From contig NJBN01000014.1 of assembly GCA_005223185.1 (NCBI GenBank), forward strand, positions 1 through 64,000: a stretch of DNA of 64,000 nucleotides, written 5' to 3'. The stretch is from a candidate division LCP-89 bacterium B3_LCP (GTDB lineage: Bacteria > Electryoneota > B3-LCP). Shown piece by piece: positions 1 through 64,000 of this stretch. The translations under genes were made by a program, and so were the position numbers. The notes beneath the pieces were generated by a model. It searched no databases. It saw only the letters and a list, made by a program, of their open reading frames with translations, and was not told the origin of the DNA. Position 1 is the stretch's first letter, and each line of letters begins with the position of its first letter.

Positions 1-374
1 CCCTCATCTGGGATATCGAAATAACGGCAAAACACCATTATTATCGTTTAACGAATTCAAAGAACAAAACGAGAAAAAGGTCGCTTAATCTGATAAAAAA
101 CTGTCCGGTAAGCTATTGACTTTTACATATATTTACACCTAAACAACTAATCCCTAAACCCTAATCCCTGAAACCATCTTCTTGACAACGACACATCTGT
201 CAAAGGCGACAATTATGACTGACAACCTAAACCACCTGAAAATCAATCACATAACCCCCCAAAACGACAGATTTGACGCAATTTCAGATTTCGTGCGTGG
301 GAGTCAAAAATTTTGTCGCTTTCGTGCTGTAGAATCAAATCACCTGCGACGCATCTGTCGCCAACCGGAAATGT
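1..374. other. Left-edge intergenic stretch, no gene seen
   Basis: I see no convincing gene here. The only open frame (182-376, plus) has a composition unlike a protein and no ribosome-binding site. There is a short CCCTAA-type run near 141-175 and imperfect repeats around the words GCGACGCATCTGTCGC (348-363), neither of which I can interpret. Confidence 0.5.
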
Positions 375-404
375 AAAAAAAGCGCCCCCGTAAGGGAGCG
401 CTTT
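374..404 (-). terminator. Rho-independent terminator of the M14 carboxypeptidase gene
   Basis: On the minus strand a GC-rich hairpin (arms AAAGCGC at 379-385 and GCGCTTT at 398-404, extended inward by CCC/GGG, 4-base loop) is followed by seven T residues. It sits about 37 bases downstream of the stop codon at 441. Confidence 0.85.
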
Positions 405-440
405 GCCAGTTTCTTGCATCTTGCATCATGCAACTTGCAC

Positions 441-3377
441 CTACTTCATCAGCACCATTTTCCCCGATGAAGTAAATTCACCAGCTTCCATTCTATACAA
501 ATAGATGCCCGATGCCAGGTGCGATGCATCGAAAGTGACGTCGTGAATACCTGCATCGCGGCTGCCATTCACCAGTGTACTAACTAAGCGACCGCTTATA
601 TCATAAACGTTCAAGATTACCCTGCTCGCTTCAGGCAGAGCAAAGCTGATCGTAGTTAGTGGGTTGAAGGGATTTGGGTAAGTACCCAATACTTCAAACT
701 GTGCTGGCATACTGTTGTCAACCTGAGTCATAGCAATGTCTTCGAATGGATTGGGCGCATTTAGCGGCAGGTTGGCTTCGAAGTCAAAGTCCAGATTGAC
801 CGGGCCGTCTTTCACCCAGGAGAAAGCGTCGGTATGCCAGACATCGTATTCGGGGTGCCAGCCTGAGTAAATGCGGAAGTCGTAGTTACCGCCGGGCCAG
901 CTATCGGGCACCGGGTACCAAGCGTCCGGGCGATTGATCTGCCAGCCGGGCTGGTAGTTGGTGATCTCACGCAGGATCAATGTGGTGGTATCGGTACTTT
1001 CGTAGATTTTGTCGATCCAGATGTCGTAATCCAGCGCTACCGGTTCCTGGTTTTCACCCCAGATGCCGTAGAACAGATCCCCTCCCGATGCAGGTATAGG
1101 AGAACCTGACACATAGTTGACTTCTACTATCATCGCAGGTGTGCTGGTGGCAGTGGTGAACAGCACGGCGATACCGGGTTCCAGCGGCGGTACGTGGGAG
1201 TCCAAATCACCATCGTAGAGCAATTGCAGACCGATAGTTTCCTCCAGATTCTCTATTCCGACTGTAATTACGTTCGGATCGGAGATCTGGTTGTACTGGA
1301 AGAGAATCTGTCCGTCACCGGTCGTTGTGGGGTAATACGCCGGATCGAAGAAGATGACTTCGAAGGTTTCCAGAGCATTAGTAGGCAGGTACTGTCTGAC
1401 GCTGTCAAATTCGACGATGAAGTAGTTTTCAGCGCTGTCATAGTAGTATGCCACTTGACCAACGTCCTGCGGAGACAGGTCTTCCCAGAAGGGTGCTATC
1501 ATTGCTGGGGGACCATCAGCATCGGGGATAGCCGAATTTGAGTAATCGGTATCGGTAGTCATCCCCATAGCGATCCAGCCATTGCCACAGACTGAGATCT
1601 CATTATATGTCTGACCATAGTACTGGAAAGTGAAAGGCAGTGATACCGGTATGGTCTGATCGTCCTGGGTATAATTTATGAGCGTTCCAGGACCACCATA
1701 GGTGGGATCAACCTCAACCCAGTTGAATTCCGGTCCCGCTTCGTCAAAGTTGTCGTACGCCATGTAACCGTACGCATCCGGTCCCATGGGCTGGTACAGA
1801 GGATCACCTACCATCAACGTGAATTGAGCCGTATCGGAGAAACCTTCGTTACAGGTCCATATCAAGCCGAAGTTTACGCTGTGTTCCAGCGGACAGCTTG
1901 CAGAAACGGACATTTCATAAGGCATAGTCGATGACGCTGCCACACCGGGATCCATGTTCGGGTAGGATGCATTACCAACGGTGATATTGATGTAGGGATC
2001 GACGGCGATTAATTCGGCGGATATGCCGGTGCCTGTTTCCCAGCCGTTATTGCGCAATGTCGGAGTGAACAGTACTGATTCACCTGGATCCAATCCAGCG
2101 TTACCGTTGCCGCCTATTGTATCGTCAATTATACCATCAAGGTAGGCTAAATTGACTGCCGTAGGCATGTAATTCTCAACCTGTTCGATCAGGAACAAGC
2201 AGGCAGGCATATTCTCCCCGACCAGAAATGGAATCTGAGATGGATCTGGCCAGAAACTCGAACCGATCTCAAACACCCATGCTAACGATTTCGGTTTCTC
2301 CACCTGCTCACCGTATTGCCAGTCATTAGCGTCACCGTTGACCTGATAGAGTATCTCCCAGCATGTGCCATAAGTGTACCCATTCCACTGCTGCATGGTC
2401 TGAGAAAGCGCCTGGAAGGTGGCGTTATCTGGAGTATAACCCCATGGTGCATCGGGAATAGACCATGAATACAGCATCAGGTTTGAATAGGAATGGAAGT
2501 TCAGCACAATGCCAAATTGATGCGCATTACAGAACTGCCTCACGACTTCTGTTTCAGGTTCTGAAAAAGGAGCCGTCCCTCGGTAAGTTTCAGAACCGGG
2601 ACTCCCTGATGAACCGATGTTGTTATAACCCCAGTTGAATCCCCAGTTTCGGTTTAAATCTACGCCATAACTGCCACCGCCATTATCGCGGCGGTTCTTG
2701 CGCCACATTCCCCCTCCTCCGGGGCTCTGCTGTTCGTTATAGACGTACCCATCAGGATTGAAGATCGGCATAACCCATATTTCACGCGTATCCACCAAAT
2801 CGGTGATATAGGGATCGATCCCGTAATCATCGGTAAGGCGGTCTATAATTCCTAAAGCCATTTCAACGGTGATGGCTTCCCTCGCATGAATCATGGAGTT
2901 GAAGAAGATTTCAGGCTCATCTTCATCGATCTCCGGATTGTCTGATATTTTGATGACGTGCATCTCCCGTCCTTCGATTGTCGTACCAATCGAAAACGGT
3001 TCAGTGGTGATATTCGGATGATCAGCGTGAATCTGAACCAGTTCTTGGATCGCTTCCGACCAGGTGTGATATCCTCCCATCGGATCAGCCTGGAGACGCG
3101 CTGAGTAATAGCGCTCCAAATCACTATTTAGAACTTCAGCTCTATATCCTAAAGCACGAATCTTCGCCAAATCCTGAGGATGACAGACCACATCCACGTA
3201 TTGACCCTTTACTCCGTCAGCGATGTCAAGCCCTAATTTTAACAGGGGAATGACCTTCACATCAGCATTGACGTCAACTCGCACCAACATATAAGGGGCT
3301 TCTTCCGCGAACAACCCATTTGCAGATATGCCCAGTGCGATGATGCTGATTATAAACAGTACCGTTAAACGTCTCAT
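441..3377 (-). CDS. Secreted M14 zinc carboxypeptidase with C-terminal T9SS sorting domain
   Basis: 978-residue exported metallocarboxypeptidase that should remove C-terminal residues from peptides outside the cell. Residues 1-24 are a signal peptide; about 28-95 look like an M14 propeptide; about 100-410 are the peptidase domain. Zinc ligands are visible as H164 and E167 in the HARE motif and H295 in NFHSYS, with E370 (WVFEIG) as the catalytic glutamate and R243 in DLNRNW as a likely substrate-binding arginine. The middle holds Ig-like and CARDB-like beta domains. The last 80 residues, beginning YPNPFNP and ending GKMVLMK, are a type IX secretion sorting domain. Start: ATG at 3377 with AAGGAG seven bases upstream and a good promoter at 3433-3461. 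It is chromosomal, left of the island boundary at 3640. Confidence 0.93.
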   Translation of the reverse strand: MRRLTVLFIISIIALGISANGLFAEEAPYMLVRVDVNADVKVIPLLKLGLDIADGVKGQYVDVVCHPQDLAKIRALGYRAEVLNSDLERYYSARLQADPMGGYHTWSEAIQELVQIHADHPNITTEPFSIGTTIEGREMHVIKISDNPEIDEDEPEIFFNSMIHAREAITVEMALGIIDRLTDDYGIDPYITDLVDTREIWVMPIFNPDGYVYNEQQSPGGGGMWRKNRRDNGGGSYGVDLNRNWGFNWGYNNIGSSGSPGSETYRGTAPFSEPETEVVRQFCNAHQFGIVLNFHSYSNLMLYSWSIPDAPWGYTPDNATFQALSQTMQQWNGYTYGTCWEILYQVNGDANDWQYGEQVEKPKSLAWVFEIGSSFWPDPSQIPFLVGENMPACLFLIEQVENYMPTAVNLAYLDGIIDDTIGGNGNAGLDPGESVLFTPTLRNNGWETGTGISAELIAVDPYINITVGNASYPNMDPGVAASSTMPYEMSVSASCPLEHSVNFGLIWTCNEGFSDTAQFTLMVGDPLYQPMGPDAYGYMAYDNFDEAGPEFNWVEVDPTYGGPGTLINYTQDDQTIPVSLPFTFQYYGQTYNEISVCGNGWIAMGMTTDTDYSNSAIPDADGPPAMIAPFWEDLSPQDVGQVAYYYDSAENYFIVEFDSVRQYLPTNALETFEVIFFDPAYYPTTTGDGQILFQYNQISDPNVITVGIENLEETIGLQLLYDGDLDSHVPPLEPGIAVLFTTATSTPAMIVEVNYVSGSPIPASGGDLFYGIWGENQEPVALDYDIWIDKIYESTDTTTLILREITNYQPGWQINRPDAWYPVPDSWPGGNYDFRIYSGWHPEYDVWHTDAFSWVKDGPVNLDFDFEANLPLNAPNPFEDIAMTQVDNSMPAQFEVLGTYPNPFNPLTTISFALPEASRVILNVYDISGRLVSTLVNGSRDAGIHDVTFDASHLASGIYLYRMEAGEFTSSGKMVLMK

Positions 3378-3432
3378 AGCAACTCCTTCATTGTTTTTAT
3401 GACGTGATTATCCAATTTAGTTTGATTACTTT

Positions 3433-3461
3433 AATATAATAAATTTTTAGCAGAAAGTCAA
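3433..3461 (-). promoter_or_regulatory. Sigma70-type promoter for the M14 carboxypeptidase
   Basis: On the minus strand TTGACT (3456-3461) is separated by 17 bases from TATATT (3433-3438). The predicted transcript starts about 50 bases before the ATG at 3377. Confidence 0.6.
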
Positions 3462-3540
3462 GAGGAGTTTTTTTCTTGGGCAAAGTGGGATGAGAATGAA
3501 GAAGCGTCATTCTGGCGTTGCCTGTTCCGCTCCTGTGGGA

Positions 3541-3582
3541 TGACCTGACGTTAAAATGTATACAATTAGAACTGTCAGGTCA
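3541..3582. repeat. 9-bp perfect inverted repeat near the island boundary
   Basis: TGACCTGAC at 3541-3549 and GTCAGGTCA at 3574-3582 are perfect inverted copies 24 bases apart, on the chromosomal side just outside the left attachment repeat. The loop is AT-rich with no T-tract, so it is not an obvious terminator. Function unknown. Confidence 0.5.
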
Positions 3583-3639
3583 CATCCGTCGGTTGGCGGA
3601 CCGACAATACCCCGAAGGCAAAGCCTGACAACCCCTTTT

Positions 3640-3691
3640 TTGTACCCCCGCCGGGACTCGAACCCGGGCAACTGGCTCCGGAGGCCAGTGC
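3640..3691 (-). repeat. Left attachment repeat: truncated copy of tRNA-Arg(CCG) 3' end
   Basis: These 52 bases are identical to 53644-53695, the 3' part of the intact tRNA-Arg(CCG) gene (nucleotides 25-73 plus three flanking bases), in the same orientation. Identity stops abruptly at 3692, inside the D-stem, so no tRNA can form here. This is the layout expected of the distal attachment site left when an element integrates into a tRNA 3' end. The island lies to the right of this copy. Confidence 0.88.
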
Positions 3692-3724
3692 ACTTATGCG
3701 GAAATTTGCCCTAAAACGTACCAT

Positions 3725-3744
3725 GTGCAAGGTTTTTGCAAGGT
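3725..3744 (+). repeat. 20-bp repeat, left copy (possible integrase arm site)
   Basis: GTGCAAGGTTTTTGCAAGGT is found here and identically at 53530-53549, so one copy lies near each end of the island in the same orientation. Each copy itself contains TGCAAGGT twice. Paired short repeats just inside attachment sites fit arm-type binding sites of a tyrosine integrase; that role is inferred. Confidence 0.6.
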
Positions 3745-4030
3745 AGTTAAAACAAGAGGCTGGATTCAATAATATAAGTCCGGCTTTTTATTTTTAAGCG
3801 ATAGATATTCCAAGGCTAATTATTTAATTGAATTCTTTTTACACGCGAAGGGGGTCAATTGGCCCACCCGCGGGGGTATTTTATATGCATAGTAACGATA
3901 ATTGGTGCCTCTTAGTTTCACCATGAATACAGAAAAAGATCAATTGGAAATTATATACAAAAGGGGTGAGCCGGAGGGGGCAAATCTGTTTAAGTTTGAA
4001 AAAAAGTGCTGAACACAAGATAATATATTT

Positions 4031-4082
4031 GCTCGTTGGGCTCATAATCCAAAGGTCGAAGGTTCAAATCCTTCCCCCGCTA
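4031..4082 (+). pseudogene. Truncated tRNA-Met (initiator-like) 3' fragment
   Basis: The stretch matches a bacterial initiator tRNA from the D-arm onward: anticodon loop CTCATAA (anticodon CAT), T-stem GAAGG/CCTTC around TTCAAAT, and 3' acceptor CCCCGCT plus discriminator A. The 5' third is missing: the bases before 4031 are AT-rich and unrelated. The anticodon stem has a G-T pair at its loop end. A terminator hairpin follows at once. It looks like an old attachment-site scar, with the former element lying to its left. Confidence 0.75.
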
Positions 4083-4091
4083 CTATAAAAT

Positions 4092-4128
4092 AAACAGGGA
4101 CTTAGAAGCAATTCTGAGTCCCTGTTTT
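4092..4128 (+). terminator. Terminator hairpin after the tRNA-Met fragment
   Basis: AAACAGGGACT (4092-4102) pairs perfectly with AGTCCCTGTTT (4117-4127) around a 14-base loop, followed by a short T-run. It lies ten bases past the tRNA-fMet fragment, as the natural terminator of an intact tRNA gene would. Confidence 0.7.
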
Positions 4129-4307
4129 AATGCCCTAAAAACATTTTTCAACCCTATTTCCAACCTCCAGAGGTGATTTTCCGCAAGAAAAATACCTGAA
4201 TGTCTCTCAAATTACCAGTGTTGACCTTGGCTATTGATTAATCTATCCCAATCTATTTTGCATGATTTCGACATAGAACAGTTTCATCTCTTATCATTTA
4301 CATCGGG

Positions 4308-4360
4308 TGTGACAAAATCGGGAATCCTCCTGGCAGTGTCGTCCTGAGCGTTCAGGATGA
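4308..4360. repeat. Intergenic palindromic repeat of the 'CATCCTGAGCG' type
   Basis: The segment contains GTCCTGAGCG TTCAGGATGA, with TCCTGA (4342-4347) inverted as TCAGGA (4352-4357). Such short dispersed repeats are common between genes in many uncultured phyla and give spurious translations containing PERS. Only one copy is visible in this window. Confidence 0.4.
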
Positions 4361-4735
4361 ACTGTTGAATCAGGAACGCTAGAGATAGTATTTATCAAGT
4401 AAAATTTCATCAGCGCTCTGCCGGAGAAAATTTTCCTACATCTATTCTTGATATGATACGAAGATAGGCTATCTCGGGCGATCCAATGACACTTATTATA
4501 CCACATGACCCCCAGTAGGTAGACCTTATGCGTGGATATGACGATTTTCAGGGGAAATGCGTTGTTTTTGCGCATGTAAAGAATTTGTAATGAGAGACTA
4601 TTTTCAGCAGGTCGGGATCAGCAAATAATAAATGAAGAGGATTAAAAGTGCAGTCTGACTTGTTACTGGGATAAAGGATTTCCCTCACTAATTTTCGATA
4701 GAAAATACTATAATTTAATTCCAATTAGGAGAGAT

Positions 4736-6091
4736 TTGGGTACGATTCTACTGAACGAAGGAATCGCGATCGTTCGCGTATTGAAAGGGTGGCAGATAAT
4801 TTTCCTGATTTTCAGCCTGTTTCATGTAGCATTACCTCAATCCAGGGTTGGCGAGAACAACAATCAGCCAATCGAAATCCTGGCAGTTTCACTGAAGGTT
4901 CTGCAATCCAAACTCCAGCAACAGGAGCTCATCCGGCATCTTCCTGAAGATCTGGTGAAAGTTGCAGGACTAAACCGTCTTGTGGGTTATGTTGTGGACG
5001 AAGGGAATCACGATCTGATCATCATCGGCCTGAGGCGGTCAGGGTGGTCGCCGGTTTACCTTGAGGATTTCGTGGTTTCCCTGAGGAACGCTGAGATGAA
5101 ATATGCCGAACAGCAGGGTCATATCTATTACTATTCGCACCCCGGTTGTTCCATTGATCCGAACCCGGACACTCTTCGGAGACTCAAGGAAATTGCTCAA
5201 CAAATCAACGATACTCAGACCACCGAAGGAATCAACCAGTTCATCGAAAAATGGTTCAGTGTAAGTAAGGAATTACAAACCGTTCGCGTGCTAGGTATAC
5301 CCTTCCATACTCGATTTGCCAAGGTAATGTTGCAAGCAGATTATGACATGAAGAGCCTTGTGAACGGAACTGATTGCCCGGGTGTGCCGGGATTTAAGAG
5401 CTTAATCAATATCAGATTCGACGAGATTCAACAGGCAGTCAGGAACAGTCAGCCCATCCAGGTATCTTTTGTAGGTATGAACCGCTTCTGGTTTTACCCC
5501 GGTGAAAACCACTATCTTGCAGGGGATGGCGTCTGTTTAATCCAGAGTTGCCCGGTAACCTTACTGACCGAGGCAGCATACATCGCTGCGAGCGGTCAGG
5601 TGACCTATACCGGCAGTAAGGATTCCGCCGCACTCGAATTCACAGAGTCCTTCACCCGATGCTATGATCAGATCGCGGAATGTCTCCCGATTTACCGCGA
5701 GTTGGAAAACCTATTTCGCTGGGTTGCCCTGGCTAACATGATCGAACATAAAAAGTCGCGCCGGGAAGCAGGATTGGATCTGGATTTTCTGCTGAATGAT
5801 TTCCCGGTGATGGAAACGCGGGTTGCCGAAAGACCGGAAGGTCAGCCTGCAGTGAAAGAGTTCAAATATAAACGTGAAGTTCCCGGAGGCTATGAGATAG
5901 TTCAGTTCTGGTCGCCGAGTTGTGGGGGAGTTGGCATTGACATCAGAGGGAACGATGAGGATTTCAGCCGACTTCCAGCCGAAAGTAGCCATCGGATCAG
6001 GCAGTCTGTTGTGATGGATCGGCCTTCACGGAAGTATCTCACCTGGCCGGTGCAAATTCCCGCCTCAGACTGGCCTTTACTGAAGCAATGA
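4736..6091 (+). CDS. Secreted DUF1598-like protein
   Basis: 451 residues, exported (hydrophobic run at about 21-35). The body matches what I remember of planctomycete-type DUF1598 proteins: a GYVVDE strand, LEDFVVSLRN, GCSIDPNPDTLRRL, TRFAKVMLQADYDMKSL, then NRFWFYPGE and a helical tail. Biochemical role unknown. The same motifs occur twice in the large protein at 17629-21180, so the two are paralogues on the same island. Start: TTG at 4736 with AGGAG five bases upstream; an in-frame TTG at 4781 would give a tidier signal peptide but has no ribosome-binding site. It is the first island gene, separate from the minus-strand block. Confidence 0.7.
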   Translation: MGTILLNEGIAIVRVLKGWQIIFLIFSLFHVALPQSRVGENNNQPIEILAVSLKVLQSKLQQQELIRHLPEDLVKVAGLNRLVGYVVDEGNHDLIIIGLRRSGWSPVYLEDFVVSLRNAEMKYAEQQGHIYYYSHPGCSIDPNPDTLRRLKEIAQQINDTQTTEGINQFIEKWFSVSKELQTVRVLGIPFHTRFAKVMLQADYDMKSLVNGTDCPGVPGFKSLINIRFDEIQQAVRNSQPIQVSFVGMNRFWFYPGENHYLAGDGVCLIQSCPVTLLTEAAYIAASGQVTYTGSKDSAALEFTESFTRCYDQIAECLPIYRELENLFRWVALANMIEHKKSRREAGLDLDFLLNDFPVMETRVAERPEGQPAVKEFKYKREVPGGYEIVQFWSPSCGGVGIDIRGNDEDFSRLPAESSHRIRQSVVMDRPSRKYLTWPVQIPASDWPLLKQ

Positions 6092-6242
6092 CCGACTGAA
6101 TAAGCCGCATGGCAATTTCACAAATAATCACTTGACTTTTAATCGTACGGCTTTAATTTATGGCTATATTCAAGGGTCTAATAATATGTTGACAATATCC
6201 CCTGCGCGTAGTTAGAACCGTATCATTAACCGGAGTTACGAA

Positions 6243-7028
6243 ATGAATGCCATAAAATTTACGTTTGTCACTATAATCATTATTTCTATTATACTTACCG
6301 GTTGTGATGGACCGCAGGGGCCCACCGGCGAGGTCGGTCCCCAGGGAGCTCAAGGACCCTCCGATATTTTTATAACGGGGACCATAAAGACAGCCACCAA
6401 TTGGAATGCAGTTGGAAACGTGTTTATTACCACCAGTAATACGCAGTCGGTGCCGGAGGTCAGTCTCAATGGTATCTCTATACCGATGCAGTTGGGCGAA
6501 ATCGGATTTCTCTTCACGCACGATGATTTCCCTGTGACCGCGGGAGATACGGTACAACTGGTTGTAGATTACATTGATATGAATAGCAACCCCAGCATAG
6601 CCGGCACAGAGGCAATACTTCCAGACTCTTTCGGCATTGCCTTACCAAATCCTGCTAATGAGGTCATCCTGGTAGTGGGTGACAGTCTCACAATAAACTG
6701 GAGTCCTTCTCCAGGAGTTGACACTTATTCGCTCGAATTCATGTTGGAATACAGCTACTTAGACACCTTGGGATCACAGGAATATTTCCAGTACGGTCTG
6801 GATACAACCCTAATTGATACGGTGATTAATTTTACTTCGGATATACTCTTTCCCGATGCGGCTAGCATTGATTCCGTGTTGGTGAGCAGCGGCCACTTCG
6901 ACGTATGGGCGGTGGCAGGACCAGTCCTTGAAGGGGACGAGAGCAACATCACCGGCGAGGGTGAAGGCTTCTTCTACGCATGGACCTTCGGGAGCCACCT
7001 CGAGCTCACCGTTCAGGATCCCCCGTAG
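6243..7028 (+). CDS. Lipoprotein with short collagen-like repeat
   Basis: 261 residues. A lipoprotein signal peptide ends in the lipobox LTGC (Cys about 21), so the mature protein should be lipid-anchored. Directly after it come six collagen-like triplets (GPQ GPT GEV GPQ GAQ GPS), a stalk often seen next to the lipidated Cys in surface proteins. The rest (about 40-261) is beta-rich, with a possible fibronectin/Ig-like segment near LPNPANEVILV; I do not recognise the family. Start ATG at 6243 with CGGAG upstream; a TTGACA box at 6189-6194 lacks a clear -10 partner. It converges on the minus-strand block and shares the terminator at 7052-7088. Confidence 0.75.
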   Translation: MNAIKFTFVTIIIISIILTGCDGPQGPTGEVGPQGAQGPSDIFITGTIKTATNWNAVGNVFITTSNTQSVPEVSLNGISIPMQLGEIGFLFTHDDFPVTAGDTVQLVVDYIDMNSNPSIAGTEAILPDSFGIALPNPANEVILVVGDSLTINWSPSPGVDTYSLEFMLEYSYLDTLGSQEYFQYGLDTTLIDTVINFTSDILFPDAASIDSVLVSSGHFDVWAVAGPVLEGDESNITGEGEGFFYAWTFGSHLELTVQDPP

Positions 7029-7051
7029 ATACAACTGAAAAACACAACACA

Positions 7052-7088
7052 GATAACCCCAAAGTCCGGAGATGACTTTGGGGTTATC
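7052..7088. terminator. Bidirectional terminator between convergent genes
   Basis: A perfect 15-bp stem (GATAACCCCAAAGTC at 7052-7066 with its complement at 7074-7088) and a 7-base loop lie between the plus-strand lipoprotein gene and the end of the long minus-strand block. This is the main visible transcription stop for the 44-kb cargo block. Confidence 0.85.
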
Positions 7089-7121
7089 CTTTAGATACGC
7101 GCTTAGGCCAGAATAAAATCT

Positions 7122-9584
7122 CTAAGGGGCCTCCGTGTGAACATTCCCATTAGCATCGGTTTTGATCAGTAAAATGTCGCTCTTTCCAGCTCCATAGGAA
7201 TGTGTGAATCCCACGATGATATACCCACCGTCGCTGGTCTGCTGAACACTCCAGCCATCTTCTGCTTCGTCTCCACCGAAGGTTTTACACCACTGCTCAT
7301 TACCTGAAATGTCGGTACTGATCAAATAAATATCACCAATTAAGGTACCATAAGACTTGGTATTACCCACGATGATATACCCACCGTTGCTGGTCTGCTG
7401 AACACTGTAGCCCTCTTCTTCCATGTCCCAACCGAAGGTTTTGCACCATTGCTCATTTCCTGAAACGTCGGTACTGATCAAATAAATATCACCATTAATA
7501 GTATCATAAGACCTAGTATTACCCACTATTATATAACCGCCATCACTGGTCTGTTGAACGCAGTTACTCTCATCCCTTTCGCTTCCACCAAAGGTTCGAT
7601 GCCATAGTACGATACCTGAGATGTCGGTCCTTATTAAGTAAGCGTCTGTATCACCCGCGCCAAAAGATTCGGTATGTCCTGCGATAATATACCCGCCGTC
7701 ACTGGTTTGCTGAACGCTTAAGCCCATATCATCACTACTTCCACCAAAGGTTCGACTCCATTGCTCTGTTCCTGAACAGTTGGTCTTGATAAGATAAACG
7801 TCAGATCCTCCATCGCCATAAGACCAGGTAGTCCCCGTTATAATATACCCGCCATCGCTGGTCTGCTGAACGCTATTGCCCATATCATAACTGCTTCCTC
7901 CGAAAGCACGGCTCCATTGTTCAGTACCTGATGCATCGGTTTTGATTAAATATACGTCTTTATCACCTGCGCCATAAGATGCGGTACGTCCAACAATGAT
8001 ATATCCGCCATCGCTGGTCTGCTGAACACAGAAACCAAAATCCCTACAATTTCCACCGAAAGTTCGGCTCCATTGCACTGTGCCTGAAGCATTAGTTTTG
8101 ATTAAATAGACATCACCACTTCGCGATCCAGTGACAATATACCCTCTATCGCTGGTTTGTTTAACACACCAGCCCGCATCATTACCACTCCCCCCAAAAG
8201 TTTTAATCCACGTATTCGATTTGTTTATTTCTGGTTCTGCAATCTGTTCTTGTTCCTCATTCCCCACCTCCACATCAAATCCAATCGTCCTTACAACATC
8301 GCCGGTTCCTTTCAGTCTCGGTTTCCTCATGTCCCCAGAAACAACACCTCCGGGTATAACCTCAATATCGCGAATCTCCAAATTCATGTTCAATTGGGCG
8401 AACATTCGGTTTACTCCTGCTTCCTTAAAAGTTACTTCCATTTCGATGGCATGTGCGGTCGCTTCTGAGTGGACACCGTGTTCCAAGCCTGCGGCAACGG
8501 GGTTTTCCAGGAGGTTGTAGGGTCCCTTGATCTGATAGGTGTGAGTGTCATATTCTTTGCCGAGCATCTTTCCCGGGTGAGAGGCGCTCTGCAACTCCCC
8601 GGCGAGCTTCTGTAAACCGGAGACAAGGTTACTGGTAGGATGATCCAAAGAGAGACTTTCCAACCATTGGTAACGGATGGCATCTGTTTCAAATGGTGTG
8701 GTATCCCGCCATTGAGGTGATTCAACCGGGAAATAGGTTTTCCACCGGACGCTCACTGGATCGGGGACAATCGAATTCTGCGGGGTGATCAAACAAATAG
8801 AGGGATAAAAAGACCAGGTGCGGCTGCTCTTATCGCCGATTCGAATGTGAGGATAAGGGCGGGAACTCGGCCATTTGGCACCAAATGGCCCCTGTTCATG
8901 ATAAGCCTGATAGACCTTCTGGGCTGCCTCAGCATCATCGTATCCCTCCGGCAAGAAGCGAAACTCGAATCGGGCAGGCTCATTGGGCTTGATAAATGCT
9001 GGAGCAATAACTTCAACAGTTAAGATCTTATCTTCGACAAATTTGCCATTTTTGTCATACAGCTTAACGCGATGGGATCCAGAATAATAAATACGTTGAT
9101 CTTGTGGTGTTTGCATAGTCTCTAGGGCAGCAGGATCAATCAGATGGACGAATTCTATATGATCTATATTTTCCGTTAGTTGATATGTGACTGATTGCCC
9201 TGTGATTTGGTCTATTCCCTCTATGCATATATCACTGGCGCCACCATCTGAAAACCTATCCTGAACCAGGATAAAACCCTGCATCTGATTGCCATCTACC
9301 GATGTGATCGTACCTGACCGATATTTCCGATCATTTGATGTAATCGGTTGAGTTCGAAATTCAATCGAGCTTAAATTGGACAATGGAACAGTCTGTTCCC
9401 CCATCGGATTGGCTGGAGGGAAGAAAGTCAATCCGGTGGTGTTACTGCCGACATTAATAGAAAGATCACCAAGAATTACTGCTTTCTTTTCCGCGGTGAT
9501 GATGATGGCGGTTTGGGAAAAAGCGTTTATGCTTATGAGCAAACCCAGATTCAACCAGACTGTTATTTTCATTATTACATTCAT
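7122..9584 (-). CDS. Secreted protein with seven-copy 52-residue repeat (predicted beta-propeller)
   Basis: 820 residues with an N-terminal signal peptide (about 1-24). Residues 25-150 are beta-rich, with GSITSVDG-like strands; 150-440 is a unique region I do not recognise. From about 458 to the end there are seven tandem repeats of about 52 residues with the pattern W.RTFGG...D.G.SVQQTSDGGYIIVG...YG.GD.DVYLIKTD.SG. Only the first is shortened. Seven such units suggest a closed seven-bladed propeller used for binding. Unlike the chromosomal secreted proteins, it has no T9SS tail. It is the last gene of the minus-strand block, 19 bases after its neighbour. The start has little Shine-Dalgarno support. 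Confidence 0.75.
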   Translation of the reverse strand: MNVIMKITVWLNLGLLISINAFSQTAIIITAEKKAVILGDLSINVGSNTTGLTFFPPANPMGEQTVPLSNLSSIEFRTQPITSNDRKYRSGTITSVDGNQMQGFILVQDRFSDGGASDICIEGIDQITGQSVTYQLTENIDHIEFVHLIDPAALETMQTPQDQRIYYSGSHRVKLYDKNGKFVEDKILTVEVIAPAFIKPNEPARFEFRFLPEGYDDAEAAQKVYQAYHEQGPFGAKWPSSRPYPHIRIGDKSSRTWSFYPSICLITPQNSIVPDPVSVRWKTYFPVESPQWRDTTPFETDAIRYQWLESLSLDHPTSNLVSGLQKLAGELQSASHPGKMLGKEYDTHTYQIKGPYNLLENPVAAGLEHGVHSEATAHAIEMEVTFKEAGVNRMFAQLNMNLEIRDIEVIPGGVVSGDMRKPRLKGTGDVVRTIGFDVEVGNEEQEQIAEPEINKSNTWIKTFGGSGNDAGWCVKQTSDRGYIVTGSRSGDVYLIKTNASGTVQWSRTFGGNCRDFGFCVQQTSDGGYIIVGRTASYGAGDKDVYLIKTDASGTEQWSRAFGGSSYDMGNSVQQTSDGGYIITGTTWSYGDGGSDVYLIKTNCSGTEQWSRTFGGSSDDMGLSVQQTSDGGYIIAGHTESFGAGDTDAYLIRTDISGIVLWHRTFGGSERDESNCVQQTSDGGYIIVGNTRSYDTINGDIYLISTDVSGNEQWCKTFGWDMEEEGYSVQQTSNGGYIIVGNTKSYGTLIGDIYLISTDISGNEQWCKTFGGDEAEDGWSVQQTSDGGYIIVGFTHSYGAGKSDILLIKTDANGNVHTEAP

Positions 9585-9603
9585 ATATCATTTAAACGTT
9601 TAA

Positions 9604-10740
9604 CTAATCTAAAATATTAATGCTGGTAACCCTTGGGGAACCATCAACTATTTCCACGATCACGTCTGTTCCATAAAAGCCGGTCCATCCTGGGCTATGC
9701 CCGAATTCTATTAGTATTTTGTCGCCTAAAATGGTAATGTCTTTCTTGTCTCCATCAGGCTTCCAATAATAAAATACAGAATTCCAAATATATTCATATT
9801 CAAACCTGGTATAGAAAGCATAGGCTTCACTATAACTATTCAAACTGATTTCTCCTTCATAACTATTTCCATGCGTCTCTATTCCTACACATGGATAGGA
9901 AATACTAGCAAGTGCAGCAATTTCCTTATTTTTGAATAGATTGAAAATTTCATTTGCAATCAAGTTCAAGTCTATCTCAGGACAAAGTGTCGAATTACTA
10001 CCGACATCCACCTTTAACTCCTCAAACATCACCGCCACACGCGAGGTAGTGTAGGTAAAATCTATGTTGTAGAACGCGCCCATTCCAACTAAATTAATAG
10101 TCCCTTCGGCCGTACCCAGATCGGCATTGAACGGTATCTTTACCTGTAGCGCATGCGCCTGAATCACCGTCCCCAGCTTGTAGATGGTATCCCAGGATTG
10201 GGCTAAGGCTTCATAGAAAGTTGAAGTGGAGGCGAACACGCCTCCGGGAATGATTTCCTCTAACTTCCCAACGCCGATCTCCTCGAAAATAGCCTCGGTG
10301 ATATCTGCCATACCTATCGGACCAATTGAAGGTACGAACTGGCTGGCGATAAGCTGAACCAGGTCTTCGAAATTTGGAAAGGAAGCCCCTTGGATTTCCT
10401 CCATGTCCTGGTCTAAAAAGCGGATATCCATCTCGTCAGTTAAAGGTTGCACAGCCTCCGGGATTACCAGGAATACCGATCCTCGCTGGCCATCGATGGT
10501 GTACAACTCGTTCTTCGATTGTAGATCGAAGATCAGGTAGTTCGTTGTTCCTTGGGTTTCCAGCCTCACAACCAGTTCAAAATTGGCGCTAATAACCTCC
10601 TTAGGGGTCTGTTTATCGATCCAGAGAAGGGGCACTGAGATCTGCTCGGGAGAAATACTGTAAGTTTGTGATTGTGCATGAAGGTTGTTGACGAGAAGGA
10701 GGAATATGAGCGAAGAGTAAATAACTTGTTTCGAATTCAT
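9604..10740 (-). CDS. Secreted protein of unknown function
   Basis: 378 residues with a signal peptide (about 1-22, ending LHAQ). Residues 25-110 are beta-rich with a SVFLVIPE strand; the middle is helical (LVQLIASQF, IFEEIGVGKLEEII). The C-terminal 130 residues, starting LNLIANEIFNLFKNKEIAAL and containing YIWNSVFYYW, have the helix-then-sheet rhythm of NTF2-like folds, but that is weak. No catalytic motif is visible. It lies 43 bases after the TPR gene and 19 bases before the propeller gene, so the three are probably co-transcribed. Confidence 0.6.
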   Translation of the reverse strand: MNSKQVIYSSLIFLLLVNNLHAQSQTYSISPEQISVPLLWIDKQTPKEVISANFELVVRLETQGTTNYLIFDLQSKNELYTIDGQRGSVFLVIPEAVQPLTDEMDIRFLDQDMEEIQGASFPNFEDLVQLIASQFVPSIGPIGMADITEAIFEEIGVGKLEEIIPGGVFASTSTFYEALAQSWDTIYKLGTVIQAHALQVKIPFNADLGTAEGTINLVGMGAFYNIDFTYTTSRVAVMFEELKVDVGSNSTLCPEIDLNLIANEIFNLFKNKEIAALASISYPCVGIETHGNSYEGEISLNSYSEAYAFYTRFEYEYIWNSVFYYWKPDGDKKDITILGDKILIEFGHSPGWTGFYGTDVIVEIVDGSPRVTSINILD

Positions 10741-10783
10741 GATATCCCGTTATTGGGTGTAAGTGTAATTTCTACGGACTGAG

Positions 10784-13567
10784 TTATGGTTTTGGAGATA
10801 TGTCAAAACCTTTGAGGTAAACTCCTTCTTTTGTGAATCTAATCGTAGCTCCAGAATACTTTGACCTGAATCGTCGATTACCCACCTTAAAGGTAATACC
10901 AGGCTTGGTAAAAATCCAGGTGGCATTAACGGCATCGATTATATCATTTGTGCTCTCATCATCAGCAGCGAGTGAACACCTGGGCATGAAGGGGCAAGAT
11001 CCATCTAATTCTATAATGGAAATATATAAATTCTCGCTTAATCCTGCAAGAGGCATACTTAGCAGTACCGGTATTTCACTTCCCTTCCCTGCCATAAATA
11101 AATACCCTTGCGCCCCTTTGGCAACCTGACCGTATTTTGAAATCGTCGTACTTTCACTTTTAATTTCGGTAATTTCAGATAAAGGTCGAACATTTTCAAT
11201 ATAAATCATGTTGTCTTCTTCCAAAATGAGGTAATCTGTATATGGAAATCCTTCGGTGATTAATACCTCCTCATCGTCTCCTCCTACACCATGTAATGGA
11301 AGGTCATAATTTTCATCCGCTTCCACGGGCAATCCTATTTTCAATATACACTGTCGATCAATGTCGTAGAATTCCCATTGTTCAGTCTGGGAGTTCCATT
11401 CTGTGGATCCTAGGAAATTCCCCGAACGATCATGATATTCCCAACATGTCTTCTTTTGATTCCAGATGCCGGTCCCGTCAAAATATCCTTCCGCATCTGT
11501 ATATTCCCATAGTTTCGTGTTGTAGTCCCATTTCGCAATTCCCAGGGCCTTGTCTGAAAGATCTAAAAACTTAATCACATCTTCATCGGAACCCGTTGAG
11601 TACGACTGAATTAGATTATACATCACTCTATCGAACGCGTATCTTCCGGTCAAAGGCGCTTCTTTCCAATTTACATCGACACCTTCATTCCCAGCATATA
11701 TTCTTCGTGCAAGCACTGTTTTTTTCCTGATAGCCTCATCATCATTGGGATGATCAGCGATCCAATCCTCCAGCAACTTATAAGCAGCCTCGTGCTTCCT
11801 CAATTTCTCATAGGTCATCAGAAGCCCCCCGATCACCGCCCCGTCTCCTGGTGCTCGAAGCTTTAAGCTTTCAAATACCCCTTCAGCTTTATTGTTACAG
11901 TCCATATTTAGATATAACACGCCAATTTTGATCAATAATTGTGTATCCAAGGTTTGATTTTCCAAATCATTTAGTAGTCTCAGAACTGTTTCCGTGTCAT
12001 TTATCTCAGTGAATGCTGAGGCAACTTCGAACTTCATCTCTGGACTGGCATCTTTCTCCAGTATCTTCTGGAAGATTGAGGTCGCTTTTAAGGTGTCGCT
12101 TACCCACTTCAGGTAAACTGCACCATATCGCATAAGCTGTTCGGCTGTCACATCTGGTTTTATGCACAACCTGTTCAACCGACTCACAAGTTCATCCAGC
12201 CTGCCTAAATCGCAATATAATTGACCGATATGTAATACAATTTCATCGTTTGTCAGAGGAATCTGATTCTCTGGAATAACCTTTTCCATCGTATCCATAA
12301 GGAACAATACCTTATCCTTATCACTTATTTCATCGAACTTACCTAGATTTAGGTCGTATGGATCGGAAACTTGGTAATGACCTGTCCCTTGCTCATCTCT
12401 GTTAAGATAATAAGTAGCAAGCTGAAGAAAAGCGCTACGATAGTTTTGTGTAATGCGTTTCTCACTTTCAATGGGAGGATAGCGGACACCTCGATACCAG
12501 GGATCAAAAGTCTGGTGCGTAATGTCCTGAAAATTTCTGCAGGTATCATAGCGATATTTTTCAAGGAGATTAGCTTTCATGCTCTCTGGGTCAATTCTTC
12601 CCTTTGGTTGGGGCACTAGCCTGAAAGCCAAACCCTCCATAACTAAATGATTTTGTAGACCAAGCATATTGCTGTTGGACACTGTCACAGCAAAATAAAT
12701 CGGCCTGTGCCATTTGTTGGTACGGATGATATCGATAAGCATGATGTCCTGCACTCGCAGGAAGTTCGGTTCACCGGTATCTCCATCGCCTGTAGGAAGA
12801 TGCATCGTCGCAGGGACGTCCCAGGTGAAGCTATCCCCATCAGGTGTTTCGATTTGAAGGATAGTTGATCTTTCAGGGTCATTTTTCGGCCAGTATCGAG
12901 ACTTGAGCGCTGCTAAATCATGTTTATCAAGATACTCATCGATATAGTCATCACTGAAGCTCATTGACAGCCGCGGTTCATTATGCTTGAGAATATTAAT
13001 ATAAGACGCTGTGTTCAATAAACTTAGGTTGACAATCGAGACATCCTTTCGATAATTCCTAACATATTGCCAATACCAAGCCGGATAAGTGTCATTATCT
13101 CCATTTGTAAAAAGAATAGCATTCGGTGACAGAGTGGTTAACATATTGTAGTTATATTCTTCTAAAAAATCCCCCATGCCGTTTTTTTCGTGGAGGGCTT
13201 TTAGGTGTTTTTTCAAGCCCTGTTTATCATTCAGCGTCCAGCAGCAGTTGATCAGTAATTCTTCTATCTGAACATATTCGGGATATAGATTTAGAGCTTT
13301 CTTCAGGTAGGTTACCGCCTCTGTGTAATTCTCGTTGAGTTGTAAAAGATCTCCTACTCTGCGATAATATTCCGGCTCATTGGGATCCTCTTTGATTTTC
13401 GTTTTTAAGAGCTGAATACTCTCTTCAAAATCCAATACTTCGAGTGTATCTTTTAACGCTTGGAACTTTGGGGAATTAGGATTGGGAATTGCCGCCAATA
13501 AGCTGGATGCTATGATGAAACTTAATGAGGTGTAAACGGTTCGAAAGTTAAACATGGTGAATTCCAT
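10784..13567 (-). CDS. Exported TPR protein with DUF2723-associated region and WEY repeats
   Basis: 927 residues, signal peptide about 5-26. TPR helices occupy about 45-120. A segment with ILFTNGDNDTYPAWY and VSIVNLSLLNT follows; this motif is typical of the C-terminal domain of bacteroidete DUF2723 membrane proteins, but the membrane part is absent here. More TPR-like helices run from about 450 to 640. Around residues 674-740 are three tandem 22-residue units of the form W....K.WEY.D..G...G, resembling choline-binding-type hairpin repeats. A beta-rich domain ends the protein. Role unknown; scaffold or cell-envelope binding is plausible. Starts at 13567 or at a second ATG four codons later. 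Confidence 0.68.
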   Translation of the reverse strand: MEFTMFNFRTVYTSLSFIIASSLLAAIPNPNSPKFQALKDTLEVLDFEESIQLLKTKIKEDPNEPEYYRRVGDLLQLNENYTEAVTYLKKALNLYPEYVQIEELLINCCWTLNDKQGLKKHLKALHEKNGMGDFLEEYNYNMLTTLSPNAILFTNGDNDTYPAWYWQYVRNYRKDVSIVNLSLLNTASYINILKHNEPRLSMSFSDDYIDEYLDKHDLAALKSRYWPKNDPERSTILQIETPDGDSFTWDVPATMHLPTGDGDTGEPNFLRVQDIMLIDIIRTNKWHRPIYFAVTVSNSNMLGLQNHLVMEGLAFRLVPQPKGRIDPESMKANLLEKYRYDTCRNFQDITHQTFDPWYRGVRYPPIESEKRITQNYRSAFLQLATYYLNRDEQGTGHYQVSDPYDLNLGKFDEISDKDKVLFLMDTMEKVIPENQIPLTNDEIVLHIGQLYCDLGRLDELVSRLNRLCIKPDVTAEQLMRYGAVYLKWVSDTLKATSIFQKILEKDASPEMKFEVASAFTEINDTETVLRLLNDLENQTLDTQLLIKIGVLYLNMDCNNKAEGVFESLKLRAPGDGAVIGGLLMTYEKLRKHEAAYKLLEDWIADHPNDDEAIRKKTVLARRIYAGNEGVDVNWKEAPLTGRYAFDRVMYNLIQSYSTGSDEDVIKFLDLSDKALGIAKWDYNTKLWEYTDAEGYFDGTGIWNQKKTCWEYHDRSGNFLGSTEWNSQTEQWEFYDIDRQCILKIGLPVEADENYDLPLHGVGGDDEEVLITEGFPYTDYLILEEDNMIYIENVRPLSEITEIKSESTTISKYGQVAKGAQGYLFMAGKGSEIPVLLSMPLAGLSENLYISIIELDGSCPFMPRCSLAADDESTNDIIDAVNATWIFTKPGITFKVGNRRFRSKYSGATIRFTKEGVYLKGFDISPKP

Positions 13568-13891
13568 TTGGGAGAGTTATCATAATTCAATTTCTAGCAG
13601 TAGTGTCCCATTATAAATTAAACAAAGACAGTTGTTTATCATTGGCAAGGGGATTTTCTGAATAATACTGCTTCGTAAATGCTTATAAAATAGGAATTTT
13701 TTCGAAGAGGGTTAAACTTAGAATCTGCAACTATTAGTATAAGAACTCTATATAACCCACTCATTTTTTCGATCCTTATTGTTGTATTCCTTGTAAATAA
13801 TACATGGATTCGGATTAATTCTACAAACTTACTGAGTTCGCTATGTTCCTTCTAATAGAGTAATCCAATAGCATACACCAAAATGAGTATT
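13568..13891. other. 324-bp spacer in the cargo block with a candidate promoter
   Basis: This AT-rich gap separates the TPM-FGE gene from the TPR gene. Apart from the candidate promoter at 13610-13638 I see no gene, hairpin or repeat. It is one of the few places where the block could be split into separate transcripts. Confidence 0.5.
13610..13638 (-). promoter_or_regulatory. Candidate promoter for the last three cargo genes
   Basis: On the minus strand a perfect TATAAT (13610-13615) lies 17 bases after TAAACA (13633-13638, four of six matches to consensus). It would give a leader of about 35 bases before the ATG at 13567. Confidence 0.35.
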
Positions 13892-15952
13892 TCATGGACC
13901 GATTACAACCCTAAAACCACACATGGTTGAAGCTACATCTCGAATTCCATTTCCTCGATATGCGATGTGGCACAGGAATGGGTGATCATCCCAGGATCCT
14001 CCTTTGAAAATCCTTGTTTTATTATACTGACCATCATCTGAGACTGCGCACCATTCGCTTACATTACCCGTCATATCAAATAGGCCGAACTCGTTTGGGC
14101 TGAAGCTTGCCACAGGTGCAGCATACACATAGCCGTCAGAATAACCCTTAAAGCGCTTTCGTCCTTTAAAAACGCTATGTAGGGTCTCATCACAAACATT
14201 TCCGCCATCCCTACCTATCGGATTTCCATTTCCCCAACTGTAATCAGTATGCTTGATACCATTACCTGCTGCATATTCCCATTCTTCTTCCGTGGGCAAG
14301 CGACATGGAGGCACTTGACCCTTCCGGTTCAGCCACCGAATAAATTCCTGTGTATCATCCCAGGTTACACAGACAACAGGGTGATTATCAGACTGGTCGA
14401 ATCCAGGACTCTTCCAATTTAAACCTTTTCCCTTTTTCGGATAACCATCACTGCCAAGCGTATAAGCCCAGCCATTCCTTTCTGCATCTGTCCGATATCC
14501 GGTTTCCCTGACAAACTGCCGAAACTGCTCGACCGTGACTTCTGTCTCCTGCATTGAGAAAGAATCGAGAGTTACTTTATGTTTTAAACCGTCGTTTAGC
14601 ACCTTGCCCTGTTTGTAAGAAATCTCGTCTCTTAGATAGGATCCTTCCGGAATACCAACGAAAACCATGACAGGTAATACGTCCGACGGTGGTACTTTCA
14701 GTACACCTCCCTCTAATATTCGTATCACCTCTTCGATCGCGCGGATCAAGCCGCCAGCATAATTTCCCCCTTTAAACTCGGGAATAATATCCTGGTCCAG
14801 GATAGTTCGACAAACTTCATCGGTCAATATTGCCTCCATGCCGTATCCCACCCGGAGTACCGTGTAACGGGGCTCTGACACGATCAGAAAGAGGATTCCG
14901 TTGTCTTTTCCCTCCACGCCGATACCCCAGTCGTCGAAGAGATCCGTGGCATAGGCATCCACATCGGTATAGGGACTCACCGATTGCAGAGTCAAAACAG
15001 CCATCTGGACGGTGGTCTTCCTCTCGTAATCGGCGATCATCAGATAGATCCGCTGTTCCTCCTCCTGGTCGAGAAGCCCGGAGAAATCGTTGACATAACC
15101 CACGGGTCGAGGAAAATCTACTTTGGGAGGGTCTTCAGGAGAATTCCGGTTTCTCTCTTCCCGCTCACAGTCGGGCAGAAACGTAATCGCCATGTCGAGC
15201 CGCCCGGAGCCCTTCGCTTCGAGGTTATTCCCTATGTCATCTGCCGGTGGAAGATACTTCACGACCTGATCCACGAGAAAGGCGAGTGGCTCCGATTTAT
15301 CGATCTTTTGAAGTGGCTCTATGGTAAAGGATACTTTCTGCGCGGATGGACCCCATTTCGGGTCGATGGGGTGGAAGGGAAGCCAGACATAATCGTAGCT
15401 TACCTGTTCGGCAAATGCCTGAGATTGCGATTCGTGATAATAGTCTGCTATTTTATTGGTAAATTGGAATGTCGTACTGAGCAGAGTCATCTGGGGAATT
15501 CGCTTCGAAAGAAATCCGATAAGAGCCTCCGCTCCAATCCCGAAAAACAGACCTCCGAATGTACCGGGTTGTTGAACCTCATGCCAGTTACCGGAGGATT
15601 GATCGAAAATCAGGTGTTCGCTATCCAGAACCCGCAGACTACCTCGAAGAAAAGCCAACCCAATCCCGCAGCGCCGGGCGGTGCCGCCCAGCGAGGTCAA
15701 TTGCGGGAAGCGGACTCGGGTGGCATTCTGATCAGTAAGACTATACCCTTCAGGCAAAATCGTGAGAATCAGATTTGTCTGTTTGATACCATCAGAACTT
15801 ATCGGAAGATCCTCTTTCTCGATGACAATACTGACTCGTGCTATATCCTTAATATCTACACCGATATCCCATGTTTCATCGTAGATAATTTCTGCGCGCA
15901 GAAAGTATGCACAAACGAGTGAGACAGTTATTAATCCTGTCATCCGTCTCAT
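13892..15952 (-). CDS. TPM-domain protein fused to FGE-sulfatase (C-type-lectin-like) domain
   Basis: 686 residues, signal peptide about 1-20. Residues 283-415 are a TPM domain (formerly DUF477): VNDFSGLL, then NGILFLIVSEPR and VGYGMEAILTD. Residues 428-686 are a formylglycine-generating-enzyme-like domain: GSYLRDE, TEVTVEQFRQFV, CRLPTEEEWEYAA, FGLFDMTGNVSEW, and a final CGFRVV. Catalytic FGEs have two Cys in a LCHxxYC-type motif; here only the first is kept (FLCHIAYRG), so a binding rather than enzymatic role is likely. Residues 20-280 are not recognised. It follows the NfeD/SPFH pair by 69 bases. Start ATG at 15952 has GGGGAG upstream. Confidence 0.78.
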   Translation of the reverse strand: MRRMTGLITVSLVCAYFLRAEIIYDETWDIGVDIKDIARVSIVIEKEDLPISSDGIKQTNLILTILPEGYSLTDQNATRVRFPQLTSLGGTARRCGIGLAFLRGSLRVLDSEHLIFDQSSGNWHEVQQPGTFGGLFFGIGAEALIGFLSKRIPQMTLLSTTFQFTNKIADYYHESQSQAFAEQVSYDYVWLPFHPIDPKWGPSAQKVSFTIEPLQKIDKSEPLAFLVDQVVKYLPPADDIGNNLEAKGSGRLDMAITFLPDCEREERNRNSPEDPPKVDFPRPVGYVNDFSGLLDQEEEQRIYLMIADYERKTTVQMAVLTLQSVSPYTDVDAYATDLFDDWGIGVEGKDNGILFLIVSEPRYTVLRVGYGMEAILTDEVCRTILDQDIIPEFKGGNYAGGLIRAIEEVIRILEGGVLKVPPSDVLPVMVFVGIPEGSYLRDEISYKQGKVLNDGLKHKVTLDSFSMQETEVTVEQFRQFVRETGYRTDAERNGWAYTLGSDGYPKKGKGLNWKSPGFDQSDNHPVVCVTWDDTQEFIRWLNRKGQVPPCRLPTEEEWEYAAGNGIKHTDYSWGNGNPIGRDGGNVCDETLHSVFKGRKRFKGYSDGYVYAAPVASFSPNEFGLFDMTGNVSEWCAVSDDGQYNKTRIFKGGSWDDHPFLCHIAYRGNGIRDVASTMCGFRVVIGP

Positions 15953-16021
15953 ATGAATCTCCCCTGACCTCTATAAAATCATTTTACGATAAGGAAATGG
16001 AGGGAATCAGCCGGACAACTA

Positions 16022-17053
16022 TTATTTCTTTGGCTGTTTCGCCGATATATCTTTCGACAGATCGAGTACCTCCTTTATGCCTCCGATAGCGCCGAAGAGT
16101 CCGGCCAGGTCGTTCGGCAAGAAGAACTTCGAATTTTCACCGGAGGCCAGAGCCTTAGCGATTTCCTGCTGTGCTTTGAGTGTTTCAATCAAGACGACAC
16201 CCTGGATCCCTTCCGCCTTGCCCAGGACAACGCGCACAGCATCTAAACCCTTTGCTGTAGCTTCTTGAACCATCTGAATGGATTTTGATTGACCCTCTGC
16301 TTCGAGAATCTTTTTCTTCCTCTCCGCTTCAGCCTTCAAAATCACTGCCTGATTTTCACCTTCAGCTTCCAGTATCTGCTTTTGCCGTTGTCCTTCAGCT
16401 GTGAGAATTCTTTCCTGCTTTTCAGCTTCAGCGAGGGTCACTTTGGCCCTACGCTCCCTCTCTGCAATCATCTGCTTCTGCATCGCTTCCTTCAACTCGA
16501 TGGGGGGTATGATATCCTGAATTTCAACTCGTAGCACTTTTATACCCCACTTATCGGTTGCTTCGTCAAGTATGGAACGCAGACGGTCGTTAATAGATTC
16601 TCTCGCCGACAGGCTGGTATCTAGATCCATTTCGCCGAAAATATTCCGGATCGTAGTTTGAGATAATTGCTGGATACCCTTGACCGGCGAGCTGATTTCA
16701 TAAACCGCTTTGTATGGTTCGACGATCTGGAAAAATACGAGTGTATCCACTTGCATGCGAATATTGTCCTTGGAAATGACCTCCTGTTCTGGGATATCCA
16801 TGATCTGTTCTCTCAGGTCAATGCGGTTGTTTGCGAGTTCATGGGGTCTGGCATTGACATTCCGAACGAATTTTTGCCGGTCAAAGAATGGTATGATGAA
16901 ACTTAATCCGGCTTCCAGAGTCTTGTGGTATTTTCCAAGCCGTTCGATTACTGCTGCTTGCCCCTGCTGAATCTGCTTTATCCCTGATAAGGCGATAATG
17001 ATAACTAATATAGCGATTGCTATATTAATGATTAAAACTGGATCCAACGTCAT
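16022..17053 (-). CDS. SPFH/Band 7 (stomatin-prohibitin family, QmcA-like) membrane protein
   Basis: 343 residues. An N-terminal transmembrane helix (about 6-24) is followed by the Band 7 domain (IQQGQAAVIERLGKYHKT, VISKDNIRMQVDTLVFFQI) and a long Glu/Lys/Ala-rich coiled coil with repeated ILxAEG units that drives oligomerisation. Such proteins form large membrane rings and help organise membrane complexes and proteolysis. It starts one base after the NfeD gene ends, the classic SPFH-NfeD pair. Being embedded among the exported cargo proteins, it may organise the membrane site of the system. Start ATG at 17053 with AGGGAG upstream. Confidence 0.9.
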   Translation of the reverse strand: MTLDPVLIINIAIAILVIIIALSGIKQIQQGQAAVIERLGKYHKTLEAGLSFIIPFFDRQKFVRNVNARPHELANNRIDLREQIMDIPEQEVISKDNIRMQVDTLVFFQIVEPYKAVYEISSPVKGIQQLSQTTIRNIFGEMDLDTSLSARESINDRLRSILDEATDKWGIKVLRVEIQDIIPPIELKEAMQKQMIAERERRAKVTLAEAEKQERILTAEGQRQKQILEAEGENQAVILKAEAERKKKILEAEGQSKSIQMVQEATAKGLDAVRVVLGKAEGIQGVVLIETLKAQQEIAKALASGENSKFFLPNDLAGLFGAIGGIKEVLDLSKDISAKQPKK

Positions 17054-17054
17054 T

Positions 17055-17498
17055 TCAATTCTCCCTGGTTACGATGAGTTTGACCCCTGCTGCTTTGATA
17101 ACTTTCACTCTTTCTCCTTTCGAAATCGGATCTTTATCATCTGATATTGCAGACCAGACCTCCTTTCCGACCTTTACTTTACCGGTCGATAGGATTACGT
17201 TGATGTCCTCGGTGACAATGGCCACTTGGCTGACTAATGAACCGACATTTGTCTTAATGTCACTGCTTCCTCTGGAAAACCAATCCATGGTAATCTTTCT
17301 AACGAAAGTTGTGAGTATTAAAAGCGAAGCAGCATAGGTTATGATAATTATCTCAGTCGATGCCTCGAAATAAACCGGAATGGCAGTAATGATCGAGGCA
17401 ATACCGAACCACATTACAATGAAGTTTGTGGTCGCAATCTCAATGACGATCAAGAGGATGCCGACCACAACCCACACCCACCAGAGATTTTCAAGCAT
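17055..17498 (-). CDS. NfeD-like membrane protein, partner of SPFH protein
   Basis: 147 residues: two or three transmembrane helices in the first 75 residues (WWVWVVVGILLIVIEI, FIVMWFGIASIITAI, IIIITYAASLLIL) and a C-terminal OB-fold (about 80-147; VGSLVSQVAIVTEDI, GKVKVGKEVWSA, KGERVKVIKAAGVKL). This is the short NfeD architecture without the ClpP-like protease domain. The family works with SPFH proteins, and the SPFH gene follows one base downstream. It lies 130 bases after the large DUF1598-like gene. Confidence 0.88.
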   Translation of the reverse strand: MLENLWWVWVVVGILLIVIEIATTNFIVMWFGIASIITAIPVYFEASTEIIIITYAASLLILTTFVRKITMDWFSRGSSDIKTNVGSLVSQVAIVTEDINVILSTGKVKVGKEVWSAISDDKDPISKGERVKVIKAAGVKLIVTREN

Positions 17499-17628
17499 AT
17501 CGGTTGCTCCTCTTTAGTTATAATTACTTTGCTGTTTTACCTCTACAGAGTAGATTGCTTCGCGTTAATATGGATCTAAGTCCACTATTTATGGCTCCAG
17601 CCGATAAACTAGCAGGTCCTTTGGTATC

Positions 17629-20600
17629 TCATATCCTCGCATCATACGTAACGGCAGTCCGGCATAATTTTCCATCTTCGCTGTACTGGTATTCCTTCAC
17701 ATAAATAGGGTCCCACAGGCCCTCCTTCATGACGCGTAACGCATGGATAGTGGGTTTATCCGTACGGAAGTCATAATCGAATTCCGCGGTATATATACCA
17801 TGACTGACGGATTTTAACCCCCAAATTCCCATTTTTTCAAATCGACCCGCTGCATCAAAGTAGATCCGTTTCGTCTCTTTTTTATCGGTCAGCACATATG
17901 ATGCATCGGACATCAAGGCAATCATCTTGTAGGCGCTCTTAAGCTCGTTTGTCGGGACGTAACCGGCATAATCGTACTTATCGGTGTTGAAAACGAAGAA
18001 TTCCTTTTCTCCCGTCTTTTGATTCACCAACTTGATCCTCTTTGACAGATTAACGTTGAGAAAATCGACGCGCTCTGATCCAAACGGCTCGAGTACATAG
18101 GAATTCAAGTCACTCTTCGATCCACATTCTTCAATCAGATCGTAACTGAACTTATAATGATGGTTTTCAGAGAGAATCATATCGGTCATCAGACCCGACT
18201 GGTCGAACCAGAATTCATTGCCTAATTTGTCGGCGAGTCGGTATGAGGCGTCGGTCATCAGGAAGAGACCTACTACCTGACTCGACTCAAGCACCTGGGG
18301 TACCCAACCCATCACGGTGTATTTGTCCTTATCGAATGTGAGTACCTCTCGATCACCACTTAGCAGATTGACCACTGCCATTCTCTCCGGAACCAGTGAG
18401 CCATGTAATTCCCTGGTAGCGTCACCTACCCGTTCAACACGGTAAGGAATCAGGAGATGCCACCCTTCACCGAACTCACCTTCTCCTTTCTGTTTCGGAT
18501 TGAAGTACCGTACAATTTCAAGATTCGTCTGATAATGAGCTTTCTTTAACAGGTGGGGGCTCAGCTCGTCAGCTCGTTCTGTCCCCAGGTGAACCTTCAA
18601 AGCATCTTTAAAAGCCGGGGCATTTTTATATTCCTTGTTCACGATGGATCTCAGGTCCTGCACCACGGTTTCCAGTTTCTCTTCGGCCTTGACGCGACAA
18701 CCTTCGGAGAGAATTTCAAGCTGTTCCTCGTTATACGGTGGTTCCAATCCCAATGCATCCATGTTCGATTTCAGCAGTTTCATCGTTTCGTCATAGAGCA
18801 TCTCGTGGTAGAGGTTGTCCAGCGATTGTTCGGTCAACAGATATCCTTCACCCCGCAGAGCCAGATCGGTTTGATAGCGAATGCCGCGGTGGTCCTTGCC
18901 TGAAGTTAGAGAATTCTGGGGAACCACACTATAGCTCTTCTCACCTAAATTGAACCACATCTTCTCCGGTGCGGTATCTACAATCTTGCGATCATAAGAT
19001 ACAGACGTAGCTTCCTCCTTCGGAGATCTCGCCCAGGCTTCTGCAACGGCCTTCATGGCTGCCTCGTCATAGACATATTGTCCCTCGGAAGTGAGGTCAA
19101 CCCCGCCTTCGATTTGAATGCCCTTGAAGTAATCCGAACCTTTGGCGAGCGCTTTCACCGTGCCGGGAGAGTCTTCTGTGAGGACAAGATCTTTGTGAGC
19201 TAAAAGGAACCACATCAATGGGACACCCTGCTCTTTCAGGTACTTTGTCAGGCTGACGATCTTGGCATATTCGAACAGGTCGTCGTAAACGGGGTATTTC
19301 TCAGCCAGTTCCAGGTAATGGTCGGTCAAGAAATCTGCGAATTTCTGATTGGAGGGATCGCCCCCCATAGTTTTGTCATCCTGAAACATATATTCTGTTT
19401 TGACCGTCATCCGGCCCTCATCGAAGAGCAGTAAATTGCCTCCACGCTTGAATCGCATGTTCTCCGGGATGAACCAGAACCGACTCCAGGCACCGTAGTA
19501 CAATTTCCCCACTTCTGCTGCGTAATCATCCGGATTCTTGAATCCCGGAACATCGGCTCGTTCGGTCCCCACCGACCACTTTTTCATGATATAATCGGCG
19601 TCGCGCATCACTCGGCCCAGATCAGTGTTGACGACCCGCCCGATGTAGCGGACTAAATGCTTATCGGAACCAGGGGCGATGGGGTCAATTGATATCCCTG
19701 GATCCTGGTTCGTGTAATAGGTCGCCCACAACGCCGTAACGAATTTCCGGAAGGTCTTGGGATCCAGCCGGGCATTTTCGCCCTCGACGACGAACGAGAA
19801 TCCGTCGCTCAAATCGACCTGTGCCTTCCCCGCTCCCGCTATCTGAGCAGTCGATTGTAGCATAACCCCACCAATGTCGGGAATGTATGATATTGGATTC
19901 AGGGTGCTCGAATAGTTGAAATTTGATCGGCCATATGATGTAGTAGGTGAGGTATAGTTTTTACTGATATCTAAAACAGTTGATGGTTTATTGACTGAAA
20001 CGATATATCTCCCAATTGAACAGCCGATTTTTTCAGCCTCTTCTAGAATGCTATCTTTATCATACATTCGATTATAGGAGCTTTCTGCAGTAATTCCAGG
20101 TACGTGCCACCCCTCTAAAGGTACTTCCCAGATTAGAGAGTTCCCATCTGGTCTTGATTGCAAGACTATTTCTTTTAATGCTGTTACTGAACCATCCAGC
20201 AAATCAGATTTTAAAACCCTGAGTCTGATTCCACCATTTAGGATTTGTTTTTTCGAAATATTGTGACGTTCTAATTGAGCTTCAGTTTGTAGAAGTGGGA
20301 ATGTATTCGGTGTTTCAATTATTTTTGTTTCATACTTTTGTAACCAATAATCTAAGCTAGGTTTAAATGATGGATCTTGGCTCAATAGATTTTGAACACC
20401 TTCAGCTATTCCTACTAGCTTGAATAGTGCACTAAGCCGTTTAAGTTGTTGATATTGAACACTGATATCACTATAATTCGCCGTTAGAGCAGCAGCAAAT
20501 TGGTCGCCGATTGGATCACTTAAACGGTTTCCGACAGTGTTCACACTCATTACTTCAGTTTTTGCTTGAATTTTTAGCTCCTTTACTACTGCTACCCCCT

Positions 20601-21180
20601 GATGCGTAGTAACATTCGATTCTTTTGAAGGCACAAACCAGAATCGACTCTCAACACTATTCTCCTGACCTGTTTCCCTCCAGTTATTTGCGTACATATC
20701 AAAATAAGATTTAATTCCCCATATATCAGCATGGACCTTGCCTAGTCCAATATTTTTCAGGAGAATGTCGGCATCGAGGAGATCCTTTCCAAACTTTGTA
20801 TGAGCGATACCGCCTTCAAAACGGACTTTTTGCATTTTTGTTTTCATGCTTTCCGGTGTTTTATCTATGCTTACCTCAGGACATGTTTTATGAACCAGAA
20901 TCGCACGCAGAGCGACCACAAAATCATCCAGAGTAATTTTCTGTTCGCCTTCCACCACACTACCCACGATAATAACATCATTATTCTCGTTATCGTAGAC
21001 CATCCCTATAGGGTGCGTTATTCCACCGATTTCCATTACTTCTATTTCCGAATGACCAGTAGAAATGTAACGCTTTTCCGCAGTATTGAGAGAGTACGCT
21101 ATGAACGAGTTGGCAAGTGCAGTCTGAACGGAAATCAGGAGGAGGATAATTGAAAAGATCAGTTTTATTCTTTGTCTCAT
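17629..21180 (-). CDS. Large secreted protein: two DUF1598-like domains and YD/RHS-like C-terminus
   Basis: 1183 residues from ATG 21180 (AGGAG seven bases upstream; an in-frame ATG at 21201 lacks this). Signal peptide about 1-24. A first DUF1598-like unit (about 45-265: LDDFVVALRAI, EVSIDKTPESM, TKFGKDLLDADILL, SRFWFVPSKE) and a second (about 465-650: FRKFVTALWATY, GISIDPI, MRDADYIMKKW, SRFWFIPENM) each end in a helical segment. Near residues 983 and 1103 are units of the type GNEFWFDQSGLMTD...FSYD and KRIYFDAAGRFEK...FDYD, like YD/RHS repeats of large bacterial surface and toxin-delivery proteins. No toxin domain or T9SS tail is visible. It starts 12 bases beyond the gene at 21214-23964 and is probably cotranscribed with it. 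Confidence 0.7.
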   Translation of the reverse strand: MRQRIKLIFSIILLLISVQTALANSFIAYSLNTAEKRYISTGHSEIEVMEIGGITHPIGMVYDNENNDVIIVGSVVEGEQKITLDDFVVALRAILVHKTCPEVSIDKTPESMKTKMQKVRFEGGIAHTKFGKDLLDADILLKNIGLGKVHADIWGIKSYFDMYANNWRETGQENSVESRFWFVPSKESNVTTHQGVAVVKELKIQAKTEVMSVNTVGNRLSDPIGDQFAAALTANYSDISVQYQQLKRLSALFKLVGIAEGVQNLLSQDPSFKPSLDYWLQKYETKIIETPNTFPLLQTEAQLERHNISKKQILNGGIRLRVLKSDLLDGSVTALKEIVLQSRPDGNSLIWEVPLEGWHVPGITAESSYNRMYDKDSILEEAEKIGCSIGRYIVSVNKPSTVLDISKNYTSPTTSYGRSNFNYSSTLNPISYIPDIGGVMLQSTAQIAGAGKAQVDLSDGFSFVVEGENARLDPKTFRKFVTALWATYYTNQDPGISIDPIAPGSDKHLVRYIGRVVNTDLGRVMRDADYIMKKWSVGTERADVPGFKNPDDYAAEVGKLYYGAWSRFWFIPENMRFKRGGNLLLFDEGRMTVKTEYMFQDDKTMGGDPSNQKFADFLTDHYLELAEKYPVYDDLFEYAKIVSLTKYLKEQGVPLMWFLLAHKDLVLTEDSPGTVKALAKGSDYFKGIQIEGGVDLTSEGQYVYDEAAMKAVAEAWARSPKEEATSVSYDRKIVDTAPEKMWFNLGEKSYSVVPQNSLTSGKDHRGIRYQTDLALRGEGYLLTEQSLDNLYHEMLYDETMKLLKSNMDALGLEPPYNEEQLEILSEGCRVKAEEKLETVVQDLRSIVNKEYKNAPAFKDALKVHLGTERADELSPHLLKKAHYQTNLEIVRYFNPKQKGEGEFGEGWHLLIPYRVERVGDATRELHGSLVPERMAVVNLLSGDREVLTFDKDKYTVMGWVPQVLESSQVVGLFLMTDASYRLADKLGNEFWFDQSGLMTDMILSENHHYKFSYDLIEECGSKSDLNSYVLEPFGSERVDFLNVNLSKRIKLVNQKTGEKEFFVFNTDKYDYAGYVPTNELKSAYKMIALMSDASYVLTDKKETKRIYFDAAGRFEKMGIWGLKSVSHGIYTAEFDYDFRTDKPTIHALRVMKEGLWDPIYVKEYQYSEDGKLCRTAVTYDARI

Positions 21181-21213
21181 TTTTCTCTCCTTTATTTTCA
21201 AAGCAGATATTAG

Positions 21214-23964
21214 CTATCTCGAAGAATACATCAATCCATAGAATGGCTGGAAAGGCCAGTCCCCCTTATCTGATATGCTCCCACTAAAATCTATGGCGAC
21301 TCCTCCCGGACTATAAGTGGGAAGACTAGTTAAGTTCTGATCAATTTTATTGCTAAAATCGAGATTATAATCTTTCCAACTGTTCATATTGTTTGTCACT
21401 GCGCCAGTTATAGCAGCGGTACCGGCCGCTGTACCACCAATTGCCAAAGGATTTCCACCCGACGCAACTCCAGCTCCAAACGTTGCAGCAGCACCTAAAC
21501 CTGCCAATCCAGCGCCAATCCCATTGATCCAAGCACCTGCCCCTGTTCGATTCCAGTCGTTAACTACATCATTGAAATTACTTGTCATGCCGGTGAGTGA
21601 GGAACTCTTTGTCAAATCCGGGGTAATATTGTTATCCCATAGCTGATTAAAATCCGACGCAGAGAGAGTATTAGATTTATTACAAAAATTATTGTAGTTC
21701 GTCTGATTCGGACTTAGTACATAATTATCCCATGCTTTCGTAGCACCAGTATAGTCCAATCCAAAGTAAGTTCCAGCATCTTCATCTGCTGTTAAAAGGG
21801 CAGCCATCTCTTCGAGCTCAAGACCGCTCATATATGCCTCGATATTTAATTGATTCAATCCAAAAAGCATGCTGGCTTCTGGTAATTCTTCTAAGGCAAG
21901 ATTTAGATCCTCTATGGCTTTAGCCCGATCGGTCAAGATCTCAATGCAACCTTTACCGTGAACTGCAAGAGAGAAATTTCCTGAGTACTCCAATGCTTTA
22001 TTGAAAGCATCCAATGCACCCTCTGCGCCGTCTTTCATTTGGATGAACCTGAATCCCAAATTTGAGTATGGGTCAGCGAAATTAGGTAAAACATCAATGG
22101 CTTTTTCCAAATAATATCGTGCTAGACCCAGTTCTTTCTGGACTGCATACACAACACCTAGCGCGTTCAGCGCTAATACATGTTTATCATCCAGCGCCAA
22201 TGCCTGATCGAACGCTTCCTGCGCTTCATCCCATTTTTCCAGACGAGCTTTGGCGTCACCTTTGAAGTAGTGAGTGATCGGTTCCTGTGGATGTTTCCGG
22301 GCGTAGGCTTCAGCCCATTTCTCCCATTCAAGAAGATCCCGTTCCAGGTAAACGCTCAAAAACAGCGCCAGCGATTCGTTGTTGCGGTTCAAAGCCAGGC
22401 AGGCGTGCCCTTTGATCATACGCAACACCGGATAAGGTGAATTTGGATCGATATCATCGTAGGTTTTCGCCACCTTTTTCCATTTTTCTTTGAGAATATA
22501 GTTTCCGATCCGATCGGGATCGAGGGCGGTGGGAATGGGCTGCGGGGGTGGGGGTGAGGGGATTACGGCTTTATAAAGGGTATCTCCAACTTTCCCCCTA
22601 TCTTCTACAATGCCGGATTTTTTCTTTTCCGTCTCTATGCCTTTACCAACCAGAGCGGCAAGATGAGCTCCCACCTGGTAAGCGCGCTCTGCAACTTTCG
22701 TCAATGCTTCCTCTTTGGATAATCCTCCGCATTCAACGACCTCGATAATATATCCGGCTTCCTCTAATTCCCTTTTGACCTCTTGAACTTCCGGATCATT
22801 CGAATCCCCACCGATGACAATAACCGAACCTTCCACCAGGTTAATCTCTCTGGCTTTTCTCACTACCTCAGTGACCACTTTTTCTGCCGGTTTTTGAGTG
22901 CCGTCAAAGACGAGTATCGTTTCTTGTTTGCCAATTTTATGTACTCCATACCAGGTGTCTTTAAGTTCGAGAATGATATACTCTCCAAATGCCCTGGATT
23001 CCTTTAAATCTCCTGGTCCCAGCCATATGGTAATTCCATTGACTTTCATAAACACTGGCAAAAGGTTACACCCTCTCACTTCTCTCGGGGTCATGAAACG
23101 GCTCCCTGTCCACTCCTTCGCCAGGAATCTTTCGTAATAACCTTTCATCCCGGCAATATGACCACTTTTAAAGTAATCCAATCTCTCCAACGGATCAAGC
23201 CAGATACAGGTCAGGTTTGGGAATAGTTCCTTCAACTTCTTGACAACTTCGAGATTGCCTATGGATTCTTTGATAAACCACCCTGCAGGTGCATCCCCTG
23301 CGGTGTTAAAAATCGTTACTTTGTCCGCCCCGACTTCTTGGACGGCTTTTATGGCATCTTTCTTTAAGGCACGCCCGTCATACATAAAAACGCCGACAAT
23401 ATGTTCTTTGTAAAATTTCCAGACGTCAGAGCATTTCGAAAAGACAACTGTGCCGTTGCTCCCTAAGATGGCATAGAGGGCAGTGTCAACGCCCTCGCCT
23501 GCCAAGGACTTGATGACTCTTCCGATCGCTGCATAAGCACATCTACCGAAGCGTGCGACCATCGCTTGTCTTTTTTTATTGCCATAACCAGCAAGGTTGA
23601 TATTCTGTACTAATTGTACTTCGAATCCTTCAACACCGGTCGCCTGTCCCTCAGTGACGCCCTCAGTAATGGTTTCATATATGTTCTGGATCAATTCTTC
23701 ATCAGACATGTTAAATTCTTCATCCGGCGGCATCACGACCAATATCTGCCCTTCACTGGGCATATTAGGATAGACACCCGGCTTATTCGAAAAATCACTG
23801 CCTGTATTTAGATTAGCATTCCAGTCTCCAATACCGAAATCGGTAACGTAGAAGGTGACTTGTTTTCCTGCACAGACTGTCGTGGTGAGGATGAGGAAAA
23901 TGGTCACCATTGCATAGCTGAGACGAGTGCGTTTTATCAAATCGGTGTAAGTGTGGCTTTTCAT
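21214..23964 (-). CDS. Large exported TPR protein with glycine-zipper-like hydrophobic C-terminus
   Basis: 916 residues, signal peptide about 1-32. Residues 33-300 form an unrecognised alpha/beta region (VTFYVTDFGIGDW, FNTAGDAPAGW). Residues 350-450 look like a second alpha/beta fold (ILVFDGTQKPAEKV, VIVIGGDSNDPEV). A Pro-rich linker (SPPPPQPIP) precedes TPR repeats at about 480-700 (DEAQEAFDQALALDD, LGLARYYLEKAIDVLPN). Near 806-856 is a Gly/Ala-rich hydrophobic stretch (INGIGAGLAGLGAAATFG, AIGGTAAGTAAITGAV) like glycine-zipper membrane-inserting segments. Function unknown. Start ATG at 23964 with AGGAGGG upstream; the following gene begins 33 bases after its stop. Confidence 0.6.
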   Translation of the reverse strand: MKSHTYTDLIKRTRLSYAMVTIFLILTTTVCAGKQVTFYVTDFGIGDWNANLNTGSDFSNKPGVYPNMPSEGQILVVMPPDEEFNMSDEELIQNIYETITEGVTEGQATGVEGFEVQLVQNINLAGYGNKKRQAMVARFGRCAYAAIGRVIKSLAGEGVDTALYAILGSNGTVVFSKCSDVWKFYKEHIVGVFMYDGRALKKDAIKAVQEVGADKVTIFNTAGDAPAGWFIKESIGNLEVVKKLKELFPNLTCIWLDPLERLDYFKSGHIAGMKGYYERFLAKEWTGSRFMTPREVRGCNLLPVFMKVNGITIWLGPGDLKESRAFGEYIILELKDTWYGVHKIGKQETILVFDGTQKPAEKVVTEVVRKAREINLVEGSVIVIGGDSNDPEVQEVKRELEEAGYIIEVVECGGLSKEEALTKVAERAYQVGAHLAALVGKGIETEKKKSGIVEDRGKVGDTLYKAVIPSPPPPQPIPTALDPDRIGNYILKEKWKKVAKTYDDIDPNSPYPVLRMIKGHACLALNRNNESLALFLSVYLERDLLEWEKWAEAYARKHPQEPITHYFKGDAKARLEKWDEAQEAFDQALALDDKHVLALNALGVVYAVQKELGLARYYLEKAIDVLPNFADPYSNLGFRFIQMKDGAEGALDAFNKALEYSGNFSLAVHGKGCIEILTDRAKAIEDLNLALEELPEASMLFGLNQLNIEAYMSGLELEEMAALLTADEDAGTYFGLDYTGATKAWDNYVLSPNQTNYNNFCNKSNTLSASDFNQLWDNNITPDLTKSSSLTGMTSNFNDVVNDWNRTGAGAWINGIGAGLAGLGAAATFGAGVASGGNPLAIGGTAAGTAAITGAVTNNMNSWKDYNLDFSNKIDQNLTSLPTYSPGGVAIDFSGSISDKGDWPFQPFYGLMYSSR

Positions 23965-24123
23965 TTTTCTGCCCTCCTAATTGGAAAAGGTCATATTGTT
24001 TATTTGTACAGTCTGCTACTATGATCTGATGTGATACCTTCTAGTATATTCTATTCTGGATGAGTTCGAATTTCCGCTAATAATTACCTCTGGCTCTGAA
24101 TCCATATCGATCCGTAGCCACAA

Positions 24124-25380
24124 TTACCCCCCGCCTGTTCTGCCTCTACCACCACCTCCAGGACCGGCCATAAGTGGATCATCGTTTGGCCACCAGCCCA
24201 CGACAAATTTCTTTTTCCAGGCGATATCCCGCGCTTTAATATAAAGATCAAAAGAGTTTTTTCTGACGATGAACTTCAGCCAGTGCTCATTGGGATTCAG
24301 CTTATTAAGCTCCTGTCTGAAGACACAATCGGGATTATCTAATTCATCAAATGAGTCACCTTTTACATGAGGCTTTTTTGTGAGTTGCTGGAAATGATCA
24401 TTCAGATTTCGATATTCATAGTTATTTTCATTAACGCGATAAAGCTTGTTATTAACCGCCTCAAAACCAATCAGCTTCTTACCCTCAACGGCATCGGGAT
24501 CGTCAGGATTGAGCTTGTTAGTCAGGTCCTTTAACTTCGTTTTTAGTTCGTCCTTTTCGGCGGCAATATTATCGGTGTCTTCTTTATAAAGGCTTATCTC
24601 ACGCTCCAACAGAGTAGTATGGTTTACCTGCTCGCTTAATTGCTGTTGCAGCAGAGAATCATTCTGGGCAATTTCCTCTTCGATGCTTTCCAGTAGCACC
24701 TCCTTCTGCGTGATAGTCTCTTCTAATTCGGTTATGCGATTACCGAGCTCCCGAGCTTGGTCGGCACTCTGTGCTTCTGTTTTCTTCTCTTGCAGTTCTG
24801 ACTTCAACCGGTTGATATCATCTCGTAATTTGGTTGTTTCACGATCTATGGAATTCAGCTGTTCGTCATCTCGAATTCGCGCCTGTGTTGTCTCCAACAC
24901 CCTTCGTAGCCTCTCTATTTCTCTTTCTAAATTCGTGATCTTTTGATCCAATTCTTCCAGTAATTCTGTTTTATCCGCATCTTTAACCGCTTTCTCCAGC
25001 TCTATCTTCAAGCGATTCAGTTCAGCGATTTTACTTTGCACTACATAGTATAATCTTCGCTTCTCTCCTTCAAGCCTATCTGCAACCTCTTTTTCAGCTT
25101 CCTGGCTTGCTGCTGTGACTTTGACTTCCGCTTCCAAAATTTGCAGATTCATTTCAAACGTCCTGATCTCATTCTCCAGGTTACGTATCGTGCTTTCTAT
25201 GTTAGCGATATCTCCTCTGAATCGCTCTCTGTCCTCCTCAGACTGCACCAGTCCGTCCACATCTGTGGATTTTGTTCCTGTTGTGGGAATGATAACCCAG
25301 ATCGTTCCCAGTAGAATCAGGGCAATAATGGTCAGCAGGGGATCCTGAAATATATCTAATACGGAAGTTTCTTCCTTCAA
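24124..25380 (-). CDS. Membrane-anchored coiled-coil protein, partner of the MotA/ExbB-like protein
   Basis: About 418 residues with one N-terminal transmembrane helix (FQDPLLTIIALILLGTIWVI) directly after a short cytoplasmic tail, then a continuous Glu/Lys/Leu/Arg heptad coiled coil for about 230 residues, an alpha/beta end domain (about 290-405) and a Gly-rich tail (GPGGGGRGRTGGG). The tail-helix-periplasm topology is that of ExbD/MotB-type partners, but with a very long coiled coil. I chose TTG at 25380, which overlaps the upstream stop as TTGA and has AAAGGAG six bases before it. The longer frame from 25437 would overlap the previous gene by 61 bases. Confidence 0.68.
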   Translation of the reverse strand: MKEETSVLDIFQDPLLTIIALILLGTIWVIIPTTGTKSTDVDGLVQSEEDRERFRGDIANIESTIRNLENEIRTFEMNLQILEAEVKVTAASQEAEKEVADRLEGEKRRLYYVVQSKIAELNRLKIELEKAVKDADKTELLEELDQKITNLEREIERLRRVLETTQARIRDDEQLNSIDRETTKLRDDINRLKSELQEKKTEAQSADQARELGNRITELEETITQKEVLLESIEEEIAQNDSLLQQQLSEQVNHTTLLEREISLYKEDTDNIAAEKDELKTKLKDLTNKLNPDDPDAVEGKKLIGFEAVNNKLYRVNENNYEYRNLNDHFQQLTKKPHVKGDSFDELDNPDCVFRQELNKLNPNEHWLKFIVRKNSFDLYIKARDIAWKKKFVVGWWPNDDPLMAGPGGGGRGRTGGG

Positions 25381-26525
25381 GGTGTGCTCCTTTTTAAGAA
25401 GTCTAACTTCTGCTTTTTTGCGAGAGGTTCCGTACAATATTCAGATGTAATCTCTGTAACCCCATCGTGCACCGCTTCAAATGTTTCAACTCCTTCCGGC
25501 CGCACGAAAAGGACCACAAAGTCATAGTCGTGACAGAGGTTTTTCCAAAAGCTCTTTTCCGCAAACTGTGACGAGGAAATCAGCCGCCCTGCGGGGTACG
25601 TAATGATAGCTTCCCGTTGACAATCTATATAAAGTGGATTCTGGTAGGCGGTTCCCCCGCCGGTTCTCGACTGTATTCTCAAAATGTCAATTTCCTCCTG
25701 AAGAGCCGCCTTCAAATTCTTGAGCCGCGCTAATTCTTCCTCGAGGTCTGACTGCGTCAGTTGTAAGGAATCTCCTATTGCCTTGCCGTGCTCAGGGGAA
25801 AGCTGCTTAGATAATTCCGCAATAAGATCTATGTAATCTTGGAGCTCCTGTTTGAGTTGAATCAACTGATCTTCTTTTTCTGCAAGACTACCGGGGTCAA
25901 CGCCTGCATCAAGTATGGCCTGTATCAGTCTATCAATTTCTTGGTGCAGTCTTTTATGTTTATCCCGCAATCTATCCAATTCCTTTTGTTTACCCTTTAA
26001 TTGTTGCTGATTAACCGGATGCTTGGATACAGTCCGATTCAATTCATTAAGATCACGCTTCAGTTTTTCAAGTTCTTCGCGCAGTTTCTCTATCTCCACC
26101 TGTTTGTTGATCACTTCATCTGGGTCGGGAAGATCCTGGAGATGCTCAAGCTCCCGTTTCAGTTTGGCGATCTGTTGGATCAAGAAGTCATATTCTGCAT
26201 CCAAACGGCTGACTTCCGATTGTTTCTGGTATTCTCTGTTTTCTGCGACACTTTCCGAGTCAGGGTGAAGAGACTCAAACTCTGCCCTCTTCCTTTCTAA
26301 TATATTGAAGATATTATCTTTAAGCTTCTCGAATTCTTCAAGTTGTGCCTCTTTGTCGGAGCGCTCTTTCAGCAACTGTAATGCAACTGTTATGGCGCGA
26401 TCCGATTCTTCCGGTGATTCAATATATGCGCTGGTTACAGCTAAACTCAGAGCGAAGAATGCCACCACGCCAACAATGCAACATAAAAGTAGCAATATTT
26501 CAATGTTGCCTTCCCGATTCCTCAC
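25377..26525 (-). CDS. Membrane-anchored coiled-coil protein, second partner of the MotA/ExbB-like protein
   Basis: 382 residues: a short N-tail, one transmembrane helix (about 10-30, LLLLCCIVGVVAFFALSLAV), a coiled coil from about 45 to 290 (KLKRELEHLQDL, IEKLREELEKLKRDL), and a small alpha/beta domain from about 295 (NPLYIDCQREAIITYP, then YDFVVLFVRPEGVETFEAV). That end domain resembles those at the C-termini of some ExbD-like proteins. The start overlaps the stop of the MotA/ExbB-like gene (ATGA), and its own stop overlaps the next start (TTGA), so all three are translationally coupled and probably form one complex. Confidence 0.7.
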   Translation of the reverse strand: MRNREGNIEILLLLCCIVGVVAFFALSLAVTSAYIESPEESDRAITVALQLLKERSDKEAQLEEFEKLKDNIFNILERKRAEFESLHPDSESVAENREYQKQSEVSRLDAEYDFLIQQIAKLKRELEHLQDLPDPDEVINKQVEIEKLREELEKLKRDLNELNRTVSKHPVNQQQLKGKQKELDRLRDKHKRLHQEIDRLIQAILDAGVDPGSLAEKEDQLIQLKQELQDYIDLIAELSKQLSPEHGKAIGDSLQLTQSDLEEELARLKNLKAALQEEIDILRIQSRTGGGTAYQNPLYIDCQREAIITYPAGRLISSSQFAEKSFWKNLCHDYDFVVLFVRPEGVETFEAVHDGVTEITSEYCTEPLAKKQKLDFLKRSTP

Positions 26526-27523
26526 TTCCTATCTCCAGAATTTTTGGATTTGTTATTCTGTGACCTACGCGATTGTGTAGTTTTGGTGTTTTGGTTCTTG
26601 GTTAATTTATCGATAGATAAACTCAGTCTCGAAACCGATTTCTCGATTCCCTCAATTAACTGGTGGTTTTGATCGTGTATTTTTTCGAAGACTCCAGTTA
26701 TGGTAGAGGATAATTCTGCCTGAATTCCGGATAAAGTGTTTTCAACGTCCGCCGGAGCTGGTCTCGCGTGAGCATCTGCTGGAAACGGTTGCGGACTACC
26801 GTCCGCCTTTATCTGTCCGACGAGCACCCGCGCTCTCTCATCGACTCGGCTGACAAGCAGTTCTTCGCGATGTCGCAAGAAAGAAGTCATTAGGATAAGG
26901 GCCACTGTATAACCCAGAGCCAACAGTGTTGTGTCAAATGCAAAACTCATTGAGGCAGCAAATCCTTTCAGAGCAGCGCGAAGTGCGAATATATCAGTAA
27001 CTTCCGGAAACTTGAGCATACCCGTTGACAATCCTATAACAGTGCCGAGAAAACCGATAACGGGGACTATACTACGAAGGCTATTCAAGATTAAATGTCC
27101 CCGTTCTACCTCAGCCATGTCGCGCTGGGAGAGCTCCTCATTGAGCCGGATGATGTCTTCGCGGTAAATGAAAGCCTGCAGGAGTTCCCGAATACGCCTC
27201 AATGTCAGGCTTCTACCGTGCTCTGTTGGCATAGATCTGATGATCTTGCTGGCATCCTCATGGGAAATCAAGTACTCCGGTAATTTGACCTTTTCAAAAG
27301 CCTTTTCCTCTTTTCTGAACAAGGAATAGCGTTGGAACCAGAATAGGATAGCGATTGAAAAAAGCCATGTATTTAGTAATTGAATAGGCCATGCCCGGAT
27401 TAAGAAACTATAAAAGTAGTTGTCTTCAGGAAGTAGGTATTTTACAGCAAGGGCTACAATCCCCACCTCCAATCCCAGCACGATATATAAAAGCATAGAG
27501 TTTGAACCGCTCTGTGATCTCAT
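26522..27523 (-). CDS. MotA/TolQ/ExbB-type proton-channel family protein
   Basis: 333 residues from ATG 27523, which has AGGAG about eight bases upstream (the longer frame from 27616 does not). Four transmembrane helices: two near the start (LLYIVLGLEVGIVALAV, LLNTWLFSIAILFW), a cytoplasmic loop, then two in the conserved core (LRSIVPVIGFLGTVIGLSTG and FAFDTTLLALGYTVALIL). The core motif GFLGTVIGL...AASMSFAFDTTLLAL is characteristic of the family, whose members use the proton or sodium gradient to power envelope machines. The C-tail (about 235-333) is a helical cytoplasmic extension. Coupled with two coiled-coil partners downstream. Confidence 0.85.
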   Translation of the reverse strand: MRSQSGSNSMLLYIVLGLEVGIVALAVKYLLPEDNYFYSFLIRAWPIQLLNTWLFSIAILFWFQRYSLFRKEEKAFEKVKLPEYLISHEDASKIIRSMPTEHGRSLTLRRIRELLQAFIYREDIIRLNEELSQRDMAEVERGHLILNSLRSIVPVIGFLGTVIGLSTGMLKFPEVTDIFALRAALKGFAASMSFAFDTTLLALGYTVALILMTSFLRHREELLVSRVDERARVLVGQIKADGSPQPFPADAHARPAPADVENTLSGIQAELSSTITGVFEKIHDQNHQLIEGIEKSVSRLSLSIDKLTKNQNTKTTQSRRSQNNKSKNSGDRK

Positions 27524-27951
27524 CTTGAATCTCCTTTTATTGGTAAGCTTCAGATTAACCGTTATAAGAAAAATCTTTCTGAGCCATACCGTACGTTGAG
27601 TTCGATCGTGCTCCACACTACATAAGAGCGATAATTTTTCATCAGTATCTTTTAGAACGAGGATTACAGTAGATCTCCGATTTAAATCGGAGATGCAGGA
27701 TTATTGTCGTGTACTTTCAGAGATACCGTGTAAAGGTGATGATATATTAGACTCCAGAACGGAGCTATATCTCGTGAGTGAGGATAGTAAACCGTGTGTA
27801 CAAACTAACAAAGCAAATCATATCTTCCCTGCAGATGCGGGATATAGCTATCTTTAGATATTTATCAAATCTGGTTAGTTTGTTAGGTTATTAAACTTCG
27901 TATTTCAAATAGGTCGTGGTTATTTTATTATTATTGGAAAGGGCATTTGCG
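27524..27951. other. 428-bp intergenic region with a 22-bp perfect palindrome
   Basis: This is the largest gap in the minus-strand block. It separates the kinase gene from the MotA/ExbB-like operon. It contains a perfect palindrome (27673-27694), a second small dyad (CTCCAGAACGGAG, 27752-27764) and no gene. A promoter for the MotA/ExbB-like genes probably lies here, but I cannot point to clear -35/-10 boxes. Confidence 0.5.
27673..27694. promoter_or_regulatory. 22-bp perfect palindrome, possible operator
   Basis: Eleven bases (ATCTCCGATTT) are followed immediately by their exact complement with no loop, 150 bases upstream of the MotA/ExbB-like start. A loop-less even palindrome in an intergenic region fits a dimeric regulator site better than a terminator. 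Function inferred only. Confidence 0.4.
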
Positions 27952-30900
27952 CTACTTGGGCACGCAGACGAGACGGAATCCAGTGATCGATTCCCTGGCG
28001 CTTTGAATTCGTCTGGTTCGTTTCGTGCAGGTCAAGTACTTGGGATCTGTGGTTTCGTAACTGCCGCCGCGGACGATCTTCTCCTGGCCAAACATCGGTC
28101 CTTTGGGATCGGTGACCTGCGACGATGGGTAATAGTCGTACCAATCCTGACACCATTCCTGGACATTACCGTGCATATCGTAGAGGTTCCAGCCGTTAGG
28201 TTGTTTTTGGGCGACAGGATGAGTTGTCCTTCCCGCATTAGCACCATACCAAGCATAATCACCTAACATAGCGGGATTATCTCCAAAGGAGAACCGCGTA
28301 TTGTTTCCGGCTTTGCAGGCATGTTCCCATTCGGCTTCTGTAGGAAGGCGATAAGTATTGTTCGGATCTAAACCGTTCAGCTTTATAAGAAAGTGCTGGA
28401 TCTCCTCTTGGGACACATTTTCAACCGGATTCTGCTGATTCCCCTGGAAAAATGAGGGATTCGATCCCATGACTTCAATCCATTTTGACTGTGTAATTTC
28501 GTGGTTTCCCATCCATATCATTCTAGTAAATTTAACTTGATGTTTCGGCCTTTCATCCAGATTCAAACCCTTCACGTTTGATTCGTATCCCATTTCAAGA
28601 CTGACAGAAGGCACCCAGACAAACTCCATCCCAGAAAAGGTTCTTTTAATACCTGCTTTCATCCACTGGTAGGATTCTTCGCGGTAATTCAGAGCATCCG
28701 GATAGTTCGCTGGTTTCTTATCGATTTGCTTCCCAAGCTCAATAACTTCACCCCATTTTTTATAGGCTTCTTCGTAGTTTTTTACTGAAAACAGTTCTTG
28801 AGCTTTGTTATATTCCTGCTTGAAGAGACTAAACAACTCGAGTTGCGCGATAGCATGGGTACGCTGTTGCCTGGCTTTTGAGAGACTGGTTGGAAGGGGT
28901 TTTACTTTTTCCCCTGTTGCAATGGCAGATTTAAAAGCTGCAATAGCTTCATCATAACGAGCGGCTTTCAGAAGCTGTTTAGCTCTGCTGAAGGTTGTCT
29001 CATATTCCTGCTTGAGGCGTTCATTCTCCTGGATCTTGTGAACAACTTCATCTTTTAGATCCTTAGCGTTTTGCAGGTCTGTGGGTATAGGATCCATTCT
29101 CTCTGCGGTTCCAATTGCCTCGGTTAATTTATCCACAGCCTTTTGCCAGCTCAGTGGATCTTCCGCACGTGCCAGTGGTATGGCTTCGTCGTAAAGGCGC
29201 TTGTACTTCCAGTATCTCACAATCTGAGTGTCGAGATGTTCTTTCAGCGCACTGGTTTGGGCGAGGTCGGTCGGTTGGGGATTCATTTTGTTCGCGATAG
29301 TGAGTGCAGAATCCACTTTTGTCCTGGCAACTTCCCAATCATCCGGATCGGTCGAGTTGCGAAGCGGTTTAGCTTCTGCCACCAGTTCTGTATATAACTG
29401 ATAATTGGCAATCTGTATTTCTACTACTTGCTTCAGGATCAGAATTTCCGATAAGTTCGGTGGCATGGGATTCATCTGGTGGGCGATATCGATCGCGGAG
29501 GTGAATTCTTGCGCGGCCGCCTTCCAAACTTCGACGTCTTTTGATTCACGCCAGTGCTGCGCTTCCTCGACAAGCTTTGTGTATTCCTCAAACCGGCTGA
29601 TTTGTATTTCTACTTTCTCTTTCAACTCTTCCAGGTAAGCGTACTCAGAAAAGCTGACTTTCATCTCTTTCGCGGTTTGGATAGCGCTATCCAACTTTAC
29701 AATAGCCAGCGACCAGTTCTTTGGATTAGGCGACATTTGTAGAGATTTGGCCTCCTCAATAAAATGTTCGAACGCGTGATAGGATATAATGCGGGTCTCT
29801 AACTTCTGCTTTAAATCTTCCACCTTGGAATAATCGGAAGGTGCTGGATCCATTTGAGTGGCAAAATTCAGTGCTTCGTCACACAGTACTACTGCCTGCT
29901 CCCAGTCCAGAAGCTCTAGCGATTGCTCGAAATCTTCCGCCCGTGAGACGATTTCCTGGTACTGTCTGTACACCCTAAGTTGGCTCAGCAGACTCTGTCT
30001 GATTTCGATAATTTCAGTTAAATCCCTGGGTCTTTTCTTCAGGCTATCAGATAAAATGATAGCCTCATCGTACTTAGTGACAGCTTTCTCCCAATCTTCA
30101 TAATTTTTTGACTTTATCAAACGGCTGGCATTTTTTACAAGTTGTTCATAACGATCTATTAGATCTTTTGAGCTCGAAGCGACTTGAACCTGAGGGGAGG
30201 GAGGTGCGGGTATGACTTGCATGATAATAGTTATTATGCTTACAAGCAGAATAAGCGCTAGAACTATCAATACTATGGTAGCTGAAGATAGCTTCTTAGA
30301 TTTACTCTCCTCACCTGGATCGACAACAGGTGGGATTTTACCGCTTGAAGTTTCCGGTCTTTGCCCTAACCGTGGTTTGTATCCCTCGTCCTCCAAGAAC
30401 TGCTGGACCTCCTCTAACGTCGCTCGTTGGTTTGGATCTTTCCGTAGCATGGAAGAAATAATACGGTGGTATTTTTCCTGTAGCTTTGCTTGAATCTTCC
30501 GCTCCGGATCCTCGTTCATCTTTTTCTGCAAGATTTCCGCATCGGTTTTCCCTTTGAAAAGACTTTCCCCGGTAAGCATTTCAAACCATATCAATCCAAG
30601 CGAATAAATATCCATTTGGGGAGTAGGACAATCACCTGAGTGATGTTCTGGAGACATGTAGGGAAAAGTGCCGTAAGCACCGATAGTTGTGCTGTTCGAT
30701 GACAATTCCTTCGCAACCCCGAAATCGCAAACGACGACTTGCATATAGTCCCCGTCCCGGAATAATATATTTTTTGGTTTTAGATCGCGATGAATCACTC
30801 CTTTCTTATGAGCTGCCTCCAAAGCTTGGCAAACCTGTGCTATAATCGTGGTGGCAACCGATTGCTCGGGTTTTTTCTTCTTCTCCAGATAGTCCGATAA

Positions 30901-31326
30901 ATCGGTATTGCCTTGAACGTACTCCAGCTCGATAAAGGGGATGTCTATGACACCCATATGCAGGTCGTCGGCTTGGTAAATTTTAACGATGGGTGACTCG
31001 GGATAATCGCCCTTGATCGCCTTGAGGATTTCAGCTTCGCGATTGAATTTATTTATAATTTCAGTTTCCGCGAGTCGTTCTTTATGTAGAATTTTGAGTA
31101 TGCATTCACGTTCTTCTTTGGTGTTATAAGCGTAGTATATTGCGCACATACCACCTACCTTGGGCTTTCCATTTTTACCTAGGAGCGGCCTGACATTTCG
31201 GTAAGTGCCAATATCGGTGCTTACATCATCTTCCCTTCGTCGCCGAAATAAAATGGTTCCCATTATCGCTAACACTACTAGGAGCAATAGTACCAGGATA
31301 ACGACTAAGAGAGTATTCACGTACAT
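27952..31326 (-). CDS. Transmembrane Ser/Thr kinase with repeat stalk and C-terminal FGE/lectin-like domain
   Basis: 1124 residues. N-terminal helix (about 5-26), then a Hanks-type kinase domain (about 42-312) with ATP-site K78, catalytic HRDLKPKN (179-186), DFG (201-203) and SPEHH; all key residues are kept. A second helix (347-372) leads to an extracytoplasmic stalk of about six or seven 63-residue helical repeats (pattern YxxLVxxA...W..A..K...AI..A..M.P.P.DL). The last 250 residues are an FGE-sulfatase/C-type-lectin-like domain (YRLPTEAEWEHAC, LYDMHGNVQEW, GFRLV) with only one Cys in the catalytic region (YLTCTKR), so probably a sensor. The same stalk repeat occurs in the FHA protein two genes upstream. 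Start ATG with GAGGA upstream. Confidence 0.92.
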   Translation of the reverse strand: MYVNTLLVVILVLLLLVVLAIMGTILFRRRREDDVSTDIGTYRNVRPLLGKNGKPKVGGMCAIYYAYNTKEERECILKILHKERLAETEIINKFNREAEILKAIKGDYPESPIVKIYQADDLHMGVIDIPFIELEYVQGNTDLSDYLEKKKKPEQSVATTIIAQVCQALEAAHKKGVIHRDLKPKNILFRDGDYMQVVVCDFGVAKELSSNSTTIGAYGTFPYMSPEHHSGDCPTPQMDIYSLGLIWFEMLTGESLFKGKTDAEILQKKMNEDPERKIQAKLQEKYHRIISSMLRKDPNQRATLEEVQQFLEDEGYKPRLGQRPETSSGKIPPVVDPGEESKSKKLSSATIVLIVLALILLVSIITIIMQVIPAPPSPQVQVASSSKDLIDRYEQLVKNASRLIKSKNYEDWEKAVTKYDEAIILSDSLKKRPRDLTEIIEIRQSLLSQLRVYRQYQEIVSRAEDFEQSLELLDWEQAVVLCDEALNFATQMDPAPSDYSKVEDLKQKLETRIISYHAFEHFIEEAKSLQMSPNPKNWSLAIVKLDSAIQTAKEMKVSFSEYAYLEELKEKVEIQISRFEEYTKLVEEAQHWRESKDVEVWKAAAQEFTSAIDIAHQMNPMPPNLSEILILKQVVEIQIANYQLYTELVAEAKPLRNSTDPDDWEVARTKVDSALTIANKMNPQPTDLAQTSALKEHLDTQIVRYWKYKRLYDEAIPLARAEDPLSWQKAVDKLTEAIGTAERMDPIPTDLQNAKDLKDEVVHKIQENERLKQEYETTFSRAKQLLKAARYDEAIAAFKSAIATGEKVKPLPTSLSKARQQRTHAIAQLELFSLFKQEYNKAQELFSVKNYEEAYKKWGEVIELGKQIDKKPANYPDALNYREESYQWMKAGIKRTFSGMEFVWVPSVSLEMGYESNVKGLNLDERPKHQVKFTRMIWMGNHEITQSKWIEVMGSNPSFFQGNQQNPVENVSQEEIQHFLIKLNGLDPNNTYRLPTEAEWEHACKAGNNTRFSFGDNPAMLGDYAWYGANAGRTTHPVAQKQPNGWNLYDMHGNVQEWCQDWYDYYPSSQVTDPKGPMFGQEKIVRGGSYETTDPKYLTCTKRTRRIQSARESITGFRLVCVPK

Positions 31327-31408
31327 CGCTACGTCCTCACGATCTTGGTTGTTGACTTCGCAATGGAAAGCTGAAATTAAAGGATATCAACAGCCAGGTT
31401 GATATGTT

Positions 31409-32746
31409 TTACTCGGTTGTATTTATTTTCTCAATATTGCTCTGGTATTCTTTATCTCCCATACGTACGATCAATTGCAGTTCCCATTGAGCATCTGACA
31501 AATTCGAAGTACCGATCGGTATTCGGGTCACAAGTAGAATCACATTTGTGCTTCCGGGCCAGGCATCTCCAAGTTTGAAAACGATAGTATCCTGAGCGCT
31601 TTCGACACTATTGAGGTTATCAGCCTCGCTCGGTTTAACCGCCGAAGACAGTTCTGCGCCATCTACTCTATCAGGTTCTTCATCATGGGTAGATTCTGTC
31701 TTACTGATCAGGATTCCGTCAGTTCCTGTATCAGCGCTTACCGGCGATTCAGTGGCAAGCATGTCATTCGCCGGCTCTCGCTGAGGAAAAATATTTTCGC
31801 GATCTATAACAATAACTATGGCAGCGATTAATATTACCGCCACAATTAGATTGAGGATCAGAAAGGTGTTGGATCTCCTTTTTAAACGTCTTTTTGCAGG
31901 GATAACTGTTGTGAAGTCCCTTGAGCGCATTACATCAATGTCCGTCTCATCGGGCAATAAAATGCTTCTACGCGGGAGATTACCGATCTCAATTAAAACT
32001 ATCGTGATATTGTCAGTAGAGCCTCTTTGATAGGCAATGCTAATCAGGTTATCAGTAGCTGTTTCGAGATCGGTGGTGCCGAAAATGTGATTTTCCATAT
32101 CATGGTCGAAAACCAGTGGATTGACCATACTTCCAACCAGTCCATCGCTGCAAAGTAGATAAACCTGGGAATAGGAAAGAGGGATTTCGATGATGTCGGG
32201 TTGAGAATTACCCCCCTCGCCCAGATTCCTCACCAGCGCGGTAGCGAGACTGCGTAATTCGGCACTGGAACTAACATTCTCGAGTGTGTAAATGCCCCGA
32301 TCAATCCCGTCCTGAATCGCGGTGTGATCAACCGTCAGTTGGGTGGTGCTTAACTCATCGATTTGGTAGGCTCTGCTATCACCAATATTTGCGATCCAGA
32401 CGGATTCTTCAGACACCGCAGCCAAGACCAGAGTAGTTCCCATATCTGACAGCTCCGGGTGTGTCACACAGTAAGCAATTAAGCGCTTTTGAATTGATTC
32501 AGTTGTATGTGTAATCCAACTGCGGATGGCTTTGTTATTTAGGGGAGGAGACTTCACGGCCTTGTCAATTTCATCGATAGCCAGGCGGCTGGCTATACTG
32601 CCTCCGCTCTGACCACCCATTCCATCGCAAATAGCAACAACAGCGTGGAGGCAGCCCCGAGAACGTTTAAAAACCTTATGAAGATAAGCATCCTCATTCT
32701 CCGGTCTGCGTCCCGCTGTGCTGAATCCGTAACTTCGTATCTCCAT
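31409..32746 (-). CDS. Transmembrane PP2C-family Ser/Thr phosphatase
   Basis: 445 residues. The cytoplasmic PP2C domain (1-256) keeps the metal-binding and catalytic signatures: NEDAY near 18, DGMGG at 41-45, GDSRAY at 122, SDG at 200-202 and TDNITIV near 244. After a basic linker (KRRLKRRSN) comes one transmembrane helix (294-314) and a roughly 130-residue extracytoplasmic tail with a beta-rich end (DAQWELQLIVRMGD). It should reverse phosphorylation by the kinase encoded 82 bases downstream, and it follows the FHA gene by eight bases. The trio is a complete write/erase/read phospho-signalling set. Confidence 0.92.
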   Translation of the reverse strand: MEIRSYGFSTAGRRPENEDAYLHKVFKRSRGCLHAVVAICDGMGGQSGGSIASRLAIDEIDKAVKSPPLNNKAIRSWITHTTESIQKRLIAYCVTHPELSDMGTTLVLAAVSEESVWIANIGDSRAYQIDELSTTQLTVDHTAIQDGIDRGIYTLENVSSSAELRSLATALVRNLGEGGNSQPDIIEIPLSYSQVYLLCSDGLVGSMVNPLVFDHDMENHIFGTTDLETATDNLISIAYQRGSTDNITIVLIEIGNLPRRSILLPDETDIDVMRSRDFTTVIPAKRRLKRRSNTFLILNLIVAVILIAAIVIVIDRENIFPQREPANDMLATESPVSADTGTDGILISKTESTHDEEPDRVDGAELSSAVKPSEADNLNSVESAQDTIVFKLGDAWPGSTNVILLVTRIPIGTSNLSDAQWELQLIVRMGDKEYQSNIEKINTTE

Positions 32747-32754
32747 TGATCAGA

Positions 32755-34281
32755 TTAACGCTCCCTATAAATCAAACTGACGTTTCCCATCTTAATTCTG
32801 TCTCCTTCATTTAACTCTCGCTCCTCGTTGACTTTCATCTCTACGTCGTTGAAAATCGTTGCATTGCGGTCTGGATCATTTGGATCAGGGATGTTAATGA
32901 GGGTGTATTTCCCCTTATTGTATTTCATCCGAGCCTGCCGTTTAGATACCGTTTGATCCTCGAGTTGAATGTGAGACATGACGGAACCTTTAAGTCGCCC
33001 AAAGGTATACTCCAGTTTGTGATCCTGAATCCCACGCGGGCGAAAGATGGGAATCTCCTTAATCTCTTGACCACCCTCTACCTCAAAGCGGCCAGGCATC
33101 AGTTTGACGGTTTCGTTTTCAATGGCCTCTTTCGTCGGTAGGGGAACTCTGATCTTTTGCGTTTTATCGAAGGCGGTGATAACCGACTCTTCGTCAGTGG
33201 CACTCAATTTCATTCGTTCTCGGATCAGAACAAAGATCAAGACCGCTAATACGATGATCAATGCACCGATCAGTAAAATCAGCAGCCAGTTGGTTTCAAT
33301 CTTTTTACCAGCTTCTCCAAGCTTGGCAGAGGCGTTGCTCAAATTGTGCGGGGGTGAATCAAGTTGATTTCCCAATACCATGACCTCCTTCCATTTGGCC
33401 ACTACTTTTTCCCAATCCCCGCGACTACGTGCGGCCGCATGCAGCACTTCTGCATCCGCAAAGCTACGCTGGTACTCAATATCCTTCTCTGAATGGGATT
33501 GTGCTTCTTTAAGCTTCGCCTTGGCGATGTGCAGGTTTTCCGGTGAAGGTTTGATTTCTTCCCCTAGACGGACAACCTCATTCCATTTTGCTGTAACTTC
33601 CTTCCAATCTTGGAAATCAGTTACCGTAGAGTGTAGTTTTTCAGTCTCTTCAAAGAGGCGCCAATAATTAAGCTGGGATTCAATTTCCTGGAGGTAAGAT
33701 TCAGCCTCTTTTACTTTGGCCTGGGCGATGTGACCTGTAGCCGGTTTAGGATCCAATCGATTCCCCAATGTAAGAACGTCATTCCACTTCCTAATTACAT
33801 CCCGTAGTGAAATCGCAACGTCTTCAAAATCATCAAGATGTTGATACTTCTTGGCGGTATTGCATTGTTTTAATACTTCGGCATGCACTTTTTCAATATC
33901 ATCGAATGAGGCGCGGTACTTACGCTCGTCACTCTCGGAAATGAGTTCTCGTGACACTTCCACAATCCAGCGTTCACCGGTCATCTCATCAACAGAAACG
34001 ACCCCTTCTACCTTAAACTCCTTGCTGATTTCAGGATAAGAATCCCTGGTCACAACTTTAACAGTATCTGTCCAGTTATCCCGCAAGATATAAGCCCTCA
34101 TGTTGGCCCCCATCGGTGCGCTGCTGTAGTGAGTAACTACCCCATAGACCGTAACAGGGGAATGATCTAAAGCACCAATGTAGATACTGTTGACCACGCG
34201 CACATTGGATTGAGATTGCACGTTTGATGCTACTGTGAAGGTAATTAAAAGCACCAGTGAAAAGCATGTAGTGATTTTCAT
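32755..34281 (-). CDS. Transmembrane FHA-domain protein with OB-like and stalk repeats
   Basis: 508 residues. Signal peptide (1-22), an OB-fold-like segment (about 27-115, YGVVTHYS...AYILRD), three copies of the 60-residue helical repeat also found in the kinase stalk (135-325; e.g. WKEVTAKWNEVVRLGEEIKP), a transmembrane helix (331-353) and a cytoplasmic FHA domain (about 412-508). FHA signatures: TFGR, a Ser-rich loop, VSKRQA in place of the common VSRxHA, and INIPDP...NATIFND. FHA domains bind phosphothreonine, so this is the likely reader of kinase output. Shared stalk repeats suggest direct contact with the kinase outside the membrane. Start ATG with AGGAGG upstream. Confidence 0.88.
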   Translation of the reverse strand: MKITTCFSLVLLITFTVASNVQSQSNVRVVNSIYIGALDHSPVTVYGVVTHYSSAPMGANMRAYILRDNWTDTVKVVTRDSYPEISKEFKVEGVVSVDEMTGERWIVEVSRELISESDERKYRASFDDIEKVHAEVLKQCNTAKKYQHLDDFEDVAISLRDVIRKWNDVLTLGNRLDPKPATGHIAQAKVKEAESYLQEIESQLNYWRLFEETEKLHSTVTDFQDWKEVTAKWNEVVRLGEEIKPSPENLHIAKAKLKEAQSHSEKDIEYQRSFADAEVLHAAARSRGDWEKVVAKWKEVMVLGNQLDSPPHNLSNASAKLGEAGKKIETNWLLILLIGALIIVLAVLIFVLIRERMKLSATDEESVITAFDKTQKIRVPLPTKEAIENETVKLMPGRFEVEGGQEIKEIPIFRPRGIQDHKLEYTFGRLKGSVMSHIQLEDQTVSKRQARMKYNKGKYTLINIPDPNDPDRNATIFNDVEMKVNEERELNEGDRIKMGNVSLIYRER

Positions 34282-34438
34282 TATAGCCTCCTATTTATCT
34301 GAAAACATGTCCTTACACTCGCCATGGTACACAATGGTTCGGACCGCACTGCTTGCTGTCTGGATCTTCTCGTTATCGCTGTTTGTCCATATGAAATGGG
34401 GCAGATTGTTTCAGAGTGATTCTGAACTCTTGAAACGC

Positions 34439-36601
34439 TTAAAAATCGACGCTAAAACGTAATCCTACTCCGTTTTGGATTGGTACGATGCCCCATTGGG
34501 GTTTAAATTTGGGTAATGCCAGTTTACCTCTGTTTGGTACTCTTTGATCATTGGCAAATAGCGTTTCCGTTTCCGGATTCCAGAGGATCAATCTATAACC
34601 GGCGTGAAGCACAAATATCGCCGAGAGACCGAGTAATATATTCTTTTCCACCTCCAGGCGGTTTTCAATTTTTGGGTAATCAGAGTAATCATCCAGAAAA
34701 GCCATATAACCATAAGTTCCCGCGCACGCTAATGCGACTCCAAAACTGGTCCAGGTCACCAGTGAATTTTCCCGATATTCGTATTGCCTGAATTGAGCCT
34801 TGCGCTCCAACAGGTTGTATAATCCACCCGCAAGCAGATACCCCGCGAAGAATACCCCAGCGCGAGTATACTTATTTTTCGCCTCTAGGTAATAATCATC
34901 GGGCCATACCAGCTTTTCAAAGCCTGCCAGGCAGCAATAGAGTGATGCACCATGGAGAACTTCCTTGATGCCGTCATATACATCAGAAAAAGGGGGCGGA
35001 ACCTGATTTTTATATACCTCATATATCTCTTTCAATTGTACATCGTCTAGACTGAAATATTCCTTGTGTGTGCTATAGGCAAACGCTGTCTCAGCTAACC
35101 ACTTTTTCTGTGAATAATTACTCCTGTCAGTGAAAGTCTCATAAAACCTTTCACCGGCTTTCTCTTCAATTGATTTATGAAAGAAGAGAATGTTGTTACG
35201 TCCTGCTTGCGAGTTTTCTTCCATCTTGTTGATATAAATCTTAAAATTTGGCCGGCTTTGGAAAATCGTCTCCGCACCTTCCCAGAACCAGTAGTTCTTT
35301 TGAAAAAGATATATAAGTCGATCTGAGTCTTCAAAGGCATTTATGTAATATCCCGCGGCTAAATCCCGATAAATTGTGGAGAAAAAATCTTTATCAGGTT
35401 TACTGCTTGGCTCAAGGTAGGATTGGACTTTAGCCAAGCCGCTGTACGCCTTCTTCCATTGATCAACTTTTCTCTTGAGTGTCGTGTATTTCAGCTTCCA
35501 GTAGGGTTGCAGTTCCTCTTCTTCCATCAAGATAGCGCCGAGCTCTCGTTGAAGATCAGTGTATATCTGATGCTCTGCTTTAACTTTGTCGATAGTCTTC
35601 CTGGAGAAGACTTGCCTTCCTGAAAGAACCTGATACTCATATTTCCGGAATTGGTTGCTGAAACCTTCGACTCGGATTGCGTTCTGATCTGCGAGAGCGA
35701 TGAGTTCTTCTGCTTTGCTAATATCATCAGACTTTTTCGTCAAAGCACTTCGATATTCCTGAAAGGTTGTACTGGTATTATAATAAACATCGTACAAACG
35801 GTTATAGACTATCGGATTTGTTTGCTTATAAGCCCTTTTCGCTTCCAATGCACTGCTTTTAATAGAATTGAAGTTAGGTTCGTTAGTGGCATCAGACCAA
35901 GCCGCCTCTGCTCGGTGCAAGAACGAATCCCCCCTCTTTTTGTTGCTGCAGACTTTTAAAATGAGGGATCTGTTATTCTGAACGCTATTATAAATATCCT
36001 GACTTACCAGGTCTTGGTATTCCCGGTCTTGGTATTCGCGATCTTTGGAATTAAGATAGTCTTTTGCAGCATCAATTTTATCAAGTTGTTGTTCAACAAA
36101 CTCATGGTCGAGAAAAATATCTGTTTCAGGTTGCACAACCATTTCTGCCAACTGCGCTTTCAAGTTCTGATATTTATCTTCCAGAAGATCGAGCACCTCA
36201 AATTTCCGTGTGGTATTTCCGGTTATCTCCACCATGCTAACCGCTTCCCTGTGATTCCTCAAACTCAACTCTACAAGAACCAAAGCCAGTTTATAGGGAA
36301 TGTACATATCCGTCGGATTCTGCTTTCGCGCTTCTAGCAATTCAATCCTAGCCTGTTCGAATTCACCCAATTCTATATAACATAATCCAACCATCTTAGA
36401 TATGTTATCCGAGCCTGTGTACCCCCCATCCCTCGCTGCCATAAAGTAAGCAAGCGCTTCAGGAAACAATTTCTGATCAAAGTATTCCTTACCGATTCTT
36501 AGCGATTTCTCGGTGTTCTGTGCAAAAGCAGACCCTGAAAATCCTGATAGTAATAGGATCAAACATTGTAGTAACCAAAGCTTAAGACTCGCTTGCTTCA
36601 T
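34439..36601 (-). CDS. Exported TPR protein with membrane-associated C-terminal region
   Basis: About 720 residues, signal peptide about 1-28. TPR units lie at about 32-120 (ALAYFMAARDGG, GLCYIELGEFEQARIEL), followed by long helices with an in-frame tandem duplication (REYQDREYQD). From about 590 there are three or four hydrophobic stretches (AGVFFAGYLLAGGLYNLL, SFGVALACAGTYGYMAF, LLGLSAIFVLHAGYRLI), and the end (GVGLRFSVDF) looks like a final outer-membrane-type beta strand, as in small anchoring domains of FCB TPR proteins. Start: ATG 36601 with AGGAG; GTG at 36604 is one codon earlier. Role unknown; it could link the signalling set to the envelope. Confidence 0.65.
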   Translation of the reverse strand: MKQASLKLWLLQCLILLLSGFSGSAFAQNTEKSLRIGKEYFDQKLFPEALAYFMAARDGGYTGSDNISKMVGLCYIELGEFEQARIELLEARKQNPTDMYIPYKLALVLVELSLRNHREAVSMVEITGNTTRKFEVLDLLEDKYQNLKAQLAEMVVQPETDIFLDHEFVEQQLDKIDAAKDYLNSKDREYQDREYQDLVSQDIYNSVQNNRSLILKVCSNKKRGDSFLHRAEAAWSDATNEPNFNSIKSSALEAKRAYKQTNPIVYNRLYDVYYNTSTTFQEYRSALTKKSDDISKAEELIALADQNAIRVEGFSNQFRKYEYQVLSGRQVFSRKTIDKVKAEHQIYTDLQRELGAILMEEEELQPYWKLKYTTLKRKVDQWKKAYSGLAKVQSYLEPSSKPDKDFFSTIYRDLAAGYYINAFEDSDRLIYLFQKNYWFWEGAETIFQSRPNFKIYINKMEENSQAGRNNILFFHKSIEEKAGERFYETFTDRSNYSQKKWLAETAFAYSTHKEYFSLDDVQLKEIYEVYKNQVPPPFSDVYDGIKEVLHGASLYCCLAGFEKLVWPDDYYLEAKNKYTRAGVFFAGYLLAGGLYNLLERKAQFRQYEYRENSLVTWTSFGVALACAGTYGYMAFLDDYSDYPKIENRLEVEKNILLGLSAIFVLHAGYRLILWNPETETLFANDQRVPNRGKLALPKFKPQWGIVPIQNGVGLRFSVDF

Positions 36602-36727
36602 CACTTCTCCTCCTTTTGCCCTTTTGTAAGGTAGTTGTTGAGATCAACACTATTGCAAGGGTTAACATTTACCCTGACTATTCCTCTGTAATAATCGCAA
36701 TCCTCCTCTGATAGCCCTCAAAGCTCC

Positions 36728-39628
36728 TTATCCTATTTTTTCTAAAAGTTGTTCGAGTTCGTGCTGCAAACGTATTAATTCCACTTTCCTGTGCATCCGG
36801 GCTACCAGAGTTTTTAGATATTCTTCGGCTAGTTTTTCCAACTTTGATCGAAAGTTATTCCGGGATTTCTCTTCAGAGAGATCAGCGGCAACTATTTTAT
36901 TTTTTAGCTTGGTTAGTTTCTTTTCGAACTTGCCGATGGATTTTTTTTCTTTCTCGGTTAATATATACCAGCCCTGAATCGCTGTTATCATTTCATCCAG
37001 ATTATTTTCCGGTTGACAGAATTCAAGAGGTTGTTTGGTGTTTGAGGTAATCTGCATTGCCTGGTTATTCAGTTCGGCGATTGTGGATGTTTTAGGGTGC
37101 TCATCGAGTCTGTTTTCTCCGTAATAAAGAGTAGGAATTATACTTTGGTAAACGTTGACAAACTGGTTCATAACCTCTAACGAAGGATGTCTGAAACCTC
37201 GGGACGTTTCCCTGCTGATTAAAAACCTTTCGGCACTCCTTTCATTCGGATCTCTATCGCCAATGTTGACCAGTAATTGATCGAACATGTACCTATCAGG
37301 CAGGGCAACACCCTGCCTTTCATCGAATTTTATAATCCTCATGCGTAAGGGGATCAAGTCCGCTTCTCGGTTCACCTCCTGGTACAGTTTGTCGAGTTGC
37401 GTTTTAAGCTTCTCCAATTCTTTGGTATATTTTTTCTGGATCTTTTGAGTAAATTGTATCTGAGACGGGAAATTCTCTTCAAATTTGCCAAACTTCTTCC
37501 AAAGCTTCTCGATCGATTTCCGGTCCCCAGGTACTGAATAGGTTTCTTCTGACCTCGGCAGGCATTGCCAGAATTTTAACTTAAAAGAGAGGATTCCGGC
37601 GCGAAGGGTCGCAAAGAGAATAGCGTCATCCTTGGTGAGATTCACCTTTTTATATACAGACATGGTTACATTTCTAATTCTCGCGTCTGTATCCTCTAAT
37701 AACCAGGTCCAAATATCGAAAGCGCACGCGTAGGCAGCAGCTCTTTCAGCCGGATGCGTGTCACCATATTCTTCCATAGCACGGGCGATCATGGAGCCCA
37801 GGATAAAACAATCGTTGCGGTTGTCCCTTTTGCCTTCCTGGTCGAAGAGCTTGTAAGCTGAAACATAACTTCCAAAATCTCTTCCCGAATAGTAAACAAA
37901 ATTCTTGACCGGCTCCAGAATATTTTTCTGAAAGGGATAGTTCTCCAATTTGATGACCAGAGTATTGTCCTTGGGTACCATATCATCAATGAGCCGTTCA
38001 TCATAGGTTGGATCGTGATTGCCGAACTGATCCAGGCGTTGCAGTTGAATCCTTGGACGTAGACTACCTAATTCATACCTCTTATAGTATCGATGCATCT
38101 GACCTTCGATATAGACCGTATCTGAGGGGAAATCGACTACAGTGAAGGTTCCTAAGCTTTCACCGTCAATGATCACCGAAACGGAGAATGTAATGTCCTT
38201 CAAACCCTTGTAATCAAAGTAAATGTACATTGAAGGGCGATTGTAGTAAATAGGTGATCCTGATATCATACGATCTCGGACTACTTCCATATTGTAAACG
38301 GTATCGGGAAGATGTAACTCAAAAGGTTTCCCTGCGGGTATTTTGAACTCAAGCTGTCCAAAGATCGCATTGGATTCAGCAATCTTCCGATCCAATTCCA
38401 GTGAGATGACCTCCCCGGTCCCGTTATAATCATGAAGATCAGAGTAGACTACCTTGACTTTAATGACTTCCTGTTGAGGTGGCGGCATGTTGTTAACGGT
38501 CGAAGCATATCCCCAGATAGATTCGGCAAATTGTTCTATGACCCGGCTGTAATTGCTGTCATCGATTTGTTTAATGACCTCAGAATCTCCGATAATGCCG
38601 TCTCGAATTTTCAGGCATCTAAGCCACGAGTTTGAGGCTTGCCCACCCGAGAAGAAGGGCCATAATTCCAGCACATAAACATTGAGGTCGTTTATATGCT
38701 CTCGATGGTAAAAATCCTTAATTCTGGTGATCAGATTCCCGCTGGTATAGGTACCCCAATCTGAAAAACTCGCGGATTCATTACAGAAATATAAAGGTAT
38801 GATATCCATATGGCTATAACCGTATTCATCTCTGAGACGGTTGAATATTTCTTCCTGCTGGGATTCTGGAGCGGCAATAATAATATCACTATTGCCGCGC
38901 CGGTCCTTACAATCAATGATCCATCTAATTTTTGGCAACATGGCAAAAATCGAACGATCATAATCTCCGGTTATCTGGTAGTTACGTGGATTCATTAGGA
39001 TGATATCGCCAAGGCCTTGATCGATCCGAATGATTTTCCGTAACGGAAACCAGCTCTTGTCATGGTTTAAGTCTACATCCTCAAAAGTCACAAATGTGAT
39101 AAAAGTATTCTTTAATTTGTTCTTGATCAGAGTCTCAAAACGGTTCCGGTAGTCTTTTTGATTTCTGTAAATACCCCTCGGAGGATGCGCGTAACTGGCA
39201 GTAATCACAATGATGTAATCTTTGTCCAGACTGCTGCCCATGCCTAACAAATTCGCTGCTTTTTCTATTGCTAAATAAGGATCCGAATCCCTCCCGTTAT
39301 ATCGAATGTGCTCAACTACAGCATTCATCATATCGGGTGTTTCCTTAATCTCCTTCGCAGCCACAAGATGATCTTCACCTATGATCGCTCTGGCAGTCCT
39401 GTCGTAAGTGATCAGTCCAAATTGATCATTGGGTTCCAGATAGTTTTTTATGAAATATTGAACACAGCGCAGAATCCTCCTGTCAGGATCGTGATACGAC
39501 GAAGTCATAGCCTCGCTATTATCCACGATCATGACAATGCTGCGGCCTTGAACATCCTTATAGTGGAAGCCAATAATCGATAGAACAATTATAATCAGCA
39601 AAGTTGATGGAATAGTTCTCTGTTGCAT
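36728..39628 (-). CDS. Exported von Willebrand factor A-domain protein
   Basis: 966 residues, signal peptide about 1-28. Residues 30-200 are a vWA domain starting SIVMIVDNSEAM; the metal site is DNSEA rather than the canonical DxSxS, so metal binding may be altered. Further recognisable strands are FGLITYD and DYIIVITASYAHPP. Residues 200-560 contain beta-sandwich segments; from about 640 the protein is helical and ends in coiled coil (KKSIGKFEKKLTKLKNKI, HRKVELIRLQHELEQLLEKI). In type VI threonine-phosphorylation systems the kinase itself carries a vWA domain; here it is a separate exported protein in the same operon. Start ATG with AAGGAG upstream. Confidence 0.78.
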   Translation of the reverse strand: MQQRTIPSTLLIIIVLSIIGFHYKDVQGRSIVMIVDNSEAMTSSYHDPDRRILRCVQYFIKNYLEPNDQFGLITYDRTARAIIGEDHLVAAKEIKETPDMMNAVVEHIRYNGRDSDPYLAIEKAANLLGMGSSLDKDYIIVITASYAHPPRGIYRNQKDYRNRFETLIKNKLKNTFITFVTFEDVDLNHDKSWFPLRKIIRIDQGLGDIILMNPRNYQITGDYDRSIFAMLPKIRWIIDCKDRRGNSDIIIAAPESQQEEIFNRLRDEYGYSHMDIIPLYFCNESASFSDWGTYTSGNLITRIKDFYHREHINDLNVYVLELWPFFSGGQASNSWLRCLKIRDGIIGDSEVIKQIDDSNYSRVIEQFAESIWGYASTVNNMPPPQQEVIKVKVVYSDLHDYNGTGEVISLELDRKIAESNAIFGQLEFKIPAGKPFELHLPDTVYNMEVVRDRMISGSPIYYNRPSMYIYFDYKGLKDITFSVSVIIDGESLGTFTVVDFPSDTVYIEGQMHRYYKRYELGSLRPRIQLQRLDQFGNHDPTYDERLIDDMVPKDNTLVIKLENYPFQKNILEPVKNFVYYSGRDFGSYVSAYKLFDQEGKRDNRNDCFILGSMIARAMEEYGDTHPAERAAAYACAFDIWTWLLEDTDARIRNVTMSVYKKVNLTKDDAILFATLRAGILSFKLKFWQCLPRSEETYSVPGDRKSIEKLWKKFGKFEENFPSQIQFTQKIQKKYTKELEKLKTQLDKLYQEVNREADLIPLRMRIIKFDERQGVALPDRYMFDQLLVNIGDRDPNERSAERFLISRETSRGFRHPSLEVMNQFVNVYQSIIPTLYYGENRLDEHPKTSTIAELNNQAMQITSNTKQPLEFCQPENNLDEMITAIQGWYILTEKEKKSIGKFEKKLTKLKNKIVAADLSEEKSRNNFRSKLEKLAEEYLKTLVARMHRKVELIRLQHELEQLLEKIG

Positions 39629-39703
39629 TGGTGTACTCCTTTTATCTCACTATCCAACTTATCAAGGCTTCAGAATTGCTGATTCCTGGATAAGTATGTT
39701 GAT

Positions 39704-41659
39704 TCAGTGACAAGTCGCTTCAGGGGATTCCGGTGAACTCTGTCCTAACCAATCCTTCACCGCGACTACTTTACTCTTGTGGAGATCGTGGTTCCGTTCG
39801 TCGGGATATAACTTTAAAATTCGATCACAGAGTAAAGCAATCATTGATTCACGGTGACTCACGATGATATAACTCATTCTGGTGCGAGCCTGTATCTCAT
39901 ACAACAACGAGAGTAGACCGTTCTCAACAAGGATATCCAAACCCTCCGTCACTTCATCGATCATGAGGATTCGCCACTCCGGTTCAGGGATATTCAATCC
40001 CGACCATTCATGAAGAAGACCTAAAGTAATAAATGTCTGCAGGATAAAAGCTCGCTTTTTCTGCCCACCGCTTAACTTATAAGGAAATTTCTGTAGAATA
40101 TTTTCCCCTAGATTCAATTTGAAAAGCAGCTCATGCAAACCCTCGGTCACCTCTCTCTCTTCAAATGCATAAGAAAGTCCATAAATATCATTGTACAACT
40201 GGAAGAGCTCTTTATATTGGTGATTAAGTCGCAAGCTTGGATTCAGAGATCCAGAACAGTTCTGGAAAATGTACTGACAACGGGTAATCCATTGCCGATG
40301 ATCAATTAAAGTTAGGTCGGTGAGATGACCTCCCTGGTCCGCCAGGGCTGAACCGCGATATGTCCTTAAACCGAGCAACGCCTTCAGCAGACTCGTCTTA
40401 CCACACCCGTTTTCTCCCTGTACGCCCAGGTTTTCTCCCTTCTTCATTTCAAAATCAATGGGATTGGAAAAAGTACAATATCGATATGGCCAAACTGCTT
40501 CGATTCGAACCTGCAACAGAGGTTGATCTACGACTTGAATGGAATACCTCTGGTCTGAATCCTTAGATTGCATGTCGCTGAAGTGTCGATCGCAAATGCG
40601 GTAGTGGTCCATCAATTCTCCGGAAGGAAGCTCTCCCTTCATAACGCAATCTTCGTGTCCGGGTCTGGGTTTGATCCTCTCGCATAGCCCACATCCTTTT
40701 AATGTATGTTTTTCGAGGGGTGGCCCCGGTATGGTCGGTAAATGAGATCTTTCCTTGAGGCCTTTACCATTCCCAATATTCTTTACGGCTATGTCTCGTT
40801 TATGCCAAGCATCAAAGAGGATCTCCGTATAAGCATGCCGCATGCTGTTCTCACCGAAAAAGTCGGCTTTGGGGCCCCATTGCACAATACGCCCCAGGTA
40901 CATAATACCTATAAAATCACTGAACTCTTCGATTATTTTCAAATTGTGGCCGACATATATGACGGTAGCACCCGCCTTAGATAGATTTCGAAGAAACGTC
41001 TTGAACGTCTCGATGCCCTTTTTGTCGAGATCGGAGATGGGCTCATCCAGGGCTATAATGGGAAAAGAACCGTCCTTGTATGGCAAAAGAAGTGTGCTTA
41101 AGTCAGCCAGAGCGAATCGCTGAATATTTCCTCCTGATAACTCAGTGATTCGGGCTGCATTGACACGTTTGGATATTTTGGTGAGTTCGAACTGTGTCAA
41201 CCAGTCGAGCGTTCTCTGTTCCGGACCGTCATGGTTCCTCACAATACCCCAGGGGGAATTCTGTTCTTTCACCCGCGATAGTTTCGGAGCGATAATCTCC
41301 TGCAAGGTCTGAAAATGATTAAAAAAATCGATTGTGTTCTGGAACATGGCTAAAAACCTACGTTTGCGCCGTGCGAAAAGCTCAAATCGACGTTTTGACC
41401 ACCATGATCTGTTGAAACGCCCAAAATCAAAAGAATCGTTCCTACTGAATTTTAAGTGGCCCGCGATAGGGACAACATTATCGTCCAAAACTCCGAGCAG
41501 ACATTTTAATAGAGTGGTTTTCCCAGAGCCACTTTCTCCGACAATAGATACCATCTTTCCGGGCTCCAGGTAAAGGGCGATATTTTTTAATATGGCTTCA
41601 TCCGCTTCCGGTGCGTGAATGTGAAGGTTGGTTACGCTCAAAAGCAAATCTTGATTCAT
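39704..41659 (-). CDS. Double ATPase of an oligopeptide-type ABC transporter (DppD-DppF-like fusion)
   Basis: 651 residues with two complete nucleotide-binding domains. First: Walker A GESGSGKT (41-48), signature LSGGN (174-178), Walker B ALDEP (203-207). Second, after about residue 370: Walker A GENGCGKT, signature LSGGQKKR, Walker B MIDEVTEGLD. Between them is a Cys-rich segment (CGLCERIKP, HEDC, YRICDRHF), like the Cys cluster after the ATPase domain of peptide importers. In most bacteria these are two separate proteins. The start overlaps the permease stop (ATGA), so the two are coupled. Unusual sequence elsewhere suggests a divergent substrate. Confidence 0.88.
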   Translation of the reverse strand: MNQDLLLSVTNLHIHAPEADEAILKNIALYLEPGKMVSIVGESGSGKTTLLKCLLGVLDDNVVPIAGHLKFSRNDSFDFGRFNRSWWSKRRFELFARRKRRFLAMFQNTIDFFNHFQTLQEIIAPKLSRVKEQNSPWGIVRNHDGPEQRTLDWLTQFELTKISKRVNAARITELSGGNIQRFALADLSTLLLPYKDGSFPIIALDEPISDLDKKGIETFKTFLRNLSKAGATVIYVGHNLKIIEEFSDFIGIMYLGRIVQWGPKADFFGENSMRHAYTEILFDAWHKRDIAVKNIGNGKGLKERSHLPTIPGPPLEKHTLKGCGLCERIKPRPGHEDCVMKGELPSGELMDHYRICDRHFSDMQSKDSDQRYSIQVVDQPLLQVRIEAVWPYRYCTFSNPIDFEMKKGENLGVQGENGCGKTSLLKALLGLRTYRGSALADQGGHLTDLTLIDHRQWITRCQYIFQNCSGSLNPSLRLNHQYKELFQLYNDIYGLSYAFEEREVTEGLHELLFKLNLGENILQKFPYKLSGGQKKRAFILQTFITLGLLHEWSGLNIPEPEWRILMIDEVTEGLDILVENGLLSLLYEIQARTRMSYIIVSHRESMIALLCDRILKLYPDERNHDLHKSKVVAVKDWLGQSSPESPEATCH

Positions 41660-43674
41660 TTTGTCCCATATTTATGGATGAACCGATCCTCAAACGTTAA
41701 AGATACCATTCTCAAACCGGCGATGTTTAAAATGATGATGAACATGGGAAAAAGGTAAGCCCACGATAGAGGTTTATCCGATTCCAAATGAATGAGATGT
41801 CCCCAATTCGTGATGACTGCTTGTCCACGGCCTAAAAAGCTGATGATTACCTCAAATAGGAAAGCCATGGCGGCGAGATAACAAGCGTCAATGAAATAAC
41901 GGGCACGAATATAGTTGCGTAGAAACACATCTATAAAATAAATACGCGTCATGGAGAATCCAGATGCCCTGCGAGCACTTAGGAATTCTCGTTGTGATAG
42001 AATGTTCATGAGTGCCTTGAAGTTCTCCACCATAACCGGAGAGAGCAGGATTCCCATCAATAGAAATATATAAATCTGGTAATGTGGATTAGGCTCCTCT
42101 ATACCATGGTCGTTAGGGATAAGGCGGGAGATAGCGGACAAAGCAATCGGTATGAAGATAAGAATTGGAATGCTCGAAAATGTAGTAAAGAGCTGGTTTA
42201 TTAGTTTTGCCAGCAACCGCCAGGTCTTAGCGGTATGCATAATACCCATAAACAAGATAAATCCAGTTAAAATGAGAATGACTAAAGCAGTCACCTCACA
42301 GATAAATAAAGGAACCAGGTAGGACCGAAAACCTGATAGTGTATATGAAAATATGGGATATTTTTCACCATATGCAAAGATACCGAGATCAAACCGCAAA
42401 GGCACCCATCCGAAATAACTCTGTAAAATTCCAAACAAAAGAAGCAGGGACCACAGTGATAGAATTACATGTCTCGGATTGATGAGATGTTCAATTTTTA
42501 ATTTGACGAGGTTCTTTATTCTTAGCTTAATGTTCTGAGAGCAACCAAACCAGAAAGTCGAGTAGAAATGTGATAATCGGTGCAGGTTCCCTCGAAGTAG
42601 ATTGAAATTGATTTTCGTTTTAACCTGCTCACCAACAGATGCGAGTGGAAATTCAAACTGATTTCCGTTCCCTTTTCTGGCTTCATCCAGCTGCCTGGAA
42701 AGCAAAGGTGGATTAAGTACTCTCATCGTCCACGCAAGCAAAAGTTCAAAAATCCAGATCAGTAGAAATGAGATGAATACAACCCATATGAGAACATGAA
42801 AATGACGAGGATCAGCTATTCCCTGCCAGGCAAAAGTCGCCAATCCTTCCAAAGCAAATAGATTTTCTATGATAAGAGATAAACTTAACATGAGAACGAA
42901 CTGCCCTTTAAGTGTAGTCAGGGTTTTTATCACAATAGCTCGCAAAATAATCCTGAATTCCTGGAACCGGATCACGAAAAGGGATGAAGACGGTTTCATT
43001 TCATTAACTTTGAAGCGCCTTAGATAATCTGTAGCTAATTCTTCGGAAACTGATCGATTTGTGAATTCAAACAGAAGGAAGAGAACCATATTAGTTACAG
43101 CTAGAATGACAACAGCGAGAATATAGCGTGTCCCAAACGAACTCATCGTAAAAACCCACCTCGCGAGTGCTACAGACGGAATAGAGGAAATAAGCAGTAT
43201 ACTGATGCGAGCAATTCCTGTCAGCCTGTTTATATTCCACCAACCAAGAAGAAAACTGATAGAAAGAGATAATAGATAAGATAAAATGAGAGCGGGCACG
43301 ACAAGTTTTAAGGTAACCAATAGATATGGCCGTAACTTGTTGCCCTTGAATTTCTGATTCGGCGAAAGCTTGCCCTCAGCTATAAACGTCTCCTCCCGAT
43401 CAACCCGCCTCTTATGGGCGTCGAGGAGTAAATAGTAAAAAGGTTTGTAAGTGGGGAATAGAGGTTTCAAATCAGGGGCATAAAACAATAGCTTCCAACC
43501 CTCCTCGGTATCTATCATGGTTTCAATGACAGGAGGGATGTCTTTTATATACTCTTGATTGCTTGGCATGACTATGTACCACATCACCAGGATTAAGAGA
43601 AAAATAATAACCCGGACGAATAAATTCGAAAATGTCTTTAGAGCAGTGATAACAAAATCTGTGAACAATTTCAT
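41656..43674 (-). CDS. Double permease of an oligopeptide-type ABC transporter (DppB-DppC-like fusion)
   Basis: 672 residues with about twelve transmembrane helices in two halves, joined by a basic linker near residues 325-390. The first half carries a DppB-like N-helix, an extracytoplasmic domain (about 37-115) and a core with LLISSIPSVALARW and LIIENLFALEGLATFAWQGI. The second carries IPILIFIPIAL, the EAA-like loop SARRASGFSMTRIYFIDV and FEVIISFLGRGQ, as in DppC. Fusing both permeases and both ATPases makes a two-polypeptide transporter core. It follows the binding-protein gene by 41 bases and overlaps the ATPase gene by four. Confidence 0.82.
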   Translation of the reverse strand: MKLFTDFVITALKTFSNLFVRVIIFLLILVMWYIVMPSNQEYIKDIPPVIETMIDTEEGWKLLFYAPDLKPLFPTYKPFYYLLLDAHKRRVDREETFIAEGKLSPNQKFKGNKLRPYLLVTLKLVVPALILSYLLSLSISFLLGWWNINRLTGIARISILLISSIPSVALARWVFTMSSFGTRYILAVVILAVTNMVLFLLFEFTNRSVSEELATDYLRRFKVNEMKPSSSLFVIRFQEFRIILRAIVIKTLTTLKGQFVLMLSLSLIIENLFALEGLATFAWQGIADPRHFHVLIWVVFISFLLIWIFELLLAWTMRVLNPPLLSRQLDEARKGNGNQFEFPLASVGEQVKTKINFNLLRGNLHRLSHFYSTFWFGCSQNIKLRIKNLVKLKIEHLINPRHVILSLWSLLLLFGILQSYFGWVPLRFDLGIFAYGEKYPIFSYTLSGFRSYLVPLFICEVTALVILILTGFILFMGIMHTAKTWRLLAKLINQLFTTFSSIPILIFIPIALSAISRLIPNDHGIEEPNPHYQIYIFLLMGILLSPVMVENFKALMNILSQREFLSARRASGFSMTRIYFIDVFLRNYIRARYFIDACYLAAMAFLFEVIISFLGRGQAVITNWGHLIHLESDKPLSWAYLFPMFIIILNIAGLRMVSLTFEDRFIHKYGTK

Positions 43675-43715
43675 TCTTACAAATTCCTGATAAGGTTTTA
43701 CATGTTGAGAAGTTT

Positions 43716-45539
43716 CTACGGCACAATCATCAAATCTTTGATATCCCTGAAAAAGTAGACCGGATCAGGGTCATCGCGCAGCTGCCGCCAGAATGGGTTG
43801 TCTGTTTCGAATCGCTGGCTACGTATCAAGGCAGACTTGGGAAGGTTCCAGAGGAAAATTGCCGCGGCATCTTCGTTGAGCAAGCGGTGGATGGTGCGTA
43901 GAATGCCTCGCTTATTTATCAAATCCGTTTCGTTGAGCAGAAAATTGACTTGCTGATTGACCAAATGATTTCGATACCGGAGAAAATTTGAACCTTCGTC
44001 ATGTTCCTCGAAGTAAAACATTTTCAGCACTCGTTCATATCCCTGATGGTATACAAATTCATCGAAAATTAGGTCAAAATTGCGTTTGTTATAAGCCCGA
44101 TCATACCACTGGTTCGCAGGAATCGTCTCAATGTGAATGATAAGACCAATCTGTTCCATCCGGCCCTTAAATGATGACGCCACCCGAATCATATCCAGAC
44201 GTTCAGCCGGAACGATCAGTACAAACTGTTGGACAACACCGAGATACTCCAATTTCCCGCTGTTGGTACCGTACCTCAATTCGTTTGGTGCAGCCTCACC
44301 GATATCAAGCATGATTTCTGCAGCAGAAATATCAGGGGATACAATCACATTATCATTGTAAGCCAGGTCGCTATTTCGAAAGGGGCCTGTTACGATATTC
44401 CCGCTTGGATAAACCTCCTTGAGCATGAGGCGAATGTTGGTATACCGATACATCGCTTTGCGGAGTTCGCGTACTTCTGCAAAAACTCGCGAAGAGTTGC
44501 GCTTTGGATTGCAATTAAAGCCGATATAATAAAACGCATCGATCGCATAATCCAGAAATACGTACCCTTCCATTCCAAAAAAATCGTTCATTTTTTCTGG
44601 CGGAATCTCGAGGATCATATCTAGCGCTTGAGGATGGCTGAGCGGCAACTGAAAATTGTCTAACAATGGTTCATAGTTGTTGTATTGTCGAAATTTTACC
44701 TGTTGAATGTTGCCGGTTCCACCCGCTACCTCTTGCAAGCGCGTGAGGACTCTTTCATTAGTGCCACCTTCCGTAGCAATATCGTAGTAAAATCCTGTTC
44801 CGGAATAGGGCAATTGCGGTAGAGGACGTCTGCGATCCCTGATGCCATGCTTATATTGATCGCTGAATACAATTCCGAAGTTCAGCATCCTTTCAAAATC
44901 AGTGGCCCCACGGTTAAATTCGATTTCGAGTTGCAATGGATCGGGACAACCCCTCACATCTTTGATATAGTTTTTCAAAACCATCAAATTGGGATAGGTT
45001 CTGGGATTGCGTATAATCCCGAGAGTATGAATCACATCATCAGCTAAAATAGGAAAAATGTCCAGAGAGGGAGTGATCCAGTTGTTGCCCTCTGCTACCT
45101 GGCATTTCATCAGGCTGGCATTGTGGACATCGTCTGTTGGGATAAGGTTGCCCGCCTTTTCGGCGAGAAACTCAACTTGGCTTAAAATCCCGGGTTTATA
45201 GACCAAAAGGACCCGTTGACCGATTATCTCCAGCCCGGAGTACTGGTATAGTTTCGGATACATTAGACCGTTGAAAAGCACCTCAACGGGATTGATACAT
45301 GTGATCGGATCCATAGTTCCGATATACTGAATATGACCGATACGCAGTTCTTGAGCGAGCGTAGTAGATCCCCTGAAGAGAAGCAAAATCAAAGCCAGAA
45401 CAGTAAATAGCTGCGCTGTTTCCTTCAGCACCTTGGCATTTCTGTAGGGTGTGGGATAGTGATGACAACAAGAGGTTATTTCTCGATTCCTGCCCAGTAG
45501 TTCTGGTTCAGTTGTCCTTACGTTGCCTTCCTGGTTCAT
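43716..45539 (-). CDS. Extracytoplasmic solute-binding protein, family 5 (peptide-type)
   Basis: 607 residues. The N-terminus is unusual: about 40 polar residues with a Cys pair precede the hydrophobic export signal (FTVLALILLLF), so translation may really start further in; no clear Shine-Dalgarno resolves this. The mature part follows the family 5 pattern: early DPITCINPVEVLFNGLMYPKL, a VIHTLGII strand, the GTGFYYD segment, YYIGFNCN followed by REL..A, and a late DLIFDEF. The genes immediately downstream encode the permease and ATPase. The ligand is unknown; the partner proteins make a peptide or peptide-like signal plausible. Confidence 0.85.
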   Translation of the reverse strand: MNQEGNVRTTEPELLGRNREITSCCHHYPTPYRNAKVLKETAQLFTVLALILLLFRGSTTLAQELRIGHIQYIGTMDPITCINPVEVLFNGLMYPKLYQYSGLEIIGQRVLLVYKPGILSQVEFLAEKAGNLIPTDDVHNASLMKCQVAEGNNWITPSLDIFPILADDVIHTLGIIRNPRTYPNLMVLKNYIKDVRGCPDPLQLEIEFNRGATDFERMLNFGIVFSDQYKHGIRDRRRPLPQLPYSGTGFYYDIATEGGTNERVLTRLQEVAGGTGNIQQVKFRQYNNYEPLLDNFQLPLSHPQALDMILEIPPEKMNDFFGMEGYVFLDYAIDAFYYIGFNCNPKRNSSRVFAEVRELRKAMYRYTNIRLMLKEVYPSGNIVTGPFRNSDLAYNDNVIVSPDISAAEIMLDIGEAAPNELRYGTNSGKLEYLGVVQQFVLIVPAERLDMIRVASSFKGRMEQIGLIIHIETIPANQWYDRAYNKRNFDLIFDEFVYHQGYERVLKMFYFEEHDEGSNFLRYRNHLVNQQVNFLLNETDLINKRGILRTIHRLLNEDAAAIFLWNLPKSALIRSQRFETDNPFWRQLRDDPDPVYFFRDIKDLMIVP

Positions 45540-45578
45540 ATTGCACCTAGTTTGGCTTGGTAGTAAAAGAAGTTGATA

Positions 45579-47009
45579 CTAGCGGTCTTTGATGAAATAT
45601 CTAAGAGCCCACGTGCAATTATAAAGATCACAGAATTCCTGAGATGCCTGATATACTGCATTTGTGTTGAAGATCAGGTGTATCGCTTTAGTCGGATAGA
45701 CCCAGCCTAGAAATTTACCAAATCTGATTAGAAAGAGTAACTCATCGGTTTTCATTGTAGTGACCTGCTTGTTGATAGGTATGGTCCGTGATGCAATATT
45801 GATCTGATTCAAGGTATCCCCTCGCATCCACTCAAACTCACTCTCCATACGGTAAACCCAGGCATAGTTCCGGTAATCAAGCATTGAGTGATGTTCCTTC
45901 TCCAAAACCTCGGAACAGGAGGGAATGGATCGAATTTTCTGTTGCAGGTCCTGGCCATACTGCTTCAGAGCATAAAGGACAAATAGGCTCTGGTTTACAG
46001 CGGCTAGATGATTACATTCAATGATGTACTCTAAGGCTTGGGCAGCTTCAACCGTTTTATTTTGGGAGATGGCGTACGCATAAGTCAACCCCCACCATCG
46101 AGCGTGGAGCTCTTCGTCTTTTAGAGGTAGACCCAGCTTCTTAATTCGGTTGATGAGAATCACTACGTCATCCCATTTTGCCCGTGTCCCGTATAAAATA
46201 GCGAGATCAATCAGATCCCCTGCTGATTGGTTCTCCATTCGATCGTCTATAAAACGTCGAACCAGGAGATCACAATACAAGGTGAGATCGATCAGGTCAT
46301 AGAATCTAACCTCGAATGCAAAGTTGCCGGAGGTTTTTCGATAAACTTCCGCAACTTCAAATTTTCGGAAACTGAAAGAACCGGGGTAAGTCAGGCCGTA
46401 ATGAACTGCTCCATCGAGAGTCTTAAGGTGATCGAAATCCCTCGCTTTCAGAGTATCATATCCCAGTTTATAGGTTTTGATGATGCGTGTTGGATGGTGA
46501 AGATCTGTCGCTAAAGGGGAAGCAAGGGTACTCATATTCTCCTGAAAAAGCTGCGCAATTCGGAGCAAAGCTTCCGACTGATTCGATGGTGGATTTGTTT
46601 GAATTATACAGGAAGCTACACTCTTCTCAAGGACTTCGATGCAACCGGCATTAGGCAGGTAATAGGGATGCCGGTGGGCAATGGCCAGTGTCTCGGCGGG
46701 CGAGGAAAAGAGGCGAGACCACGTTTGAATGTCATACTCTACCAGTTCAATAGAAGCTTTTCTGCTACGATACAGTTCTAAGTTTGATCTGGCAACTTTC
46801 AGATCATTCATGAGATATCGAGCTTCGGCAGCCCATAGATGAGCCAAAATCGATCCCTCCTCAGCCTTAGTTTCGTAAAAAAGTGCGAATTCCTCGGGCA
46901 AAATGCGGCCTAATTCATCGTAAAAAAGAGCCTGTCCCAGCATAACCTCAGCTGCGAGGCAGGGTGGTGTAATTAAATACAGCAAGCAGATAAACACTGC
47001 ACACTTCAT
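45579..47009 (-). CDS. Exported helical-repeat protein of unknown function
   Basis: 476 residues, signal peptide about 1-19. The body is helical with degenerate TPR-like pairs (LAHLWAAEARYLMNDLKVARSNL, HARWWGLTYAYAISQNKTVEAAQALEYI) and several Cys. No enzyme motif is visible. It starts one base after the propeller-like gene and lies 39 bases before the binding-protein gene, so it probably serves the same envelope complex. Start ATG with AAAGGA upstream. Confidence 0.62.
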   Translation of the reverse strand: MKCAVFICLLYLITPPCLAAEVMLGQALFYDELGRILPEEFALFYETKAEEGSILAHLWAAEARYLMNDLKVARSNLELYRSRKASIELVEYDIQTWSRLFSSPAETLAIAHRHPYYLPNAGCIEVLEKSVASCIIQTNPPSNQSEALLRIAQLFQENMSTLASPLATDLHHPTRIIKTYKLGYDTLKARDFDHLKTLDGAVHYGLTYPGSFSFRKFEVAEVYRKTSGNFAFEVRFYDLIDLTLYCDLLVRRFIDDRMENQSAGDLIDLAILYGTRAKWDDVVILINRIKKLGLPLKDEELHARWWGLTYAYAISQNKTVEAAQALEYIIECNHLAAVNQSLFVLYALKQYGQDLQQKIRSIPSCSEVLEKEHHSMLDYRNYAWVYRMESEFEWMRGDTLNQINIASRTIPINKQVTTMKTDELLFLIRFGKFLGWVYPTKAIHLIFNTNAVYQASQEFCDLYNCTWALRYFIKDR

Positions 47010-47010
47010 C

Positions 47011-48399
47011 TTAAAATCCTTTCATAGGCGCCAGGAGGACAACGTCATGCTGGCCCAAATAGCCAAAATAGTACCGGGATGTCATCAACATGAAGCGGTT
47101 GTCTCCTGAAATTGCAAGGTTCACGTTTGAATAGACTTTTATAGAAGGCTCCCAGAATATACCTTTTTCTTCAAGTAACTTGGATTTAGCTTCGTATTCC
47201 TGTGCTTTCTGAGTATCTCCACTCTTTTGTGCCTTCTGTATATCAACACTGTATCGCTTGATGGTAGAATTGCGGTAACCCTGATCAGGTAGACTCCATG
47301 ACCTTACCGACTCTGCGGCATTTACCTGACGGGGAGATCCCCCTGTCACATCACAGATGAAGATAGGCTGGAATTCTCCCGGATTGTTCGTCAACCTAAT
47401 GTAAATCAGAGAATGTTCCCATTTCCCATGTAACCAGCGAATGCTGCTATAACCTCTGTAGTTCAACTCCAGGGCCTGCACCGGTGCCGGATCAATAAGC
47501 TGCAGCTTGCCGGCTTTAAAATCATACGCATATAGGCGGTAGGATACGCTCGAGCTCATTTCTGAATTCGAATAAAAAGCTAGATATCTTCCGTCATCTG
47601 ACCAGGTGGGATTGACATTCCCGAAGACTATTGAGGTATCGCAAGGTGGCAGATCAGCACCGATTTCTTTCAGTTCCTTTCGACCTTCCCAGATAAAAAT
47701 CCGCCGCTCGCCTCCTCGATTGGCCAGTTGCACCTCTATAGCAATGGTTTTAGGATCCCCGGGTCGATAATGCGGATTCCATTTCGTGCCCGGGATAGGT
47801 ACATCCAAAGCTTTCCCGTCTTCAAACAGCTCGCCATCCTGCGAATAAACAGTTTTTCCGTCAGTACCGATGTCAGGATGGCGGCCAGCGGTTTCACCTT
47901 TGAAATAAGTCTTGGCACTGATGACGGACTTTTTTCCTTTATACAAATGAGAACGGCCCTGGTGAGAACTGCGTACAATAAACCAGGGGGTATTTTTCTT
48001 TGGGCTCCAACAGAAATCATATTCGAAGCTATTTGACCGATGGTCGGTGAATTCCATAGGCGTGTTGTCCAGATAATCGCGAGGATCCAGCATTCTATCC
48101 GCTAAATCGTTTAAATCGTCTGCCTGGGATAGAGTCAGTAAATGGTAATTGCCTCTGCTTTCCAGGGGATCCTCTGCCCGCTGGTAAACGTAGTAGCTGG
48201 CCATCGGTGTTTCACGGTTATCTAAGAAGAACTCCGGCAATCCGAAATCCCTGTCTTGCTTCTCTATGCCCTCTCTATTGTAAAAGAGGACATATTCGCC
48301 GATTTCTTCCCCTGCGTAGGACGAACAGACTGTCAGGCATACTAATGCAATGGGGGCAAGCCGAGCATATTTCTCGTATCGGTTCTTATATGTTGACAT
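47011..48399 (-). CDS. Exported TolB/WD40-like beta-propeller protein
   Basis: About 462 residues from ATG 48399, which has GGAG nine bases upstream and lies just before the signal peptide; the longer frame from 48444 adds 15 residues without support. Propeller-type strands recur: FDFCWSPKK-like, PDIGTDGKTVYSQDGELFE, NPTWSDDGRYLAFYSNSE, LAISGDNRFMLMTSRYY. The WSxDG(R/K)xLAF word is typical of TolB-like blades. A charged helical insert (KAQKSGDTQKAQEYEAKSKLL, cut here as about residues 400-425) interrupts the last blades. Its start overlaps the preceding gene by 14 bases. Confidence 0.7.
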   Translation of the reverse strand: MSTYKNRYEKYARLAPIALVCLTVCSSYAGEEIGEYVLFYNREGIEKQDRDFGLPEFFLDNRETPMASYYVYQRAEDPLESRGNYHLLTLSQADDLNDLADRMLDPRDYLDNTPMEFTDHRSNSFEYDFCWSPKKNTPWFIVRSSHQGRSHLYKGKKSVISAKTYFKGETAGRHPDIGTDGKTVYSQDGELFEDGKALDVPIPGTKWNPHYRPGDPKTIAIEVQLANRGGERRIFIWEGRKELKEIGADLPPCDTSIVFGNVNPTWSDDGRYLAFYSNSEMSSSVSYRLYAYDFKAGKLQLIDPAPVQALELNYRGYSSIRWLHGKWEHSLIYIRLTNNPGEFQPIFICDVTGGSPRQVNAAESVRSWSLPDQGYRNSTIKRYSVDIQKAQKSGDTQKAQEYEAKSKLLEEKGIFWEPSIKVYSNVNLAISGDNRFMLMTSRYYFGYLGQHDVVLLAPMKGF

Positions 48400-51052
48400 T
48401 GACGATAACTCCACATTTGTGAGCGATGAATAACCTGTTGCCATTATGGCCTATCCCGATTACACTCCAGTCCTTCAATTGAAGTCGGTCTCCATATCGT
48501 GAAGATATCCCTGATCCAGTATAAATAGTCCGAGCTTTTCCTGTCGATATATCGACTTGGTAAACGTTCCCTTTATCGGTGCCGCAGAAGAACATATTGC
48601 TATACAGATGAGGTGCAGTATGAATGGTTGATCCGTCTATGTCTTGTTCCAGTGATCCTGAATGGATGCGCTGAGATTGGTCGAAAGCATTACCTCTGGG
48701 AATCACATACCATGTGCCTCCTTCAGACATCAGGAGGATATTTGACTCATCGGCGGTTTGCCAGGACCTTAAAGGCAGGAAAGCATCTTCATATAAACTC
48801 AATGGAATTTGACGCGTTTTTTGCATGTTGCGAAGATCAATCCAATGTCCGTAGGCATTACCTGTAACCACCCAGGTATAGTCCTGGTCTGCGAGATGAT
48901 AGACGAAACGTACGTCACTGTCTAATTCCACTTCTCTGATTGTATCCAATGTAATGGAACGTAATTCCTGATTATAAGCAATCGAGATTTCTATCAGTTG
49001 ATCACCCGAGAGGATGTGCATAATATCAGGTGAACTTGCACAGGGGTAAATCTCATTGATTTGTGAGTAAATCCCTTTAAGAGAACTTTCTTTAGGCATT
49101 CGGTAAGATACTCCACTTCCTTCCGAACTGCTTCCACCAAGTTCCAAATAAGACTGACCGTCAAAATGTTGCGCAGAATACAGTAGCCCCACTCTGTTAT
49201 TTAGAGGATCAAAGCCGAAGTTTACTATACTAAGACCATTGAAAGCTGGAATATTGATCGTATTTCCATCCGTGTTTAATAAGAACTTCCCCACCTCTCC
49301 CTCCATAACGGCGACCCATAATTGATTGTCATAAAGCACCGGTTCGTCCAGGAATATAGCTCCCGGGGCACTTATTTTAACGGCATTGTCTAATTTGGGG
49401 AAATAGGGTATTCGAAAAATGGACTGGTTCATATCCAGCAGGAGAATTTCGTCATGCGTGAAAGCAACAGATTTTGCACTATTAACAGGCTCTATACCAA
49501 ACCGGTTCAGTTCCTTCTGCTCGAGGAAATCATAGCAGACCAGCTCGCTCTTTGGACTCGGGATGGTCTGATAAAGAAAAAATAGATGTTTATGAGGACT
49601 CACCGTGGTTAAAATGGGTTTGAAGGCATTGATTTTTTCAAATTGTGCTAAACTATCCTCTCGCCATTCTTCATGTGTATAGGGATCCGGTTGGCGGAAT
49701 ACGTATATTTTGAGCAAATCGCCGAATAAGAAGAAGTGGTCCGGCCTGGACCATTCTTTGTAAGCTTGGTATAAATCAATATGAAGATTAGAGGTTTTCT
49801 GCTGGTTTATGATTTTTTCAGGTAGATTTTTCAGCTTAGTGGTCCCTTCATTAGGATCATAGTGCAACAGATGTATCGTGAATGTTACTTCATCAGTTTC
49901 TTCATCCACTCTGTTGACCATGGTATCGACAACAGCGATCGTAGTTTCCTGGGTATATTGAAGCGGAAAAACCTTCTCAACAATCGAGCGCGGTATAATC
50001 CTGACGCGAGCCAAACTCAGGTTACTGAGAGTATGTTGTGATAGACTGTGAACATGCTGAGGTTTGAAGGCAGTATTAGCTGAAAAATCCCAGATCAAGG
50101 TCGAATCCTGTCTCCCTAATTGGATTAAATCAACAAAAAGAAAAATCCTGTGGCTGTTCGGTTCATAATGCGGTTGCATATGAATTTCCATCTCGGAAAA
50201 AGGGATCTGCCTCAATTCTCTGATAATTTTTTCGATTTCACACAGATCCCAGGTAGGCTCAGCGCAATTGAGCCAGTTAGCCAGGAGTGCACATTGACCA
50301 GTTTGATCTTTAGCTCCCATCAGGATTTTACTTTGAACTACTGGTGTGTTTTTAGGGTAACTGTAGAACAGAAGCGGTGGAGAGGTGGCAGTACAATTTT
50401 CAGGCAGAGTCAGTTCTTTTGTGATAGTTTCGACGAATGATTCACTACTGGGAAGGTGGTTAAAAGAACTGTAATGCAGTTTACTCCCTCCGTTTGTAAT
50501 ATAGATGAGATCGTATCGCTGGTGGAGATCTCTCTCATAATTGAGAAAAATGAAATTGCGTTCGACTGAAATTTCTTCCCAAAGTTCATTGGCCGGAAAT
50601 AGATGTTTACCATTTAATTTTGACACGACCATCATTCGATCCGGCTTTTTACCGGTTTCATCCAGCATGAAGAGAAAAACGGCCTGGGCGCGTTGCAACA
50701 TATGGAATTCTCTAGCTAATCCGGTCAATGGGATGGACAGTGTCCACAATGATCCAGTTTTTCCGAACTGCTGGTCCAGATTGACTGCGGCGATCAAGAC
50801 CTGGTTCTGGATGTAATCAATGTCGTGGTACAAACAGATGTGATCAGGATCCGACTGCTCTAACAGCCCCGTCATTTGTGTGGATTCATTTAGATCGTAC
50901 CAAAAATCCAGTGCAGAAGCATTGACTTCAGGTTGTTGAGCCGACACCTGCGGGATAGGGAAACTCCGTAGCCAGGACAACACAACAATCGTCAAGGCAC
51001 ACTTTAGAGCGAATTGATTTTTTGTACTTAATAGAAGGCGCATTTTCCGCAC
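48386..51052 (-). CDS. Large exported protein, probably beta-propeller-rich; first gene of the block
   Basis: 888 residues, starting at GTG 51052 or ATG 51043, with an export signal ending near VSAQQ. The C-terminal half has repeated propeller-like strands (DYTWVVTGNAYGHWIDLRNM, NMFFCGTDKGNVYQVDISTG, GNRLFIAHKCGVIV), resembling PQQ- or WD-type blades. The N-terminal half is beta-rich (LWTLSIPLTGL, DLIYITNGGSKLHY), with no recognised domain. It opens the long minus-strand run and overlaps the next gene by 14 bases. A candidate promoter is at 51132-51161. Confidence 0.65.
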   Translation of the reverse strand: MRKMRLLLSTKNQFALKCALTIVVLSWLRSFPIPQVSAQQPEVNASALDFWYDLNESTQMTGLLEQSDPDHICLYHDIDYIQNQVLIAAVNLDQQFGKTGSLWTLSIPLTGLAREFHMLQRAQAVFLFMLDETGKKPDRMMVVSKLNGKHLFPANELWEEISVERNFIFLNYERDLHQRYDLIYITNGGSKLHYSSFNHLPSSESFVETITKELTLPENCTATSPPLLFYSYPKNTPVVQSKILMGAKDQTGQCALLANWLNCAEPTWDLCEIEKIIRELRQIPFSEMEIHMQPHYEPNSHRIFLFVDLIQLGRQDSTLIWDFSANTAFKPQHVHSLSQHTLSNLSLARVRIIPRSIVEKVFPLQYTQETTIAVVDTMVNRVDEETDEVTFTIHLLHYDPNEGTTKLKNLPEKIINQQKTSNLHIDLYQAYKEWSRPDHFFLFGDLLKIYVFRQPDPYTHEEWREDSLAQFEKINAFKPILTTVSPHKHLFFLYQTIPSPKSELVCYDFLEQKELNRFGIEPVNSAKSVAFTHDEILLLDMNQSIFRIPYFPKLDNAVKISAPGAIFLDEPVLYDNQLWVAVMEGEVGKFLLNTDGNTINIPAFNGLSIVNFGFDPLNNRVGLLYSAQHFDGQSYLELGGSSSEGSGVSYRMPKESSLKGIYSQINEIYPCASSPDIMHILSGDQLIEISIAYNQELRSITLDTIREVELDSDVRFVYHLADQDYTWVVTGNAYGHWIDLRNMQKTRQIPLSLYEDAFLPLRSWQTADESNILLMSEGGTWYVIPRGNAFDQSQRIHSGSLEQDIDGSTIHTAPHLYSNMFFCGTDKGNVYQVDISTGKARTIYTGSGISSRYGDRLQLKDWSVIGIGHNGNRLFIAHKCGVIVNVNI

Positions 51053-51131
51053 TCATCTGATATTAGCTTCGACGATATTCTTTCGATTGGTATATTAAAC
51101 TATTTTCTCACCTGTTACATCAGGCAGTCAA

Positions 51132-51161
51132 ATTATAGAGTGACATGCTGTTCACTTTCCA
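51132..51161 (-). promoter_or_regulatory. Candidate promoter of the 44-kb cargo block
   Basis: On the minus strand a perfect TATAAT (51132-51137) lies 18 bases after TGGAAA (51156-51161, four of six consensus matches). It points at the first gene of the block, about 80 bases upstream of its start. Confidence 0.35.
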
Positions 51162-51950
51162 GTGTAAACAGGAGAAAACACTATTGCTTTTTAGGAATGT
51201 CTTTTTGTGGGTGACTCTGTGGGAAATCTGGGATTGAAGATTATCCATTTTAACTGCACAAAGTGGGCTTTAAATCGTGCAGTGGATTAATCGCTGCTAT
51301 TTTCCTACATGAACCTGAAGCAAGGTAAGCCACCTTCTGAAGTATCGATAATCGCACAAGTAGATTGGTTGTTGACGTCTCTTCACAGCGTCAACGCCAT
51401 AATTTATTTTTCCAGAACACAAAACATCGTTTGTGAATTGTCGTATTTCGTGCCGAATCAACATGTGAAGTCCAGCCTGATAGTTTATGAGTCTTTAGTA
51501 GATGGTATTCTTCAGGGGATAATCTCACTTGAACGAATTCATCGAGGAGAGGCAGTGGCCGTAAGGCAATGCTTTTCAGAAATTTGTGGAATTGTAAATG
51601 GAAAACCATTGGGAAGAGGAACGATTTAAGGTAGGGTATCTGGACCATCATGGAGAGCTCTTGATTAACGCCAGAAAAACTGGGGAATATAGTGAAAGTT
51701 AAATTTAAGTTATTATTATGAAAAGTCAAGGGGAGAAATCATTTATTTTTTATGGCAGTGATCAATATTTAGTACTGCTGGAGGTATGGCGCCAGATGTC
51801 TCTGACCAAAGCCTGAGTTAACAAACTCGATATGGAACTTGACGCTTAGAATTGTATCCAACATGCGACAGGGAGGATTTAGGGTGCAGCGACCTCGACT
51901 GCGAGTACAAAGAGCTGCGATACGAATTAAAGATCCGCATGGTCCGCCCA

Positions 51951-51990
51951 TAAAAATACCCCAACGACGCTAAGTCGACAATTGGGGTAT
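51951..51990 (-). terminator. Terminator hairpin downstream of the tRNA-Pro fragment
   Basis: On the minus strand ATACCCCAA (51982-51990) and TTGGGGTAT (51956-51964) form a nine-bp stem followed by TTTTT (51952-51956 region). It ends about 27 bases past the 3' end of the truncated tRNA-Pro, as the native terminator of that tRNA would. Confidence 0.75.
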
Positions 51991-52016
51991 CCTCTGTTTA
52001 TCCTACTATTTAATTG

Positions 52017-52046
52017 TCGGGGCGACTGGATTTGAATCAGCGACCA
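52017..52046 (-). pseudogene. Truncated tRNA-Pro-like 3' fragment
   Basis: Read on the minus strand this is GGTCGCTGATTCAAATCCAG and then TCGCCCCGA: T-arm, 3' acceptor strand CGCCCCG and discriminator A of a proline-type tRNA, with one broken T-stem pair (A53-C61). Nothing tRNA-like continues past 52046. In the plus frame it produces the well-known artefact peptide DLNQRPP. It looks like another attachment-site scar, with the former element lying to its right. Confidence 0.7.
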
Positions 52047-52200
52047 CCTCAAGAAGATATACATTTATTTGTTTGTTCTTCCAACACCGATTCCTCCCAA
52101 TATCAATCAGGTGCTGTTCAGTCTTTCCCTACTTTACTTTTAACACACAATTCCCATACTCCCCCAATATTTCACAAAGAACACTATCGGAATAAGTTGA

Positions 52201-53281
52201 ATGAATCGGATTCAGGTTCTTTATCTCTTAGTGGTATTTCTGGTTTTGTATGTATAAATGACCAGATCACCGAGTACCAGCTGGTTGGAGTAGGTGTTGA
52301 TAGTCTTTCAATAGCTTTTGAGAATGGAGTTGCAAGGGGGTTTCGAAGCGCCTTTGAGAAGTGGAGATGGTTTAAGAGGAAAGGTAAGGGTAAGAGCACT
52401 CATACCATATGGCTAGGTCCTAAACTACCTAAAGGACTCAGTGTCGAGTATAAGAAATTCCATTTTGTCCCCTATGAAGCACTTTATATTCTCATCCAGC
52501 CGGACCATCTTTTAGGGCAAGATCTAGAGCCAGCGCGTGGTGAGCTTCTAATCAAAGCCTTAGAGACCGCCTCAAAGGAGCTTTCTAGGTGGTTCGGTCC
52601 CATCACTCTGGAAATGCTGCTTCATGCAAGATTGAAATCTCTGGAAATCTGCTGGGACTTCCGCGATCTCTGGTTTCACTACCTCATCGATCTCCCCCTG
52701 AAATTCAAACGCAACGGAGAATATAAAAGTGGCTTAGAGAGTAGTAGCTCAGAGAGACTCAAATCGAACAGCCAGCAGGAATGCGATGTGGGATTGAAAC
52801 AGTACACCCGCGACTGTGGATGGCGGATGTGCGATGTATTATATGAAAATTAAAGAAATGCTGTATAGGTCGCATAGAGTTCAGGTATAAAAATACTGAA
52901 TCGGTTAAAGCTTTGTTGAATGCTGATGGTGAGCATCAGAACCTACTGAACTTCATGCTTAAGGAGGATGTGGTTTACAAGAAGATTGCATATAGAATTA
53001 AAGACGTGCTTCGTTTAACTCCCGGCTGCTTGGTAGTATCCAATGCCTATGCCTTCAAACTCCTCAAGGCTGATAATCCCAGAAACTTCATTCGCCTGAT
53101 GAAAGCGCTTCGGATTCCGCGTGTGATGGTACCACTGCAGAAGCACCTAAAGAAGGAATTTGAGCTCATCCGGAAGTATCTTTGGAAGTATCATAATTGC
53201 ATAGTGGGCTCCTATTCCGTTGAAGAGTCCTCCTCATACTGGCGGCATACCCACCTCATACTCCAAACCAAAACCGTTTAA
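52201..53281 (+). pseudogene. Frameshifted replication-initiator-like protein remnant
   Basis: Two reading frames join across a shift near 52850. The first (useful from about 52260) contains VGVGVDSLSIAFENG, HTIWLGPKLPKG and LLHARLKSLEICWDF; the second continues with RIEFRYKNTESVKALLN and PGCLVVSNAYAFKLLKA up to a stop at 53279-53281. The order of a DxLxIxF strand, a central helical part and a late RIEFRYK strand resembles phage or plasmid replication initiators of the filamentous-phage gene II/X type; that match is from memory and tentative. It lies between the tRNA-Pro scar and the integrase remnant, where accessory genes of an integrative element belong. Confidence 0.45.
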
Positions 53282-53525
53282 TTACGGTCCATACTGGATA
53301 ACGAATTTATTCAGGCGATACCGAGAGGTTGCGGGCCTTAATAAAAGATTCCATTTACACTGCCTGAGACATACGGCAGCAAGCGATCTGGTTCGACAAG
53401 GTATACATATGAAAAAAATCTAAAAATTCCTGGGACACTCATCTGTAACGACAACTGAGATCTACACACACGTCTTACCGGAGGATCTGCGAGAGGTTGC
53501 TGATGCCCTAACCTGCGTCGGATAA
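53265..53525 (+). pseudogene. Tyrosine integrase remnant (XerC/phage-type), C-terminal half with internal stop
   Basis: The frame reads YWITNLFRRYREVAGL, then HCLRHTAASDLV, then a TAA at 53421-53423, then KFLGHSSVTTTEIYTHV and a stop at 53523-53525. This supplies the HxxR box, the LGH box and the catalytic Tyr of tyrosine recombinases. The TAA sits where family members usually have Gln (CAA), so one C-to-T change explains it. The N-terminal half is missing. It ends 121 bases from the intact tRNA-Arg, the usual position for an integrase next to its target tRNA. The island is therefore unlikely to excise using this gene. Confidence 0.85.
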
Positions 53526-53529
53526 TCTC

Positions 53530-53549
53530 GTGCAAGGTTTTTGCAAGGT
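53530..53549 (+). repeat. 20-bp repeat, right copy (possible integrase arm site)
   Basis: Identical to 3725-3744 and in the same orientation, five bases after the integrase remnant's final stop and 95 bases before the attachment repeat. Confidence 0.6.
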
Positions 53550-53643
53550 TTCATACCCTGAAATCCACCAACATCCACTAAAATCCCCACTCATAAAGTA
53601 TAATAACGACACCGTTAGATGCCGTTATTTCAATGCTTTGTAC

Positions 53644-53695
53644 TTGTACCCCCGCCGGGACTCGAACCCGGGCAACTGGCTCCGGAGGCCAGTGC
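53644..53695 (-). repeat. Right attachment repeat within tRNA-Arg(CCG)
   Basis: Perfect 52-base match to 3640-3691. It covers tRNA nucleotides 25-73 and three bases beyond the 3' end. The distance between the copies is 50,004 bases, which gives the island length. Confidence 0.88.
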
Positions 53696-53719
53696 TCTAT
53701 CCAACTGAGCTACAGGGGC
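53647..53719 (-). tRNA. tRNA-Arg (anticodon CCG)
   Basis: A 73-nt cloverleaf without encoded CCA: acceptor GCCCCTG/CGGGGGT, D-arm GCTC...GAGC, anticodon stem CTGGC/GCCAG with loop CTCCGGA (anticodon CCG, reads CGG), T-arm CCGGG TTCGAGT CCCGG, discriminator A. It is the integration target of the island, and the 3' half now present was supplied by the element. Confidence 0.95.
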
Positions 53720-53852
53720 TTCAGGCTAAAAGGTACGAAAGAAATGCCCTGAAGTCAAGAAGTTTGGGATTACGTCTGCTTAAGTAAACTAATACACTGC
53801 GAGCGTTTTATCGTTCTGAATGTAAATATGAGGCAGGACAATGGGGTAGAGG

Positions 53853-55976
53853 TTACTTCAGCAATACCATCTTTTCTGTCGCTGTGTAGGTTTTAGTTTT
53901 CAACCGGGCGAAATACAGACCGGAGGGCAGATTAGCGGCATTGAATTTGAAGCTATGTTTCCCGGCTGTGAGTTCCGCATTGACCAGCTCAGCCACTTGC
54001 TGGCCACCAACGTTGTAAACGTCAAGATCAACAATGGTTCGATACGGCAAGGTAAAAGTTATTGAGGTAGCGGGGTTAAACGGATTAGGATAGGGTGTTT
54101 CAAGCTCAAATTCTTCCACCAGGTGCAAGGTATTATCAGTCTGTAAACCGGTCGTCAGATCAGATTCATACAATCCCAGGCAATAGGTGTCAGCCAGAAT
54201 GATCTTATCATCCATAAGCGCCATGTCAACAGCCGAACCGGGGGTTTCAGCCCAGGCGCTTAAAATCGGTGATTCTGGATTGGATATATCTACAACCGCT
54301 ATCCCTTGATCGTGCAGCGCGACGAAAGCCATGCTGCCCGCAACGATAATTCTCTCCGCATGACCGGGAAGATCCAGATGTGCCACTTCCAGCGCATTAA
54401 CCGGATCAGCAATATCAATAATGCGGAGTCCAGCTTCGGAAGCGGCAATTAGAGCGTATTGATCGACTACGGCAACGTCATAAGCGGAAGCAGTATCAGC
54501 AGGGATAACATTACCGATAATAGTGGGTATGTTCAGATTGGCAATATCATATATCGTCACACCATTATTCCCCTCAGCAACAAAAAGCAGATCGCCGTCT
54601 TTGGCGAGACTTAATGCCTCATTGACGGTAATCACGTTGGTGATATATTCCGGCACTTGTGGATCGGTGACGTCAATGACCGCAATACCCATTGCTCCAT
54701 CAGCAACCCAGGCGGTATCACTATCAATCAGGGTGCGCAAGGCATATCCCGGTGTATCGACCGTATCCAACAGAATTGGAGCGTAGGCGATATTAAGATC
54801 ATACAAGGCTAGTCCAGAGGCCCCGCAGGCTGTGATTGCCAATTCGTCCTTTAAAGTGATCGAACGCGCAGAATCGGGCGTCTGTGCATAGCCTCTCCAT
54901 TCCAAAGCAGAATCCACAACTTCGAAAACCTGTATGTCGTCCTGCAACGCTGCGGCATACACGACATTATCACTACTGGCAATGCCGATAATATTTCCAA
55001 AAGGCTGATAATGCCCCAATTCGATGGGCTCATTTCCGTAGTTGGTGTGAAACGAAATCAAGCCACCTGGTCCATCAGCAACGAACAGGGTCTGTTCCTG
55101 TATGAAAGTTCCCCATACTTCGCCATCTGTGTTGATTGAATACAACGGAATTGGGATTGTAGGGATGGTTATGTCGTAGATTTTGAGACCGTCCAGACCA
55201 GCGCAGACATATAACCTGTTGCCGAACGTTTTCAGGTTAAAGTAGTCAAACGTGGTGGAAGAAGCACCCACCTGATCAAAGTTTCCGGCAGCATCAATAT
55301 AGAGAACTTCCAAACCATATCCTTCTTCAGCCAGATAGAGGAAACCGTTAGAATAGGCAATTCCACGAACGATACCGGGGTTGGACGTATAGGAATCTAT
55401 CGATTCGGGATCGGTGGGATCGGTAATATCGGTGGAAAAAACTCCTGTGTCCCAACCAGCAGTAATCACCTGATCGTTTACTACCACAACATCCACAGCA
55501 AAGCCGTTGATTCCAAAACTGCCTGAGATTGCCGGTATTTCAGGATTTGATATATCTAAGAGACACACACCTTCCGGTCCACAAGCAACAGCAGCGATTG
55601 ATTCAGCAAAATCTATCGACCATACTTCACCGGGGAGATCTAATTGAAAGATTATTTCAGGTGAGAGAGGATTGGCAACATTTATCACTAAGAGCTCATC
55701 CTGCCAATTGGTCAGGTAGATGAGGTTATCGGTAGATTCCAGACTATAAGCATATCCCTGCCCGGCTTCATGACTCAACGGGTACATATTTTCGGGGTTA
55801 TCGACGTCTAAAGCAACCAGTCCGTAAACGCTGGCGATGAAGGCATTGTCTCCGATAACAACAGGCTCTTCATAAAAACCCGAAACGTAGAAGTCACCTG
55901 TATGAGTAATCGTTCCAGCAATGGAGCAGCATACGCTCAATGTAATCAGAATAACAGCGTTGAGAACTTTCATCAC
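53853..55976 (-). CDS. Secreted LVIVD-type repeat (propeller) protein with T9SS sorting domain
   Basis: 707 residues, signal peptide about 1-20. About twelve repeats of roughly 42 residues carry the strand pair (V)YDI(S/A)NPxxPxxxG and (A/V)A.G..G(L/V).(V/I)(L/I)D, as in LVIVD repeat proteins (examples: LLDISNPEIPAISG, VIDVTDPQVPEYI, IIDIADPVNALEV). These form propellers. The C-terminal 75 residues, beginning YPNPFNPAT and ending EKMVLLK, are a type IX secretion sorting domain. It is the first chromosomal gene right of the island. Start ATG at 55976 with TGAGG upstream. Confidence 0.88.
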   Translation of the reverse strand: MMKVLNAVILITLSVCCSIAGTITHTGDFYVSGFYEEPVVIGDNAFIASVYGLVALDVDNPENMYPLSHEAGQGYAYSLESTDNLIYLTNWQDELLVINVANPLSPEIIFQLDLPGEVWSIDFAESIAAVACGPEGVCLLDISNPEIPAISGSFGINGFAVDVVVVNDQVITAGWDTGVFSTDITDPTDPESIDSYTSNPGIVRGIAYSNGFLYLAEEGYGLEVLYIDAAGNFDQVGASSTTFDYFNLKTFGNRLYVCAGLDGLKIYDITIPTIPIPLYSINTDGEVWGTFIQEQTLFVADGPGGLISFHTNYGNEPIELGHYQPFGNIIGIASSDNVVYAAALQDDIQVFEVVDSALEWRGYAQTPDSARSITLKDELAITACGASGLALYDLNIAYAPILLDTVDTPGYALRTLIDSDTAWVADGAMGIAVIDVTDPQVPEYITNVITVNEALSLAKDGDLLFVAEGNNGVTIYDIANLNIPTIIGNVIPADTASAYDVAVVDQYALIAASEAGLRIIDIADPVNALEVAHLDLPGHAERIIVAGSMAFVALHDQGIAVVDISNPESPILSAWAETPGSAVDMALMDDKIILADTYCLGLYESDLTTGLQTDNTLHLVEEFELETPYPNPFNPATSITFTLPYRTIVDLDVYNVGGQQVAELVNAELTAGKHSFKFNAANLPSGLYFARLKTKTYTATEKMVLLK

Positions 55977-56140
55977 TACCTCAGGTTGTAAGTGTAATAA
56001 CTTAACATTTTCTTCAGCTTAACGCAAATGCTTTTTAACAGCTGGGGAGGGTAGCGATATGTTTAAGCTTCAACAGGGTAAATATGCTTGCTTTTTTGGC
56101 TTTAGTAGCTTATATTTGCACAACCTTTAAGAATTTTCTG

Positions 56141-57466
56141 ATGAACAGTAACCGCAACATAGCTGAAACAGCCAGGCAAGCAGGCATAGTGGGCGCCGGA
56201 GGCGCCGGATTTCCCACTCACGTCAAATTGCAAGCCAACGTCGAGGCCGTCATAGTGAATGGGGCTGAATGTGAACCCTTGTTAGCCAATGACAAAGCCT
56301 TAATGACCAACAGAACCCAGGATCTGCTGCACGGTTTGGAATTGGCTGTTAAAGCAACTGGCGCCCAGCGGTCTATCATAGCCGTAAAAGCGAAGAACAA
56401 AGACGTTATAAACCACCTGCGTTCCCGGACAGGATCGCAAGCTGTGGAAATATTCGAATTAAGCGATTATTATCCTGCAGGAGATGAACAGGAGATCGTT
56501 CGCGATGCGTTGGGTAGAACAGTTCCGGAAGCTGGTTTACCACTGGAAGTGGGCGCTTTAGTACAGAATGTGGAGACCCTGGTAAATCTGGCGAAAGCAG
56601 ACGAAGGTGAGGTCGTCACGAAACGGGTATTAACCGTTGTTGGTGAGGTAGGTAAACCAGCAGTGGTGGAGGCACCCATTGGTATGTCCGCTGGAGAGGT
56701 CATCGAACAGTGCGGAGGGATCACATGTGATGATCCCATTCTTTACATCGGTGGACCCATGATGGGCGAAGTTACCCCATCACTGGATCAGCCCATTACA
56801 AAGACTTTGAGCGGTTTGTTTATCTTGCCGAAAGATAACTTTCTCATTCAGAAGCGCTCCATTTCCATGCGGCATATTCTGCGGCAGGCACAGGCAGCCT
56901 GCACCACCTGCATGCAGTGTACAGAAGCCTGTCCAAGATATCTGTTAGGCCACAGAATCCATCCACACAAGATCATGGGTGCGGTGTCTTTAGGTTTGAC
57001 TGATCAGAGTGATACTTTCTTAGAATCGTTCCTGTGCATGTTCTGCGGGATGTGTGAATATGCCTGTCCCATGTGGCTCTCTCCGAAACGAGTCTATGCA
57101 GAAGTCCGGGCGGAACTATCAAAGAAGGGCAGCAAATATCCGAGACGCGAGAGAGACTACCGGGATCACCCCATGCGCGAAGCACGACGAATTCCTGTAT
57201 CGCGCTTGATTCGCCGCTACGGATTAACGAAGTATGACAGGAAGTTACCAGTAGAAATCAAACCACTGGAAACTCAGAAGGTACACATTCCATTGAGACA
57301 ACACTTAGGCATACCGGCATCACCGATTGTTAGTGAGGGAGAGTACGTTAAAGCAGGGCAACTTTTGGGTGAGATCCCGGATGAGAAGTTAGGAGCCAGG
57401 ATTCACGCTTCGATAGAAGGGAGGGTAATCCAGGTGGGACCTGAAGAGGTAATAATAGAGAGATAA
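56141..57466 (+). CDS. PduS/RnfC-like iron-sulfur flavoprotein
   Basis: About 441 residues from ATG 56141, matching the family N-terminus (TARQAGIVGAGGAGFPTHVK); the frame is open back to 56084, but those residues look untranslated. Features: the glycine-rich FMN/NADH-type loop, NGAECEPLLANDK, an SLBB segment (GEVGKPAVVEAPIGM), two 4Fe-4S motifs (CTTCMQCTEACP and CMFCGMCEYACP) and a C-terminal barrel (SPIVSEGEYVKAGQLLGEI). It should pass electrons from NADH to an acceptor, as PduS does for cobalamin or RnfC for the Rnf complex. No pdu or rnf genes lie beside it, so its partner is unknown. Confidence 0.82.
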   Translation: MNSNRNIAETARQAGIVGAGGAGFPTHVKLQANVEAVIVNGAECEPLLANDKALMTNRTQDLLHGLELAVKATGAQRSIIAVKAKNKDVINHLRSRTGSQAVEIFELSDYYPAGDEQEIVRDALGRTVPEAGLPLEVGALVQNVETLVNLAKADEGEVVTKRVLTVVGEVGKPAVVEAPIGMSAGEVIEQCGGITCDDPILYIGGPMMGEVTPSLDQPITKTLSGLFILPKDNFLIQKRSISMRHILRQAQAACTTCMQCTEACPRYLLGHRIHPHKIMGAVSLGLTDQSDTFLESFLCMFCGMCEYACPMWLSPKRVYAEVRAELSKKGSKYPRRERDYRDHPMREARRIPVSRLIRRYGLTKYDRKLPVEIKPLETQKVHIPLRQHLGIPASPIVSEGEYVKAGQLLGEIPDEKLGARIHASIEGRVIQVGPEEVIIER

Positions 57467-57523
57467 TTACCCGAACCATTCGGGTAAAAAAAGACTAAAA
57501 CCTCAGAAGACAAATTACGGGTA

Positions 57524-57559
57524 AACAATAGGGAATGTCAACATCCATTCCCTATTGTT
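57524..57559. terminator. Bidirectional terminator between convergent genes
   Basis: A perfect 14-bp stem (AACAATAGGGAATG at 57524-57537, complement at 57546-57559) with an 8-base loop lies between the plus-strand iron-sulfur protein gene and the minus-strand acetyltransferase gene. Confidence 0.8.
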
Positions 57560-57560
57560 A

Positions 57561-58031
57561 TTATTCTGTTCCCCATTCGTGCTTGGCATCAGCGTCAACA
57601 AGTTGGTAAATCATCTTTTCTTCGCTTCGCTCGAATCCCATATGCTCCAGTAGTATGCGCGTTCGTTCATTTTTCGATTCGACATTCGCCCATATACGGT
57701 GCACACCGAGGTCATGAAGCTCGTCAAGCGTTTCTTTTAGCAGTCCACGTCCGACACCTTTATGCCTTATCGTCGGATCTACGAAGAGATCAAATATAAT
57801 GCCGATGCGATAGTCGAAAATGCGCAAGGCAACCGCCCAGATATAGCCGCGTACCTCTTCGTTCTCTTCATCTTCAGCCACCAGGGTAATGTCCAACACT
57901 TTACTGGAGAGGGTGGAGAGTTTCCAACCACGAAAGACTTCCGTGGATTCTTTGAAAACCTCGATATCCTGAGCAACATGGAGTGAGGTCAAAACGGCAC
58001 GATCTTTATCTTCTGCTTTTCTTATTTTCAT
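57561..58031 (-). CDS. GNAT-family N-acetyltransferase
   Basis: 156 residues. GNAT fold: N-terminal strand MKIRKAEDKDRAVLTSL, central strands ITLVAEDEENEEVRGYIW-type (about 50-70), the acetyl-CoA loop RHKGVGRGLLKETLDELHDLG (motif A, RxxGxG at about 96-101) and a late NERTRILLEHMGFER helix-strand. The substrate cannot be told from sequence. Start: ATG 58031, six bases after GAGGAG; an ATG two codons earlier overlaps that ribosome-binding site. It has its own promoter at 58074-58102. Confidence 0.85.
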   Translation of the reverse strand: MKIRKAEDKDRAVLTSLHVAQDIEVFKESTEVFRGWKLSTLSSKVLDITLVAEDEENEEVRGYIWAVALRIFDYRIGIIFDLFVDPTIRHKGVGRGLLKETLDELHDLGVHRIWANVESKNERTRILLEHMGFERSEEKMIYQLVDADAKHEWGTE

Positions 58032-58073
58032 AAGCATCTCCTCTTCCTATTAGATTATTTTTCTTGATAATAT

Positions 58074-58102
58074 ACTATACCAATTATTTCGACCGAATTC
58101 AA
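58074..58102 (-). promoter_or_regulatory. Promoter of the GNAT gene
   Basis: On the minus strand TTGAAT (58097-58102) and TATAGT (58074-58079) are 17 bases apart, about 45 bases upstream of the start codon at 58031. Confidence 0.55.
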
Positions 58103-58126
58103 GTCAAATATGATCATTCTGCGATT

Positions 58127-58155
58127 AAAAAGGGAACGGATTTAGGTCCATTCCC
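58127..58155 (-). terminator. Terminator of the ATP synthase operon
   Basis: On the minus strand GGGAATGGA (58147-58155) pairs with TCCGTTCCC (58132-58140) around a six-base loop and is followed by TTTTT (58127-58131). It lies about 50 bases after the atpC stop. Confidence 0.88.
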
Positions 58156-58205
58156 CTGATTTATACCGAATTCAGCCGGTTTCGTAATCGACTATTCAAA
58201 CTTAA

Positions 58206-58610
58206 TCAGATACGTTTGGCAACACGAATCCTGTTGATGGATCGCATCAATGCGCCTTCAGCTCTATCTAAATCTGTATCGGGCTGTTTCGATTGCACCC
58301 GTTCTGCAGCTCGTTTGCGGGCTTCCTCAGCGCGCTCTATGTCAATGTCTTCGGCGAATTCCGCAGTCTGAACCAGTATCACAGTCCGGTCAGGATTGAC
58401 TTCAACGAATCCTCCTGAAGTCGCCAGAATCCTCACTTTCCCGCTTTGAGTAACGTCCACCTCGCCAACGTCCAGAGGCGTCATAAAAGGTGTATGACCG
58501 ACCAAGACTCCGAAAGAACCTTCCACGCCTGGTGCGCGCAGGTGTTCAATCGGTTCAGAAAACACCAGACCGTCAGGTGTAACTATATCTAACTGAAAAG
58601 TATCCGCCAT
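58206..58610 (-). CDS. atpC: ATP synthase F1 epsilon subunit
   Basis: 134 residues, normal length. N-terminal beta-sandwich (FQLDIVTPDGLVFSE, GSFGVLVGHTPFMTPL, RILATSGGFVEVNPDRT) and the C-terminal two-helix arm (ERAEEARKRAAERV) that regulates the motor. Last gene of the operon, followed by the terminator at 58127-58155. Confidence 0.96.
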   Translation of the reverse strand: MADTFQLDIVTPDGLVFSEPIEHLRAPGVEGSFGVLVGHTPFMTPLDVGEVDVTQSGKVRILATSGGFVEVNPDRTVILVQTAEFAEDIDIERAEEARKRAAERVQSKQPDTDLDRAEGALMRSINRIRVAKRI

Positions 58611-58654
58611 GTTACTGCAACCGGGGTATCCCCCAGCCTCCTGATTCCTTTTTA

Positions 58655-60139
<1,485 letters not shown>

Positions 60140-60257
60140 CTAAGATATAATGAAGAGATTTTACTCTTTATTGTATATTCTTTAACTTCATTTATGGAGT
60201 TAAACTTATTAAACTTGCTAAGTATCGGCGTCGCCCCTGACGCCGACAAATGTTAAT

Positions 60258-61124
60258 CTACTTCAACCCTTCCGCACCCGATACTACTTCCAGCAATTCC
60301 TTGGTGATAGCTGCCTGACGAGCCTTGTTATAGGTCAACGTCAGCGTATCGATCAGTTCGTTGGCATTGTTGGTGGCGTTCTCCATGGCGGTCATGCGAG
60401 CACCGTGTTCAGCGGCGTTGGATTCCAAGAAAACCCGCCACATCTGCACGTTGACATACAGTGGCAATACTCCTGACAGCACCTGCAGTGGATCAGGTTC
60501 GTAGATAAAATCCACCTGCGAAGTAGTGGTTTCTTCAGGTTCATCAGGAATAATGGGCAGCAGTTGTTCGACTATCAAATTCTGCTGTATCGCCGACTTG
60601 AATTCGTTGTAAATCAGATATACGCGGTCTAACTTTTCCTGTTTATAGAAATCGATCAGCGACTCGCCCACTGAGGCAGCAACGCCGAAATGCAGATCCT
60701 GGAATAGTTGATCGTGACGCTGCAGAACGTTGTAGTCATTCTTGGCGAAATAGTCGGAACCTTTCTTCCCTATGGTCATCATCTGGATGGTGGGATCAAT
60801 CGTTTCGAAGGACTCGATTTCCTTTACCGCTCGCTTGATGATGTTGGTATTGAAACCACCGCAGAAACCGCGGTCAGCGGTTATCACAACAACGCCTATC
60901 TCTTTCGGTTCCCTGACAGCCAGCAACGGATGCTGACTACGGTCGCAGCGACCGGAAAGGTCCTTGATGACCTCACGCAGCTTGTGCGAATAGGGTCGTG
61001 CCTTTATGATATTTTCCTGCGCTCGGCGCAGCTTAGCCGCAGCCACCATCTTCATCGCCCGCGTGATCTGCTGGGTGTTCTTAATGGATGAAATGCGGCG
61101 TTTTATCTGTTTTAGTGATGGCAT
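60258..61124 (-). CDS. atpG: ATP synthase F1 gamma subunit
   Basis: 288 residues. N-terminal helix KQIKRRISSIKNTQQITRAM and C-terminal helix MENATNNANELIDTLTL form the rotating central shaft; the Rossmann-like middle (VVVITADRGFCGGFN) is typical. Ends ELLEVVSGAEGLK. Sits between atpA and atpD as expected. Confidence 0.97.
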   Translation of the reverse strand: MPSLKQIKRRISSIKNTQQITRAMKMVAAAKLRRAQENIIKARPYSHKLREVIKDLSGRCDRSQHPLLAVREPKEIGVVVITADRGFCGGFNTNIIKRAVKEIESFETIDPTIQMMTIGKKGSDYFAKNDYNVLQRHDQLFQDLHFGVAASVGESLIDFYKQEKLDRVYLIYNEFKSAIQQNLIVEQLLPIIPDEPEETTTSQVDFIYEPDPLQVLSGVLPLYVNVQMWRVFLESNAAEHGARMTAMENATNNANELIDTLTLTYNKARQAAITKELLEVVSGAEGLK

Positions 61125-61184
61125 GGAGATCGATTAAGATTAAGTCGTTCCAGATCTTACTAAATTGACTTTAGAGACTGCCTT

Positions 61185-62735
61185 TCAAGCAGCTTCTTCT
61201 ACCGCGAATCCCTTGCCGAATTCCTCGATAGCACTCTTAAGTTTGCCTTCGAGTTCTTCGGAAATCTTACCTTCGTCCAGGATGCTCTTCAGGAGGTCTT
61301 GATGAGAGGCACGCATATATTTAATCAGCTCATCCTGATAGCGCTTGATTTCAGCGGTGGGGATTTTGTCCATGAACCCATTAACAGCGGAGAAAATTAC
61401 CGCCACCTGTTCTTCCATGGGAATGGGCGCATACTGTCCCTGTTTCAGTACTTCAACTAAACGTTCACCGCGATTAAGCTGTGCTAAAGTTGCTTTGTCC
61501 AAATCAGAACCGAACTGAGCGAAAGCTGCCAGCTCACGATACTGGGCTAAATCCAACCTCAGGGTTCCGGCAACCTGACGCATAGCCTTGGTCTGGGCGT
61601 TACCACCGACACGAGAAACGGAAATACCGACGTTAATAGCCGGACGAACGCCAGCATAAAAGAGATCGGGTTCTAAGAAGATCTGACCGTCGGTAATGGA
61701 AATCACGTTGGTGGGAATGTAGGCGGATACGTCACCTGCTTGAGTTTCAATTATGGGCAGTGCTGTCAACGAACCACCAGGCGCCGAACAGCCCGCTCCA
61801 GCTGCGACTTCCGGGTCTCCAGACATTTTCGCGGCGCGTTCCAACAACCTTGAATGCAGGTTAAAAATGTCGCCGGGGTAGGCTTCACGTCCGGGGGGAC
61901 GGCGCAGCAGCAGCGACAACTGGCGGTAAGCCCAGGCGTGCTTGGTCAGATCATCATATACGATGAGAGCATGTCTGCCTGAATCCCGGAAATACTCGCC
62001 GATAGCAGCACCGGAGAAGGGAGCGATGTACTGAATCGGCGCTGTCTCATCAGCAGTGGACGAAACTACGATAGTGTGATCCATGGCGCCGTTTTCTTCC
62101 AGGACTTTTACCACCTTGGCGATGGTGGATCCCTTCTGACCAATAGCCACGTAGATACAGATTACATCCTTGCCCTTCTGGTTTATTATGGCATCTATAA
62201 CCAGAGCTGTTTTCCCGGTCTGGCGGTCACCAATGATGAGCTCACGCTGACCTCTGCCGACGGGAACCATAGCGTCGATAGCCATAATTCCGGTATCCAG
62301 AGGCTCCTTAACCGGCTGACGGTAAATCACGCCGGGCGCCTTTTTTTCAGCAGGGCGGTAAGTATCGGTTTCTATAGGTCCTTTTCCGTCAAGCGGGATT
62401 CCGATAGGGTTGATGACTCGACCTAAGAGCGCATCTCCAACCGGCACTTCCACGATGCGGTTGGTGCGGCGTACGATATCGCCTTCCTTGATCTTGGTGT
62501 AGTCACCGAAAATAGCGATACCGACATTATCCTCTTCAAGGTTCAATGTCATACCATAGGCATCACCGGGAAACTGTACTAACTCAGAAGCCATGACATT
62601 TTCCAGACCGTAAACGCGAGCGATACCATCGCCAACCTGGATGACTTCGCCCACCTCATCGACTTCGGTTTTTGCGTCGAAGCCAGCGATCTGTTTTTTA
62701 ATTATCGAAGTTATTTCTTCGGGTTTAATTTGCAT
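61185..62735 (-). CDS. atpA: ATP synthase F1 alpha subunit
   Basis: 516 residues. N-terminal [12 protein letters not shown]-loop GDRQTGKT near 170, [20 protein letters not shown] and the arginine-finger region [11 protein letters not shown] are present. Non-catalytic nucleotide-binding partner of beta. Follows atpH by 85 bases. Confidence 0.98.
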
Positions 62736-62820
62736 TGTTAAAGTCCCTTATGCCATTCGATTTATTTCGAATGCTGGTTACATACCAGATCACTAATTTT
62801 ACTGTATTACTATCGAATCG

Positions 62821-63363
62821 TCAGCGAGTACTCATTAATTCTTCGCGTAATGAGGCTAATCTGCCAATGATGGTAGCATCTAAAAGCTGATGTCCGATCT
62901 GCAGGCGGATTCCACCCAACAGGGTTTCATCCAATTCGCATTTGAGAATGACGTTCTTGCCGGTGCGCTTCGCCAGTTTATCCGAGATAGCGTCTTTTTG
63001 ATCACCTGTAAGTTCAACGGCAGAGATGACTTTAACGTCAATCCGTGAACGGTAGTCATCCCAGTACTTGTTGAAAGCTGCGGCAGCATACGGCAGAACT
63101 TCCTGCCTTCTTTTGCGCATCACCAGATCCAGGAAATTTCCGAAATACTTCGACCACGGCTTCGCATAGGCTTTCTTGAGCAGATCCAGCTTGACCGAAC
63201 CCCGGACGTTAGGGCTGTCTAAGTACTCTCTTAGAACCTGAACCTCTTCATAGAGTTTAGCCAGTACGTCAAGTTCGGCAGCAATGGATTCGATGCTTTT
63301 ATTTTCCACTGCCAGATCGAATAATGGGCGTGTGTAAATACGGACTAAAGCGTCGTTTTTCAT
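62821..63363 (-). CDS. atpH: ATP synthase delta subunit
   Basis: 180 residues, six-helix N-domain (ALVRIYTRPLFDLAVENKSI, LDLVMRKRRQEVLPY) and the C-terminal part with LLGGIRLQIGHQLLDATIIG typical of OSCP/delta. It links F1 to the peripheral stalk. Position between atpF and atpA is standard. Confidence 0.96.
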   Translation of the reverse strand: MKNDALVRIYTRPLFDLAVENKSIESIAAELDVLAKLYEEVQVLREYLDSPNVRGSVKLDLLKKAYAKPWSKYFGNFLDLVMRKRRQEVLPYAAAAFNKYWDDYRSRIDVKVISAVELTGDQKDAISDKLAKRTGKNVILKCELDETLLGGIRLQIGHQLLDATIIGRLASLREELMSTR

Positions 63364-63459
63364 TGATTAGTTCCCAATTCCGCAAAGTGCTCTTAAGGGT
63401 GACCGCACCTCTGATGCACGAAAACCAACCAGCACCAGCGAGGCGCTGCAGCGCGTAAG

Positions 63460-63948
63460 TTAATTCAATCCATCAATTTCACGCTGAATCAGATCGCGAT
63501 GATCTTCCGCGCGAAGTGCCTGACCGATAACTTTTCCTGCTGCGGTGATAGCGATTTCCACCACTTCCTGCCGGAGTTCCTGGGCGGCTTTCTGCCTCTC
63601 CAGTTCGATATCAGCCTTGGCTTTCTCCAGGATGGACTGTGCTTCAGCTTCCACCTGAGCTTTTTTCTCTTCATGAAGAGCTTCGGCGCGGGTGGTCGCT
63701 TCGCTGATCAGCTTCTGCGATTCTTTACGAGCATCGTCCAGTTGTTTCTGATACTTTTTGAGGAGTTCTTCTGCTTCGTTGTGCGCATTTTTGGCGTCCT
63801 CGATGTCTTTCTTAATACCATCTTCACGAGCTTGCAGACCCTGGACGATTGGTCCCCAAGCCCACTTTTTTAAGACGAATATTAACACCAGAAAGACGGC
63901 TGCGGTCCAGATAATGGACCCGGGTTGAGGCATTATAATGTCCTGCAT
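63460..63948 (-). CDS. atpF: ATP synthase F0 b subunit
   Basis: 162 residues: one N-terminal transmembrane helix (IIWTAAVFLVLIFVLKKWAW), then the charged coiled coil of the peripheral stalk (KNAHNEAEELLKKYQKQL). Start ATG at 63948 with AGGAAG upstream, 10 bases after atpE. Confidence 0.96.
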   Translation of the reverse strand: MQDIIMPQPGSIIWTAAVFLVLIFVLKKWAWGPIVQGLQAREDGIKKDIEDAKNAHNEAEELLKKYQKQLDDARKESQKLISEATTRAEALHEEKKAQVEAEAQSILEKAKADIELERQKAAQELRQEVVEIAITAAGKVIGQALRAEDHRDLIQREIDGLN

Positions 63949-63957
63949 TCTTGCTTC

Positions 63958-64000
63958 CTATTTCAGAGCGATGAGCATACAGATGACGGCGTTAAAGAAG
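63958..64000 (-). CDS. atpE: ATP synthase F0 c subunit, C-terminal end only (cut by window edge)
   Basis: Only the last 13-14 codons are inside the window: FFNAVICMLIALK then TAG (63958-63960). A hydrophobic C-terminal helix directly upstream of atpF is what the c-ring subunit should show. The gene continues beyond the right edge. Confidence 0.8.
   Translation of the reverse strand, partial: FFNAVICMLIALK

Follow-up and report, generated by a model that had tools for sequence, protein, structure and literature searches.

The locus analyzed here raises the question of whether a gene row encoding a Hanks-type kinase, a PP2C phosphatase and an FHA protein represents an envelope sensor-to-phosphorylation relay of the kind that controls type VI secretion, put to work on a different machine, perhaps the MotA/ExbB-like complex encoded next to it, as the original prediction proposed. 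The row lies in a 64,000-nucleotide stretch of DNA from candidate division LCP-89 bacterium B3_LCP (hereafter the window). Eight tandem ORFs, all on the minus strand, span positions 27952-45539, exactly as first reported. They are transcribed in the order of an Opp-type solute-binding protein of family 5 (43716-45539), a probable fused OppB-OppC-like permease (41656-43674), two ABC ATPases fused in one chain (39704-41659), a probable vWA protein (36728-39628), a TPR-like protein (34439-36604), the FHA protein (32755-34281), the PP2C phosphatase (31409-32746) and the kinase with a periplasmic FGE-fold domain (27952-31326). Pfam searches confirmed the kinase with its FGE domain and the PP2C, FHA, ABC ATPase and solute-binding protein genes at these coordinates. 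The gaps within the FHA-PP2C-kinase trio are 8 and 82 bp, and every gap in the run from the gene of an 888-aa protein to that of the kinase is 157 bp or shorter, whereas the gap between the kinase and the motor genes amounts to 335-428 bp. The eight ORFs are part of a run of approximately 44 kb (51052 to 7122) in which all genes share one direction and of which the GC content is 44.1% compared with 46.9-47.2% in the flanks. No match to the marker genes of this run was found in the five genomes of the same family that were searched. The signal in a promoter/terminator scan was not above that of shuffled sequences, and the scan is thus uninformative on the operon ends.

The kinase matched both Pkinase (1e-43) and FGE-sulfatase (3e-34) of Pfam. 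Its N-terminal TM helix is followed by the kinase domain (residues 58-309), a second TM helix (343-377), a repeat region (384-883) and the FGE-fold domain (901-1120). By TM prediction combined with the positive-inside rule, the two helices flank a cytoplasmic kinase domain, and a 750-residue arm, in which 6 strong and 2 weak repeats of 63 aa were recognized, lies in the periplasm. By motif inspection, the HRD and DFG motifs of the kinase are intact, and the catalytic and metal-site motifs are present in the phosphatase (PP2C_2, 2.5e-12), which is predicted to continue behind the catalytic domain with a TM helix (290-321) and an extracytoplasmic C-terminal tail of ~120 aa. The best PDB matches of the kinase include PknB for the kinase part and the Treponema variable protein TvpA for the FGE part. 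The latter, a diversity-generating retroelement (DGR) protein, was the best match of the FGE domain among the solved structures shown. The genome encodes three kinases in all, and the two others differ in layout.

The FHA protein (Pfam FHA, 2e-8) comprises a signal peptide, an OB-fold-like domain, 2-3 repeats of 63 aa, a TM helix (326-361), a disordered linker containing Thr and a cytoplasmic FHA domain, the only one found in the genome by a genome-wide domain search. In this domain, the conserved R, S and T are kept but Gln takes the place of the usual His. The profile built from the six units of the kinase arm matched 2-3 units in the periplasmic part of the FHA protein with an E-value of 2.7e-10 (33.4 bits, compared with a maximum of 6.9 bits in 1000 shuffles), and no match was found in the other window proteins tested. 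An AlphaFold (AF2) model built on an input of three sequences (mean pLDDT of 67, and 41-79 in the FHA part) displayed the OB fold, helical repeats, TM helix, disordered linker and FHA-like end. Foldseek with this model retrieved OB folds and the FHA domain of DgcB with a bound phosphopeptide; since the alignments covered single domains, the TM-scores over the whole query were low. PDB profile searches with the FHA alignment gave no match.

Relatives of the window proteins were sought in a sample of 386 genomes; 39 genomes of the phylum itself were available. As the queries were joined proteins, two candidates were scored per genome, and one run missed the MotA of the window itself, the absences found in this sample hold at limited sensitivity. 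The FHA family was detected in four of the 386 genomes, namely the window genome, G136 and two Candidatus Fermentibacteria MAGs (G186 and G324), and the FHA-PP2C-kinase order recurs in two other phyla. G136 possesses the three genes in the same order and with comparable layouts, including the FGE domain of the kinase, and its FHA protein is 43% identical to that of the window. The same order and comparable layouts were found in G324, and the FHA and PP2C genes of G186 run to a contig end. A scan of named GTDB genomes with the FHA alignment recovered only the two Fermentibacteria MAGs already known, and no additional FHA homologue was found in the phyla of G136 and G186 or in a second sample around G136. 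Plasmid searches with the vWA and FHA proteins gave no match. We regard the FHA, PP2C and kinase genes as a real unit on the grounds of their sequences and order. The conservation does not extend to every part of the proteins. The G324 kinase bears no FGE domain, and conservation is therefore lacking at the sensor end. In G136, roughly one repeat unit is present in the FHA protein and no such array in the kinase, implying that repeat-based pairing is not general.

A reverse transcriptase gene (RVT_1) adjoins the kinase gene in G136, and a 134-nt repeat is common to the 3' end of the latter and a copy beside the former. All of the 19 differences between the template and variable copies fall at template adenines (chance of ~3e-14 under random placement), which is the signature of a DGR. 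Thus, judging from this pattern, the FGE domain of the G136 kinase is the target of a DGR located inside the FHA-PP2C-kinase gene row (L031:12033-14471), and the variation singles out the C-terminal portion of this domain as a ligand surface. The C-terminal FGE/CLec-fold domain is present in the window as well. On the other hand, no RVT_1 reverse transcriptase was found in the window genome (G000), in which the FGE copy is therefore presumably fixed. Proteins combining a Hanks-type kinase with a variable CLec domain are described as common among cyanobacterial DGRs (PMC7517822); they are also known from Thiohalocapsa and have been proposed to be antigen sensors (PMC10907252). The G136 homologue is such a target, and the window kinase shares with these proteins the kinase domain and the C-terminal FGE/CLec fold, but differs in the absence of a reverse transcriptase from the genome, in its two TM helices and in the FHA and PP2C genes that lie in line with its own. 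The passages found in the two papers make no mention of an association of FHA or PP2C with kinase-CLec proteins. In G136, one gene row combines a complete kinase, phosphatase and reader set with a hypermutable ligand domain, an arrangement that would show how variable sensors transmit their signal.

In the threonine-phosphorylation (TPP) pathway of type VI secretion, a membrane kinase with a periplasmic arm is combined with a PP2C phosphatase for reset and an FHA reader (PMC10482370, PMC12607579). The window shares with the type VI set (PpkA, PppA, Fha1 and TagQRST) the joint encoding of these three components, but here the FHA protein is anchored in the membrane and extends into the periplasm, and the FGE fold is part of the kinase chain. 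The original prediction described TagR as FGE-like and likened the FGE domain of the window to it. This likeness was not borne out by the match to TvpA and by the DGR-diversified ligand domain of G136. Nor did the ABC genes show any sign of being a counterpart of TagST. The solute-binding protein matched SBP_bac_5 (4e-11), and 39704-41659 matched ABC_tran twice (1e-35), with both P-loops and signatures intact, and is of the OppD/OppF (NikD/NikE) type by NCBIfam. Among the parts of an Opp/Dpp importer, the family 5 binding protein and both ATPases are clear, while the permease (~12-14 hydrophobic segments) is recognized weakly, having no Pfam match and weak NCBIfam matches to OppB/Opp2B. By these family matches, the ABC genes probably encode an importer of the Opp/Nik family together with a binding protein of its own. 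As predicted, no type VI genes were detected: a search of the genome (95.8% complete, 18 contigs) gave no TssK gene, and neither sheath, ClpV nor other type VI core genes were found among the window ORFs scanned. Thus, although the switch follows the general scheme of the TPP pathway, it does not belong to it: type VI core genes are missing (tested for TssK), and both the ABC family and the FHA architecture differ. Compared with PknB/Stp pairs, the kinase domain is nearest to PknB and the phosphatase to the Stp1 model, but the scores are far below the cut-offs of those models, and a repeat array and an FGE fold stand in place of PASTA.

The MotA/TolQ/ExbB-like channel subunit (Pfam MotA_ExbB) is encoded just outside the eight-gene stretch on the same strand (26522-27616; likely start, the ATG at 27523 with aaaaggag in front), followed by two stalk subunits, CC1 (25377-26525) and CC2 (24124-25437), each with a TM helix, a long coiled coil and a C-terminal domain. 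Homologous cassettes were found in G381, G310, an Anabaena plasmid and a Microcystis plasmid. The tails of both stalk subunits are clearly homologous to the cassette families by hhalign (CC1, 94.8% with an E-value of 5e-8; CC2, 98.7% with 41% identity over 79 aa). In CC2, an Asp is located at the start of the TM helix. The coiled coils of the window CC1 and CC2 (24124-26525) extend over ~230-270 residues, are missing or short in the other cassettes and, if fully extended, would exceed the usual periplasm. The cassette resembles the ExbBD, TolQR and Zorya ZorAB motors in combining a MotA_ExbB channel subunit with single-TM partners, but differs from them in possessing two different stalk subunits, no clear ExbD match and, in the window copy, long coiled coils. 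A weak ExbD match was restricted to the Anabaena CC1 (E-value of 0.0036), and hhalign to ExbD was negative with thin profiles. ZorA matches were marginal and the partners carry no OmpA-type domain; the cassette thus does not conform to Zorya, in which a ZorA-like channel goes with a peptidoglycan-binding ZorB and further Zor proteins. PDB profile searches with the MotA alignment gave no match. Two motor homologues read from the same phylum (G018 and G009) belong to ordinary TolQ/ExbB-ExbD-TonB-like sets and were set aside. On pANACY.03 of Anabaena cylindrica, the MotA/ExbB-like gene and two stalk genes lie closely downstream of type III-B CRISPR genes (L054:11306-15496), and on the plasmid of Microcystis NIES-2481 the same cassette shares its region with genes for a methylase, nucleotidyltransferase, SLATT and helicase (L071:6111-8711). 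The cassette on these two plasmids is possibly a defence-associated proton motor distinct from Zorya.

The motor genes constitute a different cassette that is separable from the kinase set. No kinase, PP2C or FHA gene adjoins the G381, G310, Anabaena or Microcystis cassettes in the stretches read, and no motor gene adjoins the trio in G136 or G324 or the FHA and PP2C genes in G186. The channel subunit was detected at an E-value of 1e-20 or below in 11 of the 386 genomes and co-occurs with the FHA family in the window genome alone; with so few positive genomes, this amounts to an absence of support for the motor-switch link and not to its statistical rejection. Of the relay proposed originally, the kinase-phosphatase-FHA switch is thus supported but its control over the motor is not. 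Free assortment of the transporter, kinase and motor genes in other genomes had been named as the observation that would speak against a relay, and it was largely observed for the motor link but does not decide on the transporter link. The genes upstream of FHA are not those of an importer in G186, and the upstream side ends at contig ends in G136 and G324, where the importer side is not visible. At the limited sensitivity of the search, neither the transporter genes (no clear relatives) nor the vWA and TPR genes (none) were recovered from the 386 genomes. The vWA protein of the original prediction (966 aa, with a signal peptide or anchor) did yield a Pfam match, but the score of 23.8 bits falls short of the cut-off of 27 and the metal site (DNSEA) is degenerate, which leaves the vWA identity probable only; an AF2 model of this protein (pLDDT of 33) was unusable and discarded. 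The TPR-like protein (721 aa) has a signal peptide and a C-terminal hydrophobic stretch, and a suspected relationship to a PEGA/DUF5683 protein of G324 was rejected as the comparison showed no link.

How far the switch extends into its surroundings can be read in more than one way. If the block from 51052 to 24124 encoded a single machine, the kinase-FHA switch would gate both the Opp-type importer and a proton-driven motor with long stalks. All the genes being co-directional with mostly short gaps, the GC content of 44.1% and the lack of matches to marker genes of all parts in the sampled relatives of the phylum, whereby the parts may have arrived together, agree with such a machine, but the FHA-PP2C units and motor cassettes keep different neighbours elsewhere, a gap of 335-428 bp precedes the motor genes, and the vWA and TPR genes have no relatives in the sample; we consider this reading unlikely. 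The trio may instead form a peptide-sensing unit with the importer, vWA and TPR proteins, with importer and binding protein serving as detectors of envelope or nutrient peptides and the kinase tuning uptake or the repair of the envelope. This is doubtful: the unbroken run of short gaps from the 888-aa protein to the kinase and the intact importer ATPases speak for it, against which stand the G186 genes upstream of FHA and, again, the lack of detected vWA and TPR relatives.

Sensing of conflict or of self and non-self, with the FGE-fold domain detecting invaders or neighbours and a defence-associated motor among the outputs, is suggested by analogy with the diversified FGE domain of G136, with the cyanobacterial kinase-lectin-fold proteins (PMC7517822) and proposed antigen sensors (PMC10907252) and with the cyanobacterial plasmids, on which the motor cassette is found close to CRISPR and further genes of defence type. 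No RVT_1 reverse transcriptase was found in the window genome, however, no nuclease, toxin or STAND NTPase was recognized in the block, and the PADLOC matches were generic (kinase, ATPase and coiled coil), so that we regard this reading as very unlikely.

We rather favor the FHA protein, PP2C and kinase as together forming one free-standing receptor-kinase switch, a reading drawn from sequence comparisons that we hold to be fairly likely. As the switch recurs in other phyla without neighbouring transporter or motor genes in the stretches read, we take it for a sensing module that probably stands on its own rather than for a control set of type VI secretion. A ligand would bind to the FGE-fold domain in which the periplasmic arm ends and, by analogy with PknB-type kinases, would bring together or reorient the kinases and activate their cytoplasmic domains. 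Judging from the protein families, the kinase would phosphorylate a Thr, located either in a third protein or in the flexible linker next to the membrane in the FHA protein; the resulting phosphothreonine would be bound by the FHA domain, and PP2C would reset the switch. A contact between kinase and FHA protein through their periplasmic arms is probable, given that the latter is anchored in the membrane and shares the periplasmic repeat with the former. The switch may act on the Opp-type importer with the vWA and TPR proteins, or these may feed the signal into it, and the MotA-CC1-CC2 motor would be a separate module of its own. More tentatively, and with less likelihood, the trio may represent an undescribed receptor-kinase cassette with an exchangeable sensor tip, hypermutated by a retroelement in some hosts, and an FHA partner docking through shared periplasmic repeats, by which new ligand inputs could evolve into one conserved phospho-switch. 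A phospho-switch that is real and recurs is thereby told apart from the neighbours read with it, and the analysis yields a concrete kinase-FHA pair to test.

Two further genes of the co-directional run are of note. A second FGE-fold protein, fused to a TPM domain, is encoded at 13892-15952 beside Band_7 and NfeD genes. A secreted protein of 1190 aa with no Pfam match is encoded at 17629-21201, and the pattern of its N-terminal third seems to recur further along the protein.
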